Program-made: the position numbers and the translations under genes | The notes under the pieces: model-generated | What the model saw: the letters and a program-made list of their open reading frames with translations, nothing else | What the model was told of the DNA's origin: nothing | Databases searched by the model: none | Part shown: piece by piece, positions 1 through 62,673 of the stretch | Position numbering within the stretch: the first letter of the stretch is position 1 | How the letters are laid out: every line of letters starts with the position of its first letter | Origin: Bacillota bacterium | GTDB taxonomy: Bacteria > Bacillota > DSM-12270 > Thermacetogeniales > Thermacetogeniaceae | NCBI GenBank assembly: GCA_029907475.1 | Contig: JARYLU010000016.1 | Location: 1 to 62,673, forward strand | Length of the DNA stretch: 62,673 nt | Direction: 5' to 3'

Positions 1-50
1 TTTGCTTAAAAACAGCGGTGTTTGGTGTTTGCTGTTTACACCGAAGTTAA

Positions 51-211
51 AAAAAGCTTACAGCGCAAAAAGCTTATATTAATAAGGTCTTTAATCCTAG
101 GACAGACCCTGGTATAATAGGAAAAGGTATCTAATTTCCTTAAACTCATCCAAAACTTCAGTCCTAGTTGTTTTAAATCTGAATGCAGAAAGATTCCTCC
201 AAAAAAGCTTA
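51..211 (+). repeat. Three AAAAAGCTTA direct repeats upstream of first pilB
   Basis: The 10-mer AAAAAGCTTA occurs at 51-60, 67-76 and 202-211 in the leader of the first pilB gene. The same 10-mer recurs at 27136-27145 upstream of the third-cluster pilB. A shared regulator site is possible, but A-rich repeats of this length can also arise by chance in this AT-rich leader. No known regulator is assigned. Confidence 0.45.
90..118 (+). promoter_or_regulatory. Putative sigma-A-type promoter for pilus cluster 1
   Basis: A perfect TATAAT at 113-118 is preceded by TGG (extended -10). At 17 bp spacing lies TTTAAT (90-95), a poor -35, so the extended -10 would carry most of the recognition. The palindrome TCCTAGGA (95-102) lies in the spacer and could be an operator. 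It is 158 bp upstream of the pilB start, leaving a long leader. Prediction from sequence only. Confidence 0.5.
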
Positions 212-275
212 ATTTTTGTCCCCTTCAGTCAGAATTACGAATTAACCGTAGAGGAGAGGAGAAATACCCCGAACC

Positions 276-2018
276 ATGAAAGAAACTGGCTTGGAACCCA
301 GATCCCATCAACTGTTAGGCGCTTTCCTTATTGAAAAAGGGATTATTTCTCCTTCCCAACTGGACAGAGCACTTGAAGAACAGAAAAAAACAGGAGAACG
401 ACTGGGAAAAACCCTTACCAGTCTGGGATATGCCACGGAAAAACAGATTCTCAGTGCTTTAGAAGAACAGCTGGGCATTAAACGCACCCGGGAAGATATT
501 GTCCCCACACAGGAAGCACTTGGCTACCTTCCCGAAACCTTTGCCCGCAGGTATAAAGCAGTTCCCTTACGCAAAGAGGGAAAAAAGCTCCTTACCGCCC
601 TTGCCGATCCCAACAACCCCGGCATTCTCGACAACTTACGTCTGATCACCGGGCATGAAATAGAACCCCTCCTGGCCGGGGAGTGGGAGATCGAAGTTGC
701 CATCCAAAAATATTACGGTTCTCCAGATCTCGACCAGAACCTGCCGGAATTCGAAATCATCGAGCAGGAAACGCTCCAGCTTGACCACCCCGAAGAAGGG
801 GTCGAGGAACCGCCTGTAGTCCGCCTTGTCAATTCCCTCATCGCGCGGGCCATTGAAGAGCAGGCCAGCGACATTCACATCGAGCCCGGCTCAGACCGGC
901 TCCGCATCCGTTACCGCATCGACGGAATGCTCCGGGAGGCGATGAATCTTCCCCGCAGGGCACGGGCTTCCATAATCGCACGTCTGAAAATTCTGGCCCA
1001 AATGAATATTGCCGAAAAGCGAATTCCCCAGGACGGGCGCATCCAGATCAGATACCGGAACAGGGACGTGGATCTGCGAATTTCCAGCATCCCCACGATT
1101 TTTGGGGAAAAGATCGCGATCCGGATTCTCGACCGCAGCCGGGAACTAAGAGGGATCGAAGAACTGGGCTTCAGTCTAAACCTGGTTCAGGTGCGCCGGA
1201 TGATCCGGAACACAAAGGGAATAGTACTGGTTACAGGCCCCACGGGCAGCGGAAAAACCACAACGCTCTATGCCCTCCTGAGGGAGCTTTACTCACCAGA
1301 ACGCAACATCGTCACCGTTGAAGATCCCGTAGAATACGTCCTGGAAGGAATTAATCAGAGTCAAGTCAATCCGAAGGTAGGATTCACTTTCGCCTCAGCG
1401 CTCCGGGCCTTCCTCCGGCAGGACCCGGATATTCTCATGGTAGGGGAAATCCGGGATTCGGAAACCGCCCAGGTTGCAATCCGGGCGGCAACCACGGGGC
1501 ACCTTGTGCTCTCTACCCTCCATACCAACGACGCTGCCGGTGCTGTAAACCGTCTGCTTGACATGGGGGCAGAACCTTTTTTGCTTTCTTCCAGCCTGCT
1601 CGGTGTCATTGCCCAGCGCCTGGTCCGGGTTCTCTGTCCCCAGTGTCGTGTCCCGTACGAACCGCAGCCAGGCCAGCCGGAATGGATCTACCTGAATCTC
1701 GCAGGTCCGCCGCCGGTCCTTTACAGGGCAGCCGGCTGCGGATACTGCGGTTATACCGGCTACCGGGGGCGGATTGCCATTCACGAAGTTCTGGTTCTCA
1801 CCCCAAGGCTGCAAAATCTAATTAATCAAAAGGCCCCTGCCACCCTGTTCAAAAAGGAGGCGCGCGACCAGGGGATGACGACTTTATGGGAGGACGGAAT
1901 TGCCAAGGTGTTGCAGGGGATTACCTCCCTCCAGGAACTGCTCAGGGTCGTTACCGATGACGAGAGGGAGGATGAAAGCGAGCGTCACGATTTTCTGGAG
2001 ACGGCAGGGAAGATCTGA
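276..2018 (+). CDS. pilB: Type IV pilus assembly ATPase PilB (cluster 1)
   Basis: Cytoplasmic hexameric ATPase that drives pilin polymerisation. Residues 10-70 are an MshEN-type N-terminal domain with the LGxxL...LxxALxxQ pattern twice, a family known to bind c-di-GMP. The core shows Walker A GPTGSGKTTTL (321-331), Asp box TVEDPVEY, Walker B DILMVGEIRD (385-394) and His box STLHTNDAAGAV. A CxxC pair (Cys454/457) and a second pair (Cys488/491) form the usual zinc tetracysteine site. Its 580 residues are full length. AGGAGAGGAG lies upstream of the ATG. It is first in an 11-gene + operon; pilC follows after 2 bp. Confidence 0.96.
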   Translation: MKETGLEPRSHQLLGAFLIEKGIISPSQLDRALEEQKKTGERLGKTLTSLGYATEKQILSALEEQLGIKRTREDIVPTQEALGYLPETFARRYKAVPLRKEGKKLLTALADPNNPGILDNLRLITGHEIEPLLAGEWEIEVAIQKYYGSPDLDQNLPEFEIIEQETLQLDHPEEGVEEPPVVRLVNSLIARAIEEQASDIHIEPGSDRLRIRYRIDGMLREAMNLPRRARASIIARLKILAQMNIAEKRIPQDGRIQIRYRNRDVDLRISSIPTIFGEKIAIRILDRSRELRGIEELGFSLNLVQVRRMIRNTKGIVLVTGPTGSGKTTTLYALLRELYSPERNIVTVEDPVEYVLEGINQSQVNPKVGFTFASALRAFLRQDPDILMVGEIRDSETAQVAIRAATTGHLVLSTLHTNDAAGAVNRLLDMGAEPFLLSSSLLGVIAQRLVRVLCPQCRVPYEPQPGQPEWIYLNLAGPPPVLYRAAGCGYCGYTGYRGRIAIHEVLVLTPRLQNLINQKAPATLFKKEARDQGMTTLWEDGIAKVLQGITSLQELLRVVTDDEREDESERHDFLETAGKI

Positions 2019-2020
2019 GA

Positions 2021-3244
2021 ATGGCTCCTTTGATTACTTATTACTACAGGGCACGAGATACAGTGGGACGGCTCCAGACCGGCTACTTGGAGGCGGAAAG
2101 TCCGGGAGCAGCGGCTTCCATCCTAAAGCAACGCCGCCTTTATCCCATCAGCATTACGTCCGGCCCGGGAGAAGTCATAAAAGGATCCTTCTTTTCTCGA
2201 TCAAAAAAAGCTCCCTTGCGTGACTTGGCGGTATTCTGCCGGCAGCTGGCTACGATCCTGGAGGCCGGCATCCCCTTGCTCACGGGCCTGGAGATCCTGG
2301 CCCACCAGGCGGAAAACAGGATCCTCCAAGAGGCAGCCGCCCAGATGGCCCACCGACTGCGCACCGGCCAAACGATGGCCCACAGCATGCGGCAGCAACC
2401 CCAGATCTTCCCAGACTTGGTTATAGGAATGGTGGAGGCAGGTGAACTGAGCGGTGTCTTAGACCGAGCGCTGGTGAAGGCCGCCGAACACCTGGAACGG
2501 GAGTACAACCTGAGGGAAAAAATCAAATCTGCCATGTACTACCCGGCCGTGCTCCTGATCATCGCATTCTTTGCAGCAATCTTTTTGACCACCTATGTCC
2601 TTCTCAATTTTACCGCAGTTCTGGCAAATATGCAGGTGGAGCTCCCTGTTTCCACATGCCTACTGATCTCTTTCAGCAACTTTTTGCGAACCTCCTGGCA
2701 CCTGGTTCTGGCAGGACTTCTGGGCCTCATCTGGGGAGCAGGCTTCCTGTTCAAGCTCCCTAAAATCAAAGAAAAATGGGACGCCTGGCAACTACACATG
2801 CCCATATTTGGCTCCCTCATCAAGAAGATGGTTTTTGCCCGATTCTGTCATGCCTTGAGCAACCTTTTAAGCGCCGGAGTTCCCCTTATTCGCGCCCTCG
2901 AACTGACAGAGGGGGCAACAGGCAACAGCGTTGTAACAAAGGTTATCGTCGGGGCTAGAGAAAGCGTGCGAGATGGTCTGGACCTGGCAGGTCCTTTAGC
3001 CGAAAGGCAGATCTTCCCGCCCCTGATTACAAAAATGATCGCCGTAGGGGAAGAGACGGGTGCCCTTGACCAACTTCTTGAAAAAATCGCCCAGTTTTAC
3101 GAACAGGAGGTTCAGACCGGGATCAGCCGGCTCACCTCCCTCCTGGAGCCGGTGCTCGTGGTGACGATGGGGGTAGTAGTTGGATTCATTGTGATTTCGA
3201 TTCTCCTGCCGGTGCTCAGCGCCCTGAGCGGGCCGCCCATGTAG
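2021..3244 (+). CDS. pilC: Type IV pilus inner-membrane platform protein PilC (cluster 1)
   Basis: Polytopic GspF/PilC-family platform protein that couples the PilB motor to the growing pilus. The N-terminus has the usual YYYRARDTVGR...GYLEAESPGAA segment. Two homologous T2SSF domains follow (about 70-195 and 270-395), each with the FxRQLATILEAGIPLL or FCHALSNLLSAGVPLI signature and a G-E-x-(S/T)-G loop. Hydrophobic segments lie near 170-190, 220-240 and 375-400. At 407 residues it is full length. It starts 2 bp after pilB, so translational coupling is likely. Confidence 0.95.
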   Translation: MAPLITYYYRARDTVGRLQTGYLEAESPGAAASILKQRRLYPISITSGPGEVIKGSFFSRSKKAPLRDLAVFCRQLATILEAGIPLLTGLEILAHQAENRILQEAAAQMAHRLRTGQTMAHSMRQQPQIFPDLVIGMVEAGELSGVLDRALVKAAEHLEREYNLREKIKSAMYYPAVLLIIAFFAAIFLTTYVLLNFTAVLANMQVELPVSTCLLISFSNFLRTSWHLVLAGLLGLIWGAGFLFKLPKIKEKWDAWQLHMPIFGSLIKKMVFARFCHALSNLLSAGVPLIRALELTEGATGNSVVTKVIVGARESVRDGLDLAGPLAERQIFPPLITKMIAVGEETGALDQLLEKIAQFYEQEVQTGISRLTSLLEPVLVVTMGVVVGFIVISILLPVLSALSGPPM

Positions 3245-3269
3245 CGCAAAAAATCGGCAGGTGAAATTT

Positions 3270-3288
3270 GGCCTCCGAAGCGGAGGTC
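3270..3288 (+). promoter_or_regulatory. Hairpin between pilC and major pilin
   Basis: CCTCCG-AAG-CGGAGG forms a short GC-rich stem with a 3-nt loop, extended by flanking GG/TC, in the 73-bp gap between pilC and the pilin gene. No U-tract follows, so it is not a good intrinsic terminator. A processing or mRNA-stabilising role that raises pilin output over the assembly genes is an inference. Confidence 0.4.
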
Positions 3289-3317
3289 TAAACTGCTCAT
3301 ATTCGAAGGGAGAGAAG

Positions 3318-3824
3318 GTGACAAGAGGAATGTTAAACTGGCTCAAAAAGGTAAAGAAAGAGGATGGTTTCACCCTCGTCGAGCTGATGGTTGTGGTGAT
3401 CATTCTGGGGATTCTCGCCGCCATCATCGTCCCCAACTTCCTGAACAGAGCTGAAACCGCCCGGGAAAACGCCACCATCAGTTCCCTTAAGGCGATGAAA
3501 GCGGCGATTGACATCTGGGCCTCAGACCCGGCGGGGGGCAACGGAACATATCCTTCAAGCAAAGCAACTAGCACTGAATTAACTGATGCCTTAAGCGCCT
3601 CCAAAATCACCTGGAGTGGAGCCAGAGACGCCTGGGGGAGAGCCTTTTATTACAAAGCAAAAGAAGATGTAGATGATCCCAGCGGGTACCTTCTCTATTC
3701 CGCAGGCAAGAATGGTACTGAAAATGATGCTGACGATATTTACTGTACTGAAAGCAAGCAGCCGAACAAAGGCGCAATCTCTGGTGCAGGAACTTACGTT
3801 GGAAACAAACTTTCGTCAACGTAG
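3318..3824 (+). CDS. pilA: Type IV major pilin (cluster 1)
   Basis: Class III-leader prepilin. A short basic leader (MLNWLKKVKKEDG) is followed by the prepilin peptidase site G|FTLVELMVVVIILGI, with the invariant Glu at +5 and a hydrophobic helix. The C-terminal about 110 residues form a globular domain containing a single Cys, so the usual C-terminal disulfide loop is absent. GTG at 3318 is chosen for the GGGAGAGAAG ribosome site; ATG at 3330 is an alternative that only shortens the leader. It is placed right after pilC, the usual position of the major subunit. About 145 mature residues is normal. Confidence 0.92.
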   Translation: MTRGMLNWLKKVKKEDGFTLVELMVVVIILGILAAIIVPNFLNRAETARENATISSLKAMKAAIDIWASDPAGGNGTYPSSKATSTELTDALSASKITWSGARDAWGRAFYYKAKEDVDDPSGYLLYSAGKNGTENDADDIYCTESKQPNKGAISGAGTYVGNKLSST

Positions 3825-3947
3825 TCCGGAAAAGATCAAAGTTGAGGAGAATGCCAAAGTCCTGCTTAAGGAACATGAAGGAAAACAGCGGTTGAACCTT
3901 TGTAAGAAGAAAGATAAACCGAGAGTTACGCAAGAAGGAGAATTCGT

Positions 3948-4712
3948 TTGAGCCTCACCGTAGGAACTGTATTATGGGGAGTTTTTGGGCTGGTTGTGGG
4001 GAGCTTTTTAAACGTCTGTATTTACCGGCTGCCGCGGGGGGAATCCATCATTTTCCCCCCGTCCCGTTGCCCGGACTGCAGGGAAAAGTTGCGCCCGCGC
4101 GACCTCGTCCCCCTGTTCAGTTACCTCTGGCTCCGGGGACGGTGCCGGAACTGCCGCGCTCCCATCAGCCCCCGCTACCCGCTGGTGGAGCTTGCAACCG
4201 CAATCCTCTTCGCAGGGTTCTCCGTGACCCTGGAAGGGAAGCCTCTAATCTTGCTAAAATACCTTTTCCTCATTTCCTTGCTGGTAGCGATCTCTTTCAT
4301 TGACCTCGAGCACTACCTAATCCCGAACGAGATGATCATCACCGGACTAATCGGCGGGATCGGGTTCAACCTGGCGGCTGGGGACTTAAATCTCCTTCAA
4401 GTCTTGGTGGGCACCTTGATTCCCCCTCTTCTCTTCCTTCTCCTTGCCCTGGCAAGCCGGGGCGGAATGGGAATGGGGGACGTGAAGCTGGGGGCAGTGC
4501 TGGGTCTTTTCCTGGGGTGGCCGCGCGTCATGGAAGCCCTTTTCCTCGGGTGCCTCCTCGCAGGAGCAGTTGCGCTCGGGCTCCTGATCACCAGGCGCCT
4601 GGGTCGGAAGGACCCCATACCTCTGGGTCCTTTCCTGGCAACAGGAACAATTGTGACCCTTTTCTGGGGGCCCCAGCTCTGGAACTGGTACGCAGCATTC
4701 TTTTTCCGGTGA
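3948..4712 (+). CDS. pilD: Prepilin peptidase / N-methyltransferase (cluster 1)
   Basis: Integral-membrane aspartic protease (A24 family) that cleaves and N-methylates prepilins. An N-terminal membrane helix ends in GSFLNVCIYRLPRG, followed by the cytosolic zinc loop CPDC...CRNC. The catalytic aspartates are in FIDLEHYLIPNE and in the GxGD motif GMGMGDVKLGAVLGL. About eight hydrophobic segments and 254 residues fit the family. The start is TTG with AGAAGGAG seven bases upstream. The 120 bp before it hold no recognisable gene. It should process the pilin and pseudopilins around it. Confidence 0.95.
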   Translation: MSLTVGTVLWGVFGLVVGSFLNVCIYRLPRGESIIFPPSRCPDCREKLRPRDLVPLFSYLWLRGRCRNCRAPISPRYPLVELATAILFAGFSVTLEGKPLILLKYLFLISLLVAISFIDLEHYLIPNEMIITGLIGGIGFNLAAGDLNLLQVLVGTLIPPLLFLLLALASRGGMGMGDVKLGAVLGLFLGWPRVMEALFLGCLLAGAVALGLLITRRLGRKDPIPLGPFLATGTIVTLFWGPQLWNWYAAFFFR

Positions 4713-4753
4713 GTACTGCCTAGACTTATCCAAAAAGGAAAGAGGAAGTCCTT

Positions 4754-5275
4754 TTGAGTAGATTCCGGCCATCCAAACAGGCTGACAAGGATCAAGGTTT
4801 TACCGCGGTAGAACTTATCATTGTCCTGGTTCTGCTGGGTCTTGTAGCCACGCTCACCCTCCCCAACCTCCAGACCTGGCAGGCCCGTTACGAGCTGCGC
4901 ACGGCGGCAGACCAGCTAGCTGCCGACATCAGAGAAATGGAGCAGCTTGCCCTCAGTTACCGAGAGGAAGGGTTGAATCCGGAAAATGACAATTTTCAAG
5001 TATGGCTCTATCCCGGTTCCGACTGTTATTACTTGAAGCGAATAGGAATACACAGCTGGTCTCAAGAACGTAACATGCCCAGAAGTGTTGATCTTTACAC
5101 GACGAACTTTGATAACCACAAGATCATAATAGGCCTTCGGGGTACCGTGACGCGTGGGGGCACCGTCACACTCCAGAGCAGAAGGACCGGTGAATTCTTC
5201 TATGTAATTGTTGCATCTCTCACGGGACGGGTACGGGTGAGCAGGGTCCCGCCGGAATCGTGGGAAATATCCTGA
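4754..5275 (+). CDS. Minor pilin, GspH/FimT-like (cluster 1)
   Basis: Prepilin-like protein with a cleavage site at QG|FTAVELIIVLVLLGLVATLTLPNL. The +5 Glu is present, and the residue after the Gly is Phe as usual. The region around 50-70 (LRTAADQLAADIREMEQLA) matches the helix seen in GspH/FimT pseudopilins. About 120 C-terminal residues form a beta-rich domain ending in TGRVRVSR, typical of FimT. The start is TTG with AAAGGAAAGAGGAAG upstream. It probably belongs to the pilus-priming minor pilin complex. Confidence 0.83.
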   Translation: MSRFRPSKQADKDQGFTAVELIIVLVLLGLVATLTLPNLQTWQARYELRTAADQLAADIREMEQLALSYREEGLNPENDNFQVWLYPGSDCYYLKRIGIHSWSQERNMPRSVDLYTTNFDNHKIIIGLRGTVTRGGTVTLQSRRTGEFFYVIVASLTGRVRVSRVPPESWEIS

Positions 5276-5386
5276 TATCCATGTCTCCATATTGATATAC
5301 ATCCTCCATATTTGACGGCGCCAGAATTTATAAATGCTCCTTTGTTTTTGCGATGTTCCTTGCTTTTAAAGAGGGATAAACTCAAT

Positions 5387-5785
5387 ATGAGAAAGGCAAG
5401 AAAAAGGATTGAATCCCAAAGAAAAACAGAAAAGGGGTTCACCCTAATTGAAGTTATCATCGCAACGCTCATGATCGGGATTGCGGTGACCCCACTCCTG
5501 AATCTCTTTGCAGCCAGTCAGTTTCACGCGGCGAAGGCGCAGCAGTACCTGACAGCCGCCAACCTGGCCCAGGCCAAACTGGAGGAAATAAAAGACAAGG
5601 CTTACCACGAAGTAGTTAGCAACTCCGGGAAAACGCCTTTTCCCAATCAGCCAGCATTCACATACACCCTATCCGTTGTACCGGGAAGCCGGGCAGGAAC
5701 GAAAACCGTTACCGTCACCGTTTACTGGACGTCCCTCCAGGGAGAAGAGCACCTCACCCTAACTATGGAGAAGGTGATCCGGTGA
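5387..5785 (+). CDS. Minor pilin, PilV/GspI-like (cluster 1)
   Basis: Prepilin-like protein. A long basic leader is followed by KG|FTLIEVIIATLMIGIAVTP. The segment AANLAQAKLEEIKDKAYHEV matches the PilV/GspI alpha-helical spine, followed by a small beta domain with VTVTVYWTSLQGEEHLTL. ATG 5387 is preferred because AGAGGGATAAACTCAAT precedes it; the reading frame is open further upstream but without a ribosome site. It overlaps the next gene by 4 bp, indicating coupled translation. Confidence 0.82.
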   Translation: MRKARKRIESQRKTEKGFTLIEVIIATLMIGIAVTPLLNLFAASQFHAAKAQQYLTAANLAQAKLEEIKDKAYHEVVSNSGKTPFPNQPAFTYTLSVVPGSRAGTKTVTVTVYWTSLQGEEHLTLTMEKVIR

Positions 5786-6282
5786 ACTCGCTGCTGGAAG
5801 AAAGAGGATTTACCCTTACCGAAGTCCTCATCGCGCTCACCCTCACCGGACTGCTCCTTACCGTCCTGGCCCAGACCGGCCAAGTCGCCTTTACAAGATG
5901 GTCCCGCCTGGAACAGGAAATCGAAGTTCAGCAGCACTTGAACATCGCCTTAGAGCGCATGGCCAGGGAGCTACGACAGGCAAAAAGGCTTCTCGGAACT
6001 TCCCCAACCGAGCTCTCTTTTCAAAAAGTGGATGGAACAAGTGTCCGCTACTACCTGAGAACAGGTTCCGGCAACCTCCTGCGTGCGGAAAGCGGAGGAA
6101 AACCGCCGGTTGCCGGTTATGTGAAAAGGGTTCAGCTCGCTTACTATAACGCCGAAGGAAGTCCTACAAGTGACCCCGAACAGGGAACAAGTGTTGAAAT
6201 TACCCTGACAGGAGGAGCACCGGGAATTCCAGATCAAACGGTGCAGACAAAAGTGCAAATCCGGGCGCGGTCGTGTCTCTGA
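5782..6282 (+). CDS. Minor pilin, PilW/GspJ-like (cluster 1)
   Basis: Prepilin-like protein with cleavage site RG|FTLTEVLIALTLTGLLLTVLA and the PilW/GspJ-like helix LNIALERMARELRQAKRL. The C-terminal domain ends in VQTKVQIRARS. The GTG start overlaps the stop of the preceding pilV-like gene (GTGA). A role in the tip or priming complex is inferred from the family and operon position. Confidence 0.8.
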   Translation: MNSLLEERGFTLTEVLIALTLTGLLLTVLAQTGQVAFTRWSRLEQEIEVQQHLNIALERMARELRQAKRLLGTSPTELSFQKVDGTSVRYYLRTGSGNLLRAESGGKPPVAGYVKRVQLAYYNAEGSPTSDPEQGTSVEITLTGGAPGIPDQTVQTKVQIRARSCL

Positions 6283-6317
6283 TCGGCAACCTCACCAATC
6301 GCGGAGGATGAAGGTAA

Positions 6318-7643
6318 ATGCGCAAAATCGTCCGGGAAGAGGGTTACATTACGGTTTACGCGGTGACGCTGCTCTCTCTCGTCTTCCTGCTGGGTTCTGT
6401 TGCAGTCGGGCTGGCAGCACAGCACCGAAAAATAGCCTTGCGCGCCCTGAGCCTGACTCAGGCCTATTACATTGCCGAAGCCGGGATCGAAAAGGTGCTG
6501 GCCGACCCCGGCTGGCTCAATACCCTTCCTGTGGACCGTGACGGCACTTTTGAAGGCGATTATTATGATTCCGCAACTTATCTGAGCAACCAGAACTACG
6601 CTGGGGGCTCTTTAACTGTGAAAGCCGTTCGCAAGCCTCCGGTAAACGGCCATAACCTCTACAGGATTTATGCCACCGGGAGGTACGGAAATACAACTCG
6701 GGTCCTCAAGGTAGAGGCTCAGGTGCCCCTCACCTCCTTCGACCAGGGGATACTGGCGGGTGGAAATGTGGCTATCAGCGGGTTCTCCTCGGTAAACAGC
6801 AACGTCCAGTCGGGTGGACATCTCAATAATACCTGCACCATGATTAACGGCAATGCCTCCGCCCTGGGCGACATTACAATAGAAAACATGGGACGGATCA
6901 CCGGGAATGCCTCCAGCGGCAACAACGCCACAGTCTCGCTAAGCTCAATTGAGGGAGATCTCAAAGCTGCGCGGGATGTCACCACACTCGGAACCATAGC
7001 ATCCTACACCAACATCGGGGGAGGGGTCCGTGCTGGGAGAAATGCCAGCATTAATTTCAGTTACGTGCGGGGAAGCGTTGTTGCCAAAAATAGTGTGTCA
7101 ACATCTTTCAGTATTGTTGAAGGTAGTTCGTACATTGACCCCAACCTGGTGGTCCAACCCCCTGCCATTCCGGGAGTGGCAGATCTCAGTTCGTACAGAA
7201 GCTGGTTTGAAGAGATGGCGGACCAGAAGTACACAGGTGACCGGAGCTTTTATACCACCGATCTCCAGCCCTTGCAAGGCCTGACTTTTATAGACGGAAA
7301 AGTAAACATCCGGGGGGAATACAGCGGCCAGGGAACAATTGTAGCCACAGGAAAAATCACCGTAAATAATGATTTAAAGCCAAGGGATTCCAGCCGTGAT
7401 TTAATCATTCTTATCTCTCTTAACGATGATCTTGAGATTAAAGGAAACGCGCAGGGGCTGTTTTACGCCGGTAAAAACATTGTAATCAATTCCTTATCTG
7501 ATGAAGTCAAAGGCGCGCTCCTGGCCAAACAGAACATCACGATTACCAGTTCAACGTTTACTTTCGAATCATCAATGCTGGCCAGACAGCCTGCAGGTTC
7601 CACGGGGCCGGTGAAAATCACCCGGTGGGAGGAAAAATACTAG
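6318..7643 (+). CDS. Large PilX-like minor pilin with repetitive beta domain (cluster 1)
   Basis: N-terminus MRKIVREEGYITVYAVTLLS resembles the PilX/GspK-type non-canonical pilin helix, followed by the conserved ALSLTQAYYIAEAGIEKVL. The C-terminal about 300 residues are rich in short G/N/S/V-containing repeats (GGNVAISGFSSVNSNVQSGG, GDITIENMGRITGNASSG, KGALLAKQNITI). These suggest a stacked beta-helix like those of bactofilins or adhesins. Paralogues of similar layout occur in the other two clusters (19315-20784 and 31674-32915). A tip or surface-displayed role is inferred. Confidence 0.72.
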   Translation: MRKIVREEGYITVYAVTLLSLVFLLGSVAVGLAAQHRKIALRALSLTQAYYIAEAGIEKVLADPGWLNTLPVDRDGTFEGDYYDSATYLSNQNYAGGSLTVKAVRKPPVNGHNLYRIYATGRYGNTTRVLKVEAQVPLTSFDQGILAGGNVAISGFSSVNSNVQSGGHLNNTCTMINGNASALGDITIENMGRITGNASSGNNATVSLSSIEGDLKAARDVTTLGTIASYTNIGGGVRAGRNASINFSYVRGSVVAKNSVSTSFSIVEGSSYIDPNLVVQPPAIPGVADLSSYRSWFEEMADQKYTGDRSFYTTDLQPLQGLTFIDGKVNIRGEYSGQGTIVATGKITVNNDLKPRDSSRDLIILISLNDDLEIKGNAQGLFYAGKNIVINSLSDEVKGALLAKQNITITSSTFTFESSMLARQPAGSTGPVKITRWEEKY

Positions 7644-7679
7644 CCATCCGGGGAAAAAGGGAAAGGAGAAACTGCACTG

Positions 7680-8654
7680 GTGGCGTTTAAATTATTCCGG
7701 AAAAAAATCGAGTACTGGGTCGGCATCGAAACAGGAGTAGAAAACATTTATGCCGTGGAAATAAAATACCAAGAAGGTCAACCTGTGCTGGTAAATTACA
7801 ATGAAGAGCCGCTTCCCTCCCCAGAGGGCGGGAATTCTGAAAAGAAGTGGGAGCACCTGAGCGCAGCCCTGGCGTCTCTCACCAAGCGCTTCAACCTGCA
7901 CGAAAAAGAAGTGATCGCGGCCCTGCCAGGTGCGGAGGTTATCGAAAGAATTGTACAAATGCCTGTAATGCCGGCCCGGGAACTAAATGAAGCGGTCCGC
8001 TGGGAAGCGGAGCAGTCCATTCCGGTCCCACTGGAAGACATGGAGTTCCGGCACCTGGTACTGGGGCCCGTCCCTGGCAACGGAAAGCTCCAGAACGTTC
8101 TTTTGATCGCCGCGCCCTCCTCCCTCGTAAGAAGGTTCCATGCAACCTGCCAGGAGGTGGGGATCACTCTGAGGGCCCTCGATCTGCCAACCCTGGCCCT
8201 CTGGCGTGTTTTCTGCGGACTGCCCGGGAGTCCCGGAGAGCAGGGCCAAATAATCATTTTACACTTGGACCCTGAGATCACGAGATTGGTTGCAGTATCG
8301 GAAGGAACGCTTTTCTTCACCCGGACCTGGTCGGGACTACCAGGTTCTGTTTCAGGGATGCCGGATCTGGATCTCGCCCTTCCCTTCTGGACGGAACTCC
8401 GGAGATCCCTGGAATTCCTCCGGAGCCAGCTCCGCAGCGCAACCGCTAGAAAAGTAATTTTGAGCGGGTCCTGCGCCTCGGTGCCAGATTTGCACGCTCT
8501 CTTTTCCCGCACCCTGGAACTTGAAGTAGAAGCAGGCTTGCTCCGCTTGAAATCCCAAATTTCTAATGACCAGACCGGGCCCCGGGAAGAGGAAGCAGAA
8601 CTGAATCCCCGTTGGGCCCTCGCGGCAGGTCTTGCACTCTGGGGGTACAAATAA
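7680..8654 (+). CDS. pilM: Type IV pilus assembly protein PilM (cluster 1)
   Basis: Actin-like cytoplasmic protein that docks the PilN/PilO membrane pair. It has VGIETGVENIYAVEIK at the N-terminus (phosphate-1-like), the PilM signature VIAALPGAEVIERIVQMPVM, then ELNEAVRWEAEQSIPVPLEDM, and a late VILSGSCASVPDL ATP-site segment. At 324 residues it is normal. The GTG start has GAAAGGAG upstream. The stop abuts the next ATG, so it is coupled to pilN. Confidence 0.88.
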   Translation: MAFKLFRKKIEYWVGIETGVENIYAVEIKYQEGQPVLVNYNEEPLPSPEGGNSEKKWEHLSAALASLTKRFNLHEKEVIAALPGAEVIERIVQMPVMPARELNEAVRWEAEQSIPVPLEDMEFRHLVLGPVPGNGKLQNVLLIAAPSSLVRRFHATCQEVGITLRALDLPTLALWRVFCGLPGSPGEQGQIIILHLDPEITRLVAVSEGTLFFTRTWSGLPGSVSGMPDLDLALPFWTELRRSLEFLRSQLRSATARKVILSGSCASVPDLHALFSRTLELEVEAGLLRLKSQISNDQTGPREEEAELNPRWALAAGLALWGYK

Positions 8655-9302
8655 ATGCCAGTCGTTATGTATAAAATGAACCTCCTCCCTCCGGAACTCA
8701 CTCCCCGACCTCCTCTAGAACGGAAAAAGCTTCCGCTTCTGATGGGCACGGCGCTCCTGTTCGGCTTAGTGCTCTGTACCGGACTCTGGTTCTTCTCCCA
8801 AATGTACGTGATGAAGCTGGAAATCCAGGCCCTAAAAGCTGAAGCTCTTCCCCTCCGGCAGCTTGCAGCGAAAGTCAGCCTTCTCCAGCAAGAAAGGAAA
8901 GAGACAGAACAAGCTGCCAAAGCTTTAAACAATCTCCTCGCCGGGGCACAGAGCTGGAGCCCCTTGCTCCGCCGGATAGAAGCCTGCATTCCGGTCGACG
9001 TTTGGCTGACAAATATTGAAATTACTCATGAGAAGAAAGCTTTGCCTTCTGCTTCCCGGGCAGGAAACATCGAAACTCAGGCAATAAAAGTTCGGGAAGA
9101 AGAAGCCGCACCGCTTCATCCAAACACCCTTATCATCAAGGGAAAATCCCGTTCCTTTTCCTCGATCGGGGTTTTCGTCCGCAAGCTGTTGGAACTTCCC
9201 TTCAGTACAGTGATTTTACACGACGTCCAGGAAACAAAAGAAACTGGCGAACTTGAATTCGTCATCAAAGCCCACCCGGCATTTGGAGGGATAAAGGAGT
9301 GA
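8655..9302 (+). CDS. pilN: Type IV pilus assembly protein PilN (cluster 1)
   Basis: Short cytoplasmic N-terminus with the PilM-binding motif MNLLPPEL, then one membrane helix (about 30-52), a coiled-coil stretch (LKAEALPLRQLAAKVSLLQQ) and a periplasm-side alpha/beta domain with WSPLLRRIEACIPVDVWLTN typical of PilN. The start is placed directly after the pilM stop; ATG 8676 is possible. It overlaps pilO by 4 bp. It forms the inner-membrane alignment complex with PilM and PilO. Confidence 0.86.
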   Translation: MPVVMYKMNLLPPELTPRPPLERKKLPLLMGTALLFGLVLCTGLWFFSQMYVMKLEIQALKAEALPLRQLAAKVSLLQQERKETEQAAKALNNLLAGAQSWSPLLRRIEACIPVDVWLTNIEITHEKKALPSASRAGNIETQAIKVREEEAAPLHPNTLIIKGKSRSFSSIGVFVRKLLELPFSTVILHDVQETKETGELEFVIKAHPAFGGIKE

Positions 9303-10156
9303 ATCTGCCCCGGTTGCGAGAGTGGTGGAACAGGTTAACAAAACGAGAGCAGGGGCTGATCTTATTTTTAGGATTCGCCGCGATTTCTCTAGGGTACCAC
9401 TATATCCTTTCGCCAAGCCTGATTTCTTACCAGAAAAAAGCTGCCGAACTGGAGGCGGCCCGCAGCGAGCTGAGCCAGCTCCAATCCCTTGCGAACAGGC
9501 TCGACCGGGAAATGCAACTCACTGCAAGTGCCAAAAAGAGGACGGCCGATTTGCGTAAGATTTTTGCAGCGGACATAACCGATGGAGGGGCGGTCGTGAA
9601 TCTCGGCCTTACCGCTGCAGCCAACAAGGTGGTAATTACCGGATTCCACCCCTCGCCGGTTAAACAACACAAATATTATCTTGAGTTCCCGGTCCAAATA
9701 GAAATGCGAGGGCCCTATCACGGTATACTTGATTTTCTCGAAAGTCTGGAAAACAGAAAGACGATACCCAACCTGGTTCAGATCGAAAAGCTCACTCTGA
9801 ACACTCCGGAAGAAGCAGGCAGCCCGCCCAGCTCAGGTCAACCCCCGGCTCCTCCCGGAACGCAAAACATCGAAGGTAAAATATTGCTGGTTTTTTATTC
9901 CGAACCATCACCAGCAGGCAAACTGGACCTGGGCGAAGTTGCCGGCTGGAAAACCGGCCGATCTGAGCCTTTTGAGCCTGCCCCGGCTGTTTCCCCGTTT
10001 CCCGGAATGGCACCACCCCCCTCTTCAACTCATACTCCAGCACCATCAGCAATGTCGCCTCAGGGGGCACCGGTCCCACCCGCACCTCCTGCTTCCCCGC
10101 TTTCTTATTTCAATCCCTATTCTGTTTCAAACCTGGAACTTCCCGGTACACCTTAA
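9299..10156 (+). CDS. pilO: Type IV pilus assembly protein PilO with Pro-rich tail (cluster 1)
   Basis: One N-terminal membrane helix (about 19-36) after KREQ, a coiled coil (AAELEAARSELSQLQSLANR) and a PilO-type domain containing YHGILDFLESLENRKTIPNL. The last about 80 residues are an unusual Pro/Ser/Ala-rich tail. The GTG start is inside the pilN stop (GTGA). It is the last gene of cluster 1; the next gene is convergent. No secretin or PilP gene accompanies cluster 1, as expected in a single-membrane cell. Confidence 0.84.
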   Translation: MNLPRLREWWNRLTKREQGLILFLGFAAISLGYHYILSPSLISYQKKAAELEAARSELSQLQSLANRLDREMQLTASAKKRTADLRKIFAADITDGGAVVNLGLTAAANKVVITGFHPSPVKQHKYYLEFPVQIEMRGPYHGILDFLESLENRKTIPNLVQIEKLTLNTPEEAGSPPSSGQPPAPPGTQNIEGKILLVFYSEPSPAGKLDLGEVAGWKTGRSEPFEPAPAVSPFPGMAPPPSSTHTPAPSAMSPQGAPVPPAPPASPLSYFNPYSVSNLELPGTP

Positions 10157-10348
10157 CATTTTCCTCACTTAACAAATTTCGGAAAGCAACATCAGATGGG
10201 AGCAAGTATATAACCGCTAGGAATTTCCCCTCTCTCTAAACCCTTTCTTTCAGCTCCACCTGCCCTGCCACGACAACTCTTCTTTTCTCCTTTTTCGCCC
10301 TTGTCGAAGCCAGGCTCGCCATTACGAATTCCTCCGCCGGATGCGAAC
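10157..10348. other. Convergent junction between pilus clusters 1 and 2
   Basis: 192 bp between the ends of cluster 1 (+) and cluster 2 (-). Base composition shifts from moderate to clearly GC-rich just to the right. A 28-codon - strand frame (10236-10322) is open but has no evident homology. No clear terminator hairpin was seen. This is the left edge of the inverted GC-rich block. Confidence 0.5.
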
Positions 10349-11194
10349 TCACCCCAAGGCCCGCAGGTACCATTCGAGGCACTCCCTTCCCGCCAGGAGG
10401 GCAAGGAGGGCGCCCACGGCAATGAACGGCCCGAAGGGAACAGGGTCCTTCCTGCCCCTTATGCCAAGAGCCAGCAACACAGCCGCCACCACGCCTCCCA
10501 GGCAGACGCCGAAAAAGAGTCCAAGCGGCCCCAGCGGCCAGCCAAGGAACAGCCCCGTCACCGCGGCGAGCTTCACGTCGCCGCCGCCCATGCCGCCCCG
10601 GCTGGCCAGAGCCACTAGGAGCAAGGCGCCGCCGCCCACCGCCAGCCCGGCCAGCGCCGACCAGAACCCGACGTCGTGCGCCGCCAGGCCGAGGACGGCG
10701 CCGCCGGCGAGGCCCGCCACGATGAGCCCGTCGGGGATGATGTAGTGCTCGAGGTCGATGAAGCTCGCCGCCACCAGGAGGCCACCCAGGAAGAGGTACT
10801 TGGCCAGCACCGGGGACAGGCCGAAGCGCCAGAACAGCAGGATAAAAACCGTCGCGGTGCAGATTTCCACCGCCGGGTACTGCAGCGAGATCCGCGCCCC
10901 GCAGTACCGGCACCGCCCCCGCAGGAGGAGATAGCTCGCCACGGGCACGAGGTCGCGCCACCCGAGAACGTGGCGGCACTCCGGACAGCGCGAGCGGCCG
11001 GACAGCGTGCCTTCGCCGCGCGGCAGACGGGAGATCACCACGTTCAGATAGCTGCCGCATACGAGGCCGAGGAGCCCGATTGGGACAAGGAGCGCGCTTT
11101 GATGGCCGGTAATGACGCCCACCCCCGAAAGAGCATCCGCCGCCCAACCGCCGCTCCGGCGATTGACGGGTCGACGAAACTGGTTTATGATCAA
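10349..11194 (-). CDS. pilD: Prepilin peptidase / N-methyltransferase (cluster 2)
   Basis: Second A24-family peptidase in the window: GLVCGSYLNVVISRLPRGEG, zinc loop CPEC...CRYC, first catalytic Asp in FIDLEHYIIPDG, second in GGMGGGDVKLAAVTGLFLGW. The start is uncertain. TTG at 11194 lacks a ribosome site, and a GTG near 11122 would give a more typical N-terminus. It lies at the 3' end of the - strand cluster, next to two pilin genes and separated from them by a divergent + gene. Full length for the family. Confidence 0.93.
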   Translation of the reverse strand: MIINQFRRPVNRRSGGWAADALSGVGVITGHQSALLVPIGLLGLVCGSYLNVVISRLPRGEGTLSGRSRCPECRHVLGWRDLVPVASYLLLRGRCRYCGARISLQYPAVEICTATVFILLFWRFGLSPVLAKYLFLGGLLVAASFIDLEHYIIPDGLIVAGLAGGAVLGLAAHDVGFWSALAGLAVGGGALLLVALASRGGMGGGDVKLAAVTGLFLGWPLGPLGLFFGVCLGGVVAAVLLALGIRGRKDPVPFGPFIAVGALLALLAGRECLEWYLRALG

Positions 11195-11324
11195 AGATAA
11201 GCTTATCCCAAAAACGGCCTCAATGGAATACTTTTCTCATTCCGCTCCACGGGCGCTGCCGGCAGGGTCAAGCGGCCGCCGGGCGCCTTCTTGCGAACGC
11301 CACACGTAAAGGGGGAGTACACCG

Positions 11325-12560
11325 ATGTCCGGTTCTGGTGCGGCAGGGAGTTTGCTGAAGAGAGCGGCGCTGCTGGCGTTTTTGGGTCTCCTCCTCGCCT
11401 TCGCCGCCGCGGGCGTGGCAGGAGCCGAGGAGTTCGTGATGCAATGGGAGCGCACGCTCGGAGGCCGCGAGGCCGACCGCGGCTTCGCCGTGCAGCCCAC
11501 CGCCGACGGCGGGTGCATTATCGCCGGGGAGACCTTTGCGGGCCGCCCCTACCCGACGGGCTGGGCCGACGCCCTCCTCGTGCGCCTCGACGCCTCCGGG
11601 CGGCCGGTGTGGCAGAAGAGCTTCGGCGAAGTAGGGCACGACCGCGCGCTCTCCGTGTGGCCCACCGCCGACGGCGGCTTCGCGGTGACGGGCGTCACGC
11701 AGCGCCCCTTCACGCGCGACGCCGACGCCTTGCTGGCGAAACTCGACGCCGGCGGCCAGCTCAGGTGGCTGAAAACGTTCGGGGAGGCAGGAGAGGACGC
11801 TGGCGCCTGCGTCAGGCAGACGGCGGACGGGGGATTTATCGTAGCCGGCACAACCACCTCCTCCGGCGCGGGCGGCGCGGACATCTACCTTATTAAGACC
11901 GGCGCCGACGGCAATCCGGAATGGGAGAAGACCTTCGGCGGTCCGGGTGAAGACACGGCGGCGGCCGTGCGGCAGACCGCCGACGGCGGCTTTATTGTGG
12001 CCGGGCAGACCTTCTCCTCCGGCGCCGGCGGCTATGACGTTTACCTCGTCAAGACCGACGGGGCGGGAAGAAAGCAGTGGGAGAGGACCTTCGGGGGTCC
12101 CGGCTGGGACCTGGCGGGCGCCGTGGAAGAGACCACCGACGGCGGGTACATCGTCGTTGGCCGGTCGTCGTCCTTCCGCGACGGCGACTTCGATATCTAC
12201 CTGGTCAGGACCGACGCGCAGGGGAACAAGCGGTGGGAGCTCTCCCTGGACGGCGGCGGGTTCGACACCGGGAAGTGCGTGCGGGAGACCGCAAACGGCG
12301 ACTTCCTGATCGCCGGGTGGGCCGACCCGGGCGGCGGTCCGGTGGCCTTCTACGCCGCCGCGGTGAGCACCGCCGGAAAGAAGCTCTGGGAAAAGACGCT
12401 GGCAGGAAGCAGGTTCGGACGGGAGTTCGCCGTGCAGCCGACCGCCGACGGCGGGTTCGTCGTGGCCGGCTGGTGGGCCGAGCCGCTGAGGAACCTCGAG
12501 TGGCGCAACGACGACGTGCAGGTCTACGCGGCGCGCCTCACCCCGCGTCAGGGGCCGTAG
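11325..12560 (+). CDS. Secreted beta-propeller-like repeat protein inside pilus cluster 2
   Basis: Signal peptide (hydrophobic about 11-32, ending AGAEE) followed by seven to eight repeats of about 50 residues with the pattern R(Q/P)TADGGFIVAG...DIYLVKTDA.G...WE.TFGG. This resembles delta-60/PQQ-like propeller repeats. ATG 11325 has GGGGGAG eight bases upstream. It is the only + strand gene in the 10.3-27 kb block. Its 3' end overlaps the convergent pilin gene by 13 bp. It is GC-rich like its neighbours, so it probably arrived with them. An extracellular function is inferred; ligand unknown. Confidence 0.78.
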   Translation: MSGSGAAGSLLKRAALLAFLGLLLAFAAAGVAGAEEFVMQWERTLGGREADRGFAVQPTADGGCIIAGETFAGRPYPTGWADALLVRLDASGRPVWQKSFGEVGHDRALSVWPTADGGFAVTGVTQRPFTRDADALLAKLDAGGQLRWLKTFGEAGEDAGACVRQTADGGFIVAGTTTSSGAGGADIYLIKTGADGNPEWEKTFGGPGEDTAAAVRQTADGGFIVAGQTFSSGAGGYDVYLVKTDGAGRKQWERTFGGPGWDLAGAVEETTDGGYIVVGRSSSFRDGDFDIYLVRTDAQGNKRWELSLDGGGFDTGKCVRETANGDFLIAGWADPGGGPVAFYAAAVSTAGKKLWEKTLAGSRFGREFAVQPTADGGFVVAGWWAEPLRNLEWRNDDVQVYAARLTPRQGP

Positions 12561-12922
12561 CGGTGCCCGTTGGGGCAGACCGCGCGCCCGTCCGCCGGGT
12601 CAAAGGTATAGGCCCCGCCCGCGGGACAGGCGGGCCGCTCCTTGAGATACGCGGGCACCAGGTCCTCCCAGGTGACGTCCTGCGGCCGGCGGCGCGCCGG
12701 GTCGTCCGCCACCCACCGCGCCACCGCTCCGTCGATGGCGCGCAGGTTGGACCGGCAGGTGCTTTCTGTCGCATTGTTGACGGCGCGGTGGTAGGCAGGC
12801 ACGGCAATGGCCACCAGGAGGCCGACGATCAGCACGACCACGGCCAACTCAACCATGGTGAACCCGCCGCACCGGGGAATACCATTGCCTGGACGGCGCC
12901 GGTGGTCAGTCGCCACGGACAC
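12548..12922 (-). CDS. Type IV pilin-like protein (cluster 2, second pilin)
   Basis: Cleavage site GG|FTMVELAVVVLIVGLLVAIAVP with the +5 Glu, then a 90-residue domain with four Cys, including CPAGG...CPNGHRY near the C-terminus. The segment STCRSNLRAIDGAVARWVAD is closely similar to its neighbour's QACQANLRTIDGAIAQYQAD, so the two pilins arose by duplication. GTG start with GAGGAGGAG upstream. The C-terminal Cys pair could form a disulfide or hold a metal. Family assignment is firm; major versus minor role is not. Confidence 0.86.
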   Translation of the reverse strand: MSVATDHRRRPGNGIPRCGGFTMVELAVVVLIVGLLVAIAVPAYHRAVNNATESTCRSNLRAIDGAVARWVADDPARRRPQDVTWEDLVPAYLKERPACPAGGAYTFDPADGRAVCPNGHRYGP

Positions 12923-13055
12923 TTACTCCTCCTCATGCCGGGTTCCGGCACAGGCGCAAAGGCGGGTGCGACCGGCCGGAAGGGTTCCGCGAAATCCCCG
13001 GGGGAGCAAGGGGGTGCGCTTGCTGCAGCGCGCCCCCTGTACCCCGGTATCAAGC

Positions 13056-13427
13056 CTACGGATATTTGTGAGTCGAGTCGACCGTGCAGATGGCATGTAA
13101 CCCGGCCCCGGATCCCTCTAAGTCATAATCATCCCCATCTCCATTCGGTTCCTCGGGGCATTCCGGTACCGCCTTCAGATAGCCCGCGGTAACCAGAGCG
13201 TCAACATCTGCCGGGTCCGTACCGTTGTCCGCCTGGTACTGCGCGATGGCGCCGTCGATGGTGCGCAGGTTGGCCTGGCACGCTCTCAGCTTTGCATTTG
13301 CCTGGGATTTGGTGTATACAGGTACGGCGATGGCCACCAGGATGCCGATGATGAGGAGCACCACCATGAGCTCGACCAGGGTGAAGCCCTTGCGGTTCTT
13401 AAGAGCGCGGGACAGTCTGTAAAACAT
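13056..13427 (-). CDS. pilA: Type IV major pilin candidate (cluster 2)
   Basis: Prepilin with basic leader (MFYRLSRALKNRKG) and site KG|FTLVELMVVLLIIGILVAIAVP. The 100-residue globular part has Cys in RACQANLRT, PECPEEPNGDG and HAICTVD. ATG 13427 is chosen because AGGAGG sits eight bases upstream; an in-frame GTG nine bases earlier overlaps that site. It follows pilB of the same cluster and is preceded by a structured leader. The strong ribosome site fits a highly expressed subunit. Confidence 0.9.
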   Translation of the reverse strand: MFYRLSRALKNRKGFTLVELMVVLLIIGILVAIAVPVYTKSQANAKLRACQANLRTIDGAIAQYQADNGTDPADVDALVTAGYLKAVPECPEEPNGDGDDYDLEGSGAGLHAICTVDSTHKYP

Positions 13428-13445
13428 CCTTTTCACCTCCTCTCC

Positions 13446-13500
13446 CTCCCGGACGGCGTCCGGTTGGTTCCCTCATGAAGGGTTATACCGGCGTCCGGCC
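13446..13500 (-). promoter_or_regulatory. Structured leader upstream of cluster 2 major pilin
   Basis: The 55 bp before the pilin ribosome site contain the palindrome CCGGACGGCGTCCGG (13449-13463), the 10-mer CGGCGTCCGG twice (13454-13463 and 13489-13498, + strand) and a CCCT...AGGG hairpin between them. Alternative pairing between the two copies is possible, as in an RNA switch or a dimeric operator. It does not match the c-di-GMP riboswitch consensus as I know it. Confidence 0.4.
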
Positions 13501-13534
13501 GTTTTTAGACACCTCGCGGCAATTTTTGCACGCG

Positions 13535-15214
13535 CTACACGACGACGCGTAGCACCTCCTCCAGGGAAGTTATGCCCTGCCTGACCTTCTGCAGGCCGTC
13601 GGCCCGCATGGTGGTCATGCCCTCGGCCACGGCCGCCTCTTTGATCTCCCGCGCGGGGCGGCGCTCCAGGGTGAGGCGCTGGACGGTTTCGGTCACCAGT
13701 AAAAGCTCGTAGACCCCGATGCGGCCGCGGTAGCCGGTGTTGGCGCAGCGCAGGCAGCCGCGGGCGCGGTAGAGGCGCACCTTTCCCTCCCCCGGCTGCA
13801 GGGGGAAGTCCGGCACGCTGGCCAGGACCTCCTCGCGCGCGAGTTCATAAGGTTCGCGGCAGTGGGGGCAGAGCCGGCGGGCCAGGCGCTGGGCCACCAC
13901 GCCGATGAGGGACGAGGCGGTGAGGAAGGGCTCGATCCCCATGTCGCCAAGGCGGGTGATGGCCCCGGCGGCGTCGTTGGTGTGCAGGGTGGAGAGGACC
14001 AGGTGCCCGGTGAGCGCCGACTCGACGGCGATGCGGGCCGTCTCGCGGTCGCGGATCTCCCCCACCATGATGATGTCCGGGTCGTTGCGCAGGATGGAGC
14101 GCAGCCCGGTGGCGAAGGTGAGCCCGGCGCGGGGGTTCACCTGTATCTGGTTGACCCCGTCCAGGCGGTACTCGATCGGGTCCTCGACGGTGATGATGTG
14201 CTTGTCGACCGTGTTGAGCGCGGCCAGGGTGGCGTAGAGGGTGGTGCTCTTGCCGCTCCCCGTGGGGCCAGTCACCAGGATGAAGCCGTAGGGGGCGCGC
14301 ATGAGCCTCCGGAACTTCTCCAGGTCGGCCGGCGGGAAGCCCAGCTCTTCCAGGGTAATCAGCCGGGTGCTGCGGTCCAGCAGGCGCAGGGTGAGCTTCT
14401 CCCCGTAGGCCGTGGGCAGGGAAGCCACGCGCACGTCCACCGTTTTTCCCTCTATCCTGAGCGTGATCCGGCCGTCCTGGGGAACGCGGCGCTCGGCGAT
14501 GTCCATGCCGGCCATCACCTTGATGCGGGAAACAAGGGAGGGGTGCAGCCGCCGGGCCGGGCGCAGCACGTCGTGCAGCACCCCGTCAATGCGGAAGCGC
14601 ACGCGCAGCGCCTTCTCCAGCGGCTCGATGTGGACGTCGCTGGCCCGCGCCCGCACCGCCTGGTTGAAAATGCTGTTAGCCAGTTGCACCGCCGGTTTTT
14701 CCACCGCCTCGTCCGGCTCGGGCACCACCTGCTCTTCCGCCTCTTCTTCCGGCGCCTGCTCGACAGAAGCAGCCGTCCGGGCGTACCGCTCGATGGCCGC
14801 CTCGAGCTCGCTGTCCGGGACCACCACCGGCTGAATGTCCTGCCCGGTAAGAATGCGCAGGTCGTCCACGGCAATAATGTCGCCCGGGTGCTGCATAGCC
14901 ACCAGCAGACGGCCGTTCGCAAAGCCGATGGGCAGGGCGCGGTAACGGCGCATCATCTCCGGGGTTATCAGACCGGCCGCCGCCGCGTCGACCGGGTGCG
15001 ACTCCAGCGAAACGAAGGGCACCCCGTACTGCCGGGCCAGGAACCGCGCCACCTCCTGCTCGGTGCAGTAGCCGAGTTGCACCAGCGCCTGCCCCAGCAA
15101 CCCCTTCCTGCCCGTACCTGCGTTCTGGCGGCGCAGCGCGTCCTCAAGCTGTTCGGGGGTGATGACACCCGCCTCCACCAGGGCCGTGCCCAGGTGTTTG
15201 CTTCCTTGCTGCAT
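13535..15214 (-). CDS. pilB: Type IV pilus assembly ATPase PilB (cluster 2)
   Basis: Complete extension ATPase: MshEN-type domain at the N-terminus (LGTALVEAGVITPEQLEDAL...LGQALVQLGYCTEQEVARFL), acidic linker, Walker A GPTGSGKSTTLYATL, Asp box TVEDPIEYRL, Walker B DIIMVGEIRD, His box STLHTNDAAGAITRLGDMG, and CPHC/CLRC zinc pairs. ATG 15214 is preferred (GGGGGT upstream); a GTG four codons earlier overlaps the preceding stop. Clearly GC-rich compared with the PilBs of clusters 1 and 3. It lies between the secretin-like gene and the pilin. Confidence 0.95.
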   Translation of the reverse strand: MQQGSKHLGTALVEAGVITPEQLEDALRRQNAGTGRKGLLGQALVQLGYCTEQEVARFLARQYGVPFVSLESHPVDAAAAGLITPEMMRRYRALPIGFANGRLLVAMQHPGDIIAVDDLRILTGQDIQPVVVPDSELEAAIERYARTAASVEQAPEEEAEEQVVPEPDEAVEKPAVQLANSIFNQAVRARASDVHIEPLEKALRVRFRIDGVLHDVLRPARRLHPSLVSRIKVMAGMDIAERRVPQDGRITLRIEGKTVDVRVASLPTAYGEKLTLRLLDRSTRLITLEELGFPPADLEKFRRLMRAPYGFILVTGPTGSGKSTTLYATLAALNTVDKHIITVEDPIEYRLDGVNQIQVNPRAGLTFATGLRSILRNDPDIIMVGEIRDRETARIAVESALTGHLVLSTLHTNDAAGAITRLGDMGIEPFLTASSLIGVVAQRLARRLCPHCREPYELAREEVLASVPDFPLQPGEGKVRLYRARGCLRCANTGYRGRIGVYELLLVTETVQRLTLERRPAREIKEAAVAEGMTTMRADGLQKVRQGITSLEEVLRVVV

Positions 15215-15225
15215 AGGGACCCCCA

Positions 15226-16503
15226 CTACTGCTTCTTCATCTCAATCTCACCCAGCAAATCCTTAATCAGCTTGATCTTGTCCGGCGTTTCCTCCACCCA
15301 GAGGACGTAGTACGGATTGTCTTTTATGCCGCCGGAAAGATCCCGCGAGATGTGCATGCTGCCCACCGGCACTCCGCTCAACTCACTGAGGAGCGACCGT
15401 TTGGCGTTGAGTTCTTCATGGGCGTATGGCCCTACTGCGTAAGTCACCGGCACCCGCACCTTCTGGCGCGGACTATCAAGGATCGCCAGGGCGTTGCGCA
15501 CCTGCGCCTCCAGGTGGGGCGGGCAGATGACCAGCAGTTCCTTGCTGTACTGCTCGTAGTTAAACGTCTCGATCTTCACCACGTCCTTTTGCTGGTCTTT
15601 ATCTTGATCTGTGTCGTTGGACGCCTCTGCGGCGCCACCTTTCACAAAGTCGAACTTCGCCAGGCGCGCCGCGGCGTCGCGCGCGACGATGTTCTGCAAC
15701 TGGTAGACGAAGGCCTTTTCTTCGCGGGCCTCCAGGCAGTCAAGCTTCTTGAACAGCGCCTCCACGTGCGGCCAGCGGGAGAACCATTGCCGGTCGAAGA
15801 CCAGGACGGTACCCGGCAGTAGGACGTAGCGTTTCAGTTGCACGCCCACGGAGTCAAGCAGTTCCACGGCCCTGGCGGGCGAAACCTGGTTGGGCGTAAG
15901 GCTGCGGTAGTCGAGGTTGATCTGGTTCTCCGGCTTGGGCTGGTTTTCCGGGTAGTCCACCGCCACCAGCAGTTCCCACACCTTGGCCACCTCCTGGGCC
16001 GTGCCCTGCACCCAGATTGCGTTCGGGTTGGCGTCCAGGGAGAGGCACTTCACGTCGCCTATACGCAGTTCATCAATCAGCTCTCGCAACTGCTGTGCTG
16101 TAACGTAGGTGGTGTCCAGCCGGGTGATGATCATCTGGCTGAAGAAGTTTTTGTGCAGTGTCTCCGGTTCCCCCACCACGAGCAGGTTGCCGTCCTCCAC
16201 GTAGGCCAGCCCCCTGCTCTGAACGATGACGTCAAGAGCCTGCCGCGCCGACATCTTTTCCGCCCGGAAGGTTATCCGGACCGGCTTGTCATCCTTGGTG
16301 GCCAGGATGATGACCGCGTTTAGCTTCAGGGCCAGTGCCGAAAGAACGTCGCGCAGGTCCGCGTCGCGTACGTCCAGGGACACCGTGCCGCCGTCCGCAA
16401 GCGGGAGGGCCGGGCTCCCGGGCGGAAAAGCCAGCCCTGCCAGCAGCAACAAGGCAAGCGCTGCGGCCAGTAACGCCGGTTGGCGCCGTTTCTTATCTTG
16501 CAT
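15226..16503 (-). CDS. Secretin N-domain protein without the pore domain (PilQ-like)
   Basis: Signal peptide (hydrophobic about 11-32), then an STN/N0 domain (VSLDVRDADLRDVLSALALK, VRITFRAEKMSARQALDVI), then N1-like modules (DTTYVTAQQLRELIDELRIG, AQEVAKVWELLVAVDYPE, KKLDCLEAREEKAFVYQLQN). The family's C-terminal secretin beta-barrel, with its VPxLGDIPxLGxLF-type segment, is absent and the protein ends at 425 residues. In a single-membrane cell no outer-membrane pore is needed, so the N-rings may align the pilus through the wall. It lies between pilP and pilB and overlaps the extended pilB frame. Confidence 0.8.
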   Translation of the reverse strand: MQDKKRRQPALLAAALALLLLAGLAFPPGSPALPLADGGTVSLDVRDADLRDVLSALALKLNAVIILATKDDKPVRITFRAEKMSARQALDVIVQSRGLAYVEDGNLLVVGEPETLHKNFFSQMIITRLDTTYVTAQQLRELIDELRIGDVKCLSLDANPNAIWVQGTAQEVAKVWELLVAVDYPENQPKPENQINLDYRSLTPNQVSPARAVELLDSVGVQLKRYVLLPGTVLVFDRQWFSRWPHVEALFKKLDCLEAREEKAFVYQLQNIVARDAAARLAKFDFVKGGAAEASNDTDQDKDQQKDVVKIETFNYEQYSKELLVICPPHLEAQVRNALAILDSPRQKVRVPVTYAVGPYAHEELNAKRSLLSELSGVPVGSMHISRDLSGGIKDNPYYVLWVEETPDKIKLIKDLLGEIEMKKQ

Positions 16504-16527
16504 GTCGTGTCACCCCTCCTGCCCTCG

Positions 16528-17043
16528 TTAACTTCCCGCGGCGCTCCGGCCCGATGTTGCGCGGCCGCCCAGTTCCAGGCGCAACTCCTGGTCGCCGCAG
16601 GTGAGTACCGCGTAGTCACGCCCGATCGTCTTCAGTTTCCAGGTGCCGGCGATGGTGGCTCCCGGTCCGGCTACGTAAGCGGTATCGCGCAGTTCAATGA
16701 TGGCCAGGTCGCCGCCTGCGCCCCCCCGGATTATACCCCGCAGGGCCATCGGCCCGGCAAACGGGTCCAGAAGCCGCTCTGCCGTGGTCTCCTTCTGCCG
16801 CTCGGTGTCCGGGAGAACAGTGTACTTCTCTTTTGTCGCCGCGGATACCTGGGGCGTTGCCGGCGTCCCGGCAACCGGCTGCTCGGCGGGCCTGCGCCAC
16901 AGTGTAAAGTACAGGGTAAGGATGACGGCCAGCACAAGACCCGCCGCCGCCCCGCCGATGATCAGGTTGCGCCGCCTCCTGGCCGTGGCCTCCTCGGGTT
17001 CTGGTCCCGGGCCGGCACTAACTCCGGGCAATTCCTGCGCCAT
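16528..17043 (-). CDS. PilP-like membrane-anchored protein (cluster 2)
   Basis: Start ATG 17043 has a perfect AAGGAGG. A short cytoplasmic part with an Arg run (ARRRRN) leads into a membrane helix (about 28-48), a linker, and a beta domain with LLDPFAGPMALRGIIRGGAGG...AIIELRDTAYVAGPG. That is the pattern of PilP/GspC homology domains (DPF-x(5)-L-x-G-I). PilP normally bridges PilN/O to the secretin N-domains, which matches the N-domain-only protein encoded just downstream. It overlaps pilO by 26 bp. Confidence 0.72.
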   Translation of the reverse strand: MAQELPGVSAGPGPEPEEATARRRRNLIIGGAAAGLVLAVILTLYFTLWRRPAEQPVAGTPATPQVSAATKEKYTVLPDTERQKETTAERLLDPFAGPMALRGIIRGGAGGDLAIIELRDTAYVAGPGATIAGTWKLKTIGRDYAVLTCGDQELRLELGGRATSGRSAAGS

Positions 17044-17605
17044 GTTCGGCCTCCTTTCCTTTCGCACCGCCATCCGCGGCGTAGAACGCGGTGGCAGAAA
17101 CGTCGGCTTTGATAAACGGGAACTCCTTCCGCCCTTTCCCCACCTTGACCTCGTCGATGCGCAGGGCACGGGGACCCGCCTGGAGTGCCGCCAGCAGTTC
17201 CACTAGGCAGGGATAGCGCCCCTCAAAGACAAGCTTGAGAGGCATCTCCACGTAGCCCGCCTTCGACACCCGCTTCTCGAACCGCACCTCCGTGAGGTCC
17301 AGGCCGGACCAGATGGCCGCCTCCTTGAGGTCGCGCAGGAGGGCGTCCTCTTGCGGTTCGGGAGGCAGCAGGTGGTTGACGCGCGCAAGCTCCTGCTGCA
17401 CCGCCACGGCCCGGGCCTTCGCCCGAACAAGCTTTTGCAGCTGGACCTCCGCCCGCGCCAGGGCCTCCCTTTCCCGGGCCACGGCGTCCCGCGCCCTGTT
17501 GAGGGCGCCGATCTGCAGGTAGAGAAGCATCCCCATACTGGCCATCGCCAGCGCGGCTAGGGCGACGGTCAGCACGGTGGAGGTCTGAAGTTTGCCGTTG
17601 TTCAA
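17018..17605 (-). CDS. pilO: Type IV pilus assembly protein PilO (cluster 2)
   Basis: Single N-terminal membrane helix (about 10-32), long coiled coil (ALNRARDAVAREREALARAE) and a C-terminal alpha/beta domain with YPCLVELLAALQAGPRALRI, the PilO signature region. Overlaps pilN by 4 bp and pilP by 26 bp. At 195 residues it is the standard size, unlike cluster 1 PilO with its long tail. Confidence 0.85.
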   Translation of the reverse strand: MNNGKLQTSTVLTVALAALAMASMGMLLYLQIGALNRARDAVAREREALARAEVQLQKLVRAKARAVAVQQELARVNHLLPPEPQEDALLRDLKEAAIWSGLDLTEVRFEKRVSKAGYVEMPLKLVFEGRYPCLVELLAALQAGPRALRIDEVKVGKGRKEFPFIKADVSATAFYAADGGAKGKEAEHGAGIARS

Positions 17606-18291
17606 CCTGCCTCACCCTCCCCTCCGAAGAGCACCCTGTAAGGCGGGCCCGGCTGTACGGCGGCCTTGATTTCGAACCTGACCACCTGCCTGCCCTCAAC
17701 TGTTTCGCCGGTGCTGAACTGGCAGCGCACGTCCGCCAGGCCGGGTACCCGGCGAATGGCCTCCAGCCATCCCGCTACCGCCGCGTGGTCCGCCGCCAGG
17801 CCCCGGAGGGTAAGCTCCCCCGCCCCCCCGGGTGCGCCGGTGGCCTCCGTTTGCAATGCCGGGGTGGCGCCGCCGGCGGGAGGCTCCTCCCCGGGCGGCA
17901 GGGGTTTTGGCGCTTGTTGCCCGGGCTTGAAGCTCGCCGAAAGGTCGGTGAGCCACACGACCGGCGGCAGGTCCCGGTTGACGTCCACCAGCAGTTGCGC
18001 CCAGTCGGGCGTCCGCCCTACCGCCTGCTGCAGGAGGCTCGCGGCCCGGTCGAGCCGTGCCTGCAGCGCCACGTACTCCCGGTATTGCTCCATCTCTTTC
18101 TCCACTGCCACGCGCCTTAGCTGCAGCGCCCGCGCCGCCGCTTCCGTCCGGAAGGTGGCGAGGAGAAGCGCCGCATAGGTACCGATAAAGACCAGGAGAA
18201 CCACGGCGCTTCCCACGAGCAGGACCGCGCGGCGCCGCTGTCTCTGCCGCTCGGCTTTCAGTTCCGGCGGCAGCAGGCTGATGGCTTTCAA
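17602..18291 (-). CDS. pilN: Type IV pilus assembly protein PilN (cluster 2)
   Basis: PilM-binding motif SLLPPELK near the start, basic stretch (ERQRQRRR), membrane helix (about 23-46), coiled coil and a domain with WAQLLVDVNRDLPPVVWLTD as in other PilNs. TTG 18291 is preferred because it overlaps the pilM stop (TTGA) and has GGAGGT six bases upstream; an upstream in-frame start at 18330 would overlap pilM more. A Pro/Gly/Ala-rich insertion lies in the middle of the domain. Confidence 0.84.
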   Translation of the reverse strand: MKAISLLPPELKAERQRQRRRAVLLVGSAVVLLVFIGTYAALLLATFRTEAAARALQLRRVAVEKEMEQYREYVALQARLDRAASLLQQAVGRTPDWAQLLVDVNRDLPPVVWLTDLSASFKPGQQAPKPLPPGEEPPAGGATPALQTEATGAPGGAGELTLRGLAADHAAVAGWLEAIRRVPGLADVRCQFSTGETVEGRQVVRFEIKAAVQPGPPYRVLFGGEGEAG

Positions 18292-19277
18292 GCTCGCACC
18301 TCCAATCCTCGCCGTGCCAGGCTTACGCACACCGCGAAGTCCGCCGCGAAGCGGCTGGCTTCCCCGGCTAGCCCGGGAGGCACGGCAATGTTCTCGGGCA
18401 GCCGTATAACGTCGACCGGCAGCCCCAGACTAGACTGCAGCCACGCCGCCAATCCTTCGGCCCGGGCGCCGCGCCCGCTCAGGATGACGGACCCCACCGG
18501 CGCGGCACCCGCCCGGCCCTGGTAGTAGCCGATTGACGAGCGAATTTCTCCCGCCAGGTTCTCCCGCCAGGACAGAGGCGGCTCTCCCGGCGGTTCGGGC
18601 AGACTCCCCGGCACCTCCGCCGCGTCCTTCAGCCCCAGGGGTATCAGCCTCGCCAGGCGCGGCCTCCCCCCCGCCGCCACCAGGATGTGGCTCAGACCGT
18701 TGGCCACGTCTACCACCGCCACGGCTTCCTTTTCTCCGCCGGACGGCAACAACCGCAGCAGGGCCAGGGAGACGACGTCAATATCCCGCGGCTTCAACCG
18801 GGCCGCCTCAAGGGTTTCCAGAAAGGCATCCAGCATGTCCCGCCGGGCCGCCACCAGCAGCACTTCGAGCTGCGGCCCCGCCTCCCCGGTCAGCTCACCC
18901 GTGACGGCGTAATCCAGTACGACCGTGCTCAGGGGTACAGGGAGGTAGTCCTGCGCCTGGTAGCGGAGCACCTGATCGATCTTGTTCGCGGCCACCCTGG
19001 GCAGCGCGGCGAACCGCACCAGCACCCCCTGGTTGGCCACCCCGAGCACCACGTGCCGCGTGGAAAAGCCCGCCTCGGACCAGAACTCCCGGAGCACGGC
19101 GGCCACAACGCCGGGCCGGACGACCATGCCGTCCGCCACCGCTCCCGCGGGAAGCGGGGCCCGCGCCATCTTTGTCAACCATGGGGCGCGCGCCTCGCCG
19201 CGCAGCTCCGCCGCCCGCACCTCGTTCGTGTCAAGCTCCAGGCCCACGGCGCGGCGGCCCGGACTCAGCCAGCCCAT
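18288..19277 (-). CDS. pilM: Type IV pilus assembly protein PilM (cluster 2)
   Basis: Actin-like fold markers: AVGLELDTNEVRAAEL at the N-terminus, VVLGVANQGVLVRFAALPRV, NKIDQVLRYQAQDYLPVPLS (PilM signature), AVAVVDVANGLSHILVAAGG (phosphate-2-like) and SVILSGRGARAEGLAAWLQ (adenosine motif). Full length at 329 residues. It heads the pilM-N-O-P-secretin-like-pilB block, the gene order known from diderm pilMNOPQ operons. Confidence 0.88.
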   Translation of the reverse strand: MGWLSPGRRAVGLELDTNEVRAAELRGEARAPWLTKMARAPLPAGAVADGMVVRPGVVAAVLREFWSEAGFSTRHVVLGVANQGVLVRFAALPRVAANKIDQVLRYQAQDYLPVPLSTVVLDYAVTGELTGEAGPQLEVLLVAARRDMLDAFLETLEAARLKPRDIDVVSLALLRLLPSGGEKEAVAVVDVANGLSHILVAAGGRPRLARLIPLGLKDAAEVPGSLPEPPGEPPLSWRENLAGEIRSSIGYYQGRAGAAPVGSVILSGRGARAEGLAAWLQSSLGLPVDVIRLPENIAVPPGLAGEASRFAADFAVCVSLARRGLEVRA

Positions 19278-19314
19278 TTTTCTCTACCAGCTCCTTTACC
19301 CGCCAGATTTGCAC

Positions 19315-20784
19315 CTATTCCCGCCGCCAGGCGACGATTTCCCATCCCGCGTTCACCGGCTCCAGAAAGTGCGGCGGCGTGTCGTAAAGCATGCGGGGGT
19401 CGTGGTGATAGTCCTTGCTGTAACCGCTGCGTCGGGTGCCACTCCCTGAATAGAACGTACCGACGGCGCCACGGTACTTCTGGGTGATCGAACCGCGCAG
19501 GGTGATCACGCCCTTGAGCAAGCCTCGGTCGTACTCTTCAAATTCAAAAGCCCAGTTGAGGGCAAATATCGCCGCGTAAATCGATATATCGCGTGGGGCC
19601 ACATCGCCCTCGGGAGTGTAGTAGGGCGTCCAGTCCCACAAGCTCCCGGGCCGGTCGTGGGGCCAGTCGTAATGCAGGATGCGCACGTAACCGGCGGCAA
19701 TCAGGCCGAGCATGTCGTCGGTCATCCCCCCCGCCGGGTCGAGGTCGGTGTTGGCGTACCGCAGGCCTCCCGTGGAGGCGGCCGCACTGTAGTTGAAATT
19801 TGTCGGGTCCTTCCCCGTGATGTAAATGTCCTTGGCGGCGGCGATGGTCAGCCGGCCGTCCAGGGTGCCGGAAACGAAGGCGTTGCCCATCGCGGGGTCA
19901 TATTTCGACGTTGTGGGGTCACCTTCCGGATCAGCGGTGGTCCCGTCGACGTAGATGACGCCGTTGGAGGGCAAGGGCCTGGTCTCCTCCACAAAATCGT
20001 AGCGCCTCGCGCCGGCATTCCACACGGGGTACTTAACTCTTATCTGGCTGCCGTCCAGCAGGATGCAGGTGCGCCCCCGGAAATAGTACCCGTCCGGCTG
20101 CTTGGCCCAGGTCATGAGCTGGCTGTTGGAGGCGGGAAACCCCAGGGGCGACACCTTCTCCGGCGGCCCTTCGGCGTAGTACGGGCTGCTGCCGGGCCGC
20201 ACGTTCAGCCCCACCGAGTATGTAACGGGGCCGTAGAACTCCGGGCGGCCGTCGATATTCAGCGTGCCGTTGGTGTGCAGCGGGCCGTAGCACCTGTCGC
20301 CCGTGATCCACCACACGTCTTCACCGTCTGGTGGTGGCGTTTTTTCCTGACCGGTCAACCAGATGTGCTGCACAAACTGCCGTTTGTGGACTTCCGCCCG
20401 CACCGTGCAGCGGTTCGAGGGGTCGTCCGCCGGCCAGCCGGTGGACCTGATGGTCACCACCGGCCGCTCCGGGCCGGGATCCGTGACCTCGAGCTGGTAG
20501 TAGCCGCCGGTCACGGAATGCACACGCGGGTTTGAACCGTCAAAGACAAAGCTGTCGTCGTGCTCGTAAAACTTCGAATCCTTGTTCAGATGCCACAGGT
20601 ACTCGTGGACGCCGGCCTCGGCGTAGTAGAAGGCGTCCTGGTGCCCGCTGAAGCGGCTGCCCATTTTCACCTGGCTTTCCACGATGTAGGCGGCCGCGAA
20701 CCCAAGGAGGCTCACGAGGGCTACGGTTGCCACCACCAGGGGCAGGGCCAGGCCTTTCCGGCCCAGACCGAAGCTCCTCATCAA
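19315..20784 (-). CDS. Large PilX-like minor pilin (cluster 2)
   Basis: N-terminus KGLALPLVVATVALVSLLGF is a non-canonical pilin helix, and DAFYYAEAGVHEYLWHLNK is the conserved segment found in PilX-type proteins of Firmicutes. The 430-residue C-terminal part is Trp/Tyr-rich, with GDRCYGPLHTNGTLNIDGRP and later repeats, resembling DUF4900-type domains. Start ATG 20784 overlaps pilW by 4 bp. A surface or tip role is inferred from size and position. Confidence 0.7.
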   Translation of the reverse strand: MMRSFGLGRKGLALPLVVATVALVSLLGFAAAYIVESQVKMGSRFSGHQDAFYYAEAGVHEYLWHLNKDSKFYEHDDSFVFDGSNPRVHSVTGGYYQLEVTDPGPERPVVTIRSTGWPADDPSNRCTVRAEVHKRQFVQHIWLTGQEKTPPPDGEDVWWITGDRCYGPLHTNGTLNIDGRPEFYGPVTYSVGLNVRPGSSPYYAEGPPEKVSPLGFPASNSQLMTWAKQPDGYYFRGRTCILLDGSQIRVKYPVWNAGARRYDFVEETRPLPSNGVIYVDGTTADPEGDPTTSKYDPAMGNAFVSGTLDGRLTIAAAKDIYITGKDPTNFNYSAAASTGGLRYANTDLDPAGGMTDDMLGLIAAGYVRILHYDWPHDRPGSLWDWTPYYTPEGDVAPRDISIYAAIFALNWAFEFEEYDRGLLKGVITLRGSITQKYRGAVGTFYSGSGTRRSGYSKDYHHDPRMLYDTPPHFLEPVNAGWEIVAWRRE

Positions 20785-21365
20785 TGCCCGCCTCCTTTCC
20801 CACGCACCGTCAATATGGTGCTCAGCTTAACCGGGCGCGTCAGGGGAGTGTGCACGTCGCCGCAAGACAATTCGAGCTGAAGCGCCTCCCGTGCGTTCGG
20901 CGTGCCGGGATCGCCGTCCAGGTCAGGGATACCGAAGCTCAGGGCCGTCACCCCGGCGAGGACTAACTCCCAATCGGCCGGAACACCGTAGGCGTAGGGA
21001 AAAGCGTCGTTGCCGGGCGGCACGACGGCGCGCTGCAGCGTGTTCCCTTCCAGACGGTAGAACACTTTCTCGGGCCGCGCGTCGCCGCTCACGTCGGCGT
21101 ACAGGTGCACCCGCGTGGCCGACTCCACCACCAGGGCGCCCTCGGCCGATGTCGCCACCTGCGCGTCCCTGACTTCCCAGCTTAAACGGGCAAGAAACAG
21201 GCGCACGTCCTGCAGCACCCGCGCCTCGGCCAGGGCCCGGTCGGCGCTCCGCTGCGCGTAGAACATGTACTGGTAGACGCCGCCGAGCACGATGCCCAGC
21301 AGGGCCAGCACCACCAGAAGCTCGGCCAGAGAAAAGCCGGCCCTGCCGCGGGGGGCGCCGTCCAT
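20781..21365 (-). CDS. Minor pilin, PilW/GspJ-like (cluster 2)
   Basis: Prepilin site AG|FSLAELLVVLALLGIVLGGV with +5 Glu, then the helix QDVRLFLARLSWEVRDAQVA typical of PilW/GspJ, and a beta domain. The start is uncertain. ATG 21365 gives a 10-residue leader; the frame stays open upstream to 21437 and a TTG near 21381 is possible. It overlaps the PilX-like gene by 4 bp. Confidence 0.78.
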   Translation of the reverse strand: MDGAPRGRAGFSLAELLVVLALLGIVLGGVYQYMFYAQRSADRALAEARVLQDVRLFLARLSWEVRDAQVATSAEGALVVESATRVHLYADVSGDARPEKVFYRLEGNTLQRAVVPPGNDAFPYAYGVPADWELVLAGVTALSFGIPDLDGDPGTPNAREALQLELSCGDVHTPLTRPVKLSTILTVRGKGGGH

Positions 21366-21393
21366 CCTTCCGGGCGGCAAGCTGCGAACCGCC

Positions 21394-22839
21394 CTACGGC
21401 CCGGGCGGCACCGGTTCCAGCGAAACAGTATAGACATCTATCTCAGTCCCTCCGCTCTTTTGCAGGCCGCCCTCCACCCGGAAGGCGCCGTGGTCAAACC
21501 GCGACTCGTATCCCGCGGCCGCGACGCGGACACAGTACAGGGTGTAAGTGTCACCCTCTTCCGGTTCGGGCGGCGGCGGGACGTTGTCCTTGAGCCGGAA
21601 GTGCACCCTGCCGTCACCGCCCGTTACCCCGGAATCCACCGGCTCACCCGAGCACGCTTCCGACCACCCACCCTGACTGTAAGTCCAGGTGTGCAGGAAG
21701 ATTTCCACCCGAGCCCCGATCAACGGCTCCCCGGTGGCCGCGTCCCGGACCTCCACCCTGCTGCTCGGCCACAAACGTACGGTTATTTCCTTCGTCTCCC
21801 CCGGCGCATCGAAGGTGCCGTCCCAACCAACTTCGGGCGGCTCGACCGGCCGGTACCCCTCGGCCCGCACTTCAAGGCGGTAAGCACCGGGATAACCCTC
21901 GCCTACCGGCCAGAGGTCGCCCCAGAGATCGGCGCCCAGGAACCCGTTCATTTCCGGGGTGAAGGACACCCGGACAACATCCCCGTATGGTATTTCCTGG
22001 GTCAGGGTGGCATCACCACCAGCCGTTATGGGTGCACCGGTGAGCGCGTCGATTAACCGCACGTTGAGGTGGCAAGGCTTTTCGACTTCGAAGACGACCG
22101 GCACGGTTATTCCCTCGGCGACACCAACGCTCTGACGGACCTGGTCGGGACGGACCATCATTCCAGCGCCGCGGGCATCTGCCTCCACCGTATAGGTACC
22201 CGCGTCAAGGATAGCGAAGAGCGCTTTGCCGCGCTCGTCGGTCCAGAGGGTCTGGGGCGCGTCCGGCCCGGCGGTGAGTTCCACCTTCACATCCGCCACC
22301 GGGACCGGCTCCCCGGGGGTTGTCTGCCAGCCCCGCTGCGCTTTGGCCAGGATGTTGCCCCCCGGAAAGGCTTCCTCCTCGCCCTCCAGGGAGGCAAGGG
22401 ACCGGAACTCCGCGGTTCTGACGACCTGCCCGGTGAAAAGGCCGGGAGCGCTCACGCTCACCCGGACCTGCTTGTAGTCGTACGGGATCGGATCCGTCCC
22501 TTCCTCGGCGGTGCCGTCGCTCGGGTCGTCTACCCACCAGATGTCGGTTCGCACCGTAAAGGTGCGGCCGTCACGGCTTATCACCTGCTCGTGGGGGATA
22601 GGACCCCCTGGGTTTCCTCCCTGCACGCCGATCCTGCCGTACGGGAGGCCGCGGATCTGCTCCAAAACGCCCGCCGCCAGCTCGGCGGCGATGAACCTGG
22701 TCCGGTTGGCCTGCGAGGCCTCGCTGATGTAGACGAAAAGAGGCGTGAAAGCAAGCGCCGTGACCAGAAGGACCGCCAGCGCCACCAGGATCTCTACCAG
22801 CGTGAAGCCTTCCTGCCCGATCCGGTTGGGCTTGCGCAT
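21394..22839 (-). CDS. Giant PilV-like minor pilin with carboxypeptidase-regulatory-type domains
   Basis: Leader MRKPNRIGQEG|FTLVEILVALAVLLVTALAF, then AAELAAGVLEQIRGLPYGRI (PilV/GspI spine). Unlike a normal 130-190-residue PilV, it continues to 481 residues. Two or three Ig-like repeats of the CarboxypepD_reg type follow: ADVKVELTAGPDAPQTLWTD...GTYTVEADARG; YRLEVRAEGYRP; VRDAATGEPLIGARVEIFLH...YTLYCVRVAAAGYES. ATG 22839 has GGGGGCGGT upstream. Such domains are common in surface adhesins, so a pilus-tip adhesin is a reasonable inference. Confidence 0.76.
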   Translation of the reverse strand: MRKPNRIGQEGFTLVEILVALAVLLVTALAFTPLFVYISEASQANRTRFIAAELAAGVLEQIRGLPYGRIGVQGGNPGGPIPHEQVISRDGRTFTVRTDIWWVDDPSDGTAEEGTDPIPYDYKQVRVSVSAPGLFTGQVVRTAEFRSLASLEGEEEAFPGGNILAKAQRGWQTTPGEPVPVADVKVELTAGPDAPQTLWTDERGKALFAILDAGTYTVEADARGAGMMVRPDQVRQSVGVAEGITVPVVFEVEKPCHLNVRLIDALTGAPITAGGDATLTQEIPYGDVVRVSFTPEMNGFLGADLWGDLWPVGEGYPGAYRLEVRAEGYRPVEPPEVGWDGTFDAPGETKEITVRLWPSSRVEVRDAATGEPLIGARVEIFLHTWTYSQGGWSEACSGEPVDSGVTGGDGRVHFRLKDNVPPPPEPEEGDTYTLYCVRVAAAGYESRFDHGAFRVEGGLQKSGGTEIDVYTVSLEPVPPGP

Positions 22840-22853
22840 ACCGCCGCCCCCTT

Positions 22854-23567
22854 TCACCGCAGGTACTGCGCCAGGTACGCCAGGCCGCGCGCCAGGAGGC
22901 GCGAGACGCGGCGCTGGCCGATACCCAGGCGCGCCGCCGCCTGGGTCTGTGTCAGGCCACGGTAGAAAATAAGGTAGATGACTTTCCGCTGCAGCGAACC
23001 GAGTTTCTCCAGCGCCTGCCGCACGGCGATACGGTCCTCGATGGGCAGATGGAAGCTCTCGTAGCGCAGGTGCCGGATACGGGAGAGATCCAGTTCGTCC
23101 AGGCTCACCCACCCGGCGCGCAGCGCCTGCCGCACCCCCTCCACCCGGATGTTTGCCGCCCTGGCCACGGCTTCCAGGGTTGGCGGTGCGCCCGTCTGCT
23201 GCAGCAACTCGTCGGCTGCCCGGTAGATGCGCGCCTGCACCTCTGCCACCCACGCCGGGCGGTCGAAGGAGGCCTCCCGCCGCAACTGGTGCCGGATCTC
23301 GCCGAGGACGCAGTGAGCGGCGAAGGTGGAGAAGCGCACGCCGCGCCGCCGGTCGTACCGCTTGACCGCTTTTAGGAGCCCCTCATACCCTGCCTGCACC
23401 AGGTCCTCGAAGGGCGGCCCGCCAGCGTACCAGCCAGCGAAGTGATGCACTAGGCCGGCTCCGGCCTCGACGAGTTCCCGCAGGCCTTCCTCACTGGGCG
23501 CCGCGAAATACGCCTCTGCCGCCGCTTCCAGGTCGGGCCTCTTCCCACCAGCCGCGTTCACCGCCAC
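22854..23567 (-). CDS. RNA polymerase sigma-70 family factor embedded in pilus operon
   Basis: Region 2 is clear: PPFEDLVQAGYEGLLKAVKRY then RFSTFAAHCVLGEIRHQLRR (2.3/2.4). A region 3-like HTH follows (PPTLEAVARAANIRVEGVRQ) and region 4.2 is LTQTQAAARLGIGQRRVSRL. The layout resembles the SigB/SigF/SigG/FliA group; there is no region 1.1. GTG 23567 has GGGGAGGTGA upstream. It lies 7 bp after pilC and 14 bp before the giant minor pilin, in the same direction, so it is co-transcribed with pilus genes. No anti-sigma gene is adjacent. Control of this cluster is inferred. Confidence 0.85.
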   Translation of the reverse strand: MAVNAAGGKRPDLEAAAEAYFAAPSEEGLRELVEAGAGLVHHFAGWYAGGPPFEDLVQAGYEGLLKAVKRYDRRRGVRFSTFAAHCVLGEIRHQLRREASFDRPAWVAEVQARIYRAADELLQQTGAPPTLEAVARAANIRVEGVRQALRAGWVSLDELDLSRIRHLRYESFHLPIEDRIAVRQALEKLGSLQRKVIYLIFYRGLTQTQAAARLGIGQRRVSRLLARGLAYLAQYLR

Positions 23568-23573
23568 TGCGGC

Positions 23574-24818
23574 TCACCTCCCCACCGAGGTGACAACCAG
23601 AAAGATTGGAAGGTAAAGGGATATCACCATCACGCCCACAAGGCAACCGACGAAGATGATCAGAATCGGTTCGATCATGGCGGCCAGCCCTTTGGACAAG
23701 GCGGCCACCTCCGCCTCGTAAAAGTCTGCGACCCTGGTCAGAAGAGACGGCACGTTGCCCGACTCCTCACCGACGTTGATCATTTCGATAACCATGGGCG
23801 GGAAAACCCCACTTTCCGCGAGGGGTGCGGCAATGCTCTTGCCCTCCTGGATCCTTTCCCCCGCGGCACTCACCGCTTCTGCCACCAGTGTGTTCCCCGA
23901 AGCCGGCCCGGCAGTTTCCAGGGCCTGGAGCACCGGGATGCCCCCGGCCAGGAGGGTGGCAAAGGTGCGGCAGAACCGGGCGATGACCGCCCGGTGGACC
24001 AGCGGGCCGAACACGGGAAGGCGGAACTTGACGTGGTCCCAGGTACGGCTTCCCGCGGGGCTGCGCAGGTAGGCGCGTATACCGAAGACGGTGGCACCGG
24101 TGCCCAGGAACCACAGGAACCACCAGTGACGCAGGGAGTTCGAAACGGCGATGATAATCCGCGTAGGCAATGGAAGGGTCATCCCCGCAGGGAAGAACTT
24201 CATAAAGATGGGCACAATGAAAAACATCATGCCCAGGAGAACAAGGATGGCAAAACAGACCACCACCGTCGGGTAAAAGGTGGCAGACCGTATCTGGTCG
24301 CGCAGGGCCTTATCGCGTTCAAGTTGCTCCGCCAGGCGGTTGAGCACTTCTTCCAGGGTGCCGCCCACCTCGCCGGCCCTGACCATACTTACGTAGAGGG
24401 AAGGAAAAACGTGGGGATGAGCGGCCAGGGCATCCCCGAAGCTCATGCCACCCTCCACGTTGCGGGCCGCGTCCTCCACCGCGTCGCGTAGCGCCGGGTT
24501 GGTGATCTGGCGGGCCAGGGTAAAGAGCCCCCGGGTCAGCGGGATGCCGGCACCCAGCATGGCCGCCAGCTGGCGGCTGAACAGAGCAAGGTCCCCCACA
24601 GCAACCTTCCGGCGCGAGCGGAAGGCGACCCGGAAGATCGATGGTGTAACCGCGCCGACTTCGACCACGATGTACCCCATCTGACGCAGGCGGTCGACGA
24701 CCGCTTCCTCGTTCTCTGCCTCTAATCGCCCGTACACCGGCGACCCGGTGCGGTCGACAACCTGATAAGCGTAAAGGCCCACGTCTTTACCCGCCTCCTC
24801 CCCCGTCAGACTCAACAC
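23574..24818 (-). CDS. pilC: Type IV pilus inner-membrane platform protein PilC (cluster 2)
   Basis: GspF/PilC-family protein with N-terminal AYQVVDRTGSPVYGRLEAEN, two T2SSF domains (LALFSRQLAAMLGAGIPLTR and IARFCRTFATLLAGGIPVLQ), GEVGGTLEEVLNRLAEQLER and GEESGNVPSLLTRVADFYEA loops, and three or four membrane helices. The 414 residues are complete. It starts 3 bp after pilT's stop. Confidence 0.94.
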   Translation of the reverse strand: MLSLTGEEAGKDVGLYAYQVVDRTGSPVYGRLEAENEEAVVDRLRQMGYIVVEVGAVTPSIFRVAFRSRRKVAVGDLALFSRQLAAMLGAGIPLTRGLFTLARQITNPALRDAVEDAARNVEGGMSFGDALAAHPHVFPSLYVSMVRAGEVGGTLEEVLNRLAEQLERDKALRDQIRSATFYPTVVVCFAILVLLGMMFFIVPIFMKFFPAGMTLPLPTRIIIAVSNSLRHWWFLWFLGTGATVFGIRAYLRSPAGSRTWDHVKFRLPVFGPLVHRAVIARFCRTFATLLAGGIPVLQALETAGPASGNTLVAEAVSAAGERIQEGKSIAAPLAESGVFPPMVIEMINVGEESGNVPSLLTRVADFYEAEVAALSKGLAAMIEPILIIFVGCLVGVMVISLYLPIFLVVTSVGR

Positions 24819-24821
24819 TCA

Positions 24822-26078
24822 TCAGGTTCTCTTTCTCTGCAGCAGCCTTTCCAGTTCTACCTTGTCCACGCAGCGCGAAAAAGCAACCTCCTGGGTTATC
24901 TTTCCGGCCAGGCACAGGTCGGCCAGCGCCTGGTCCATAGTCTGCATCCCCAGGGAACGGTTCGTTTGAATCACGGTGTAGAGCTGGTGCTCTTTGCCCT
25001 CACGGATCATGTTCCGCACCGCGGGTATGGCCAGCATCAGCTCCACGGCGAGCACCCGCCCACTGCCGTCGGCGGCGGGTAACAGTTGCTGGGAAATCAC
25101 CGCCTGCAGCGAGTCGGCAAGCTGCTGCCGGATCTGCTCGCGGAGATACTCCTGGAAGACATCCACGATGCGGTGGATGGTGAGAGGTGCGGTCTGGGTA
25201 TGCAGGGTAGAGAAAACCAGGTGGCCCGTCTCGGCGGCCGTAAGGGCGATGGAAATGCTCTCCAGATCGCGCATCTCGCCGACCAGGATCACGTCCGGGT
25301 CATGGCGCAGGGCGTGCCGCAGCGCCTCGGCGAAGGAGCGGGTATCGCTCCCCACCTCGCGCTGCTTAACAATCGACTTTTTATGCCGGTGGAGGAATTC
25401 AATCGGCTCCTCCACCGTCAAGATGTTCACGCTGCGCTCTTCGTTAATGATATCAATCATCGAGGCCAGGGTCGTCGACTTGCCGCTGCCCGTGGGCCCC
25501 GTCACCAGAATCAGCCCGCGCGGAAGATCGCAGAGACTCCTTACGGCAGGAGGCAGACCAAGGTCTTCCAGTCGCGGAGGGTTGTAGGGAACCACGCGAA
25601 AGGCCGCCGCGATGCTCCCGCGCTGGAACATCAGGTTGCCGCGGAAACGGCTCAGGCCCGGGATGGAATAGGAGAAGTCCAGTTCCAGCTTCTCCCGAAA
25701 GGCTTCGCGCAGGGACCGATCGAGTCTGGGAAGTATGAGCGCCTCCACATCGCACGGGCGCAGCAGGGGAAGGTCCAGGAATACCAGTTCGCCGTGGATT
25801 CTGGCCACCGGGGGCGCCCCGGCGGTGAGATGCAAATCCGAACCCTTCCGCTCAATGGTGTACCTGAGTAGTTCATCCAGATCCACGGGATACGTCCTTG
25901 CAGTAACGGCAGTCTCTTCTTGCCCACCGTGCCCGCCGGCAGTATGATGCCCCACGTCGATCCCTTCGCGTAGCGAGGCGATGGCCGCGCCCTGGGTGTC
26001 TGCCTCCACCCGGCCGGTCACCATGCCGCCCGTGAGATTTCGCGCCCGGTAAATAAAGGTCTGCTCCATTCTAACCAC
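24822..26078 (-). CDS. pilT: Pilus retraction ATPase PilT with a PilC-derived N-terminal extension
   Basis: Residues about 62-418 are a complete PilT: DLHLTAGAPPVARIHGELVF, Walker A GPTGSGKSTTLASMI, Asp box TVEEPIEFLH, Walker B DVILVGEMRD, His box STLHTQTAPLTI and AVRNMIREGKEHQL, close to the retraction-specific AIRNLIRE motif. Residues about 4-38 (MEQTFIYRARNLTGGMVTGR, VEADTQGAAIASL) are instead the N-terminus of a PilC. The gene therefore looks like a fusion formed by deletion between a pilC and a pilT. The PilT part may still be made, either whole or from an internal start. Confidence 0.9.
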   Translation of the reverse strand: MVRMEQTFIYRARNLTGGMVTGRVEADTQGAAIASLREGIDVGHHTAGGHGGQEETAVTARTYPVDLDELLRYTIERKGSDLHLTAGAPPVARIHGELVFLDLPLLRPCDVEALILPRLDRSLREAFREKLELDFSYSIPGLSRFRGNLMFQRGSIAAAFRVVPYNPPRLEDLGLPPAVRSLCDLPRGLILVTGPTGSGKSTTLASMIDIINEERSVNILTVEEPIEFLHRHKKSIVKQREVGSDTRSFAEALRHALRHDPDVILVGEMRDLESISIALTAAETGHLVFSTLHTQTAPLTIHRIVDVFQEYLREQIRQQLADSLQAVISQQLLPAADGSGRVLAVELMLAIPAVRNMIREGKEHQLYTVIQTNRSLGMQTMDQALADLCLAGKITQEVAFSRCVDKVELERLLQRKRT

Positions 26079-26207
26079 CTACCCCTCAGCACCGCTCCCG
26101 GTCGTGCGCCCGGTGCAGAAACCTCTTCCCTGCCGATGATGCCCTTGAAGAGCGCTACGTGGATGTCCAATGTCCTAATTCCAGCAGTATGGGAAATAAC
26201 TTCGACA

Positions 26208-26275
26208 TTAGCCCCATTTTTCCTCTCTGTACAGGAAAAATATTACGACCTTAGCCTCATTTTTCCTCTCTATAC
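26208..26275. repeat. 25-bp tandem repeat at the pilB remnant 3' end
   Basis: TTAGCC(C/T)CATTTTTCCTCTCT(G/A)TAC occurs at 26208-26232 and 26251-26275, 23 of 25 bases identical, 43 bp apart. The right copy encodes the last residues (YREEK, stop) of the truncated pilB, so the left copy is a partial duplication of that 3' end. A scar of slippage or recombination is likely. Confidence 0.7.
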
Positions 26276-27029
26276 GCGACGCGCATAATTTCTTTTATCG
26301 TGGTGACGCCTGCAAGCGCCTTCTGAATGCCGTCCTTTCGCGGGAGACGATGCCGTGGCTCATCCGGCGCGGCAGCCGGATCACCTCCCGCAGCATGCCG
26401 TCGACACGGTACCGGACCCTGATGTCCTTCTCCTGCGGCTCGATGTGGATGTCGCTGGCCTCCTCGTCCAGGGCGCGCATGATCAGCGAGTTGACCAGTC
26501 GGATGATCGGCGCCTCGTCGACGATTGCCTCCACCATTTCCGCGTCCGCCGCCTCCGGCTCGCCGCCCAGTTCCCTGAGTACCTTCTCGACCTCGGGAAG
26601 GCCAAAATGTTTCTCGATAAGGGCGTTGATCTCTTTCTCGCTGACCGTTACAGGTTCGATGTCCAGTCCGGTAATCAGGCGCAGGTTGTCGATGGCCACA
26701 ACGTTGGAAGGATTCGCCATGGCCACGTGCAGGCGGTTGCCCTTTTTCCCGATGGGAAATAACCTGTACTCGCGGATGAGTTGTTCCGGAACGAGCTTCG
26801 CTACCTCAGGTTCTATATATCCCCAAGACACGTCCCAGAAAGAGAGTTCCCCGGCTTCAAGCACCCGGCTGAGCTGTTCCTCGCTCAACATGCCCAGCCT
26901 GATCAGTACCTGGCCCAGCAACTCGCCGGTGCGCATCTGCTCACGTAATGCCTTTTCAAGCTGCTCTCTGGTAAGCAGGCCCGCCTGCACGAGCCGTTCA
27001 CCGAGCAGCTGCCTCCTTGCTGCAGCCAT
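26257..27029 (-). pseudogene. pilB: pilB with ATPase core deleted (N-terminal MshEN half plus C-terminal tail)
   Basis: Residues 1-60 are a good MshEN-type domain (LLGERLVQAGLLTREQLEKA, LGQVLIRLGMLSEEQLSRVL). It continues through the usual linker to ASDIHIEPQEKDIRVRYRVD and LPRRMSHGIVSR. Then the reading frame shifts and the extreme PilB C-terminus follows (DGIQKALAGVTTIKEIMRVA, stop at 26257). Walker A, Asp, Walker B, His boxes and zinc cysteines, about 280 residues, are missing. The frame-shifted ORF ends at 26295. The MshEN part could still be translated as a lone c-di-GMP-binding protein, but the ATPase is dead. Confidence 0.88.
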
Positions 27030-27135
27030 GTTTCCCCTCCTTCCGTGACGTATTCGCCGTCTACAACCATTTTCCTTTTCATGTAGGAAAAAATGCCTGA
27101 ACCGGAAGTCTCGTCCTGAAAAAAAGGTTTTATCG

Positions 27136-27274
27136 AAAAAGCTTATAGGACTTTTGATGCAACTTTAACCGTTCGCTAAAACCTGCTAAATAACAGAATT
27201 GTCTGAAAATCTGGGCTGGTACAAAGGGCCCCCTGTTAATAATTCGACATATTTCGAGTGAAATAGTCCTAGGA
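27136..27274. promoter_or_regulatory. Leader of pilus cluster 3 with elements shared with cluster 1
   Basis: AAAAAGCTTA at 27136-27145 and the palindrome TCCTAGGA at 27267-27274 both recur in the leader of pilB in cluster 1 (51-211 and 95-102). The intergenic region (27030-27341) is AT-rich and divergent between the pilB remnant and pilB of cluster 3. No clear -35/-10 pair was picked with confidence. Confidence 0.4.
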
Positions 27275-27341
27275 TGCAGGAATTTTTTGATTAATCTAGA
27301 AATTTACACACACTTAACATAAGTTCAAGGTGGCGGAAAAT

Positions 27342-29036
27342 ATGCTGGCCAGAAGAAAGCCGCTCGGCGAACTGCTTGTGGAAAACAACATTATCACCAA
27401 CGAACAGCTTCAGGAGGCACTCCGCCTCCAGGAGTCTAAAGGAGAGCGACTGGGTCAGATTTTGCGCAAGCTGGGCTACATCAGTGAAGAAAAGCTGTAC
27501 AGAGTGCTGCAGGAACAGCTGAGAATCCCCTATATCGAACTGCGCCGCTATCCCGTCAACCCCGCCCTGGCCCAGCTTATTACAGCACCGGTGGCCCGGC
27601 GTTACCGCGTCTTGCCTATTGCTAGAGAAGAAAATCAGATCGTCCTCGCGATGGTCAATCCCCTCAACGTCTTCGATATGGACGAAATTTCCCAGATTGT
27701 TGGGAGTGAAGTGAAACCCGTTCTGGTCTCCGAAAACGACCTCGAGTGGGCTTTAAGCGAGTTTCTAGAGTTGAAAAGCTCGGTAGATAAAGCAGTTGAA
27801 GGACTCCCCCAAGAGATTCAAGGCTGGCCCGAGGAAGAGATCGCGGCGGCAAAAATCCGCGAGATCGTTGAAGAAGGTCCTGTCGTCACCCTGGTCAACT
27901 CCATCATTACCAGGGCGGTGCTCAACCGGGCAAGCGACATTCACATCGAACCCCAAGAGGAGGAGTTAATGGTCCGCTACCGGATCGACGGGGTTCTTTT
28001 CGAAATGCTCAACCTCCCCAGGCGGATCCACCCGGCGGTGAGTTCGCGCCTAAAAATTATGGCCGATCTGGACATTACAGAACGGCGCCTCCCTCAAGAC
28101 GGGCGGATCCAAATGGAGGTCGAGGGCCGTTCCGTAGATGTGCGGGTTTCCGTGATTCCGACAATTTACGGGGAAAAGCTGGTTCTCCGGATCCTGGATA
28201 AAACAACCGGCTTCCTGACCATTCCTCAGCTTGGATTCGCACCTGAGATCTATCCTTCTTTCGTGAACATGCTCCGCAAGCCCCACGGTCTGCTCCTCGT
28301 AACGGGGCCTACCGGGAGCGGAAAAACAACCACCCTCTACGCGATCATCAACGAGTTAAGTGTGAAAGAAAAAAATATCGTAACCATCGAGGATCCTGTC
28401 GAGTATACCATTCCCCTTGTGAACCAGATGCAGGTCAACCCGAAAATCGGACTCACCTTTGCGCGGGGGCTCAGGGCGATCTTGCGGCAGGATCCCGACA
28501 TTGTCATGGTAGGCGAAATCAGGGATACCGAGACTGCCCAGATTGCCGTCCAGGCGGCCCTCACGGGACACCTCGTCCTAAGCACCCTGCATACCAACAG
28601 TGCAGTGAGTTCTGTCATCAGGTTGATTGACATGGGAGTAGAGCCGTACCTCCTGGGGTCCTGTTTAATCGGAGTTATCGCGCAGCGCCTCGTTCGGAAT
28701 ATCTGTCCTGAGTGTAAGGAGGTTTACCAGCCTTCGCGTGAAATTCTAACCAGCCTCAGGATCCCGGAAGAGGATGGAAAGGTGGCGTTTTGGCGGGGCT
28801 GGGGGTGTTCTTCGTGCCGCATCACAGGATACCAGGGAAGGCTCGCCCTCCAGGAAATCTTGATCATTGAAGGAGAACTTAAAGACCTGATTACCGCAAA
28901 GGTACCGGAACAGAGGCTCCAGCACGCAGCCCTGTCCCACGGGATGCGGACTTTAAGAGAAGATGGAATCGAAAAAGCGAAAAGGGGTCTAACCACACTG
29001 GAGGAGGTGATGACCGCCGTATTCTGGCAAGATTAG
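27342..29036 (+). CDS. pilB: Type IV pilus assembly ATPase PilB (cluster 3)
   Basis: Complete extension ATPase with MshEN-type domain (LGELLVENNIITNEQLQEAL, LGQILRKLGYISEEKLYRVL), Walker A GPTGSGKTTTLYAII, Asp box TIEDPVEYTI, Walker B DIVMVGEIRD, His box STLHTNSAVSSVIRLIDMG, and zinc pairs CPEC and CSSC. ATG 27342 is preferred because AAGGTGG lies nine bases upstream; an in-frame GTG at 27330 is an alternative. Base composition matches cluster 1 rather than the GC-rich cluster 2. pilC follows after 12 bp. Confidence 0.95.
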   Translation: MLARRKPLGELLVENNIITNEQLQEALRLQESKGERLGQILRKLGYISEEKLYRVLQEQLRIPYIELRRYPVNPALAQLITAPVARRYRVLPIAREENQIVLAMVNPLNVFDMDEISQIVGSEVKPVLVSENDLEWALSEFLELKSSVDKAVEGLPQEIQGWPEEEIAAAKIREIVEEGPVVTLVNSIITRAVLNRASDIHIEPQEEELMVRYRIDGVLFEMLNLPRRIHPAVSSRLKIMADLDITERRLPQDGRIQMEVEGRSVDVRVSVIPTIYGEKLVLRILDKTTGFLTIPQLGFAPEIYPSFVNMLRKPHGLLLVTGPTGSGKTTTLYAIINELSVKEKNIVTIEDPVEYTIPLVNQMQVNPKIGLTFARGLRAILRQDPDIVMVGEIRDTETAQIAVQAALTGHLVLSTLHTNSAVSSVIRLIDMGVEPYLLGSCLIGVIAQRLVRNICPECKEVYQPSREILTSLRIPEEDGKVAFWRGWGCSSCRITGYQGRLALQEILIIEGELKDLITAKVPEQRLQHAALSHGMRTLREDGIEKAKRGLTTLEEVMTAVFWQD

Positions 29037-29048
29037 GGGGGAGAAGCA

Positions 29049-30263
29049 GTGCCGACTTACTTTTACCGGGCAAGAGACGCCGAAGGTTTAATCCATTCAG
29101 GTACTTTCGAAGCAAACAGTCCTTCTCAAGTCGTGGAACTCATGAACGCGGCCGGGCTTTTTGTGACGGACTTAAAACCTCAAAAAAGTGAAACCTGGAA
29201 GGAGCTTTTTCTCTTTCGCCAAGTCGCTTATAAAGACCTGGCGGCTTTCAGTCGCCAGTTGGCAGTAATGGTACGCGCCCAACTTCCGATCGTGAGGGCT
29301 CTTGAGATTCTGGTGGCCCAGTCGCCCAATTTTCACTTAAAAGAAGCGGCGTCATCACTCAAGAGCCGGGTTGAAAAAGGCAAGCCCCTTCACGAAGCGC
29401 TCCGCCAGCACCCCACTGTTTTTCCTGAACTGTACGTAGCCATGATCGAAGCGGGGGAGCAATCAGGAACACTGGAAGAAGTGCTCGTACTCCTTGCCCA
29501 GCACTACGAAAAGGAAGACGCAGTCGTAAAAAAGGTAAAAAGTGCCAGCCTGTACCCACTAATAATTCTTGGTTTCGCCATCTTAATGGTAATTTTTCTG
29601 CTCACCTTCGTCCTGCCCAGATTTGCCAAAATTTTTACCAATCTTGGTGCCGGCCTCCCCTGGCCCACCCGCATCTTATTGGGCTTTGGAAATTTTCTGA
29701 TCAATTATTACCCGTATCTCTTTCTTGTCCTTCTGCTCGGAATCGGAGCCGCCTTCATATTCCTCAGAACCGGGGAAGGAAAACACTGGTGGGACCGGAT
29801 GGTCCTCAAGCTTCCAGTTTTTGGAGCGATCTACCTCCGGCTTGCGGTTTACCGCTTCGGGAAAATCCTGGGGAATCTAGTCCATGCCGGAATCCCGATC
29901 TTGCAGGCCCTTGAGATTGCTGCAAATACCGTAGGAAACCGGGTAGTCGCAGCGGGAATTATGGCGGCCCGTGCCAACATTCGCGAAGGGGAACCGATCG
30001 CCCACCCGCTGGCCGCAGCGGGGGTTTTCCCGCCGATGGTGACGGAAATGGTCGCGGTAGGCGAAAATACAGGAACGCTCGACGAAATGCTGCACCAGGT
30101 TGCAGAATATACCGAAGGGGAGTTGAACTATACTCTCGAGAGTCTTACCTCTCTGTTGGAGCCGGTGCTGATCCTGGTGGTTGCCGGAATTGCGGGGTTT
30201 ATTATTTTGAGTATCTTCCTGCCGATCGTGGGCACGTGGAAAGCTCTGGGGGCAATAAGGTAG
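29049..30263 (+). CDS. pilC: Type IV pilus inner-membrane platform protein PilC (cluster 3)
   Basis: N-terminus TYFYRARDAEGLIHSGTFEA, two T2SSF domains (LAAFSRQLAVMVRAQLPIVR and VYRFGKILGNLVHAGIPILQ), loops GEQSGTLEEVLVLLAQHYEK and GENTGTLDEMLHQVAEYTEG, and membrane helices near 170-190, 215-235 and 370-395. GTG start with GGGGGAG upstream. 404 residues, complete. Confidence 0.94.
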   Translation: MPTYFYRARDAEGLIHSGTFEANSPSQVVELMNAAGLFVTDLKPQKSETWKELFLFRQVAYKDLAAFSRQLAVMVRAQLPIVRALEILVAQSPNFHLKEAASSLKSRVEKGKPLHEALRQHPTVFPELYVAMIEAGEQSGTLEEVLVLLAQHYEKEDAVVKKVKSASLYPLIILGFAILMVIFLLTFVLPRFAKIFTNLGAGLPWPTRILLGFGNFLINYYPYLFLVLLLGIGAAFIFLRTGEGKHWWDRMVLKLPVFGAIYLRLAVYRFGKILGNLVHAGIPILQALEIAANTVGNRVVAAGIMAARANIREGEPIAHPLAAAGVFPPMVTEMVAVGENTGTLDEMLHQVAEYTEGELNYTLESLTSLLEPVLILVVAGIAGFIILSIFLPIVGTWKALGAIR

Positions 30264-30317
30264 AGACAAGCTGAGCTTGGTGAGAAAAAACGAAATAAAA
30301 AACCAGGGGGGGTTAAA

Positions 30318-30647
30318 ATGCTTTGGATTCACCGGAGACGCAAGCAGGAAGGTTTTACTTTAATTGAGTTGCTCGCGGTAGTAGCCATTCTCGCCGTCCT
30401 GATCCTGATCGCAGTTCCGATCATCACTTCTAACATCAATGACGCAAAAATAACCTCATGCGAGTCGAACATCAAGATGCTGAATTCTGCCATCCAGCGG
30501 TACTACTTTACGGAAGGGAAATACCCAGATTCTTTAGATGATTTGGTAGGAAAGTACATCGACGAGAAACCAAAGTGTCCAATCTCTGATAAGGATTACG
30601 ACAGTGATTACGATAAAACGACGGGAAAAATTACACACAGTCATTAA
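30318..30647 (+). CDS. pilA: Type IV pilin (cluster 3)
   Basis: Short prepilin with leader MLWIHRRRKQEG and site EG|FTLIELLAVVAILAVLILIAVP. The globular part is only about 70 residues, with ESNIKMLNSAIQRYYFTEGK, PDSLDDLVGKYIDEKPKCPI and one Cys pair (C in TSCES and KPKCP). The layout is like ComGC-type and small Gram-positive pilins. ATG has a G-rich ribosome site (AGGGGGGG) upstream. Likely the major subunit of cluster 3. Confidence 0.9.
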   Translation: MLWIHRRRKQEGFTLIELLAVVAILAVLILIAVPIITSNINDAKITSCESNIKMLNSAIQRYYFTEGKYPDSLDDLVGKYIDEKPKCPISDKDYDSDYDKTTGKITHSH

Positions 30648-30739
30648 TAGCCATTAAGAGAAAGCAATTCTTGATCAACGTTACAAATTTGCTTAGTTTC
30701 TCCATGTAACCTAAGGAAACCATAGGGTTAGGATGGGTT

Positions 30740-31150
30740 ATGACTTCTCTAAAGATGGTAGTCTTTAAAAACGAGAGTGCGTTCACGCTGGTCGAGGTGG
30801 TGGCGGCCACCTTCATTTTGGCCGTGACCTTAACTGCTCTCATTGCCCTCTACCAGGAGAGCCTGGGCTTGAGCGCCGGCGCGGGAAACGTTGCCAGGGC
30901 CACGGCCTTCGCCCAGGCAAAAATAGAGGAACTGCGGGGAAAAAATTTTGCGGACCTGAAGAACGCCATCGGACAATCCGCCCCTGAGAAATCTCCCGAT
31001 GGGGTTTACACCCGGGAAGTTACCATCATTCAAGAAACTCCGGACAAAAAACTCCTCCGGATCCGGGTCCTGGTGCGCTGGCAGGACGACCTGGGGGAGC
31101 AAAAAGTATCCCTCACCACCCTGTTGGCAGATACGGGAAACGGGGGCTGA
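30740..31150 (+). CDS. Minor pilin, PilV/GspI-like (cluster 3)
   Basis: Prepilin site SA|FTLVEVVAATFILAVTLTAL, where the residue before Phe is Ala, not the usual Gly, so processing may be less efficient. The helix ATAFAQAKIEELRGKNFADL matches PilV/GspI. The 93 bp before it contain a small imperfect hairpin (30707-30730) and no gene. Confidence 0.78.
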   Translation: MTSLKMVVFKNESAFTLVEVVAATFILAVTLTALIALYQESLGLSAGAGNVARATAFAQAKIEELRGKNFADLKNAIGQSAPEKSPDGVYTREVTIIQETPDKKLLRIRVLVRWQDDLGEQKVSLTTLLADTGNGG

Positions 31151-31154
31151 GAGC

Positions 31155-31637
31155 ATGAAAGTTCAAGACGGGCTTAAAAAAGTTTTCGGGCAGGAGGGCT
31201 TCACTCTCGCCGAGGTCCTCGCAACTCTCGCTATTCTAAGCCTTGTCGTAACCTGCACCACCATGATCCTGGGTCAGTCCCTGGGTATCTGGCAAACCAC
31301 CTCGGCGCAGTCCTTCAGCCACCTGGGCGCAGAGCTCGGATTGCATTATCTGGCGCGGGATCTTCGCCTTGCCACCGCCATCGTTGTACCCAACGATGAC
31401 GACCCGAGCCACAATTTTTTAAAGCTCAAGCGGGGCACCAGGGAGATTGAATATTCCCTTGAAAACAGCACCCTTACGCGGAGCGTCAACGGCATAAAAA
31501 CCGCCGTTGTCGACGATCTGAAAGATTTTTCCGTGCAGAAAATTAGCAGGCGGACCTACTCCATCTCGATAACGGCACGGGTGGAAGCGGAAGAATTTCA
31601 ACTAACATCTCAAGTCTCGCCCCGGACCGCAAATTAG
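31155..31637 (+). CDS. Minor pilin, PilW/GspJ-like (cluster 3)
   Basis: Site EG|FTLAEVLATLAILSLVVTCT with +5 Glu, then SHLGAELGLHYLARDLRLAT as in PilW/GspJ. ATG 31155, 4 bp after the preceding stop, gives the normal leader; the frame is open upstream within pilV but that is overlap only. 161 residues. Confidence 0.8.
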   Translation: MKVQDGLKKVFGQEGFTLAEVLATLAILSLVVTCTTMILGQSLGIWQTTSAQSFSHLGAELGLHYLARDLRLATAIVVPNDDDPSHNFLKLKRGTREIEYSLENSTLTRSVNGIKTAVVDDLKDFSVQKISRRTYSISITARVEAEEFQLTSQVSPRTAN

Positions 31638-31673
31638 CGGGCGCGGCAATGACAAGAGGAGGTTTTCTCCACC

Positions 31674-32915
31674 ATGATCTACCCAATCCAGGATCTTCTT
31701 GACGACCGGGGAAGCGCCCTGCTGCTCACCATTCTGGCGGTAGGGATGCTCTCCGTCCTGGCCCTGGGTCTTGCCTCAATCACCATGGCCGATAACACGG
31801 CAACTGTGCAGTCCCTGGGCGAGGCCAAGGCGCGCTACGCGGCCGAAGCGGGGGTAAACCGCGCCCTCTACGAAATCCGGAATTACCTCGAAACGGGGAT
31901 TTCTCCCGCGTCTTCTTATCAGGACTCCCTCGAACCGGACCTTAACTATAACGTATCCCTGGACCGGATCCCGAACACCGATCTTTTCCAAATCAACGCA
32001 AAAGGAACGTATAAAAATTTTTCCGGGGAAATCAAGGCCAAGGCCGACACTCTCCCTAAAGCCGCCGACTACGCCATCTTCACCGACCAAGACCTCAACC
32101 TGGGCACAGTCGCGGAATTTACGATTCGAGGAGACATCCACAGCAACGGAAAAATCCACACAGGAGGCCTGACCGACATTCTTTTAGACAACTTCAAGCT
32201 GGAGGGAGAAGCTTATACAGTTGACGATCAAAATAGTTGCGTACCGAAACATGTTATCCAGAAAGGCGAAAATATCCCCTTTCCGGAACTTGACTGGGAT
32301 AAAATTAAACAGAAGGCAACGCTGAAGAATCCTTCGTCCATCCCTGACATTCTCTTTTTAGATGACCTGTTGAAATCGATTTTAAATGTCTGGATCTTCC
32401 CCCGCCTCCACGGAGAGTCAGCTTATTTCGAGGGAAATGTCCTTTTAATCGGCCCCTTTACGGGAAAAGGAGTTCTTGCAGTCAAGGGAACTGCAATCGC
32501 CCTGCTTTCGGGGGCATCTTACACACCTACCCCCAATGAGGGAATCATGCTGGCCGCAAAAGATGACCTCATCTTCCTGCTCAGCATCGCCGACCTGGGC
32601 AACGTTTTAAAAACGGTACTGGGCCTTGTGGGAGATCTCCTTGATTTCCTTTTGGGATGGCTTACCGAACTTCCAGAGTTAGGACTCCCCTGGCAGCCCA
32701 ACTATTACCTGAACGGACTCGTATATTCCGGCGGCAATATTGTGGGACTAGCCAATATCCCCACAGTTAAGGGGGCTGTAGTTACGCGGAACTTTAGCGG
32801 CCTTGAACTTTCATCTTTAATCGTCCATGATCCGGAACTGGCTTCAAAATTGCCTGCAAGAAAAATTTTCTTTAAAGATAACCCAGTCAGGATTGTTAGC
32901 TGGGAAGAGAATTGA
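31674..32915 (+). CDS. PilX-like minor pilin (cluster 3)
   Basis: N-terminal GSALLLTILAVGMLSVLALG helix and the conserved GEAKARYAAEAGVNRALYEI segment place it with the PilX-like proteins of clusters 1 and 2. The large C-terminal domain contains FTIRGDIHSNGKIHTGG and NGLVYSGGNIVGLANIPTVK, similar in style to the cluster 1 protein. ATG has AAGAGGAGG upstream. Confidence 0.72.
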   Translation: MIYPIQDLLDDRGSALLLTILAVGMLSVLALGLASITMADNTATVQSLGEAKARYAAEAGVNRALYEIRNYLETGISPASSYQDSLEPDLNYNVSLDRIPNTDLFQINAKGTYKNFSGEIKAKADTLPKAADYAIFTDQDLNLGTVAEFTIRGDIHSNGKIHTGGLTDILLDNFKLEGEAYTVDDQNSCVPKHVIQKGENIPFPELDWDKIKQKATLKNPSSIPDILFLDDLLKSILNVWIFPRLHGESAYFEGNVLLIGPFTGKGVLAVKGTAIALLSGASYTPTPNEGIMLAAKDDLIFLLSIADLGNVLKTVLGLVGDLLDFLLGWLTELPELGLPWQPNYYLNGLVYSGGNIVGLANIPTVKGAVVTRNFSGLELSSLIVHDPELASKLPARKIFFKDNPVRIVSWEEN

Positions 32916-32931
32916 AAGGGAGACTGGAATA

Positions 32932-33906
32932 ATGCAACTGCCTTTTATCATGCTCCGGCAGAGCCCGAAACTGCGGGTGGGGCTCGAGATTGCGCCCGGA
33001 AAAGCGCGACTTGTGCTGGTAGAGCAAAATAAAAACCGGTTCCGCCTCATCGGATACGGGGCCCGAGACCTCCCTTTTCCTTTTTTGGAACCTGCATCTG
33101 CCTCAACAACTGCTGAGTTAAGCGAAATCTTAAACGATCTCTTTAAGTCTTTAGGAGCACCGTACCAGAGGATCGGACTTGCCGTCACCCACAGGCCCCT
33201 ATTCTTGCGCCAGGTGGTCTTACCCAGACTCCCTCGAAATGAAATGAACCGTGCCGTCCGCTTTCAGGCCGAAGTTCTCTTTCCTCGTCCTTTATCCGGA
33301 CTTGTCTGGGACTACAGTATAGTAAGGGAAAAAAGCAACCGGACGGGAAAAAAAATAGAAATCGTCCTGGTCGCCAGTTCTCGCGAACCTTTGCAACAAA
33401 TCTTACAATCCCTTGAAGAGGCGCAAATTAAACCTGCCTTTATAGATATCGAATCATTCGCCCTTTACCGGGCGTGCCTGAACCAGGGCAATCAAGGATT
33501 CAATTCGGAGCAGGTTCCGGCAAATACCGTTCTGCTCAACATCGAACAAACAAGCCTCTCCCTTCATATTTACAACGGGTCCTTGCTCCGGAGGTACCGT
33601 GTAATCCCCTTCAAAGACCACGGCCGGGCCGGTTTGGAACAGGTGTTTGGAGAAGTAGACCGCTCCCTCAGTTTCTGGCGGCTAGAAAACCACATCGCAA
33701 CACCTGCCCTCATTGTTACCGGTGAAATGAGCCGCACCCCGGAAGTAGTTGCATTCCTGGAGGAACAACTCGAAACCAAAATTTTGGTAGCAGATCCGCT
33801 CCAGAAGATCGTGATCCCAAACGGGATCGGGGAAGAAGTGCTGCAAGTTATCCGGGCCTGTTACAGTGTACCGCTCGGTCTTACCTTACGGAGGCGATGG
33901 CAATGA
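32932..33906 (+). CDS. pilM: Type IV pilus assembly protein PilM (cluster 3)
   Basis: LRVGLEIAPGKARLVLVEQN, RIGLAVTHRPLFLRQVVLPR, NEMNRAVRFQAEVLFPRPLS and ALIVTGEMSRTPEVVAFLEE are the PilM hallmarks. ATG 32932 gives the usual N-terminus; the longer open frame upstream overlaps the preceding gene and is not supported. The stop overlaps pilN's ATG (ATGA). Confidence 0.86.
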   Translation: MQLPFIMLRQSPKLRVGLEIAPGKARLVLVEQNKNRFRLIGYGARDLPFPFLEPASASTTAELSEILNDLFKSLGAPYQRIGLAVTHRPLFLRQVVLPRLPRNEMNRAVRFQAEVLFPRPLSGLVWDYSIVREKSNRTGKKIEIVLVASSREPLQQILQSLEEAQIKPAFIDIESFALYRACLNQGNQGFNSEQVPANTVLLNIEQTSLSLHIYNGSLLRRYRVIPFKDHGRAGLEQVFGEVDRSLSFWRLENHIATPALIVTGEMSRTPEVVAFLEEQLETKILVADPLQKIVIPNGIGEEVLQVIRACYSVPLGLTLRRRWQ

Positions 33907-34442
33907 CGGAAATCAACCTGCTCAGAGGGGAACTGCAAAATCTGAAGAAACGGGAGACAACCTTAAACCTTTTCCCCTGGGTGCTCGGTGTCGTCCTGAC
34001 ACTGCTAATGCTAACTTTTCTCGGGCAACTCGGCCTGCGAATGTTTATCAATTATAAACTCGCACGGATCGAAAAAGATATCGCCCGTTATCAAGAGGCT
34101 GCCGATATTTACAACCAGCTCGTCCAGCTTGAAAATCAAAATCAAAAGAAGGAGGAGCGGCTCTCGAAAGCCTCATCTTCCGGACTCCCCTTGAACGAAG
34201 TCCTAACCCTGACGCCGGCCTATACACCCCCTGGCGTAACTCACCAGGCCTGGCAGATCCAAGAAGGAGTCTTTACCATTGAAGGGAAAGCCTCTAATTA
34301 CGAGACGCTGGCCCAATTTATTCAAAATATGGAGTCTCTCAGCTTCACTCAAAGTTCCTGGTTGCAGAGAACCCGGCAACAAACTCCGCAAGCAGAAATC
34401 GAATTTACCCTACAATTAACGCTGGCAAGGGAGGGATGGTAA
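33903..34442 (+). CDS. pilN: Type IV pilus assembly protein PilN (cluster 3)
   Basis: MTEINLLRGELQNLKK carries the INLLR variant of the PilM-binding motif. A membrane helix (about 24-48), a coiled coil (IEKDIARYQEAADIYNQLVQ) and a small alpha/beta domain (NYETLAQFIQNMESLSFTQS) follow. ATG 33903 is preferred: it overlaps the pilM stop and has GGAGG eight bases upstream. Confidence 0.84.
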   Translation: MTEINLLRGELQNLKKRETTLNLFPWVLGVVLTLLMLTFLGQLGLRMFINYKLARIEKDIARYQEAADIYNQLVQLENQNQKKEERLSKASSSGLPLNEVLTLTPAYTPPGVTHQAWQIQEGVFTIEGKASNYETLAQFIQNMESLSFTQSSWLQRTRQQTPQAEIEFTLQLTLAREGW

Positions 34443-34445
34443 CCT

Positions 34446-35087
34446 GTGAACACCAACTGGTTGGCAACACTTTCACGGCGCGAAAAATTTCTCGGAATAA
34501 CTGCAGTCCTGAGTATTACCCTCATCCTCTTTATCTTTTACTGGTATCTCCCAAGCAAGTCCTACCTGGAAGCCCGGGGTCGTTTGCTCCGGGAAAAAGA
34601 ACAGGAATTGCGTGGAGTCCAGGATCTTGCGCAAAATTTAACCGCGCTGAAAAGACGACTTCAGCAAGCACACCAGTATGCAAACAGGTTGGAGGAGCAA
34701 TTTCCCGGTCAGCTTGACCCGGCGCAACTGGTACGCCAGTTGTCAACTGCCGCCCGGGACACGGGAATTTCTTTAATTGAAATTACCGCAGCAACACCCC
34801 CGGAACAGCAAGATAATGAAAGGGCATTTTCTGCATTTGCATTCCGGTTTGGCTGTGCCGGAACTTACTCCCGGCTAACCGCCTTTATCAAAAAAATTAC
34901 AGCCATCGCACCGGTCGTCCAAATTGACAAACTGGAAATCGAAAAACAGCCTGACGGATTACTCCAGTGCCAATTGGGTTTAAAAACCTTCGCAGACAAA
35001 GAAGCTTCTCCCTCGGCCCAAAAAGAAGTCCAAGGAGAAAAAGGGACGGCTTCCCTCCCTGCTCCAGAGCGGGCCAGTCCCTTCTGA
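34446..35087 (+). CDS. pilO: Type IV pilus assembly protein PilO (cluster 3)
   Basis: Membrane helix (about 17-36) after REKFLG, a coiled coil (REKEQELRGVQDLAQNLTAL), then a PilO domain with GISLIEITAATPPEQQDNER and YSRLTAFIKKITAIAPVVQI. GTG start with GGGAGGG upstream. It is the last + gene of the cluster; pilT converges 31 bp away. Confidence 0.84.
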   Translation: MNTNWLATLSRREKFLGITAVLSITLILFIFYWYLPSKSYLEARGRLLREKEQELRGVQDLAQNLTALKRRLQQAHQYANRLEEQFPGQLDPAQLVRQLSTAARDTGISLIEITAATPPEQQDNERAFSAFAFRFGCAGTYSRLTAFIKKITAIAPVVQIDKLEIEKQPDGLLQCQLGLKTFADKEASPSAQKEVQGEKGTASLPAPERASPF

Positions 35088-35117
35088 TCCCTACCGGGTT
35101 TTTCTATGACCACAGCC

Positions 35118-36188
35118 TCAGGCAAGGGTGTGAAAAAGTCTCTGGTAGGAATCGAGATCCGGTGAATGAGCTAGAACATCCTCGCGTTTAATGAGTCCCG
35201 CTTCGTAAAGCCTGCGAAGAGAACTCTCAAGGGTCTGCATCCCGTATTTCCCACCCGTTTGAATGGTGGAGATCAGTTGATGGGTCTTTCCTTCCCGGAT
35301 TAAGTTTCTGATTGCCGGAGTTACAACCATAATTTCCAGGCCAAGCACCCTCCCCCTCCCGTCAATCCGGGGGATTAACTGCTGGGCCAGAATACCCTGC
35401 AAGGTAGCCGCCAGTTGAATCCTGATCTGCTGCTGCTGGTGTGGCGGGAAAACATCAATAATCCGGTCTACGGTCTGGGTGGCATCAACGGTGTGAAGGG
35501 TGGAAAGAACCAGGTGCCCTGTTTCGGCAGCAGTAATGGCGGTTGAGATGGTTTCCAAATCCCTCATTTCCCCGACAAGAATCACGTCTGGATCCTGGCG
35601 CAAGGCAGCACGTAAACCGTTGGCAAAGGAACCCGTATCTGCTCCGATTTCCCGCTGGTTTACGATGCTCTTCCGGTGCTGGTGGATGTATTCAATGGGA
35701 TCTTCGAGGGTAATAATGTGGCAGTGGGTCTCGTTATTGATCAGATCGATCATTGCGGCAAGGGTCGTTGTTTTTCCGCTTCCCGTTGGCCCGGTCACCA
35801 GAATTAAACCCCTCGGACGCCGGGCAAGATTTTTTACAACTTCCGGTAACCCGAGTTCTTCAAAAGCAGGAACCTTCGTTGGAACAACGCGGATTGCCAG
35901 GGCACAAGACCCGCGCTGCCTGTAAGCATTGACGCGGAAGCGGCTTACCCCGGGCAGAGAGTAGGCCAGATCAATTTCACCTTCGCTGGTAAAGCGTTTC
36001 CACTGTTCCTCTGTCAGGAGCGACCGTGTAATTTTTTCCGTTTCCAGCACCGTTAACGGGGGAAATTCTAAGGGACAAAGACGACCGTTAAGACGAAGGA
36101 TAGGAGGAATACCTACAGTTAAGTGTAGATCGGAGGCACCCCGGCGCGCGGTAAGGCGCAGCAGTTCCAGGCTATCCAGTTGGCTCAT
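35118..36188 (-). CDS. pilT: Pilus retraction ATPase PilT
   Basis: Complete PilT: SDLHLTVGIPPILRLNGRLC, Walker A GPTGSGKTTTLAAMI, Asp box TLEDPIEYIH, Walker B DVILVGEMRD, His box STLHTVDATQTVDRIIDV and AIRNLIREGKTHQL containing the exact retraction motif AIRNLIRE. ATG 36188 is chosen for the AGGGAGGG six bases upstream, which makes it overlap aroB by 17 bp. It is therefore expressed with the shikimate genes, while facing the cluster 3 genes. Confidence 0.95.
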   Translation of the reverse strand: MSQLDSLELLRLTARRGASDLHLTVGIPPILRLNGRLCPLEFPPLTVLETEKITRSLLTEEQWKRFTSEGEIDLAYSLPGVSRFRVNAYRQRGSCALAIRVVPTKVPAFEELGLPEVVKNLARRPRGLILVTGPTGSGKTTTLAAMIDLINNETHCHIITLEDPIEYIHQHRKSIVNQREIGADTGSFANGLRAALRQDPDVILVGEMRDLETISTAITAAETGHLVLSTLHTVDATQTVDRIIDVFPPHQQQQIRIQLAATLQGILAQQLIPRIDGRGRVLGLEIMVVTPAIRNLIREGKTHQLISTIQTGGKYGMQTLESSLRRLYEAGLIKREDVLAHSPDLDSYQRLFHTLA

Positions 36189-37284
36189 AATCATCCCTCC
36201 CTTTTTCCCGGCACTCCTCAAGGGCAACCCTGATTTCATCCGGCTCAAGCTCCGAAAAGATCTCTACATGACCCAGAGCGAGGGGAAGCACAAAACGCAG
36301 CTTCCCATGTAATACCTTTTTATCCCGGGGTAGAACCGCCTGAATTTCCCCGGCGGCACAGGGAAGACGCGTAGGCAACCCCGCCCGCTCCAAAAGAGCA
36401 ACGAGACGGTCGCGATCCTCCGAATCCATCAAACCCTTCCTTACTGCAAGGGTTGCCGCCGCTACCATCCCCATACTGACAGCTTCGCCATGCCGGTAAA
36501 CGCGGTAACCGGCGAGAGTTTCGAGAGCGTGCCCGATGGTATGGCCAAAATTTAAAATCGCCCTTAATCCCGATTCTCTCTCGTCCTTTTCTACGATTTT
36601 AGCTTTAATTGAACAGGATTGTTTAATAATTTCGCTCAGGATCTCCTGGTTAAAAGCAAAAACCTGATCTATATGTTCCTCTAAAAAGCGAAAAAACCCT
36701 TCATCCCAAATAACACCGTATTTGATTACCTCCGCCAGGCCCGACCGTAATTCCCGCAGGTGGAGGGTCTTTAAAGTGGCGACATCGGTGAAAACAAGGA
36801 GGGGTTGGTAAAAACAGCCGATCATATTTTTCCCTTTCGGATGATTAACGGCGACCTTTCCTCCCACTGAACTGTCAACCTGAGCCAGTAAAGTTGTCGG
36901 AACCTGGACCAGCGGGATGCCGCGCAAGAATGTAGCCGCAACAAATCCCGCCAAATCCCCAATCACACCGCCGCCGAGGGCAACCAGTGCACTCTGCCGG
37001 TCAAGGCCGCTCTCCAGGGCGCAGGTATACAACCGGGAAGCAGAATCAAGTGACTTATATTCTTCGCCATCCGGCAATTCATGGTATAAGACTTCAAAAC
37101 CGGCCTTTGCCAGGGCATCGCTTACGCGTTCCCCGTAGATCTCCCCAACAGTTTCGTTTGTCACCACAAAAATGCGCGGCGAAAGATTTAAGGACACGAG
37201 ATAACTGCCCAGTTCTGACAGAATCGAAGAACCTATTAAAATCGGATAGCTGCGTGCCCCCAGGCTAACCTGAAGGGTTTCCAT
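36172..37284 (-). CDS. aroB: 3-dehydroquinate synthase
   Basis: Second step of the shikimate pathway, converting DAHP to 3-dehydroquinate (NAD and divalent metal). Signatures: ALGGGVIGDLAGFVAATFLR (NAD loop), PTTLLAQVDSSVGGKVAVNH, RSGLAEVIKYGVIWD and the metal-binding NFGHTIGHALE...RHGEAVSMGM. 370 residues, full length. AGGAGGAGA ribosome site; 5' end overlaps aroK by 20 bp and 3' end overlaps pilT. Confidence 0.97.
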   Translation of the reverse strand: METLQVSLGARSYPILIGSSILSELGSYLVSLNLSPRIFVVTNETVGEIYGERVSDALAKAGFEVLYHELPDGEEYKSLDSASRLYTCALESGLDRQSALVALGGGVIGDLAGFVAATFLRGIPLVQVPTTLLAQVDSSVGGKVAVNHPKGKNMIGCFYQPLLVFTDVATLKTLHLRELRSGLAEVIKYGVIWDEGFFRFLEEHIDQVFAFNQEILSEIIKQSCSIKAKIVEKDERESGLRAILNFGHTIGHALETLAGYRVYRHGEAVSMGMVAAATLAVRKGLMDSEDRDRLVALLERAGLPTRLPCAAGEIQAVLPRDKKVLHGKLRFVLPLALGHVEIFSELEPDEIRVALEECREKGRDDYEPTG

Positions 37285-37834
37285 GTTTCGTCTCCTCCTT
37301 GAACTCCCATCCCTGTTTCTTCAAAAAACAGATGATGTTCTCGATTACCTGTTCAAAACTGAGATCTGATGTATTCACTTTGAAATCGTGGTTTTCATAA
37401 AACGGTGCCCTCACCTTTAAGAGAGCCTCGATTTGCGCCACCAGATTGTCCCCTTTTACTAAGAGGGGGCGGACATGATGTCGCTGAAGCCGCCGGGCGA
37501 TCACCCCGGGCTCCGCCTCCAAAAGGATGATTAAACCGTTTCTCCGTAACCTTTTCACGTTTTCCGGGTTTAAGACAACTCCGCCTCCTGTGGCGATCAC
37601 GCAACCCGTCCGTTCCGCAACCTTTTGTACAACGAGGTACTCCTCAGCGCGGAAGCGTTTCTCCCCATACTTCCGGAAAATTTCAGGGATTCTCAGTCCT
37701 GTTACCTCTTCAATTTCCCGGTCCGTGTCAATAAAATTATATTTCAGGTGGGAGGCAAGCCTTTTCCCAATTGCTGTTTTACCCGTCCCCATAAACCCCG
37801 TTAACACAACATTTTTCTTTTTCAGAACTACCAC
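37265..37834 (-). CDS. aroK: Shikimate kinase
   Basis: Phosphorylates shikimate at the 3-hydroxyl with ATP. P-loop GFMGTGKTAIGKRLA, then FIDTDREIEEVTG (DTD Mg/shikimate site), FRAEEYLVVQKVAE, the ATGGGVVL substrate loop, and the lid Arg in RHHVRPLL. 189 residues, normal size. Lies 7 bp after aroC. Confidence 0.96.
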   Translation of the reverse strand: MVVLKKKNVVLTGFMGTGKTAIGKRLASHLKYNFIDTDREIEEVTGLRIPEIFRKYGEKRFRAEEYLVVQKVAERTGCVIATGGGVVLNPENVKRLRRNGLIILLEAEPGVIARRLQRHHVRPLLVKGDNLVAQIEALLKVRAPFYENHDFKVNTSDLSFEQVIENIICFLKKQGWEFKEETKHGNPSG

Positions 37835-37841
37835 CAGCCCA

Positions 37842-39014
37842 TTAAACCTGCTTAATGTAGCTCAGGTATTCCTGCCAGCGCGTCTGAACTTCGGCTAGAG
37901 TATCCCCCCCGAACTTCTCTAAAACCGCGCAGGCTAAAACCCAGGCCAGCATTGCCTCCCCGACCACCGCGGCGGCGGGGACAACACAAATATCGCTCCG
38001 CTCGAATGCAGCTTGCACCGGCTCTTTCGTGAAAAGATCCACACTGGGCAAAGGAGTCCGCAGCGTTGGGACCGGTTTGACAACAGCACGTACGATCAGA
38101 GGGGCACCGTTGGTCATCCCTCCTTCTACACCTCCGGCACGGTTGGTGGGACGGTTAAAACCTCCCCCGGGGGTATAACAGATGGGATCGTGGTAGGCGG
38201 AACCCGGCAGGGCGGCACCCTGAAAACCCAGGCCGATCTCCACTCCCTTGACCGAAGGAATTCCCATTAAAGCTGCAGCAAGACGCGTATCAAGACGGCG
38301 GTCCCAGTGAACGTGACTGCCCAGGCCGGGAGGGAGGCCGAGGCAGGCAATTTCAAGGATCCCACCCAGCGTATCCCCTTTTTCCCTCGCCTGCTCAATT
38401 TCTGCTACCATTTCCCTTGAAGCCGCTTGATCGGCGCAAGCAACCGGGCTTTCTGCGGCGCGCGCCGCGATTTTGAGGTAATCGGGTTCTAAGGAGCTGA
38501 CCGCAACAGAACCGATTTGCACAACATGACCGACAATCCGGCACCCCAGGTTCTCAAGAAAAATGCGGGCGGCAGTGCCAACAGCGACCCGGACTGCGGT
38601 TTCCCTCGCGCTAGCCCTTTCCAGAACATTACGTAAATCTGCCTGCCGGTATTTCAGGCCGCCCGCCAGGTCAGCGTGCCCCGGCCGGGGCCGTGTCAGC
38701 ATCCTGGCTTTCTCTTTTTCAGCCACAATGTCCGCCGGATCGGGAGACATGACCTCCTGCCAATTCACCCAGTCCAAATTTTTAATCAATAAAGCAACGG
38801 GGCTCCCCAGGCTGAATCCCTTCCTGACGCCGGCAAGAATTTCTACTTGATCACGTTCAATTTTCATGCGCGCCCCCCGCCCGAAAGAGAACTGCCTGCG
38901 CTCCAATTGAGCATTTATCACCTTTTTGTCCAGGGGCACACCCGCAGGTAATCCTTCAATAACGGCAACCAGCGCAGGGCCGTGCGATTCCCCGGCTGTC
39001 AAAAAACGTAACAT
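37842..39014 (-). CDS. aroC: Chorismate synthase
   Basis: FMN-dependent conversion of EPSP to chorismate. N-terminal [34 protein letters not shown], then [16 protein letters not shown], the [19 protein letters not shown] signature, and [15 protein letters not shown] near the end. 390 residues, full length. Confidence 0.97.
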
Positions 39015-39060
39015 CCGGCACTCTCCATTCTTCTTAAAAAATCCCAGGAAACGCGCTTTT

Positions 39061-39939
39061 TTAAGAGGCAGATTCGAAATTATGTAAATTTTCCTTCACA
39101 GCAGCCCGCATGACCTCAACAGGAGCTCTTAGTCCCGTCCAGATTTCGAAGGCAAGTGCGCCTTGATACACCAGCATTCCGATCCCGCTCAAGACCCGGC
39201 AACCCCGCGCCTCGGCCTCAATTATGAGTCTGGTTTTTGGAGGATTGTAAACAAGATCGCAAACAACCAGTCCGGGCGGCAGCAATTCCGCCTTCACGAG
39301 CGGAGCCTCCTCGTGGTGAGGGTACATTCCCACGGGTGAGGCATGAACCAGTAAATCGGCACGAGCAAGTGCCGGGTAAAGGAAATCGTCTCTTAAATTA
39401 CCGGTCTCCACATCACACCCGGTTGCACGCCGGAGATCCTCCGCAAGTACCTGAGCCCGTTCAAGATTCCTGTTAAAAATGGCCAGCGCCCTGGTCCCTC
39501 CCAGGGCAAGGGAAAAGGCCACTGCCCGGGCTCCTCCTCCTGCACCGAGCAGTACGACGCGTTTCCCCCCGGGCGTAAAATTTATTTCAGCATTGAGAGA
39601 TAAGAGAAATCCGGCTCCATCTGTATTATACCCGATCAACCGGCCGTTCTGGTTCAGAATTGTGTTTACTGCACCAATGAGCCTGGCTTCCCGGTCAACT
39701 TCATCCAGGTAGGGGATTACCTGTTCTTTATGCGGGATGGTAATGTTTACTCCCCCCAACCCCAAGGCCCGAATGGCAACAACTGCAGCATTAAGGTCCT
39801 CTCTCCTGACCCGGAAGGGAATATAGCAAAAAGGAAGGCCATGGTAAGCAAAAGCCCTGTTTTGCATGACCGGAGAAAGTGAGTGCGCAACAGGATCTCC
39901 GAATAAAGCAAAAACCTTCGTCGGCCGGGTAATTACCAT
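39061..39939 (-). CDS. aroE: Shikimate dehydrogenase
   Basis: NADPH-dependent reduction of 3-dehydroshikimate. [19 protein letters not shown] (substrate SLS motif), [20 protein letters not shown] with catalytic Lys, [12 protein letters not shown], and the nucleotide loop [17 protein letters not shown]. 292 residues. First gene of the aroE-C-K-B-pilT operon. Confidence 0.96.
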
Positions 39940-40043
39940 CTCCTACTCCTTCTCGAACAAACAAAGCAAGACTCCCCAACGACACATAAAAAAAGTATCA
40001 ACTGGCCATAATGAATTTAAGAAGCTAAAAGGGGGTAGATAAA

Positions 40044-40196
40044 ATGCCGCATCACCTGAATGAACTGAACATCGCCAGTCTTACCGAAGAAGAACTAAAA
40101 AAGTTGCAGGAGGCAGAAAAGTTCATTAATCGCAACAAAGGCGGAGCCAGAAAGGAAGAAATTTACCTGATAGCCTTAACGAGGTTAGGGCGGTAA
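40044..40196 (+). CDS. Small conserved-looking protein, 50 residues
   Basis: ATG with GGGGGTAGA upstream. The sequence is strongly helical and charged: SLTEEELKKLQEAEKFINR, then KGGARKEEIYLIALTRLGR. No membrane segment or Cys. It is divergent from aroE and is followed at once by a terminator hairpin that overlaps its stop codon, which supports a real monocistronic gene. Function unknown. Confidence 0.7.
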   Translation: MPHHLNELNIASLTEEELKKLQEAEKFINRNKGGARKEEIYLIALTRLGR

Positions 40197-40216
40197 AATA
40201 CCGCCTTATTTGCTTT
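40189..40216 (+). terminator. Intrinsic terminator after the 50-residue gene
   Basis: GGCGGTA-AAA-TACCGCC (40189-40205) is a perfect 7-bp stem followed by TTATTTGCTTTT. The stem includes the stop codon of the small gene. Confidence 0.75.
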
Positions 40217-40236
40217 TAAGAAGCAGGATGAGCGAA

Positions 40237-40608
40237 CTACACCAAAACTGCTATCAGTTCCTGGATTTCTCTGGCAAGTTGTTCCAGATTAAGCGGTTTT
40301 GTGAAATGCAATGTTGCTCCTGCTGCTTTTGCCTCCTCTGCCACCTCGGGGGATTGATCGCCCGAATAACTAAGAACTACAATTTCAGGCCACCGCTCTT
40401 TAATGAGCCGTGTCGCACTGATTCCATCCAAAACCGGCATTCGCACGTCCATTACAACAACCTGAGGAGGAGTCAACTCGATGGTTTCAATTGCTTCGCG
40501 ACCGTTTCCTGCTTCCCCTATTACCTGGAGATTTGGACAGGTACTCAGGTATTCCACAAGCAACCTTCTTAAGGCAGCATAATCATCCACAATAAGGACC
40601 GATACCAT
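40237..40608 (-). CDS. Single-domain CheY/Spo0F-like response regulator
   Basis: Receiver domain only, 123 residues. Acidic pair Asp8/Asp9 in LIVDDY, phospho-acceptor Asp54 in VVVMDVRMP, the SYSG Ser/Thr region, and Lys104 in HFTKP. No output domain and no adjacent kinase. It could feed a phosphorelay or control pilus motors. 3' end faces the small gene's terminator. Confidence 0.9.
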   Translation of the reverse strand: MVSVLIVDDYAALRRLLVEYLSTCPNLQVIGEAGNGREAIETIELTPPQVVVMDVRMPVLDGISATRLIKERWPEIVVLSYSGDQSPEVAEEAKAAGATLHFTKPLNLEQLAREIQELIAVLV

Positions 40609-40704
40609 TCCCCTTCACTCCTAAACAAAAGTAGAAATGCGATTTTAAGTATTGAGAAAATTCAATCACTGCAATATTCTAACAAAAATTGCTGTTAAAG
40701 TTTG

Positions 40705-41199
40705 TCAAAACAAGTCGACTCTCAAAATTAATCTCTCGAGCAGGCGCACCAAACGAGTTCCAAAGAACTCCCGTTTGCTAATCGGAGTTACCAGGATTGT
40801 GTACAGACCTGCCCTGTTTCCTCCCAGAACATCCGTAAAAATCTGGTCCCCGATCACGGCAGTCTCTTCGGCCCGCGTACCCATGATTTCCAATGCACAC
40901 ATGAAACTCCACCGGCGGGGTTTCTGGGCACGGGCCACAAAAGGCACTCCCACCTTCTGTGCCACCTCCTGAACACGCATGGTGGAATTATTAGAAACAA
41001 AACAGACTTGAAAACCCATGCTCTTCGCCAGCTCCAACCAGGTCACGGTTTTTTGAGAAATTACAGGGTTACGCCATTCCGTAAGAGTATTATCAAGATC
41101 AATGATCATGCCCCGGATCCCCGTCCGGAGGAGATCGTCCAGTGGAATTTCCACAAGGGAATTATAAATTTTTTTAGGGCGAAGTAAGTTAAATTTCAT
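40705..41199 (-). CDS. HAD-family phosphatase, YqeG-type
   Basis: HAD motif I is DLDNTLTEW, motif II VSNNST, motif III Lys in QKPRRW, and motif IV GDQIFTDVLGGNRAGL. The 164-residue length and N-terminal LRPKKIYNSLVEIPLDDLLR match YqeG. ATG 41199 has AGAGG upstream; the longer upstream frame overlaps the radical SAM gene. YqeG is a widely conserved Firmicute phosphatase of poorly known substrate. Confidence 0.9.
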   Translation of the reverse strand: MKFNLLRPKKIYNSLVEIPLDDLLRTGIRGMIIDLDNTLTEWRNPVISQKTVTWLELAKSMGFQVCFVSNNSTMRVQEVAQKVGVPFVARAQKPRRWSFMCALEIMGTRAEETAVIGDQIFTDVLGGNRAGLYTILVTPISKREFFGTRLVRLLERLILRVDLF

Positions 41200-41225
41200 C
41201 CCTGTTCCTGCCTCTAATAATGCTT

Positions 41226-42164
41226 TTAATGCTTTCCTGGTACCGGGTCGTTTCCCGCCTGCTGCCACTTGAGGCCTTGCCGGCTCCGACGGAGTTCTAG
41301 TTCTTTCTCAACCGCATTAAGGACCTGAGCTTTCCCAACTCCCCACCGGGGAGCCAGGAGATAACTGCTATCCAGAACCTCCCCTACTAATCTGTGGATC
41401 GTTAGATCCGGGCGAAGCAGTTCCAAAAAATCACAAACTAAAGAAACGTACTCCTTAAAACTAAGGGGCTGTACCTGCTCCTTACGGTACAACTCGGCGA
41501 GAGGTGTATGTTCAATCACCTGAAGGTGGTGGATCTTAACTCCCTGAATCGGCTGGGAACTTAAAAACAACGCGGTTTCCAGCATATCCTCCCTGGTTTC
41601 GCCGGGCAAGCCCAGAATCACGTGAGTACAAAGAAAAAGTCCCCTTCCCTGACTGCGGACAACTGCATCTTCAAAATCGGCTCTTGTATGGCCCCGGTTA
41701 ATAAGCAAAAGGGTCCGGTCATGGGCTGACTGTAATCCATATTCCAACCAGATATGCCACTTCCTGGCGTACCCTGCAAGTAAATCCAGCACGGGGTCCG
41801 GGACACAGTCGGGCCTTGTTCCGATGCACAGTCCGATAACGTCCGGGTCTTCAAGAGCAGCATCGTAGACCCACCGTAATTTTTCAACCGGCGCATAAGT
41901 ATTGGTAAAGGTTTGGAAGTAAACCAGAAATTTGCATTTGTCTTTTCTTTTCACAGAGGCTTTTCCTGCGGCAATTTGGGCGCGCAAAGAAACGGGATGA
42001 TCGCCCAGAGCAGGACTAAAGCTCGGGTTCCAGCAAAAAATGCAACCCTTTTCACCGATCGTACCATCCCGGTTTGGACAGGTGAAACCAGCGTGGACCG
42101 GAATTTTACAGACACGAAACCCGAAACGTTCCCGAAAAAAACGACTTAAGGGGTAGTAGCGCAT
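41226..42164 (-). CDS. Radical SAM protein, YtqA/TIGR01212 type
   Basis: Family N-terminus YYPLSRFFRERFG, then an iron-sulfur cluster segment CPNRDGTIGEKGCIFC with the upstream Cys in RVCKIPVHAGFTC. YFQTFTNTYAPVEKLRWVYD and IGTRPDCVPDPVLDLL are strongly typical of the YtqA family. 312 residues. It is the last ordinary gene before the sigK fragment and runs in the same - direction. Confidence 0.9.
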   Translation of the reverse strand: MRYYPLSRFFRERFGFRVCKIPVHAGFTCPNRDGTIGEKGCIFCWNPSFSPALGDHPVSLRAQIAAGKASVKRKDKCKFLVYFQTFTNTYAPVEKLRWVYDAALEDPDVIGLCIGTRPDCVPDPVLDLLAGYARKWHIWLEYGLQSAHDRTLLLINRGHTRADFEDAVVRSQGRGLFLCTHVILGLPGETREDMLETALFLSSQPIQGVKIHHLQVIEHTPLAELYRKEQVQPLSFKEYVSLVCDFLELLRPDLTIHRLVGEVLDSSYLLAPRWGVGKAQVLNAVEKELELRRSRQGLKWQQAGNDPVPGKH

Positions 42165-42328
42165 TTCCTGCGGGCCCTCGTATACCGGCTTTTTTATAGT
42201 ATTCTTCCCCTTCTTCCATCTTTATTAAGTATTAAGAAGGTACTTTTTTGGTAACATATGTCCCAATCAAATTAACATATTCCTTTTTATTTTACAAGAG
42301 CCCGAAAAAAGTTTTTTCCAGGAGGTAT

Positions 42329-42694
42329 TCAACTCTCCGTTGAAAGTTCTTTAAGCAACTTTTTAATTGCCCTCTTCTCTATCCGGGAAACGTAGCTCCG
42401 CGAAATACCCAGCGTGCGCGCAATTTCCCGCTGCGTTTTTCGTAAGCCCCCAAAAAGACCGTACCTGAGTTCTAACACCTTCCGCTCCCTCTTATGCAAC
42501 TTTTTGACCTTTTCCAACAGGCGCCGTTCCTCAAAAAAATTTTCCACCATTTCCGAGACTACTTCGGGACCAGTCCCTAAAACATCCATGAGAGTGATCT
42601 CGTTTCCTTCTTTATCCGTCCCGATTGGATCGTAAAGAGAAACCTCTCCCTTGGATTTCTTTGCAGTCCGTAAAAACATCAGGATTTCAATCTC
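42329..42694 (-). pseudogene. sigK: C-terminal half of sporulation sigma factor K (spoIIIC-like), split gene
   Basis: Only the second half of sigma-K is present: EIEILMFLR at the broken end, then GEVSLYDPIGTDKEGNEITL (sigma-K signature DPIG.DKEGNE), HKRERKVLELRYGLF and the region 4 helix-turn-helix TQREIARTLGISRSYVSRIE. The ATG at 42679 is just the Met of the internal EILM motif, not a true start. The frame is cut off by the recombinase gene 6 bp further right. This is how sigK looks when interrupted by a skin element. The N-terminal half (region 2) is not in the window. Confidence 0.88.
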
Positions 42695-42699
42695 AAAGA
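42679..42699 (-). other. Putative skin-element attachment site within sigK
   Basis: The - strand sequence TTTGAGATTGAAATCCTGATG encodes FEIEILM in the sigK frame and lies between the recombinase stop (42700) and the sigK half-gene. Sigma-K proteins read IENEILM here, so similarity is lost around this point. The recombination core should lie within it. The matching copy should be at the right end of the element, beyond the window. Confidence 0.6.
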
Positions 42700-44262
42700 C
42701 TATACCGTGCGGGAAATATTGGAAATATTCTCAACTGCTTCCTCCAGTTGAAGAATAACCGTTACCGCAACTCCCTCCATGCTCTTGGCTGCGTGACCTG
42801 GCTTCGGCCTTCCCGTTATCACGATCTGGCGAATTAGAGCACGAACCAGAGCCCGCTTTTCTTCAAAACTCATCTCATCCAACCGGTCCAAGACCGCTTT
42901 AGCCAGGGTCCTTAGCTCGTCCATCCTAACGGCTGCGTTTTCCGTGCTGTGCAGAACATACTCCATCTCCTTTTTCCTCGCCTCCAGCCTCTCCTTCTTG
43001 CGCTTCAAATCCGCCAGCTTCGCCTTCGTTTTTGCATCGAGTTCAAAGAGCCCCGAGGCCAGGGCATCCAGGACGGCTTCCCGGCCCCTTTCCACCTCGC
43101 TTAACCGCTTCTCGATGCGCTTGTATTCCTGTCGGAGCTCCTCAACCCGCGGCGCGCTCGCCGCCGCCTCCCGGGCAACCGCGTCCGGGTCGCAAAGGAT
43201 CGCTTTCACCTGATTCCAGACGATCTTTTCCAGTTGATCGGCAATTATTGCTTTAGGCGGGCGACACCCCTGATTCAGGGATACGCACCTTGCCCGGCGG
43301 CATGTGTACCTGCGTTTTGTAACCCCCCACCATCTGATGTACGCTCCCCCCATCGTGTTTCCGCAGTCGGCGCAGGTGAGCAGGCCGGAAAGGAGATATT
43401 TCCGCCTCCCCTGCTTCGTCCAGAGCCTTCGGATCTCCCGGAGCTTCTCCTGGGCCTTTTCCCAGGTCACGGGGTCCACGATCGGGGGGACGGGAATAGT
43501 AATCACCTCATCGGGAGGCCGGGGGGTTTGGGTGTGCCAGTCGATCTTTCCGTATTTCCACTCGCCTTTAAAGACGGGATTGACCAGGATCTGCCGGATG
43601 ACCTGCCGGTGCCAGTACCCGGTCCGCTTTCTTGTGGGTATCTCTAAATCGTTCAACCGGTTCGTGACACCTGCAATTCCGATGTCCTCGGACGTGAACC
43701 ACTTAAAAATATTTCGGACAACGGCAGCTTCGTCTTCGTTAATACTCACTTTCCCCGTTTCGGGGTCGTATTGATACCCGTACACAGTAAAGCTGATCGG
43801 TATTCCGCCCTGCCGCGCCTTCTGAAACTTCCCCCGCATCATCCGTTCGCGGATTTTCTCCCGTTCGTATTCTGCAATCGCTCCCTTTATGGAGTAAAAG
43901 AGCCTGCCCTCCGGGGTATTCTTCCATTCAAAGTCGAGAAACTCTAATCTGAGTCCGGCCTTTTCAAACTCTTCGGTCAGCAACAATTGGTGAGCCAGCT
44001 TCCTCGACAACCGATCCGGGTCCCGCAAAACCAAAAGGTCAAGGCGGCCGTCCCTGATCCATTCCCGCATTTCCGTAAGTTTGGGCCTGTCCAGAGTGGC
44101 TCCAGAATAACCCAGATCAGCAAAAACGTAAATCTCGACGGGTTCTTCCGGTAAAGCAATTTCGTCTATTCGCCTTCTCCCGGCTTCCTCCTGTTCCGCA
44201 GCGCTGTACCCGTGCAGGGCCTGCTCTTCGGTGCTTACTCGGATATAGATTCCTGCGCGCAT
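42700..44262 (-). CDS. spoIVCA: Large serine recombinase, SpoIVCA-like
   Basis: Catalytic domain: YIRVSTEEQ with Ser10, LGYSGATLDRPKL, VLRDPDRLSRKLAHQLLL and SIKGAIAEYEREKIRERMMR. A recombinase domain follows (YGYQYDPETGKVSINEDEAA), then a zinc ribbon (LLTCADCGNTM...CRRARC) and a coiled coil (LADLKRKKERLEARKKEMEY). 520 residues. Its stop codon is only 6 bp from the broken end of sigK, so it is the probable excisionase-integrase of a sigK intervening element. In B. subtilis the equivalent gene is next to the other (N-terminal) half. Confidence 0.9.
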   Translation of the reverse strand: MRAGIYIRVSTEEQALHGYSAAEQEEAGRRRIDEIALPEEPVEIYVFADLGYSGATLDRPKLTEMREWIRDGRLDLLVLRDPDRLSRKLAHQLLLTEEFEKAGLRLEFLDFEWKNTPEGRLFYSIKGAIAEYEREKIRERMMRGKFQKARQGGIPISFTVYGYQYDPETGKVSINEDEAAVVRNIFKWFTSEDIGIAGVTNRLNDLEIPTRKRTGYWHRQVIRQILVNPVFKGEWKYGKIDWHTQTPRPPDEVITIPVPPIVDPVTWEKAQEKLREIRRLWTKQGRRKYLLSGLLTCADCGNTMGGAYIRWWGVTKRRYTCRRARCVSLNQGCRPPKAIIADQLEKIVWNQVKAILCDPDAVAREAAASAPRVEELRQEYKRIEKRLSEVERGREAVLDALASGLFELDAKTKAKLADLKRKKERLEARKKEMEYVLHSTENAAVRMDELRTLAKAVLDRLDEMSFEEKRALVRALIRQIVITGRPKPGHAAKSMEGVAVTVILQLEEAVENISNISRTV

Positions 44263-44408
44263 TTTTCCCTCCGTTCCTTTTCTTCCAGCACTTTTTTCGC
44301 CAGCAGTTGCAGAGCGCGCTTGAGGCCGTCCCCTCCTCCCAGGACAACGTGAACCATCGGCTTTTCGCTTGCATCCGCCTTTTTCTCCAGTTTCCTAACC
44401 TTCGGCAT
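44235..44408 (-). CDS. Small basic protein coupled to the recombinase
   Basis: 57 residues, highly charged (MPKVRKLEKKADA, then LKRALQLLAKKVLEEKERRE), overlapping the recombinase start by 28 bp. AAAGGAG lies upstream. It has no recognised domain. A recombination-directionality or accessory role is only suggested by its position; it could also be a non-functional leader ORF. Confidence 0.55.
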   Translation of the reverse strand: MPKVRKLEKKADASEKPMVHVVLGGGDGLKRALQLLAKKVLEEKERREKCAQESISE

Positions 44409-44489
44409 GAAGGGAATCATCTCCTTTCGCCAAATTCTACGTGAGATACGGATTGTCCTATTAATACCGGAAGGAAATACCGGATCCCC

Positions 44490-44519
44490 CAAAAAAATAA
44501 AAGGCGCGGGATCCGCGCT
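44490..44519 (-). terminator. Intrinsic terminator upstream of the recombinase genes
   Basis: On the - strand GCGCGGATCCCGCGC folds into a strong stem followed by CTTTTATTTTTTT. It would stop transcription entering from the right, so the recombinase operon must have its own promoter within about 80 bp. Confidence 0.75.
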
Positions 44520-44647
44520 AAGAATTTCCGCTCCTTATTTCTTAAGCTGCCGTAATTTAAAATCAAATACTCAAAGGGAAGGATTACAGAAAAAATATAT
44601 CCAATAGATATGATGTATAACTTTACAACCGATAAGGAGCTATGCAA

Positions 44648-45850
44648 ATGGATTCACAGCCCGTTAAGAGGGAGAGCAATGACCTTTCCAGGGGAACCGC
44701 CATGAAATTCATCTTACTGCTGGGTCTGGTCAGCCTCTTCGGAGATATTACTTACGAGGGAGCGCGCAGTATTACTGGACCGTTTCTCGCCCTGCTTGGA
44801 GCAAACGCCACCACCGTAGGGGTTGTCGCTGGATTGGGGGAACTGATCGGGTACTGTCTAAGGCTCGCTTCAGGGTTCCTGACAGATAAAACCGGGAGGT
44901 ACTGGTTGATCACCTTCACAGGCTATACCCTGAACCTTGTGGCGATCCCGCTGCTTGCGCTGGCAGGTTGCTGGCAGATCGCCGCCCTTCTCATTATCTC
45001 CGAACGCCTGGGGAAGGCCATCCGTACGCCCGCTCGGGACGCCATGCTTTCCCATGCCACCTCCAGGGTCGGAAGGGGATGGGGTTTTGGCCTGCACGAG
45101 GCCATGGACCAGATCGGAGCCCTGGCTGGCCCCCTGCTGATCGCCGCGGTGATGACACGCCATGGGAACTACCGGGCAGGCTTCGGAATCCTCGCCGTGC
45201 CGGCTTTCCTGGTGCTCGTTATCCTGGCAACAGCCCGCATCCTTTACCCGCGCCCGCGGGATTTCGAGCCCGTCTCCAAAAAGATAGAAAGCAAGGGCCT
45301 GCCGATCGCCTTCTGGATGTACCTCGTCGCCACCGCCCTGATCGCAGCCGGGTATGCCGACTTTGCCCTGATCGCCTATCATTTCAAAAGGGCAGCCATC
45401 TTCTCCGACAACATTGTTCCGGTCCTCTATGCCGTGGCCATGGGGAGCGATGCTGTGGCCGCTCTCATCTTCGGGCGGTTGTTTGACCGCTTAGGAGTTA
45501 ATACCCTGATCATCTCTTCCCTGCTCTCATCCCTGTTCGCGCCGCTGGTTTTCCTGGGAGGATGGCGGCTTGCATTTGCAGGAATGGTCGTCTGGGGGAT
45601 AGGTATGGCTGCCCAGGAGTCGGTACTTAGAGCGGCTATCTCGGAAATGGTTCCTTCTAACAGGCGGGGCTCCGCTTACGGGATCTTCAACACCGGCTAC
45701 GGCCTGTTCTGGTTCCTGGGCAGCTCCCTGATGGGCATTCTCTACGACAGGTCGGTGCTTGCCCTGGTGATCTTCTCCATAGCCGTACAGCTTGCAGCGG
45801 TCCCGGTGCTGCTGGTCACAAAGAAGCAAATCAATATGGTTAACACCTAA
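44648..45850 (+). CDS. Major facilitator superfamily transporter
   Basis: About 400 residues with 11-12 hydrophobic helices. MFS motif A-like loops are RLASGFLTDKTGRYWLITFT (helix 2-3) and ALIFGRLFDRLGVNTLIISS (second half). The central loop is charged (PRPRDFEPVSKKIESKG). GSAYGIFNTGYGLFWFLGSS near helix 11 is typical of a drug-efflux-like subfamily. ATG 44648 has AAGGAG eight bases upstream. First + gene in the accessory region; substrate unknown. Confidence 0.88.
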   Translation: MDSQPVKRESNDLSRGTAMKFILLLGLVSLFGDITYEGARSITGPFLALLGANATTVGVVAGLGELIGYCLRLASGFLTDKTGRYWLITFTGYTLNLVAIPLLALAGCWQIAALLIISERLGKAIRTPARDAMLSHATSRVGRGWGFGLHEAMDQIGALAGPLLIAAVMTRHGNYRAGFGILAVPAFLVLVILATARILYPRPRDFEPVSKKIESKGLPIAFWMYLVATALIAAGYADFALIAYHFKRAAIFSDNIVPVLYAVAMGSDAVAALIFGRLFDRLGVNTLIISSLLSSLFAPLVFLGGWRLAFAGMVVWGIGMAAQESVLRAAISEMVPSNRRGSAYGIFNTGYGLFWFLGSSLMGILYDRSVLALVIFSIAVQLAAVPVLLVTKKQINMVNT

Positions 45851-45883
45851 ATGTTGTCTAAGATCCGGCAGTTAAAAACATAT

Positions 45884-45909
45884 ATGGCCCCGTTCCGGGG
45901 TCTTTTTAT
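45884..45909 (+). terminator. Intrinsic terminator after MFS gene
   Basis: GGCCCCG-TTC-CGGGGTC followed by TTTTT. It lies 34 bp after the transporter stop. A 63-codon frame overlapping it is therefore unlikely to be a gene. Confidence 0.8.
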
Positions 45910-46355
45910 CCACATTAATTTACTTTGGGCAGCATTGCCTGCAGTAGCCGTAAAACTTCACAGTATGGTCAGTTACCTTGAATACGAATCTAAAAAAGAT
46001 GAACAGGACCTCGAGGCGATCGAGATTAGGAAAACAGGCTAACTGTTAGGAAAATTGGGGAATCAAGATTGTTATTCTCACGGGCAATCATGTAAAGACC
46101 TGGCGTTTCCCCCAGGCGCGCGAAGATCCCCGCGTCGGTGATCTCCCCGGGTAAACTCTCTCTATCAGTCGAACGTCTTTACTACCGGATGTTCGCAAAG
46201 CTGAGGCAAGGAAAGGACTTACAGGTTAAGGAAAGTGAGAACGACGTGAACGGAAGGAGTCCAATAAGAGAATCAACAAGTTTATCCGTTTTCTGTATGC
46301 CCGCGCTGCGGGAATAACAGTTTTTCGCGCGGCACCCCAACTATAAAATAGTTTT
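45910..46355. other. Gene-poor stretch, 446 bp
   Basis: No supported ORF. One frame (about 46090-46310) gives short protein-like text, but with stops and no recognised family, so it may be a decayed gene. No repeat, tRNA or intron structure was recognised. Confidence 0.4.
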
Positions 46356-47057
46356 TTATTTTGTACAAACATAAACGGCCAGAAACTCGTCGTAATAATC
46401 TGCTTGTTCTATCTTAAACCCCGTCCTTATTAGCAGGTCTTCCATAATCCAATCCAAGGTAGAATATTCCTCTCTAATATGTATTTCTACTTCTGCTGCG
46501 ATTTCCTCGCCTGCCGATAATCTAATCTTGTCAATTAGTTGATTAAAAAAACTCACGTAATCATCAACCGATGGGAAAACCACATCTCGCAGGTAAAACT
46601 TGCCTCCTTTTCGTAGCATTTGAAAGATTCGTTTTAGTGCAAGAAACTTCCAGAAGTCTGGGAGATGATGCAAGACCAACTGAGATACCACGGCATCTAG
46701 CGGTTCCCCCTGATGTTGGTAAGATAAAAATCCGGCGTGAAAAAATTCGATGTTATCTCTCCTCTGGAGTTTAGCTTTTTTACGGGCAACCTCAATCATG
46801 GCAGGAGAAATATCTATGGCATAAACCTTTTTGCAATGTCTAGAAATTTCTACCGCAAATTCACCCGTCCCTGTCCCAATTTCAAGCAATGAATGACTTT
46901 TGTTTAAATTAATAGCAGCTTTTGCATTTTCTGTTTCTTTCTGAATGTCTCTTATCTTTTGCATTCGTAGATCATAGGCTTGTACTTCTTGAATATCAGA
47001 GTAGTCTATCCCCACTTGTTTTATTTCGCTATAATACCAGTTTGGAGATAATTTCAT
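46356..47057 (-). CDS. Class I SAM-dependent methyltransferase
   Basis: Motif I LLEIGTGTGEFAVEISRHC, motif II VYAIDISPAMIEVARKKAK, motif IV LDAVVSQLVLHHLPDF, and a motif V-like LRKGGKFYLRDVVFP. 234 residues. ATG 47057 has GGAGG six bases upstream. The gene is AT-richer than its neighbours, suggesting separate acquisition. Substrate unknown; UbiE/BioC-like fold only. Confidence 0.85.
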   Translation of the reverse strand: MKLSPNWYYSEIKQVGIDYSDIQEVQAYDLRMQKIRDIQKETENAKAAINLNKSHSLLEIGTGTGEFAVEISRHCKKVYAIDISPAMIEVARKKAKLQRRDNIEFFHAGFLSYQHQGEPLDAVVSQLVLHHLPDFWKFLALKRIFQMLRKGGKFYLRDVVFPSVDDYVSFFNQLIDKIRLSAGEEIAAEVEIHIREEYSTLDWIMEDLLIRTGFKIEQADYYDEFLAVYVCTK

Positions 47058-47308
47058 ACTTTTCCTCCACATTACAAGATTTTTTCTAACAGATTCCTGC
47101 TTGATAGACAGATACCTTATTACGCAATAGTATTAATCCCGTTTTTGATAGAAAAGCATAGTTGCAAGCCTCTCTGTCTTCGTGTTTCCGTCCCATTATG
47201 CACCGGCGCTAGGGCATTCGAGACTAGGGTTCCGGCAAACATTAAGGGCATGCATACCTTGCACGGTACATACCCCTGACTGACGGCTTCCTCCCGGCTC
47301 CCAAAACT

Positions 47309-47665
47309 CTACCCGGTTGACAGGCTTTCTTCACTGGTAATCCGGGCGGTGGAGCTTTTTGGAGTCGCTGTTCCCGATGTATTCTGTCCCACTGCCGGGA
47401 TCACTAGGAGCGACCTCGCAAAGATGTGCCGGAACACGTGGGGGCTTACACTTAATCCGGCCTGTTCGGTATACTTCTTCAATAGCCCGCAAATAACGGG
47501 GGTGTCGTAGGCTACCTTTCTCCCAGAAACAGTTTCTTGCCCTCAGGTCAAACTCTGAGATAGGACTGGGCGGCGTCCCGCGCGGCCTTGTTCAGCGGCA
47601 CCCGGCACTTCTGGCCTACCAGGTTACCATGATCGCCCCCCTCCCCCGCTGCGTGGGGCAACCTG
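47309..47665 (-). pseudogene. Decayed tyrosine recombinase / integrase
   Basis: In broken frames, translation gives KCRVPLNKAARDAAQSYL, KKLFLGER, then AYDTPVICGLLKKYTEQAG and LSVSPHVFRHIFARSLLVIP. These are the catalytic-region segments of XerC/XerD-like integrases (normally KGxKxRxVPL and HxLRHTFAT). At least one stop and one frameshift interrupt it, and the N-terminal DNA-binding half is absent. A relic of mobile-element integration. Confidence 0.68.
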
Positions 47666-47732
47666 GCCACTTACTGCTGCCCGGTCGGCCAAAACGAAAT
47701 TTTGGGCAAAAATTGTTCCCGTAATGCATCTA

Positions 47733-48545
47733 CTACAGCTGAAAACGGAGTATTCGATGAGCCTTCTTTACTGCCCGAAATCTCCCGGCAATACGGAATA
47801 GAAGCTGAAACCAGAATCCCAGAGCGGCTATATCCGCCGAGTCGGTGAAATACCATTCTTCCAGTAGCCGCATTCCCCTGCCCCAAGTTTCGATCTGCTT
47901 CGCATCGTCTATTCCCCAGTGGATTTGAGCCCCAGTCTTCTTTATCGATGGATGATTCCCGGCGCTTCTTGCCGTCAGACGGCTATACACGTCGAAGGCA
48001 ATTTCGCTCCCGGGCAGACGCCTCTGTAGCTCAGTAAGGAGTTCTTTGACATCTTCTTCGTGCAGATACATCAGCAGTCCCTCTGCTATGATGCATGCAC
48101 CGCCATTTCCCTTTACTCGATCCAGCCAGGCATGGTCTGTTACGGAAGACGGAATCATGTGGTAGTGATCCGTCTCATCGTAGAACATCCTCCGCAACTC
48201 GATGACATCTGGGTAGTCGAGATCATACCATTCTCCTTTTGTGTGACCAACTCTGAGCACGCGGCTATCCAATCCGCAACCCAAATGCAGCACGAGTGGA
48301 TTCTCAGTTCTATCCAGGTAATCCCTTACGCATGAATCGAGCTTCTTCGCTCGCATGGCCAGGGTGACCAACGATTGCCTGGGAATCTGCAGCTCCCGGA
48401 AATCGTAGTCGATGTTTCGTAGAATCTCTTCGGCCTTGGGGTCAATGATAATCGGACGTACCCGCCGGCTTTCGATAGCTTTGCTGTACAAGGGGATCAA
48501 CAGAGTCTCCTTCTCTTGGGTCAGTCGGATCTTCTGTTTTTCCAT
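47733..48545 (-). CDS. LCMT/PPM-type O-methyltransferase
   Basis: Class I methyltransferase of the leucine-carboxyl-methyltransferase (PPM1/PksM-like) group. It shows LVLHLGCGLDSRVLRVGHTK, WYDLDYPDVIELRRMFYDET and CIIAEGLLMYLHEEDVKELL, the three hallmark segments. 270 residues. AAGGAGGAAAAC precedes the ATG. Bacterial members modify small molecules such as polyketide precursors; the substrate here is unknown. Confidence 0.85.
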   Translation of the reverse strand: MEKQKIRLTQEKETLLIPLYSKAIESRRVRPIIIDPKAEEILRNIDYDFRELQIPRQSLVTLAMRAKKLDSCVRDYLDRTENPLVLHLGCGLDSRVLRVGHTKGEWYDLDYPDVIELRRMFYDETDHYHMIPSSVTDHAWLDRVKGNGGACIIAEGLLMYLHEEDVKELLTELQRRLPGSEIAFDVYSRLTARSAGNHPSIKKTGAQIHWGIDDAKQIETWGRGMRLLEEWYFTDSADIAALGFWFQLLFRIAGRFRAVKKAHRILRFQL

Positions 48546-48841
48546 GTTTTCCTCCTTGCCTTGGTGAAATGATATTTATAAAGTAAACGAACAGTCCTGG
48601 GTTTGTTTCTTCAGACTCCTTTTCACCGGCGGTAGGACCTCTTAATCCCATAACCTAATAATACCTATTTTTATTGGGCTGCCGCAAAGAGGGCAGGTTT
48701 TCTTTTCCATATCATACGGGGTTACTTCCCGGTAGTACCGGAGGCTCTGCGCTTCCGGCTACCGGGGGTATCCAAATAGGGTGGAATAACGATACTCTTA
48801 TTATCCATGGCGGTGGGTTTAGGAGTGTTTGGCTCGGGTAT
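48546..48841. other. Intergenic stretch without a supported gene
   Basis: 296 bp with no convincing ORF and no clear repeat. The longer + frame here is mostly antisense to the WG-repeat gene. Confidence 0.4.
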
Positions 48842-50206
48842 CTAAAGCTGTGGTGCCCACACATAGCTGCCTGTTTTATCTATGTAACCCATACCTTCTT
48901 CAGTATATACCACCGCCAAGCCCCCGGAAAAACTCCCAGCTGCCAGAAAATGGGGCGCGATAACGAAGTCCCCGGTCTTATCAATAAAACCCCACTTTTT
49001 TTCGTTCACATAGACGAGGGCTACCCCTTCAGAAAACGGATAGGCTCCCCGGAAACTTGGAGGAATTACCACCTCTCCCGCTTTATTAATATACCCGAAC
49101 TTCCAGCCCTCCACGTCGACCGGGGCCAGTCCTTCGGAAAAGATACCCGGCCCCAGGCGCGTCTCGAGCACCATCTCGCCGGTTGTGTCGATGTAGCCCC
49201 GCTTTCCATCAACAGCCACAAAGGCAAGTCCCTCGGAAAAGTCATATGCCTCCTCTAGTTCCGGTTCCACTATATACCGCCCTGTCTTGTCGATGTATCC
49301 GTGTTTCCAGCGTTCTTCACCCTCGTGTCCTGGAATGGCAGTTGTCACGGCGACGCGGGCCACCCCCCCGGAAAACGGCCAAGCGTAGATAAACTGAGGC
49401 GGAATAATTTCTTTTCCGGTCAGGTCGATGTAGCCCCACTTCCCGCCGATTTTAACTGCAGCAAGCCCTTCCGAAAACTCAGTGGCTTCCTCAAACTGCA
49501 GCGGGATCGCAACCTTTCCCGTTTTGTCTATATACCCCGAGACGTGACCCCGAGCGGGGTCGCTCACGTCGACAACAACCGCCAATCCTTCCGCAAAGTA
49601 AGAATTACACTCCAGCGACCTGCTGAGAGAGATAGCAGTTTTTCCAGAAAGGTCGATGAATACCGGTCTGCCTTCCACGCGCACAAGGGCAAGGCCCTCC
49701 TTGAATCCCAGGCGTGGTTCGTCAAACTGGGGGCTGATTACTAGCGCTCCCGAAGCGTCGATAAAACCCCACTTTCCGTTCTTGATTACGGGGAAAAGCG
49801 CGGTTACAATCCTGACCGTCTGCGTTTTCCCGTCCCAGTACGTACCTGCGCCCAGGGCCTCGGAGACGAAGTGAAGCGGGACCAGGGTGCGGCCGTTTTT
49901 GATTACAGGCGGAACCTCAAGAGCAACGGGAGTTTCGTTGTGATACGCCGTTCTCGCCCCGATGGTCAGCTTTACAGTTGTGCCGCCTTTTATGGCCGTA
50001 ACGGCGCGCGTAGCTTCGTCCCATACTATCTCTGCCCCCAAGCTCTCAAAGATCGCCCGCATGGGAACAAGAACGCGGCCTTGTTCGATTATTGGGGAAA
50101 CGTCGAACGTAAGCGGATTGCCGTCAAGCAGGACGCGGGGCGCAGCGAAGGCAGGAAGAGCAAGAAGAGAAATGAGAGCGCAGCAAAGAATTAAACAAAG
50201 CTTAAT
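48842..50206 (-). CDS. Secreted WG-repeat protein with stalk domain, start codon lost or non-standard
   Basis: After a signal peptide (KIKLCLILCCALISLLALPA) comes a copper amine oxidase N-domain-like stalk (DVSPIIEQGRVLVPMRAIFE, then VIKNGRTLVPLHFVSEALGA). Seven to nine WG repeats follow (KWGYIDLTGKEIIPPQFIYA and variants). No ATG/GTG/TTG exists between the upstream in-frame stop and the signal peptide; only ATT at 50206 could serve. The first in-frame ATG (50062) would drop the signal. The 5' end overlaps the truncated nuclease gene, so a deletion probably removed the true start. Confidence 0.8.
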   Translation of the reverse strand: MKLCLILCCALISLLALPAFAAPRVLLDGNPLTFDVSPIIEQGRVLVPMRAIFESLGAEIVWDEATRAVTAIKGGTTVKLTIGARTAYHNETPVALEVPPVIKNGRTLVPLHFVSEALGAGTYWDGKTQTVRIVTALFPVIKNGKWGFIDASGALVISPQFDEPRLGFKEGLALVRVEGRPVFIDLSGKTAISLSRSLECNSYFAEGLAVVVDVSDPARGHVSGYIDKTGKVAIPLQFEEATEFSEGLAAVKIGGKWGYIDLTGKEIIPPQFIYAWPFSGGVARVAVTTAIPGHEGEERWKHGYIDKTGRYIVEPELEEAYDFSEGLAFVAVDGKRGYIDTTGEMVLETRLGPGIFSEGLAPVDVEGWKFGYINKAGEVVIPPSFRGAYPFSEGVALVYVNEKKWGFIDKTGDFVIAPHFLAAGSFSGGLAVVYTEEGMGYIDKTGSYVWAPQL

Positions 50207-50412
50207 TTTTGATAGGCAGTTCCGCTACCTTCTTGAAGTTTTGCTTCTATAGCCAAATATTTCGCGTTGTACTGGAGTACTATATCCACCTTTCGGGGCG
50301 TTCCAACAAATCTATAACCTACAGGCTTTTCTGTTAGGACTTCTATATCCTCATTCCACGACAAGATGTATCGTACTAGAGCGTCCCTAAAGCGGTCGGC
50401 TTTGCTCGGCAC
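50191..50412 (-). pseudogene. Truncated PD-(D/E)XK-type nuclease, probable lost partner of the Dam methylase
   Basis: 73 residues: DALVRYILSWNEDIEVLTEK, then KVDIVLQYNAKYLAIEAKLQ and EGSGTAYQKLSFV. The D...ExK pattern (VDIVLQ...AIEAKLQ) and the GSGTAYQKL segment occur in restriction-type nucleases, which continue well beyond this point. Here it stops inside the signal peptide codons of the WG-repeat gene. It lies 25 bp after the adenine methylase, the usual place for the cognate endonuclease. Confidence 0.65.
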
Positions 50413-50437
50413 TATTTTCTCCTGCTTTCTAACTTAC

Positions 50438-51268
50438 TTAACTGTAATTTCTAATCACGAGTTCGCCGATAGGGCCGCGCCGGTCCGCCCGGCAGTTGAT
50501 GGCCCTCTTTGCGGAGACAACCGTCAGGTGGTAACCGGAGTACAGTTCCCGGATAAAGGAGGTATCCGAGTTCGAGAGCATCACCAGGCAGCCCCTTTTG
50601 TCCAGCTCCTGGAAGGTTTCGGCCAGGCGCTCCTGATCTTCTCTTCCAAAAGAGTCTGCCGTGTAGTCGGTGAAGTTTGCCGTTTCGGACAGGGGGTAAT
50701 AAGGAGGATCAAAGTAGATGAAGTCTCCACTCTCTGCGTAATTCAGGACGACACTGAAATCATTCAAAAGGATCTGTGCCCTCTTCAGAGCATCGCTGAC
50801 CCGTCGCAGGTTTTCCACGTCCGCGATTCTCGGATTTTTGTACCGTCCAAAGGGAACGTTATGTCTTCCCTGCCGGTTGACGCGCCACAAACCGTTGTAG
50901 CCGGTCTTATTTAAAAAGAGAAACCGGGAGGCCCGGCTTACCGGGTCCAGTTTTTCGGGATCTAAAGCCCGGATCTGGTAGTAGTAACCTGCTTCGTTTT
51001 TATGCTTATGAAGAGATATTAATAGTTCATCCAGGCTCTCCCGCACTACCAGGTAGAAGTTGATTAATTCAGGGTTGTTGTCAATCAGAACGGCTCTTTC
51101 AGGAAGCAGGTGAAAGAAAACGGCTCCTCCCCCTACAAAGGGTTCATGGTAAGCACCAAATTTCTTTGGAAAGAGCGGCTCGAACTGGGAAAGCAACTGG
51201 CCTTTCCCGCCTGCCCATTTAACGGGTGGCTTGGGTTTAACATTTTCTTCGGTAATCCGGACTGCCAT
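50438..51268 (-). CDS. Adenine-specific DNA methyltransferase, Dam/D12 class
   Basis: N6-adenine methylase. PVKWAGGKGQLLSQFEPLFP (motif X), YHEPFVGGGAVFFHLLP (motif I), FLFLNKTGYNGLWRVNRQGR and NVPFGRYKNP (D12 signature), and catalytic GDFIYFDPPYYPL (DPPY, motif IV). 276 residues, complete. AAAGGAG precedes the ATG. The expected restriction partner downstream is truncated, so it may now act as an orphan. Confidence 0.94.
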   Translation of the reverse strand: MAVRITEENVKPKPPVKWAGGKGQLLSQFEPLFPKKFGAYHEPFVGGGAVFFHLLPERAVLIDNNPELINFYLVVRESLDELLISLHKHKNEAGYYYQIRALDPEKLDPVSRASRFLFLNKTGYNGLWRVNRQGRHNVPFGRYKNPRIADVENLRRVSDALKRAQILLNDFSVVLNYAESGDFIYFDPPYYPLSETANFTDYTADSFGREDQERLAETFQELDKRGCLVMLSNSDTSFIRELYSGYHLTVVSAKRAINCRADRRGPIGELVIRNYS

Positions 51269-51443
51269 AATTGTGTTCTCCTTTTGTGCATTTCATTCTT
51301 ATTTTTCGCCAATGGTTACCAAAGTCCTGCTTAAACTCCGCTAGCTTTTAGGCTCTATTTCTTTTGACCTGCTCCTTCCCACTAATTCCCTACTGACCTT
51401 CTTTGCAAGAAACCTTAGAATAAAGAGAGAGGAGGAATTATAT

Positions 51444-52196
51444 ATGCGCGCAAACTGGAAAGGATCCATCTCATTCGGTCTTGTTCACATTCCCGTGAAG
51501 GTCTGCGGAGCAGTCGAAGCAAACCAGATTGTTTTTCACCAAGTACACCAGGCCTGCAAGAACCGGATACGCTACCAAAAATACTGCCCCTACTGCGAAA
51601 AGGTGGTACCAGACTACGAAATCATCAAGGGCTACCAGACCCCCGATGGGATCATCCCTGTTACCGGGCAGGACCTGGCAGAAGTTGACCTGCCTTCCCT
51701 TAAAACTATCGAACTGGCAGGGTTCATTAAAGAAAAAGGGGTTGACCCCCTTTTCTACCAGAAACCTTACTACCTGTTTCCCGACAACAGCGAGCAGCCC
51801 TACTGGCTGCTTTACCACGCCCTGAAGAAGAGCGGAAAAGTTGGAATCGCCAGGTTTGCCGTTCATTCGCGGGAGCACCTGGCTCTCATCCGGCCTGCCA
51901 AGGGAGTGCTTGCCCTCTGTACTCTGTACTATCCGGAAGAAATTCGGGAGGTCGAGGGAGTCTCTCCAAAAAAGCCCGAAGTGCAGCACATGGACCTGGC
52001 GCTGGGCCTTATCGAACAGCAGACGGTTGATTTCAAGCCTGAGCTGTATAAAGACAGGTACCGGGAATCCCTGGAAAAGATGCTGGAGAAGAAAATGCCC
52101 GAGGTCCAGTCGGCTTCACCGCCGCAGATTACGGACCTGGTGGAGGCGTTAAGGTTAAGTATCGAAAAAGCGAAGGATAAAAAGCGAACAGCGTAA
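51444..52196 (+). CDS. ku: Bacterial Ku protein for non-homologous end joining
   Basis: N-terminus RANWKGSISFGLVHIPVKV is the family hallmark, followed by a zinc-binding-like KYCPYCEKVVPDYEIIKGYQ, LKTIELAGFIKEKGVDPLFY and YYLFPDNSEQPYWLLYHALK, and a basic C-terminal tail. 250 residues, a short Ku. Ku binds broken DNA ends as a homodimer and recruits LigD, but no ligase gene is in the window. Its location inside a sporulation-linked element is notable, since Ku-LigD protects spore DNA in Bacillus. AGAGAGGAGG upstream. Confidence 0.95.
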   Translation: MRANWKGSISFGLVHIPVKVCGAVEANQIVFHQVHQACKNRIRYQKYCPYCEKVVPDYEIIKGYQTPDGIIPVTGQDLAEVDLPSLKTIELAGFIKEKGVDPLFYQKPYYLFPDNSEQPYWLLYHALKKSGKVGIARFAVHSREHLALIRPAKGVLALCTLYYPEEIREVEGVSPKKPEVQHMDLALGLIEQQTVDFKPELYKDRYRESLEKMLEKKMPEVQSASPPQITDLVEALRLSIEKAKDKKRTA

Positions 52197-52197
52197 A

Positions 52198-52235
52198 AAG
52201 CCCCCCCCATAAAGGGGGCTTTGCTATTTTAGACG
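52198..52235 (+). terminator. Intrinsic terminator after ku
   Basis: AGCCCCC-CCCATAAA-GGGGGCT followed by TTGCTATTTT. The preceding AACAGCGTAAAAA and the hairpin resemble the terminator at 61812-61848. Confidence 0.8.
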
Positions 52236-52411
52236 GTTAGAAAAAATGCCTTCAAATCTCGAGCCGGGGCGGCAAGGGTAATATTAAATCCTCAATATTA
52301 ATTAAAGTAATAAAACCGTTGATGTCATACCTAAAATCAGCGCTGCGACCGAAACTGCAGAGCGGCCAGCAGTTCCAAGCTTGCAAAACTTTAATCCAAA
52401 ACCAATTAACA

Positions 52412-53197
52412 TTAAAAACTAAGAAAATCAGCTTTTTGTCCTTCCCTGGCAAGGCGTTCTTCGGCTAAAACGCAGTATTCGGGAACGGTGTCGTAGCCGA
52501 CCCACCGCCTGCCCAGCCTTTTAGCCGCAACACAGGTCGTTCCGGACCCGCAGAAGGGGTCGAGAACGACGTCGCCAATGTAAGAGTAAAGCCTGATCAC
52601 CCTGCTTGCCAGCTCCACCGGGAAGGGAGCCCCGGTGCGGGCCACGTCCGCGCATGCGTGCAGCTCCACCCAGGCCCGCACGAAGCCCCTGTCGTCGAGG
52701 GAGCCGGAGGGATACGGCCTTTCCACGGCCTTCCGGGGCGCCCAGCTGTGGTGCTCCAGGAGGTTCCTCACCGCGGCCGCGTCCGCCGTCCAGGTTATCT
52801 TGAGCCGCCACTGATTCCCCGCGTTGGAGTAGCTTTCATGTCCTTCCGCCGTAATGCCCAGATGCTCCCGGACCGCGTCCGCGTACCATCTGTCGCGGTG
52901 GCGCACCCAGTAGCCGCCGTCCGACGTCGTGGCCGTGCCCCAGAGGACCCCCAGGACGTAAGCCCCGGCGTCGGTTGCGGTGTCGATGATTTTCACTGGA
53001 CCAGGCTTTCGTTTCCTGTACTGCGGGTCGGGCACCCCAGCTTGGCGAAACTTCCGCGCTATAATACGCGCCATCCAGGGGCTGATGCCCAGTATCTGAG
53101 CTATTTTTATGTTGCTCATGCCCTGCTGGCGCCAGGAAAGCCACTCGGAAGCGGTGACTACACGGTTTTTGACAACAATTTCTGCCACAATGCTCAC
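52412..53197 (-). CDS. HTH-LAGLIDADG-like domain fused to the C-terminal part of a DNA methyltransferase
   Basis: 261 residues in three parts. First is an HTH (MSNIKIAQILGISPWMARII). Second is a region laid out like a LAGLIDADG homing endonuclease: AYVLGVLWGTATTSDGGYWV, a middle section, then RGFVRAWVELHACAD. In the first helix the usual catalytic acid is missing. Third is a beta-class methyltransferase end (APFPVELASRVIRLY, VLDPFCGSGTTCVAAKRLG). The catalytic DPPY/SPPY motif expected upstream is absent, so methylation is unlikely. GTG 53197 overlaps the preceding stop (GTGA) with GGAGAT upstream. Confidence 0.75.
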   Translation of the reverse strand: MSIVAEIVVKNRVVTASEWLSWRQQGMSNIKIAQILGISPWMARIIARKFRQAGVPDPQYRKRKPGPVKIIDTATDAGAYVLGVLWGTATTSDGGYWVRHRDRWYADAVREHLGITAEGHESYSNAGNQWRLKITWTADAAAVRNLLEHHSWAPRKAVERPYPSGSLDDRGFVRAWVELHACADVARTGAPFPVELASRVIRLYSYIGDVVLDPFCGSGTTCVAAKRLGRRWVGYDTVPEYCVLAEERLAREGQKADFLSF

Positions 53198-53589
53198 CTT
53201 TTCAATCTCCAGCACAGAACCAGACCCACGCCCAGACCTGCCCAGCTTCCCGCAAAGGCCAGCGCACAGGCGTAAGCAAGAGATGCAGGCCACGCTACTT
53301 CCAGACCTGCAAACCAGGCCACCATCGGCACAAGGTACGCTCCAGCCCAGGCCAGTCCCAGGGGGAGCTTAGTCTCACGGGAATATTTTCCTGCAAACCA
53401 CCCAGCGGAGGCGCCTGCCAGGAGCATGGCGATAACCGACGCCATGAGCAGGGCTGCGGCTGCCCGCTCGCTCAGGCCCAGGGCTTTTATGCTTTTGGGG
53501 TCCATCATAAAAAGCCCGCCGGCGAAGGCCGCTGTGCCTACTCCAAGCGCAGAAATGATGCTTTCCGCCAAATGCAGATCGTCACGCAT
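53194..53589 (-). CDS. Small four-helix membrane protein, unknown
   Basis: 131 residues with four or so hydrophobic stretches (IISALGVGTAAFAGGLFMM; AAALLMASVIAMLLAGASAG; LAWAGAYLVPMVAWFAGLEV; SLAYACALAFAGSWAGLGVG). No recognised family. It is translationally coupled to the HTH/methyltransferase hybrid (overlapping stop and start) and follows the SEC-C gene by 14 bp. Confidence 0.65.
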   Translation of the reverse strand: MRDDLHLAESIISALGVGTAAFAGGLFMMDPKSIKALGLSERAAAALLMASVIAMLLAGASAGWFAGKYSRETKLPLGLAWAGAYLVPMVAWFAGLEVAWPASLAYACALAFAGSWAGLGVGLVLCWRLKR

Positions 53590-53603
53590 TGAGCATCACC
53601 CGT

Positions 53604-54575
53604 TTATTTGGAGTTACCGGAAGAGATTCGGTCTCCTTTTTCTTTGCTTCTTTCCTCCTCCAGCATCTTCAGCCTCTCCAAGACATCTTCCTTCATAACG
53701 ACATTTCTTTCCAAAGCCATACGGTAAATGCTTTCCGCCTTGTCGTAATCGCGCTGCGCTTTGCTGTCCTCAAAAAGCCAGTACATATCTCCCCAGCCGA
53801 TGTACACCCACGCAGAATCAGGAAACTCTTCCACCAGATTCTGAAAAGCCCTCTCTCCTTTTTCAACCATACCAAGTGCGAAGTAAGATTCTGCTTCTGC
53901 TCTTTTCATGTTTTCGATGATCAATCTATCTGTTGCCGGGAAAAGCATGCAGAACTCCCGGCAGTATTCTATCCTTTTCTCATAGAAAGATAGTTCTTTC
54001 AGACCCGCGTTGCCCAGTTCCATCTCCAAATCCTGGCACCAGTTGAACAGGTTCTGCGTTCCGGAAAAGACCCGCTCTGCGTCTTTAGTGGATTTCATTT
54101 CGGGCGTAAACCGCTTTTTCAGGTGCTCCCACACCTCCAGCCAAACCCTGCAGCCTTCGTCCTCTCTTCCCTCATGACAAAAACTGTACCCATCCTGCAT
54201 CATATCGTCCAGCTTCTCTGAGTTCATTACATGGGGGGCCAATCTCTCCCAAAGGACAACGGCGGCCATCCAGGGGAAGTCCTCGTCGAAGCCTTTTGCG
54301 GTAACGCGGTAGGTCTTCCACCAGTTATTGGCCAAGTCATTGGCGGAGTAAAAACACTCAACGTCCCCAAGGAAATCTTTTTCGGTAACCTCAATGCCGA
54401 ATTCGGCCAGCTTTGAAAAAATCTTTTCTGTGGAAAAAGAACGGATCTCTTCTAAAGTCCAATGTTTCTGCCTTGCCTTAGGAAGGCAGCACTTCTTATA
54501 CTTCTTCCCGCTCCCACATGGACATGGGTCATTTCTGCCGATTTTTGCCAAACCTATCCCCCTCGCCATCTTCAT
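53604..54575 (-). CDS. SEC-C metal-binding motif protein
   Basis: N-terminal SEC-C motif IGRNDPCPCGSGKKYKKCC, a zinc-binding module first known from SecA. The remaining about 285 residues are helical and TPR-like toward the end (GMVEKGERAFQNLVEEFPDS, WVYIGWGDMYWLFEDSKAQR). Such proteins are common in mobile regions; function unclear. 323 residues, intact. Confidence 0.85.
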   Translation of the reverse strand: MKMARGIGLAKIGRNDPCPCGSGKKYKKCCLPKARQKHWTLEEIRSFSTEKIFSKLAEFGIEVTEKDFLGDVECFYSANDLANNWWKTYRVTAKGFDEDFPWMAAVVLWERLAPHVMNSEKLDDMMQDGYSFCHEGREDEGCRVWLEVWEHLKKRFTPEMKSTKDAERVFSGTQNLFNWCQDLEMELGNAGLKELSFYEKRIEYCREFCMLFPATDRLIIENMKRAEAESYFALGMVEKGERAFQNLVEEFPDSAWVYIGWGDMYWLFEDSKAQRDYDKAESIYRMALERNVVMKEDVLERLKMLEEERSKEKGDRISSGNSK

Positions 54576-54619
54576 TTCAGTGTAGAAAGCCAGAAAAATT
54601 TCTCACCACCGCCTGCGGG

Positions 54620-55006
54620 TTAGGTTACCTTCGCCAGCGCCCGGTTCACTTCATTGATATAGAAATATTCCGGGTCAAACTTTCTTCCCCCGGTGTCCTT
54701 TTCTGCCCAAACCAGATAATCGTCATGCTCCGGGTGCCCGGCATCGCGGATAATGCGCAGAAATTCTTCGTAACCCGAAACTCCGCCGACATCCTCCGGT
54801 GGCCTGTGGCGGGTGCCGGCGACGCATACCGGGTAACGCCGTCCTTCTTCGGCCGGCAGTATTTTCTCCAGAACCACCTCATGCCGCCAGTTATCTCCAA
54901 ATCTGCCTGTTCCGGCCCGCCGGGCGGTTTCGGGCTTGCCGCACCCACCCAGCACTACTATAGAGAAGAGCGCCGCCAGGATGAGCAACGCTACCTTGCG
55001 CCACAT
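54620..55006 (-). CDS. Chimeric lipoprotein: lipobox signal joined to a pRiA4b ORF-3 domain
   Basis: Residues 1-22 form a lipoprotein signal (LILAALFSIVVLGGC). Right after about residue 35, FGDNWRHEVVLEKILPAEEG, YPVCVAGTRHRPPEDVGGVS, GYEEFLRIIRDAGHPEHDDY and FDPEYFYINEVNRAL follow. These match the central and C-terminal part of the cytoplasmic plasmid pRiA4b ORF-3 family, whose N-terminal half is missing. GGAGGTG precedes the ATG, so the fusion can be translated. A deletion that joined two unrelated genes is the simplest explanation. Confidence 0.72.
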   Translation of the reverse strand: MWRKVALLILAALFSIVVLGGCGKPETARRAGTGRFGDNWRHEVVLEKILPAEEGRRYPVCVAGTRHRPPEDVGGVSGYEEFLRIIRDAGHPEHDDYLVWAEKDTGGRKFDPEYFYINEVNRALAKVT

Positions 55007-55424
55007 TGGATCTTACACCTCCTGACTCACCGCCTGCCCCGCCGCGACTAGTCGGGTATTTTTCGTCATAGTGAGCCAAGCTCGTGAGGTAGAGGTCGGC
55101 AAATTCGCCCGCTTCTACGTAAACCGCTATCCACGGTTCACAGGCAAAAGCCTCGCATGCCGCCAATAGCTTTTCTCTATCGTCTTTCCCTCCCTGGTAT
55201 GAAAAAATGTTAACAGGCGCCTGCTCACGACCCGGCCTCCGCGTTCTTGACTTAACCGTGATACCCAAGCGTTCTCCTGTTGCAGGGTTATAGGCCATGA
55301 TGTCCAGTCCCGTGTGGTCAACAAGAGCCACTTCGAATCCGGACCGCGAAAGCCAGTTGCAAATCAGATGTTCTCCGAAGTTGCCAATTATCCTCTGGTG
55401 CCGCGAGCTTTTTGTGATCCTCAT
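54891..55424 (-). CDS. Nuclease-like protein (PD-(D/E)XK-type), C-terminally disrupted
   Basis: IIGNFGEHLICNWLSRSGFE, VALVDHTGLDIMAYNPATGE and LGITVKSRTRRP contain the E...D...(x)VK pattern of restriction-like nucleases of the type that acts on holiday-maker or mobile DNA. Up to about residue 127 (HYDEKYPTS) it looks normal; then it turns into Gly/Arg-rich text that runs antiframe through the next gene's signal peptide and stops at 54891. A deletion near 55050 probably cut the true end. Family identity is tentative. Confidence 0.62.
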   Translation of the reverse strand: MRITKSSRHQRIIGNFGEHLICNWLSRSGFEVALVDHTGLDIMAYNPATGERLGITVKSRTRRPGREQAPVNIFSYQGGKDDREKLLAACEAFACEPWIAVYVEAGEFADLYLTSLAHYDEKYPTSRGGAGGESGGVRSNVAQGSVAHPGGALLYSSAGWVRQARNRPAGRNRQIWR

Positions 55425-55722
55425 TTCCCTTTCCCTCCGAACGTGGGCCGATTCGTGCCCAACTCAAAAAATGGCAGGCCGGTCTAGACGCGCGTTGTAC
55501 TGGCGGCGATAATTTCAGTCACTCGCGGAACAAGAGAGCGACCGACCAGGGAAAGATAGGATGCGCCCAAGCTGCCGACCAGTAAGAAAGTCTGTAATAG
55601 AAACTCGCTCGTGTAAACGGAGAACGGCGGGGAGTAACAACAAACAGTACACCCAAGCAACACACAGTAAACCGAAGAAACGGCCTTTTTTACCCCACCG
55701 TTACCCTTTCTCCTTTCGCCGA

Positions 55723-55956
55723 TCACACCACCCTGCAAGTACCTTGGAACCGCCGGAAAAAGTCCCGGTTTTCCGTGTGCACGGGGATCAGAATCTCCGG
55801 CCTGATCGTCTCCACCGTTTCCTCTATCCCCGGGCCGTGGATGTGGCTGCTGCCTTGATAGACAACAGACGGAAATTCCCACTGGGCACTAAAGCAGAAA
55901 CTATACACCTTTTGAAGTAGCCTAACCGCACATTCTTCAAAGTTCTTCGAAGTCAA
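55723..55956 (-). pseudogene. Metallo-beta-lactamase-fold hydrolase C-terminal remnant, copy 1
   Basis: SSHIHGPGIEETVETIRPEI and LIPVHTENRDFFRRFQG resemble the C-terminal SGHA...IRPxxxIPVHTE segment of beta-CASP/RNase J-type hydrolases. The metal-binding N-terminal domain is missing. A second remnant lies at 56500-56605. Downstream (55484-55680, -) is a hydrophobic frame without a good start. Confidence 0.6.
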
Positions 55957-56044
55957 ATCCCGCCGCCCCTTCTTCTCTAGTAGAAGTTTTTTTTAACACC
56001 AGTACCCAAATCCCCTGCCCGGACAGCAACTCCCGGCAAGAATC

Positions 56045-56236
56045 TTACCCGGGCCTGTTCCGCCAAAAGTGTCCCACCACCACCCGTGTCAGTTTCATCT
56101 CGCCGTGCGCCAGGAGTTCCTTCACCACCTCCGTCAGACGATCATCGGCAACTTCATCCAGAACCCGCAGTTCCGCTTGCAATTCCAGCGGTAGCTTCCC
56201 CCGTCGGCCTGCGTGATGTGATTCAGCTGGCAACAC
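56045..56236 (-). CDS. Hypothetical small protein or fragment
   Basis: 63 residues with a plausible helical part (LPLELQAELRVLDEVADDRL, TEVVKELLAHGEMKLTRVVV). GTG start without a clear ribosome site. It is not recognised and may be the tail of a lost gene. Confidence 0.35.
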   Translation of the reverse strand: MLPAESHHAGRRGKLPLELQAELRVLDEVADDRLTEVVKELLAHGEMKLTRVVVGHFWRNRPG

Positions 56237-56254
56237 ACTCCGGCTTGTAGCTCA

Positions 56255-56470
56255 TTACTTTTTCCATCCCCGCTTCCGTGAGGCGTTCACCCGGCACCGC
56301 CCGGCCAGCCGGCATAGTGCACAGCAGCCGGTAAGCCCGGAGAGGAGCGACAAGACACCCAGAAGACCCAGGTAACCCCAAGGGGTGCACGGCCCCCGGA
56401 AAGCGAAGTACAGGGTGCAAAGCAAAGCCATCCCGAAAATGACCCGGGCAAACCGTTCCAGCCAACTCAT
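56255..56470 (-). CDS. Small DUF2892-like inner-membrane protein
   Basis: 71 residues: WLERFARVIFGMALLCTLYF, then GYLGLLGVLSLLSGLTGCCA and LCRLAGRC. Two membrane helices and the T-G-x-C-x-L/C ending fit the DUF2892 (YgaP-tail-like) family. GAGGGAG precedes the ATG. It lies directly after MBL remnant copy 2. Confidence 0.7.
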   Translation of the reverse strand: MSWLERFARVIFGMALLCTLYFAFRGPCTPWGYLGLLGVLSLLSGLTGCCALCRLAGRCRVNASRKRGWKK

Positions 56471-56499
56471 CTCTTGCTCCCTCGTCTACCCCACCACCA

Positions 56500-56605
56500 C
56501 AGATTCCCCTTTTCCGGCCATACCACCCGGCAAATCCCTTCGAAGCGCCGCAAGAGTCCCGGTTTTCGGTATGGACAGGCATCAGTACCTCCGGTCTTAC
56601 CGACC
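56500..56605 (-). pseudogene. Metallo-beta-lactamase-fold hydrolase C-terminal remnant, copy 2
   Basis: In one frame VRPEVLMPVHTENRDS and, after a frameshift, RRFEGICRVV. This is the same peptide as copy 1 (IRPEILIPVHTENRDFFRRF, QGTCRVV). DNA similarity continues about 40 bp past the peptide into GGTGGGGTA in both copies, so the two are a duplicated segment rather than unrelated genes. Confidence 0.6.
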
Positions 56606-57193
56606 TTACAAAAGAGAGTCGAAGAGTTCGTTACTCCAATGCTTGAGTTGACCAAGCATTTCGGCCCAGCCAGCCAATTTCCACTGGTGGAGATCGTTCA
56701 CCATCGCCTCTACTGAAAGCACGTCAGCAAAGCCGTACTCTTCGATCACCGCACTCCGTCCTTCAGAAGTTATCACGCCCCAGATCAGGACGGCCCCGTT
56801 AACCCGGACCTGGCGGCCGCCCACCCTTACCTCAAGTGCCCCGGGATCCCTTGCCAACTGCAGGAACTTCTGAAAGGCCGCGCTTCGGTGGTGCTGCACC
56901 TGCCAGACCCCGGTAAGCTGCAGATAACGGTAATTTTCGAATTCCAGCTCACACTTCATTTCCGCGACAAAGAACTTGCCTGTTTCCCTGTGCCGAAGGG
57001 TAAAGTCAAGGGTGTGCCCGCGCGCTTCGCCCGGCACGCGCAATGTGGGCCGCCCCAGGTCTTCGTAAGGGACCGCGGGATACCTGCACCAGTGCCGGAC
57101 CACCTCTTCGCTGAACAAGCCAAAAAGGCGCGAAAGGAATTTGTCCCGCGCGGGGTTTTCTGTATGGAAAATTTCCTCAAACTGGACTGTCAC
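56606..57193 (-). CDS. Predicted restriction-like nuclease
   Basis: 195 residues. GHTLDFTLRHRETGKFFVAE and MKCELEFENYRYLQLTGVWQ contain a D...ExK-like pattern (LDFTL...VAEMK) of the PD-(D/E)XK superfamily. The start of the protein is FEEIFHTENPARDKFLSRLF. GTG 57193 has AAAGGAG about nine bases upstream. It is not matched to a named family; it may belong to the decayed restriction genes beside it. Confidence 0.6.
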   Translation of the reverse strand: MTVQFEEIFHTENPARDKFLSRLFGLFSEEVVRHWCRYPAVPYEDLGRPTLRVPGEARGHTLDFTLRHRETGKFFVAEMKCELEFENYRYLQLTGVWQVQHHRSAAFQKFLQLARDPGALEVRVGGRQVRVNGAVLIWGVITSEGRSAVIEEYGFADVLSVEAMVNDLHQWKLAGWAEMLGQLKHWSNELFDSLL

Positions 57194-57219
57194 CCTGGGC
57201 CACTCCTTTCGGTTTCCTG

Positions 57220-58128
57220 CTAATCCAGCGTCTCCACAGCCCACAGGCGCCGCACGTGCTCTTCGCTCAAGCAGTCCGCTCCGGCCAGCAGGTGGTTGAG
57301 GTACTCGCGGGTAGGTTTCATCCCGTTCCGCACCCTTTCGGGGTTCGCCACGTAGGTCACGGCGGATACAACTTGACCTATGTCCCGCTGTTCTATGTTG
57401 ACTCGATGGCGCCTGTAGTGGAGAGGAACACCTTCGTAACGGTCGAGCTTCCCCAGCTCTTCTTCAGTCACGGCATAGAGGATGCCTTTTACCACGCTGC
57501 CTAGGCAGGGCACGATGTTAGCAAAGCCTGTCCCCGGAATGTTTCTGGATGCCTTGTTGAACTCCAAGAGTTGCTCAAGCTCCATAAACGGCTTACTGCC
57601 GTCTCTGAAAAGTTTCAGCACGGAGTAAACCACGTCCTTTTTTTCATTTTCATGGCACTCGGGAATGGGTAACTCGTAAAGGAAAAAGGTATTCAAATTT
57701 GCCGAGATGCGCAACCGAATGTAGTAGTCAAAGACAAAACTATTTAGCAAGGCCAGTAAAAAAAGAAATTCCGAAACAGGAAGATTGTGCTGTACTACGC
57801 CGCTTCTTTCATCGTATTGATAATCAACTCTCCGAAAATAGTTGAGAGAATTCCCCAGAAACACTTTCGCCGGAACAATAGATGCAATCAAAGTTCTCTC
57901 ATTGGTAGAGCTTGCCACAGCACGATAGACAAGTCGCGGTACTTTATATTCGAGTTTAAATTCGCCGGACGCGAACTTTCTTTCCGCTGCCGCAATACCA
58001 TCGGCAACAAACTCTCGGAGTTTTTCCCGGCAAGGCCGAATTCTTTCGTTCCTTTTTCGGTAAGAAATTTTTTTATCCTCACGATTTCCTTTCTTATGAG
58101 ACGTTCGCGGCCTTTTTCTTCCCTGTCA
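57220..58128 (-). pseudogene. Chimera: type IIG restriction-modification C-terminal piece fused to a gamma-glutamylcyclotransferase domain
   Basis: The upstream part (ERTLIASIVPAKVFLGNSLN, LPVSEFLFLLALLNSFVFDY, NLNTFFLYELPIPE) is the target-recognition end of Eco57I-type RM enzymes. It extends upstream past 57918 without an ATG (ERIRPCREKLREFVADG). After FNKASRNIPG the sequence becomes a GGCT/AIG2-like fold: TGFANIVPCLGSVVKGILYA, VTEEELGKLDRYEGVPLHYR, YLNHLLAGADCL. The N-terminal YGSN motif of GGCT and the methylase domain of the RM enzyme are both missing. The downstream half might still be translated. Confidence 0.68.
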
Positions 58129-58201
58129 ATTAATTTACCAGGGATATGACACCATCTCTGGGGGTTAACGGTATATTTCGGTCTTAACCGAACACGAATG
58201 T

Positions 58202-58767
58202 CATCCTACGCTATACAAGGGCACCATCAAACTGGAAATGGAGAATTTTGACCGGAGGAACAGCTTCGTCTCCATCCTCGTCTACGACGGCAATGAGTGG
58301 AAGCGGATTAACTACCCGGTCAAGTTCAGCTCCTGGCAGGAAAAAAGGCTGACCGAAGCGGGCTGGGAAAACAAGAGCCCCCGGCTCATTATTCGTGAAA
58401 AGACCGCCGAGATTCACGTCACTCAAGAAAAAACAATTGAGGCAAGAAAAGTGGAAGAATCGAAGAAAAACCCGGACCTCATCACAGTGGGTATTGATTT
58501 GAACGTTAAGAACCTGGCGGTTATTACGGTGCGGATAACCCCCACGGCACCAGCCAGTACTGCTCCCGCTGCGGCCAAAAGGGTGAGAGGTTCTCGCTCA
58601 AAGGCGGGGAGCGGGTCAAGTGCAGGTGGGGCAAGCTCTTCTTCTGCCTCCACTGCAAGTACCTGGTCAACGCCGACTTCAACGCTAGCGTCAACACGCA
58701 CCATAGCTTCTATCAGGAGTTCCACTGGCAGCCCAGGCAGAAGGAGACCAAGAAAAAGGCTGCCTGA
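58202..58767 (+). pseudogene. tnpB: TnpB (IS200/IS605-type) pseudogene with internal deletion
   Basis: The N-terminal region (KGTIKLEMENFDRRNSFVSI, LITVGIDLNVKNLAVITV) carries the first RuvC-like Asp (GIDLNVKNLAV). The frame then shifts straight into the C-terminal zinc finger (NPHGTSQYCSRCGQKG, FFCLHCKYLVNADFNASVNT) and stops at 58767. The central RuvC part with the catalytic Glu is deleted. TnpB is the RNA-guided nuclease of these elements; this copy cannot cut. No tnpA is nearby. Confidence 0.82.
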
Positions 58768-58929
58768 CACGCCCTGCCTGCCTACAGGGCAGGTGGGAGA
58801 AGCATCCTGGAGGGACACCCTGAAGAAGGGATGCCACGCCCGCATGCGGACGAGCATGCACGGAAAGTGGTGGGGCTGTAGCTGAGGTGGGCGGACAAGG
58901 TTCCAGCCCGGGCTGTCTTCTCACCCTTA

Positions 58930-58988
58930 CCTTTTCCGATAGCCGTTCCCAGCCTGGAAGGAACCGGGATCGGCTGGATCGGAAAAGG
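58930..58988. repeat. Long inverted repeat downstream of tnpB
   Basis: CCTTTTCCGAT (58930-58940) and ATCGGAAAAGG (58978-58988) are perfectly complementary, with an inner AGCCG/CGGCT pair extending the stem. It is 163 bp after the tnpB stop. It could be the element's right-end hairpin, part of its guide RNA, or a bidirectional terminator facing the peptidase gene. Confidence 0.65.
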
Positions 58989-59060
58989 GCGGCTAGAACG
59001 ACAGTTGTCCTGGTTTGTCTAGTAAATCAGGTAACTGTGGACGCCACGTATCCATCCCGA

Positions 59061-59465
59061 TCAGCCGATGGACCCTTTTCGCCTTTTCCTTTTTCCCGTA
59101 GAACATTCCTTATGAAACCGGGCCAGAAATTCCGCGTCCTCCCGGGCAAGGTAGTCCACCCCGGCCAGCGATTCCAGGTGGTGGCGCAACTCGTGCCGCA
59201 CCGTCCTCCGCAGCTCCTGCTCCCATACCCCGCGGGGGCTGTCCCCGAGAAGCGCCGCGAAGGACCCATAGTAAAGGACCACATGCCGGCCCAGGAGGTC
59301 GCTCCAGACATACTCTCCCAGGACGAGCAACTCCCCGTCCCGCTTTTCCTCGGGCAGCGCCACAAAACCCCCGTTCAGGTCCCGGCACAACCGGGGAGGA
59401 ATCTCGTCAACCACTCTGTCCGCCAGCCGCGCGAACTCCTCGAAAGACAGCTCGCGCCGCCTCAT
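59061..59465 (-). CDS. Zincin-like metallopeptidase (DUF1025 / MtfA-like minizincin)
   Basis: 134 residues. FEEFARLADRVVDEIPPRLC at the start, VLYYGSFAALLG in the middle and the catalytic zinc motif VRHELRHHLESLAG (HExxH variant HELRH). GGAG lies eight bases before ATG 59465; longer upstream frames lack homology. Cytoplasmic family of unknown substrate. Confidence 0.82.
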   Translation of the reverse strand: MRRRELSFEEFARLADRVVDEIPPRLCRDLNGGFVALPEEKRDGELLVLGEYVWSDLLGRHVVLYYGSFAALLGDSPRGVWEQELRRTVRHELRHHLESLAGVDYLAREDAEFLARFHKECSTGKRKRRKGSIG

Positions 59466-59550
59466 CGCTCTCCGGCGCGATCTTCCCTGCGTCACGTCCA
59501 ATGCCCCTTCCCCTCCATCCGCACCCGCGGCTCGACCAGAACGTTTGGGA

Positions 59551-59640
59551 AGGTTTTCGACGCCAGGCGGGATTTTCCTGCCAAAAAGGTTTTCACCACC
59601 GGGGAGGGTTTTCCTGTAAGAGGTACGCCCGTGTTTTCGC
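59551..59640. repeat. Short GGTTTTC-type repeats
   Basis: On the - strand GAAAA(C/T) recurs five times with spacing of 25, 19, 17 and 19 bases between the GGDEF gene and the peptidase gene. The copies are imperfect. It is not a CRISPR array; it may be an operator or chance. Confidence 0.35.
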
Positions 59641-59692
59641 CCACCAGCCAAGGTATGAAGGTAGCGCAACCGGCGCAGGAACCTTGCCTCCC

Positions 59693-61303
59693 TCAAGTTC
59701 TTTTCGGTGGACCTTTTCCTTTTTCCGAAAGCAACTTTACAAAAACTTCCACAAGGTGCGGGTCGAACTGGGTCCCCGCACCCTTTCTTAGCTCCTCCAG
59801 GGCCTTCTCGTGCGACAGAGCAGGGCGGTAGGGCCGTTCCGACGTCATCGCGTCATAGGCGTCGGCTATGGCCAGGATGCGGCTCAGGATGTGGATCTCC
59901 TCGCCGCGCAGCCCCCGGGGATATCCCTTCCCGTTCCACCGCTCGTGGTGCTGCCGGATGAGTTCCGCCACAGGAACCAGTTCGGGTGAAGAAAGGGCGA
60001 TCCGGTACCCCACCTCAGGGTGGTGTTTCATTTCCTCCCACTCCTCCTCGGTGAGCACCGAAGGCTTGAAAAGGATGTGCTCCGGCACCCCCAGCTTGCC
60101 CACGTCGTGCACGTCCGCCAAAAGGCAAAGGGTATCCAGGTCGCTCCGGGAGAGCCCCACCGCTTTGCCCAGCATACAGGCCAGCTTTTTCACCCGCTCT
60201 GTGTGGCCTTCGGCCACGTAATCTTTTTCCGCCAGGGCCGCCTTGAGCACGCGGACGATCGCACGGTACGGCTCCGCCCCCCTGGCGAGCTTGTCCCTGT
60301 ACATGGCGTCGTCGGCATCCGCATATACCTCCCGCAGCGGGCGGGAAGCATCCTCCACCGTCGCCACCCCCACGGAAACGCTCAAAGGGAGATCCGGGTG
60401 CTGCGCGTTGTCCGTCTCTACCGCCTCGATTATGCGTCCAACTACTTCTTCCGCCGTCTTCCGGTCCGTCTGCGGCAGGATCACGGCGAACTCGTCCCCG
60501 CCGACCCGGGCCACCACGTCGGACCCGCGGACGCAACCCGCAACTACCTTCGCCGCACGGCGCAGGAGCTCATCGCCCTGCTCGTGGCCCAGGGCATCGT
60601 TGACCACCTTGAGGCCGTCGAGGTCGCAAAGGATAAGGCTCACGGGAAAGGAGCGGCCCTTCTCCAACCGCCGCATTTCTTCCTCGAAGAACGCGCGGTT
60701 GTAAAGCCCGGTGAGAGCGTCGTGCATGCTCTGGTACCTTAGCTCGTCCTCCATCTTCTTGCGCTCGCCGATGTCGCGGATGCACTGGACCGCCCCGAGC
60801 AGGTTCCCTTTCTCGTCGCAGATCGGGGCCACGAGCGTCCAAAAATAAAGCCCCCTGCCGCCGTAAGCGCAGGGGGCAAAACCTTCCCCGACAAGAACTT
60901 GGCCCCTCCTCTCAATCTTTTCGTACTCCTGCTCCCACTCCTTCCCGTTGCCGAGCAGGATGTTCACGAGAATGGGTCTACGCTCCCCGAAAAACGGGAC
61001 GGCGTAAGCATATTCACCCTGGCCCAGCATCTCTTCTTTCCTGACCCCACTCATTTCTTCCACGGCCCGGTTCCACACGACCACCCTGCCTTCGCGGTCA
61101 ATGGCAAGGACGCCGTCCGGGAGGGAGTCGACGATCTTCTCAAGAAGGCCCAGCCACCTTCCTGACATTTTCAGTGGAAGTTCGCCGCTCTCAACGAGCA
61201 GGAATTCCAGCAATTCCCTGGCCGCTTCGATTTTGTCTTCCGGTAAAGCGTCCACCAGCCGGTGGAGCCCGTCTCTTCCCTGGCCCGAGTTCACGCTCTT
61301 CAC
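59693..61303 (-). CDS. PAS-GGDEF-HD-GYP c-di-GMP signalling protein
   Basis: Soluble, 536 residues. PAS at about 45-190 (LPDGVLAIDREGRVVVWNRA), GGDEF at about 195-350 with active site RVGGDEFAVIL and the DALTGLYNRAFFEEEM start, and HD-GYP at about 355-530 with LADVHDVGKLGVPEHILF and HHERWNGKGYPRGLRGEEIH. Both the cyclase and phosphodiesterase motifs look intact, so it may make or break c-di-GMP depending on the PAS input. The only such enzyme in the window, which otherwise has four MshEN-bearing PilB genes. Confidence 0.92.
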   Translation of the reverse strand: MKSVNSGQGRDGLHRLVDALPEDKIEAARELLEFLLVESGELPLKMSGRWLGLLEKIVDSLPDGVLAIDREGRVVVWNRAVEEMSGVRKEEMLGQGEYAYAVPFFGERRPILVNILLGNGKEWEQEYEKIERRGQVLVGEGFAPCAYGGRGLYFWTLVAPICDEKGNLLGAVQCIRDIGERKKMEDELRYQSMHDALTGLYNRAFFEEEMRRLEKGRSFPVSLILCDLDGLKVVNDALGHEQGDELLRRAAKVVAGCVRGSDVVARVGGDEFAVILPQTDRKTAEEVVGRIIEAVETDNAQHPDLPLSVSVGVATVEDASRPLREVYADADDAMYRDKLARGAEPYRAIVRVLKAALAEKDYVAEGHTERVKKLACMLGKAVGLSRSDLDTLCLLADVHDVGKLGVPEHILFKPSVLTEEEWEEMKHHPEVGYRIALSSPELVPVAELIRQHHERWNGKGYPRGLRGEEIHILSRILAIADAYDAMTSERPYRPALSHEKALEELRKGAGTQFDPHLVEVFVKLLSEKGKGPPKRT

Positions 61304-61492
61304 CGCCCTCTTAAAACGCCTTGACGTAGAGTTTTCTACTTCCGGGAAGCAAAATCCTGCGCGAGAGTAGAGCCAGAATCTAACTCCCCGTCAAGTGCAA
61401 CAGCCGTTTCGCTCAGGAGATCGGCAGCAACGGAGTGATCTTTTCCACCTCAATAGCGGGCCTCATTCTTCTGCTCCTCCTGCCCAGCATAA

Positions 61493-61750
61493 TCAATCCC
61501 ACACTCTTTCCAGCTTCCACTCCTCCCGCTCCCGGACCAGGTCGCACACCATCCCCTGCTCCGTCTCACACCGGAACCGCGAGATGTAGGGGTTTTGGAA
61601 CCAGTACCACGGTATGACCGTTTTTCCCTTGACAACCGTGCATTTCGCCACCCGGTACCAAAAGCCGCGCCAGCGGAAGGCCAGGGGTAGGCCGTTGGGC
61701 AATATATGGACTTCAACGGGGCAGTTGTAGAGTTTGGACACGCGAATCAC
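61493..61750 (-). CDS. Small DUF6504-like protein
   Basis: About 85 residues: KLYNCPVEVHILPNGLPLAF and RWRGFWYRVAKCTVVKGK, with a long Trp/Arg-rich C-terminus. The PxEVxxxxxGxPxAFRWRGxxYxV pattern recalls DUF6504, often encoded next to DNA polymerase Y genes. GTG 61750 is only a guess and no good ribosome site is seen. Confidence 0.5.
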   Translation of the reverse strand: MIRVSKLYNCPVEVHILPNGLPLAFRWRGFWYRVAKCTVVKGKTVIPWYWFQNPYISRFRCETEQGMVCDLVREREEWKLERVWD

Positions 61751-61811
61751 CAAAAATAAGTATACCAGAACAGATGTTTGATACGCAAGAAATTTACCAA
61801 AGAAAACAGCG

Positions 61812-61848
61812 TAAAAAAGCCCCTGAGAAGGGGGCATTGTTTTTATTA
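61812..61848. terminator. Bidirectional terminator-like hairpin
   Basis: GCCCC-TGAGAA-GGGGGC flanked by AAAAAA and TTTTTATT. The flank AACAGCGTAAAAAAG matches the ku terminator region at 52186-52200, suggesting a copied segment. Confidence 0.7.
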
Positions 61849-62035
61849 GATAGCTCTTGGTTTTGCCGGTGTTTGCGTCGGCATTCGACCAGGCTAAAGC
61901 AATTTTCCGGGTTACCAGATTCAAAAACCTTTCTTTACGTGGAACGGAGCGCAGGGAAAAAAGTTAAAAATTTTGTAGGTAAACGGGTTTGATTTAAGTA
62001 TAACCCTGTAAGAAACCGTAAAGGAGGAATTGTCT

Positions 62036-62653
62036 GTGAGGAAAAACTGGTTGACATTAGGGTGTGCGGTGGTGTTGGCTCTCGTATGTATTGGTGCGGC
62101 TCTCGCTACCAGTCCGATTAAACTAATTGTAGACGGTAAAGAGGTAAAAACCGATATAGCGCCACAGCTTGTAAACGGCCGGGTTATGGTGCCTGTCAGG
62201 TGGGTTGTGGAGGCGTTGGGGTGCAGTGTTGATCGGGACGGTAACGCCCGCACCGTGTTCATTCGTTCAAACAAGGATAAACCCGGCGAAGAAGGACTGT
62301 GTACTGGTGTTCCGGCTTTGAAGCGCTGCGAACGCGGCGAACTTGAAGAAGCTGAAGAGGCAGTGGGATTCAGGCTTTGGGAACCCGGTTACGTTCCGGA
62401 CGGAGCAGTAGCTGAAGACGAAGTGTTTTGGGCCACGGAAAACGGGGGATCGATCTGGATGCACTACGAGCTTAAGGATCTGTGGTTTGGAATTAGTCAA
62501 AGATTCGCGGCCTACCAGTCAGATTTTGAGAAAGAGCTGAAAAACGCAGAAAACAGCGGGGACTGCCAGCTTATTAATGTCAACGGCTACTCCGGGTGCG
62601 TTTGTCAATATAGAATTGATCCACCTGATAATGTGAAAGTGATCCACCAGTGA
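62036..62653 (+). CDS. Secreted stalk-domain protein, probably truncated
   Basis: Signal peptide (LTLGCAVVLALVCIGAALA), then a copper amine oxidase N-domain-like stalk (IKLIVDGKEVKTDIAPQLVN, GRVMVPVRWVVEALGCSVDR). A C-terminal region resembling DUF4367 follows (AVGFRLWEPGYVPDGAVAED, QLINVNGYSGCVCQY), which ends early at IDPPDN. The last six codons lie in the TGATCCAC repeat region. GTG 62036 has AAAGGAGG eight bases upstream. Confidence 0.72.
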   Translation: MRKNWLTLGCAVVLALVCIGAALATSPIKLIVDGKEVKTDIAPQLVNGRVMVPVRWVVEALGCSVDRDGNARTVFIRSNKDKPGEEGLCTGVPALKRCERGELEEAEEAVGFRLWEPGYVPDGAVAEDEVFWATENGGSIWMHYELKDLWFGISQRFAAYQSDFEKELKNAENSGDCQLINVNGYSGCVCQYRIDPPDNVKVIHQ

Positions 62654-62672
62654 TAAAGCAAAAGTGATCCAC
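62617..62672. repeat. TGATCCAC repeats at the right edge, possible insertion-sequence end
   Basis: TGATCCAC occurs at 62617-62624, 62640-62647 and 62665-62672, spaced 23 and 25 bp; the last two are in the larger 12-mer AAAGTGATCCAC. Multiple short end repeats of this spacing are known for IS21-family elements. The sequence stops here, so the transposase cannot be seen. Confidence 0.55.
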
Positions 62673-62673
62673 T

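Follow-up and report, generated by a model that had tools for sequence, protein, structure and literature searches.

A group-3 sigma factor encoded within a type IV pilus operon of Bacillota and its putative pilA promoter

A gene for a sigma-70-family factor, denoted here as SIG, lies within a type IV pilus machinery operon in a stretch of 62,673 nucleotides from a bacterium of the phylum Bacillota (the window, whose positions are used below wherever no locus is named). It is very likely that this factor serves one particular type of type IV pilus, that it is produced together with the machinery operon and that it directs RNA polymerase to a single promoter, that of the major pilin gene pilA, so that expression of the fibre subunit would very probably be turned on by SIG when production of the machinery is under way. 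The observations that bear on this proposal are the class of the protein, the linkage of its clade to one pilus type, and the association of this clade with a sequence dyad conserved upstream of pilA.

The SIG gene and its pilus cluster

The SIG ORF (22854–23567, minus strand) encodes a protein of 237 residues and starts with a GTG preceded by a strong Shine-Dalgarno sequence (GGGAGGTGAGCCGCA-GTG). The Pfam domains Sigma70_r2 (53.6 bits), Sigma70_r3 (28.0) and Sigma70_r4 (47.5) were all recovered above their cut-offs, confirming the first-pass annotation of a real sigma gene with regions 2 to 4 between pilC and a minor pilin. The gaps of 7–14 bp mentioned there hold for the downstream side, where 14 bp lead to the minor pilin ATG at 22839, but only 6 bp separate SIG from pilC. 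The presence of regions 2, 3 and 4 without region 1.1 corresponds to the group-3 layout, and region 3 sets the protein apart from the ECF layout (regions 2 and 4 only). Among NCBIfam models the best was that for SigB/SigF/SigG (SigBFG; 125.7 bits, cut-off 234); spore_sigF gave 100.6 bits (equivalog cut-off 321) and FliA_WhiG 79 bits (subfamily cut-off 189.6), all three scores lying below the cut-off of the model. The structure predicted from 12 orthologues (mean pLDDT 80) had solved sigma factors as its nearest Foldseek neighbors, with S. aureus SigB among the top ones, and the closest solved structure by sequence was 1l0o chain C, a sporulation SigF whose label says no more than "sigma factor". 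Judged by these features, SIG is a group-3 (SigB/SigF/SigG-like) member of the sigma-70 family. Neither a FlgM-like nor any other anti-sigma-like gene was found next to it, in the window or in the other loci read, in agreement with the earlier annotation. A further, weak sigma-like ORF of 116 residues (42329–42679, minus strand) is located just 3' of a serine recombinase gene (42700–44262).

The surrounding genes, denoted as cluster 2, are all encoded on the minus strand. SIG is preceded by pilT (24822–26078), a retraction ATPase gene recognized by its T2SSE Pfam domain and by comparison, with the residue of a PilC-like N-terminus ahead of it, and by pilC (23574–24818), encoding the platform protein and assigned from its ORF and the loci of relatives. 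It is followed by a pilV-like minor pilin gene (21394–22839; N_methyl Pfam), a pilW-like one (20781–21437), whose translation contains RAGFSLAELLVVLALLG, and a gene for a PilX-like protein (19315–20784; PilX_N just below cut-off). Then come pilM (18288–19277), pilN (17602–18330) and pilO (17018–17605), assigned by synteny and blastp, a pilP-like gene (16528–17169; position and blastp to relatives) and, at the pilQ position, a gene for a secretin N-domain-like protein (15226–16503; Secretin_N and STN just below cut-off). The next gene, the second pilB of the cluster (13535–15226), belongs to the SIG-associated machinery, as pilB genes 70–72% identical to it occur, within the family, only in genomes that carry SIG. 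Directly 3' of this pilB lies pilA, which the first-pass annotation had overlooked together with the promoter-like dyad before it. This candidate major pilin gene (13056–13436), whose translation shows the class III leader KNRKG^FTLVE, probably starts at the ATG at 13427, which is preceded by the Shine-Dalgarno sequence AGGAGG. A second pilin-like gene (12548–12922; Pfam N_methyl) lies 3' of pilA, possibly on the same transcript, and the pilD prepilin peptidase gene of the cluster (10349–11194) was identified by blastp to orthologues beside pilT in relatives.

Cluster 2 (10200–27030) has a G+C content of 65.6%, against 51–53% on either side and about 48% where the genome was sampled, and genomes of the same genus lack SIG. 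From this contrast and this absence, the cluster looks to have been acquired as a module, and the module, composed of the sigma factor, the machinery and a tagged pilin gene, looks portable. At its upstream end (24822–27029), PilB is shortened by an internal deletion and the N-terminus of PilC is fused to PilT; this region is what is left of a pilB-pilC unit, located upstream, that relatives carry intact. Around 26220–26275, a short TTTTTCCTCTCT repeat recurs. Two more type IV pilus clusters (276–10156 and 27330–35087) are located within the same 35 kb, and their pilin genes lack the motif described below.

A clade of sigma factors tied to type IV pili

Relatives of SIG were present in 11 of 60 related genomes, at 45–65% identity and, in one case, 38%. 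The gene follows pilC in all 11, pilT precedes pilC in most, and pilM-N-O-pilB come next, directly or past minor pilins, wherever the contig is long enough; this recurrence of the pilC-SIG neighborhood in many genomes argues that the placement of SIG is not due to chance. When 398 genomes of the phylum were searched with a SIG profile (A1), a clear score gap appeared, with 25 matches in 24 genomes at 193 bits or more and the next one at 141 bits. All matches of at least 193 bits fall in type IV pilus loci, including the rearranged ones (L098, L101, L102, L103 and L170), where SIG has other neighbors and the pilus link is kept. The matches at or below 141 bits include SigF of spoIIA operons, and the two such loci that were read (L105 and L106) are spoIIA-like. 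Maximum-likelihood analysis separated these high-scoring proteins from the rest of the tree by a branch supported at 100/100. The pilus-operon sigma clade, defined by a score of at least 193 bits to profile A1, membership in this single clade, location in a type IV pilus locus and the motif before pilA, has about 30 members in Bacillota, each in a type IV pilus locus and usually in the order pilT-pilC-SIG-pilM-N-O, and SIG displays all four properties. A homolog from an Armatimonadetes MAG (L045:1230–2255, plus strand; 51% identity) joins at the base of the clade, has a roadblock-like gene next to it and is not in a pilus locus. In a plasmid collection, SIG relatives appeared only at 30–36% identity among the best matches listed.

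Two paralogs of SIG of about 350 residues (L098:1773–2834, minus strand, and L104:9547–10593, plus strand) carry a PilO-like domain in place of region 4. In these proteins, encoded in genomes G357 and G199, the PilO-like domain lacks the membrane helix and its Pfam score is just below cut-off; in G357 the paralog directly adjoins SIG. The predicted fold, of low overall confidence, matches sigma factors, and PilO crystal structures are among the best matches.

A conserved dyad upstream of pilA

Reading the DNA upstream of pilA genes across relatives revealed a repeated pattern, TGTCTAA-N14/15-GGTATAAC. In the window it is represented by TGTCTAA-N14-CGGTATAAC (13482–13511, minus strand; GTCTAA-N14-CGGTAT in its core), about 24 bp past the stop codon of the second pilB and some 46 bp ahead of pilA, and would constitute the −35 (TGTCTAA) and −10 (CGGTATAAC) boxes of a putative SIG-dependent pilA promoter, with transcription presumably starting at about 13475. 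The exact dyad has a single copy in the 3.01 Mb genome, the expectation for the window being 0.01. A weight-matrix scan of the window gave 37.9 for the pilA site and 12.7 for the next best, which lies outside cluster 2; because this very site contributed to the matrix, it is the gap and not the raw score that matters. The same scan of the window yielded no site upstream of pilT, pilC, SIG, pilM or pilB, so that the shared motif anticipated by the first-pass annotation before pilM, pilB and pilA was found for the last of these and not for the other two. A wider SIG regulon was considered and rejected: genome sites with two mismatches (51) barely exceeded those of a reversed-pattern control (35), and the sites with one mismatch (L206, L207) lie near genes with no recognizable relation to pili.

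Among the 398 genomes, the exact dyad precedes a pilin gene in 15 of 25 SIG-bearing genomes and in 1 of 373 SIG-less ones (Fisher p 9e-20, a value that overstates independence because the genomes are related). These counts include genome G316 as SIG-bearing; before its reassignment they were 14/24 and 2/374. G316 had first been screened as SIG-less, and the motif led to its pilA, directly adjoined by a SIG orthologue of 181 residues (L170:16206–16751, minus strand), the only one without region 3 and hence ECF-like in layout. In the sole remaining exception, G075, the motif-bearing pilA lies beside decayed remnants of SIG-type pilB and pilC. Variants of the dyad before pilin genes in G060, G065, G103, G134 and G312 raise the count to 20 of 25 SIG-bearing genomes and 11 of 13 families, the genome-by-genome search for near-matches having covered the SIG-bearing genomes. 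No pilin match was found in G043 and G199, the motif is missing from G007, G008 and G009, whose SIG contigs stop short of the pilA position or are disrupted there, and G024, whose SIG is 38% identical, has only a degenerate dyad (TGTCTA-N15-AATCATAA). The pilin genes of relatives without SIG (G001 and G003–G006) are not preceded by the site. Both boxes are conserved while the rest of the intergenic DNA cannot be aligned between genomes. A second pilin gene of G018 also carries the dyad (L053:1561–1594, plus strand; CGTCTAAAAATGACAAATATCCGGTATAAC), suggesting that the number of SIG-dependent pilins may exceed one in some genomes. The pattern offers a promoter rule that points out the major pilin where pilin-like genes are numerous.

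The dyad resembles promoters of the SigB type, for which the consensus is GTTTAA-N15(±2)-GGGTAT (PMC9847131): GTCTAA-N14-CGGTAT differs from it by one base per box and its spacing is within range. Such a promoter is what would be expected from the sigma class of SIG, and the classes of protein and promoter, judged independently from the SigBFG model and from the dyad, agree.

Proposed mechanism and alternative readings

In the proposed mechanism, the machinery operon pilT-pilC-SIG-minor pilins-pilM-N-O-P-Q-pilB would be expressed first, SIG included; SIG would then bind the dyad and direct RNA polymerase to the specialized promoter GTCTAA-N13/14-NGGTAT before pilA, and the abundant filament subunit would be made second, in a manner resembling that of FliA with flagellin and of cyanobacterial SigF with pilA. 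Since the motif is found at pilA alone, this order, with machinery first and filament subunit second, is suggested rather than a self-amplifying loop. Thus, the central idea of the first-pass annotation, a dedicated pilus sigma factor with a motif of its own, is upheld by the clade, the pilus linkage and the promoter motif of the cluster, whereas its proposed target changes from the whole cluster to pilA and the suggested autoregulation is not retained. A more tentative extension, which we regard as rather unlikely, is that the platform proteins PilM, PilN and PilO hold SIG and let it go, pilin synthesis being thereby deferred until the machine is complete. The sigma-PilO fusion of G357, with its homolog in G199, would then be a visible trace of the contact between SIG and the platform.

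That SIG might drive the entire cluster, itself included, in a positive feedback finds a precedent in the autoregulated SigF of Synechocystis (PMC2758279). However, besides the lack of machinery-gene sites in the window, which leaves feedback on cluster 2 unsupported, no such site exceeded the threshold in eight further loci (L047, L048, L050, L051, L054, L056, L094 and L095), and in L096, L097 and L100, where pilC and pilA diverge, the site between them is oriented toward pilA; we therefore hold this possibility to be quite improbable. It is also improbable that the dyad is a strong housekeeping promoter, or the site of a pilA regulator, and that SIG, merely carried in the operon, controls stress or surface genes. 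The −10 box does contain TATAAC at a housekeeping-like 17–18 bp from TGTCTA, and alternative sigma factors with a single target are unusual. Yet TGTCTA is a poor TTGACA, both the GG before TATAA and the TGTCTAA box are foreign to the housekeeping sigma factor, and the dyad matches the SigB type in both boxes and in spacing; moreover, motif and SIG co-occur over 11 families, the pilins of related SIG-less genomes lack the dyad, and the motif predicted a SIG that had been missed.

The probability that chance brought a common sporulation factor, SigF or SigG, to this position is virtually nil. Such an identity would be in keeping with the membership of SIG in the SigB/F/G superfamily and with the presumed identity of 1l0o chain C, but the spore_sigF score falls far short of the cut-off, the fully supported tree places SIG in a separate clade apart from the sporulation sigma factors, as the check proposed in the first-pass annotation was meant to reveal, and the genome contains other SigB/F/G-like genes. 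The linkage to pili recurs in many families, and the neighbors are pil genes and not those of a spoIIAA-spoIIAB-sigF operon. Tree, scores and synteny together rule this candidate out.

The closest analog of SIG, the pilus-dedicated factor proposed here, appears to be cyanobacterial SigF, also a group-3 factor, which acts on the major pilin gene as SIG is predicted to do. In Synechocystis, SigF directly transcribes pilA1 (PMC2758279) and, in Nostoc punctiforme, only pilA is stringently SigF-dependent among the characterized hormogonium genes (PMC6495340). Its −10 element, GGTAA, resembles the GGTATAA of the dyad, whereas the −35 elements differ (TAGGC versus TGTCTAA); in addition, SIG, unlike cyanobacterial SigF, is encoded inside the machinery operon and gives no sign of autoregulation. 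Bacillus SigB shares with SIG the superfamily and a similar promoter (PMC9847131), but it governs a general stress regulon of more than 200 genes under Rsb regulators, while SIG has none of these nearby and apparently a single target. FliA (sigma-28) is likewise encoded with a surface organelle and controls its filament subunit, flagellin, as proposed for SIG and pilin, and in Bdellovibrio FliA controls tad (flp) pilins (PMC5430801); it differs from SIG in belonging, by score, to another sigma subgroup, and SIG has no adjacent FlgM-like anti-sigma. If pilus assembly gates SIG, type IV pili would have an equivalent of the FliA/FlgM checkpoint that does without FlgM. Sigma factors go unmentioned in a survey of Gram-positive type IV pili (PMC3244431), and no description of a Gram-positive pilus sigma was found in the open-access literature, to which our search was confined. 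A sigma factor encoded in the operon for a pilus machine and directed, apparently, to a single promoter would represent a clean Gram-positive counterpart of flagellar FliA and of cyanobacterial SigF.
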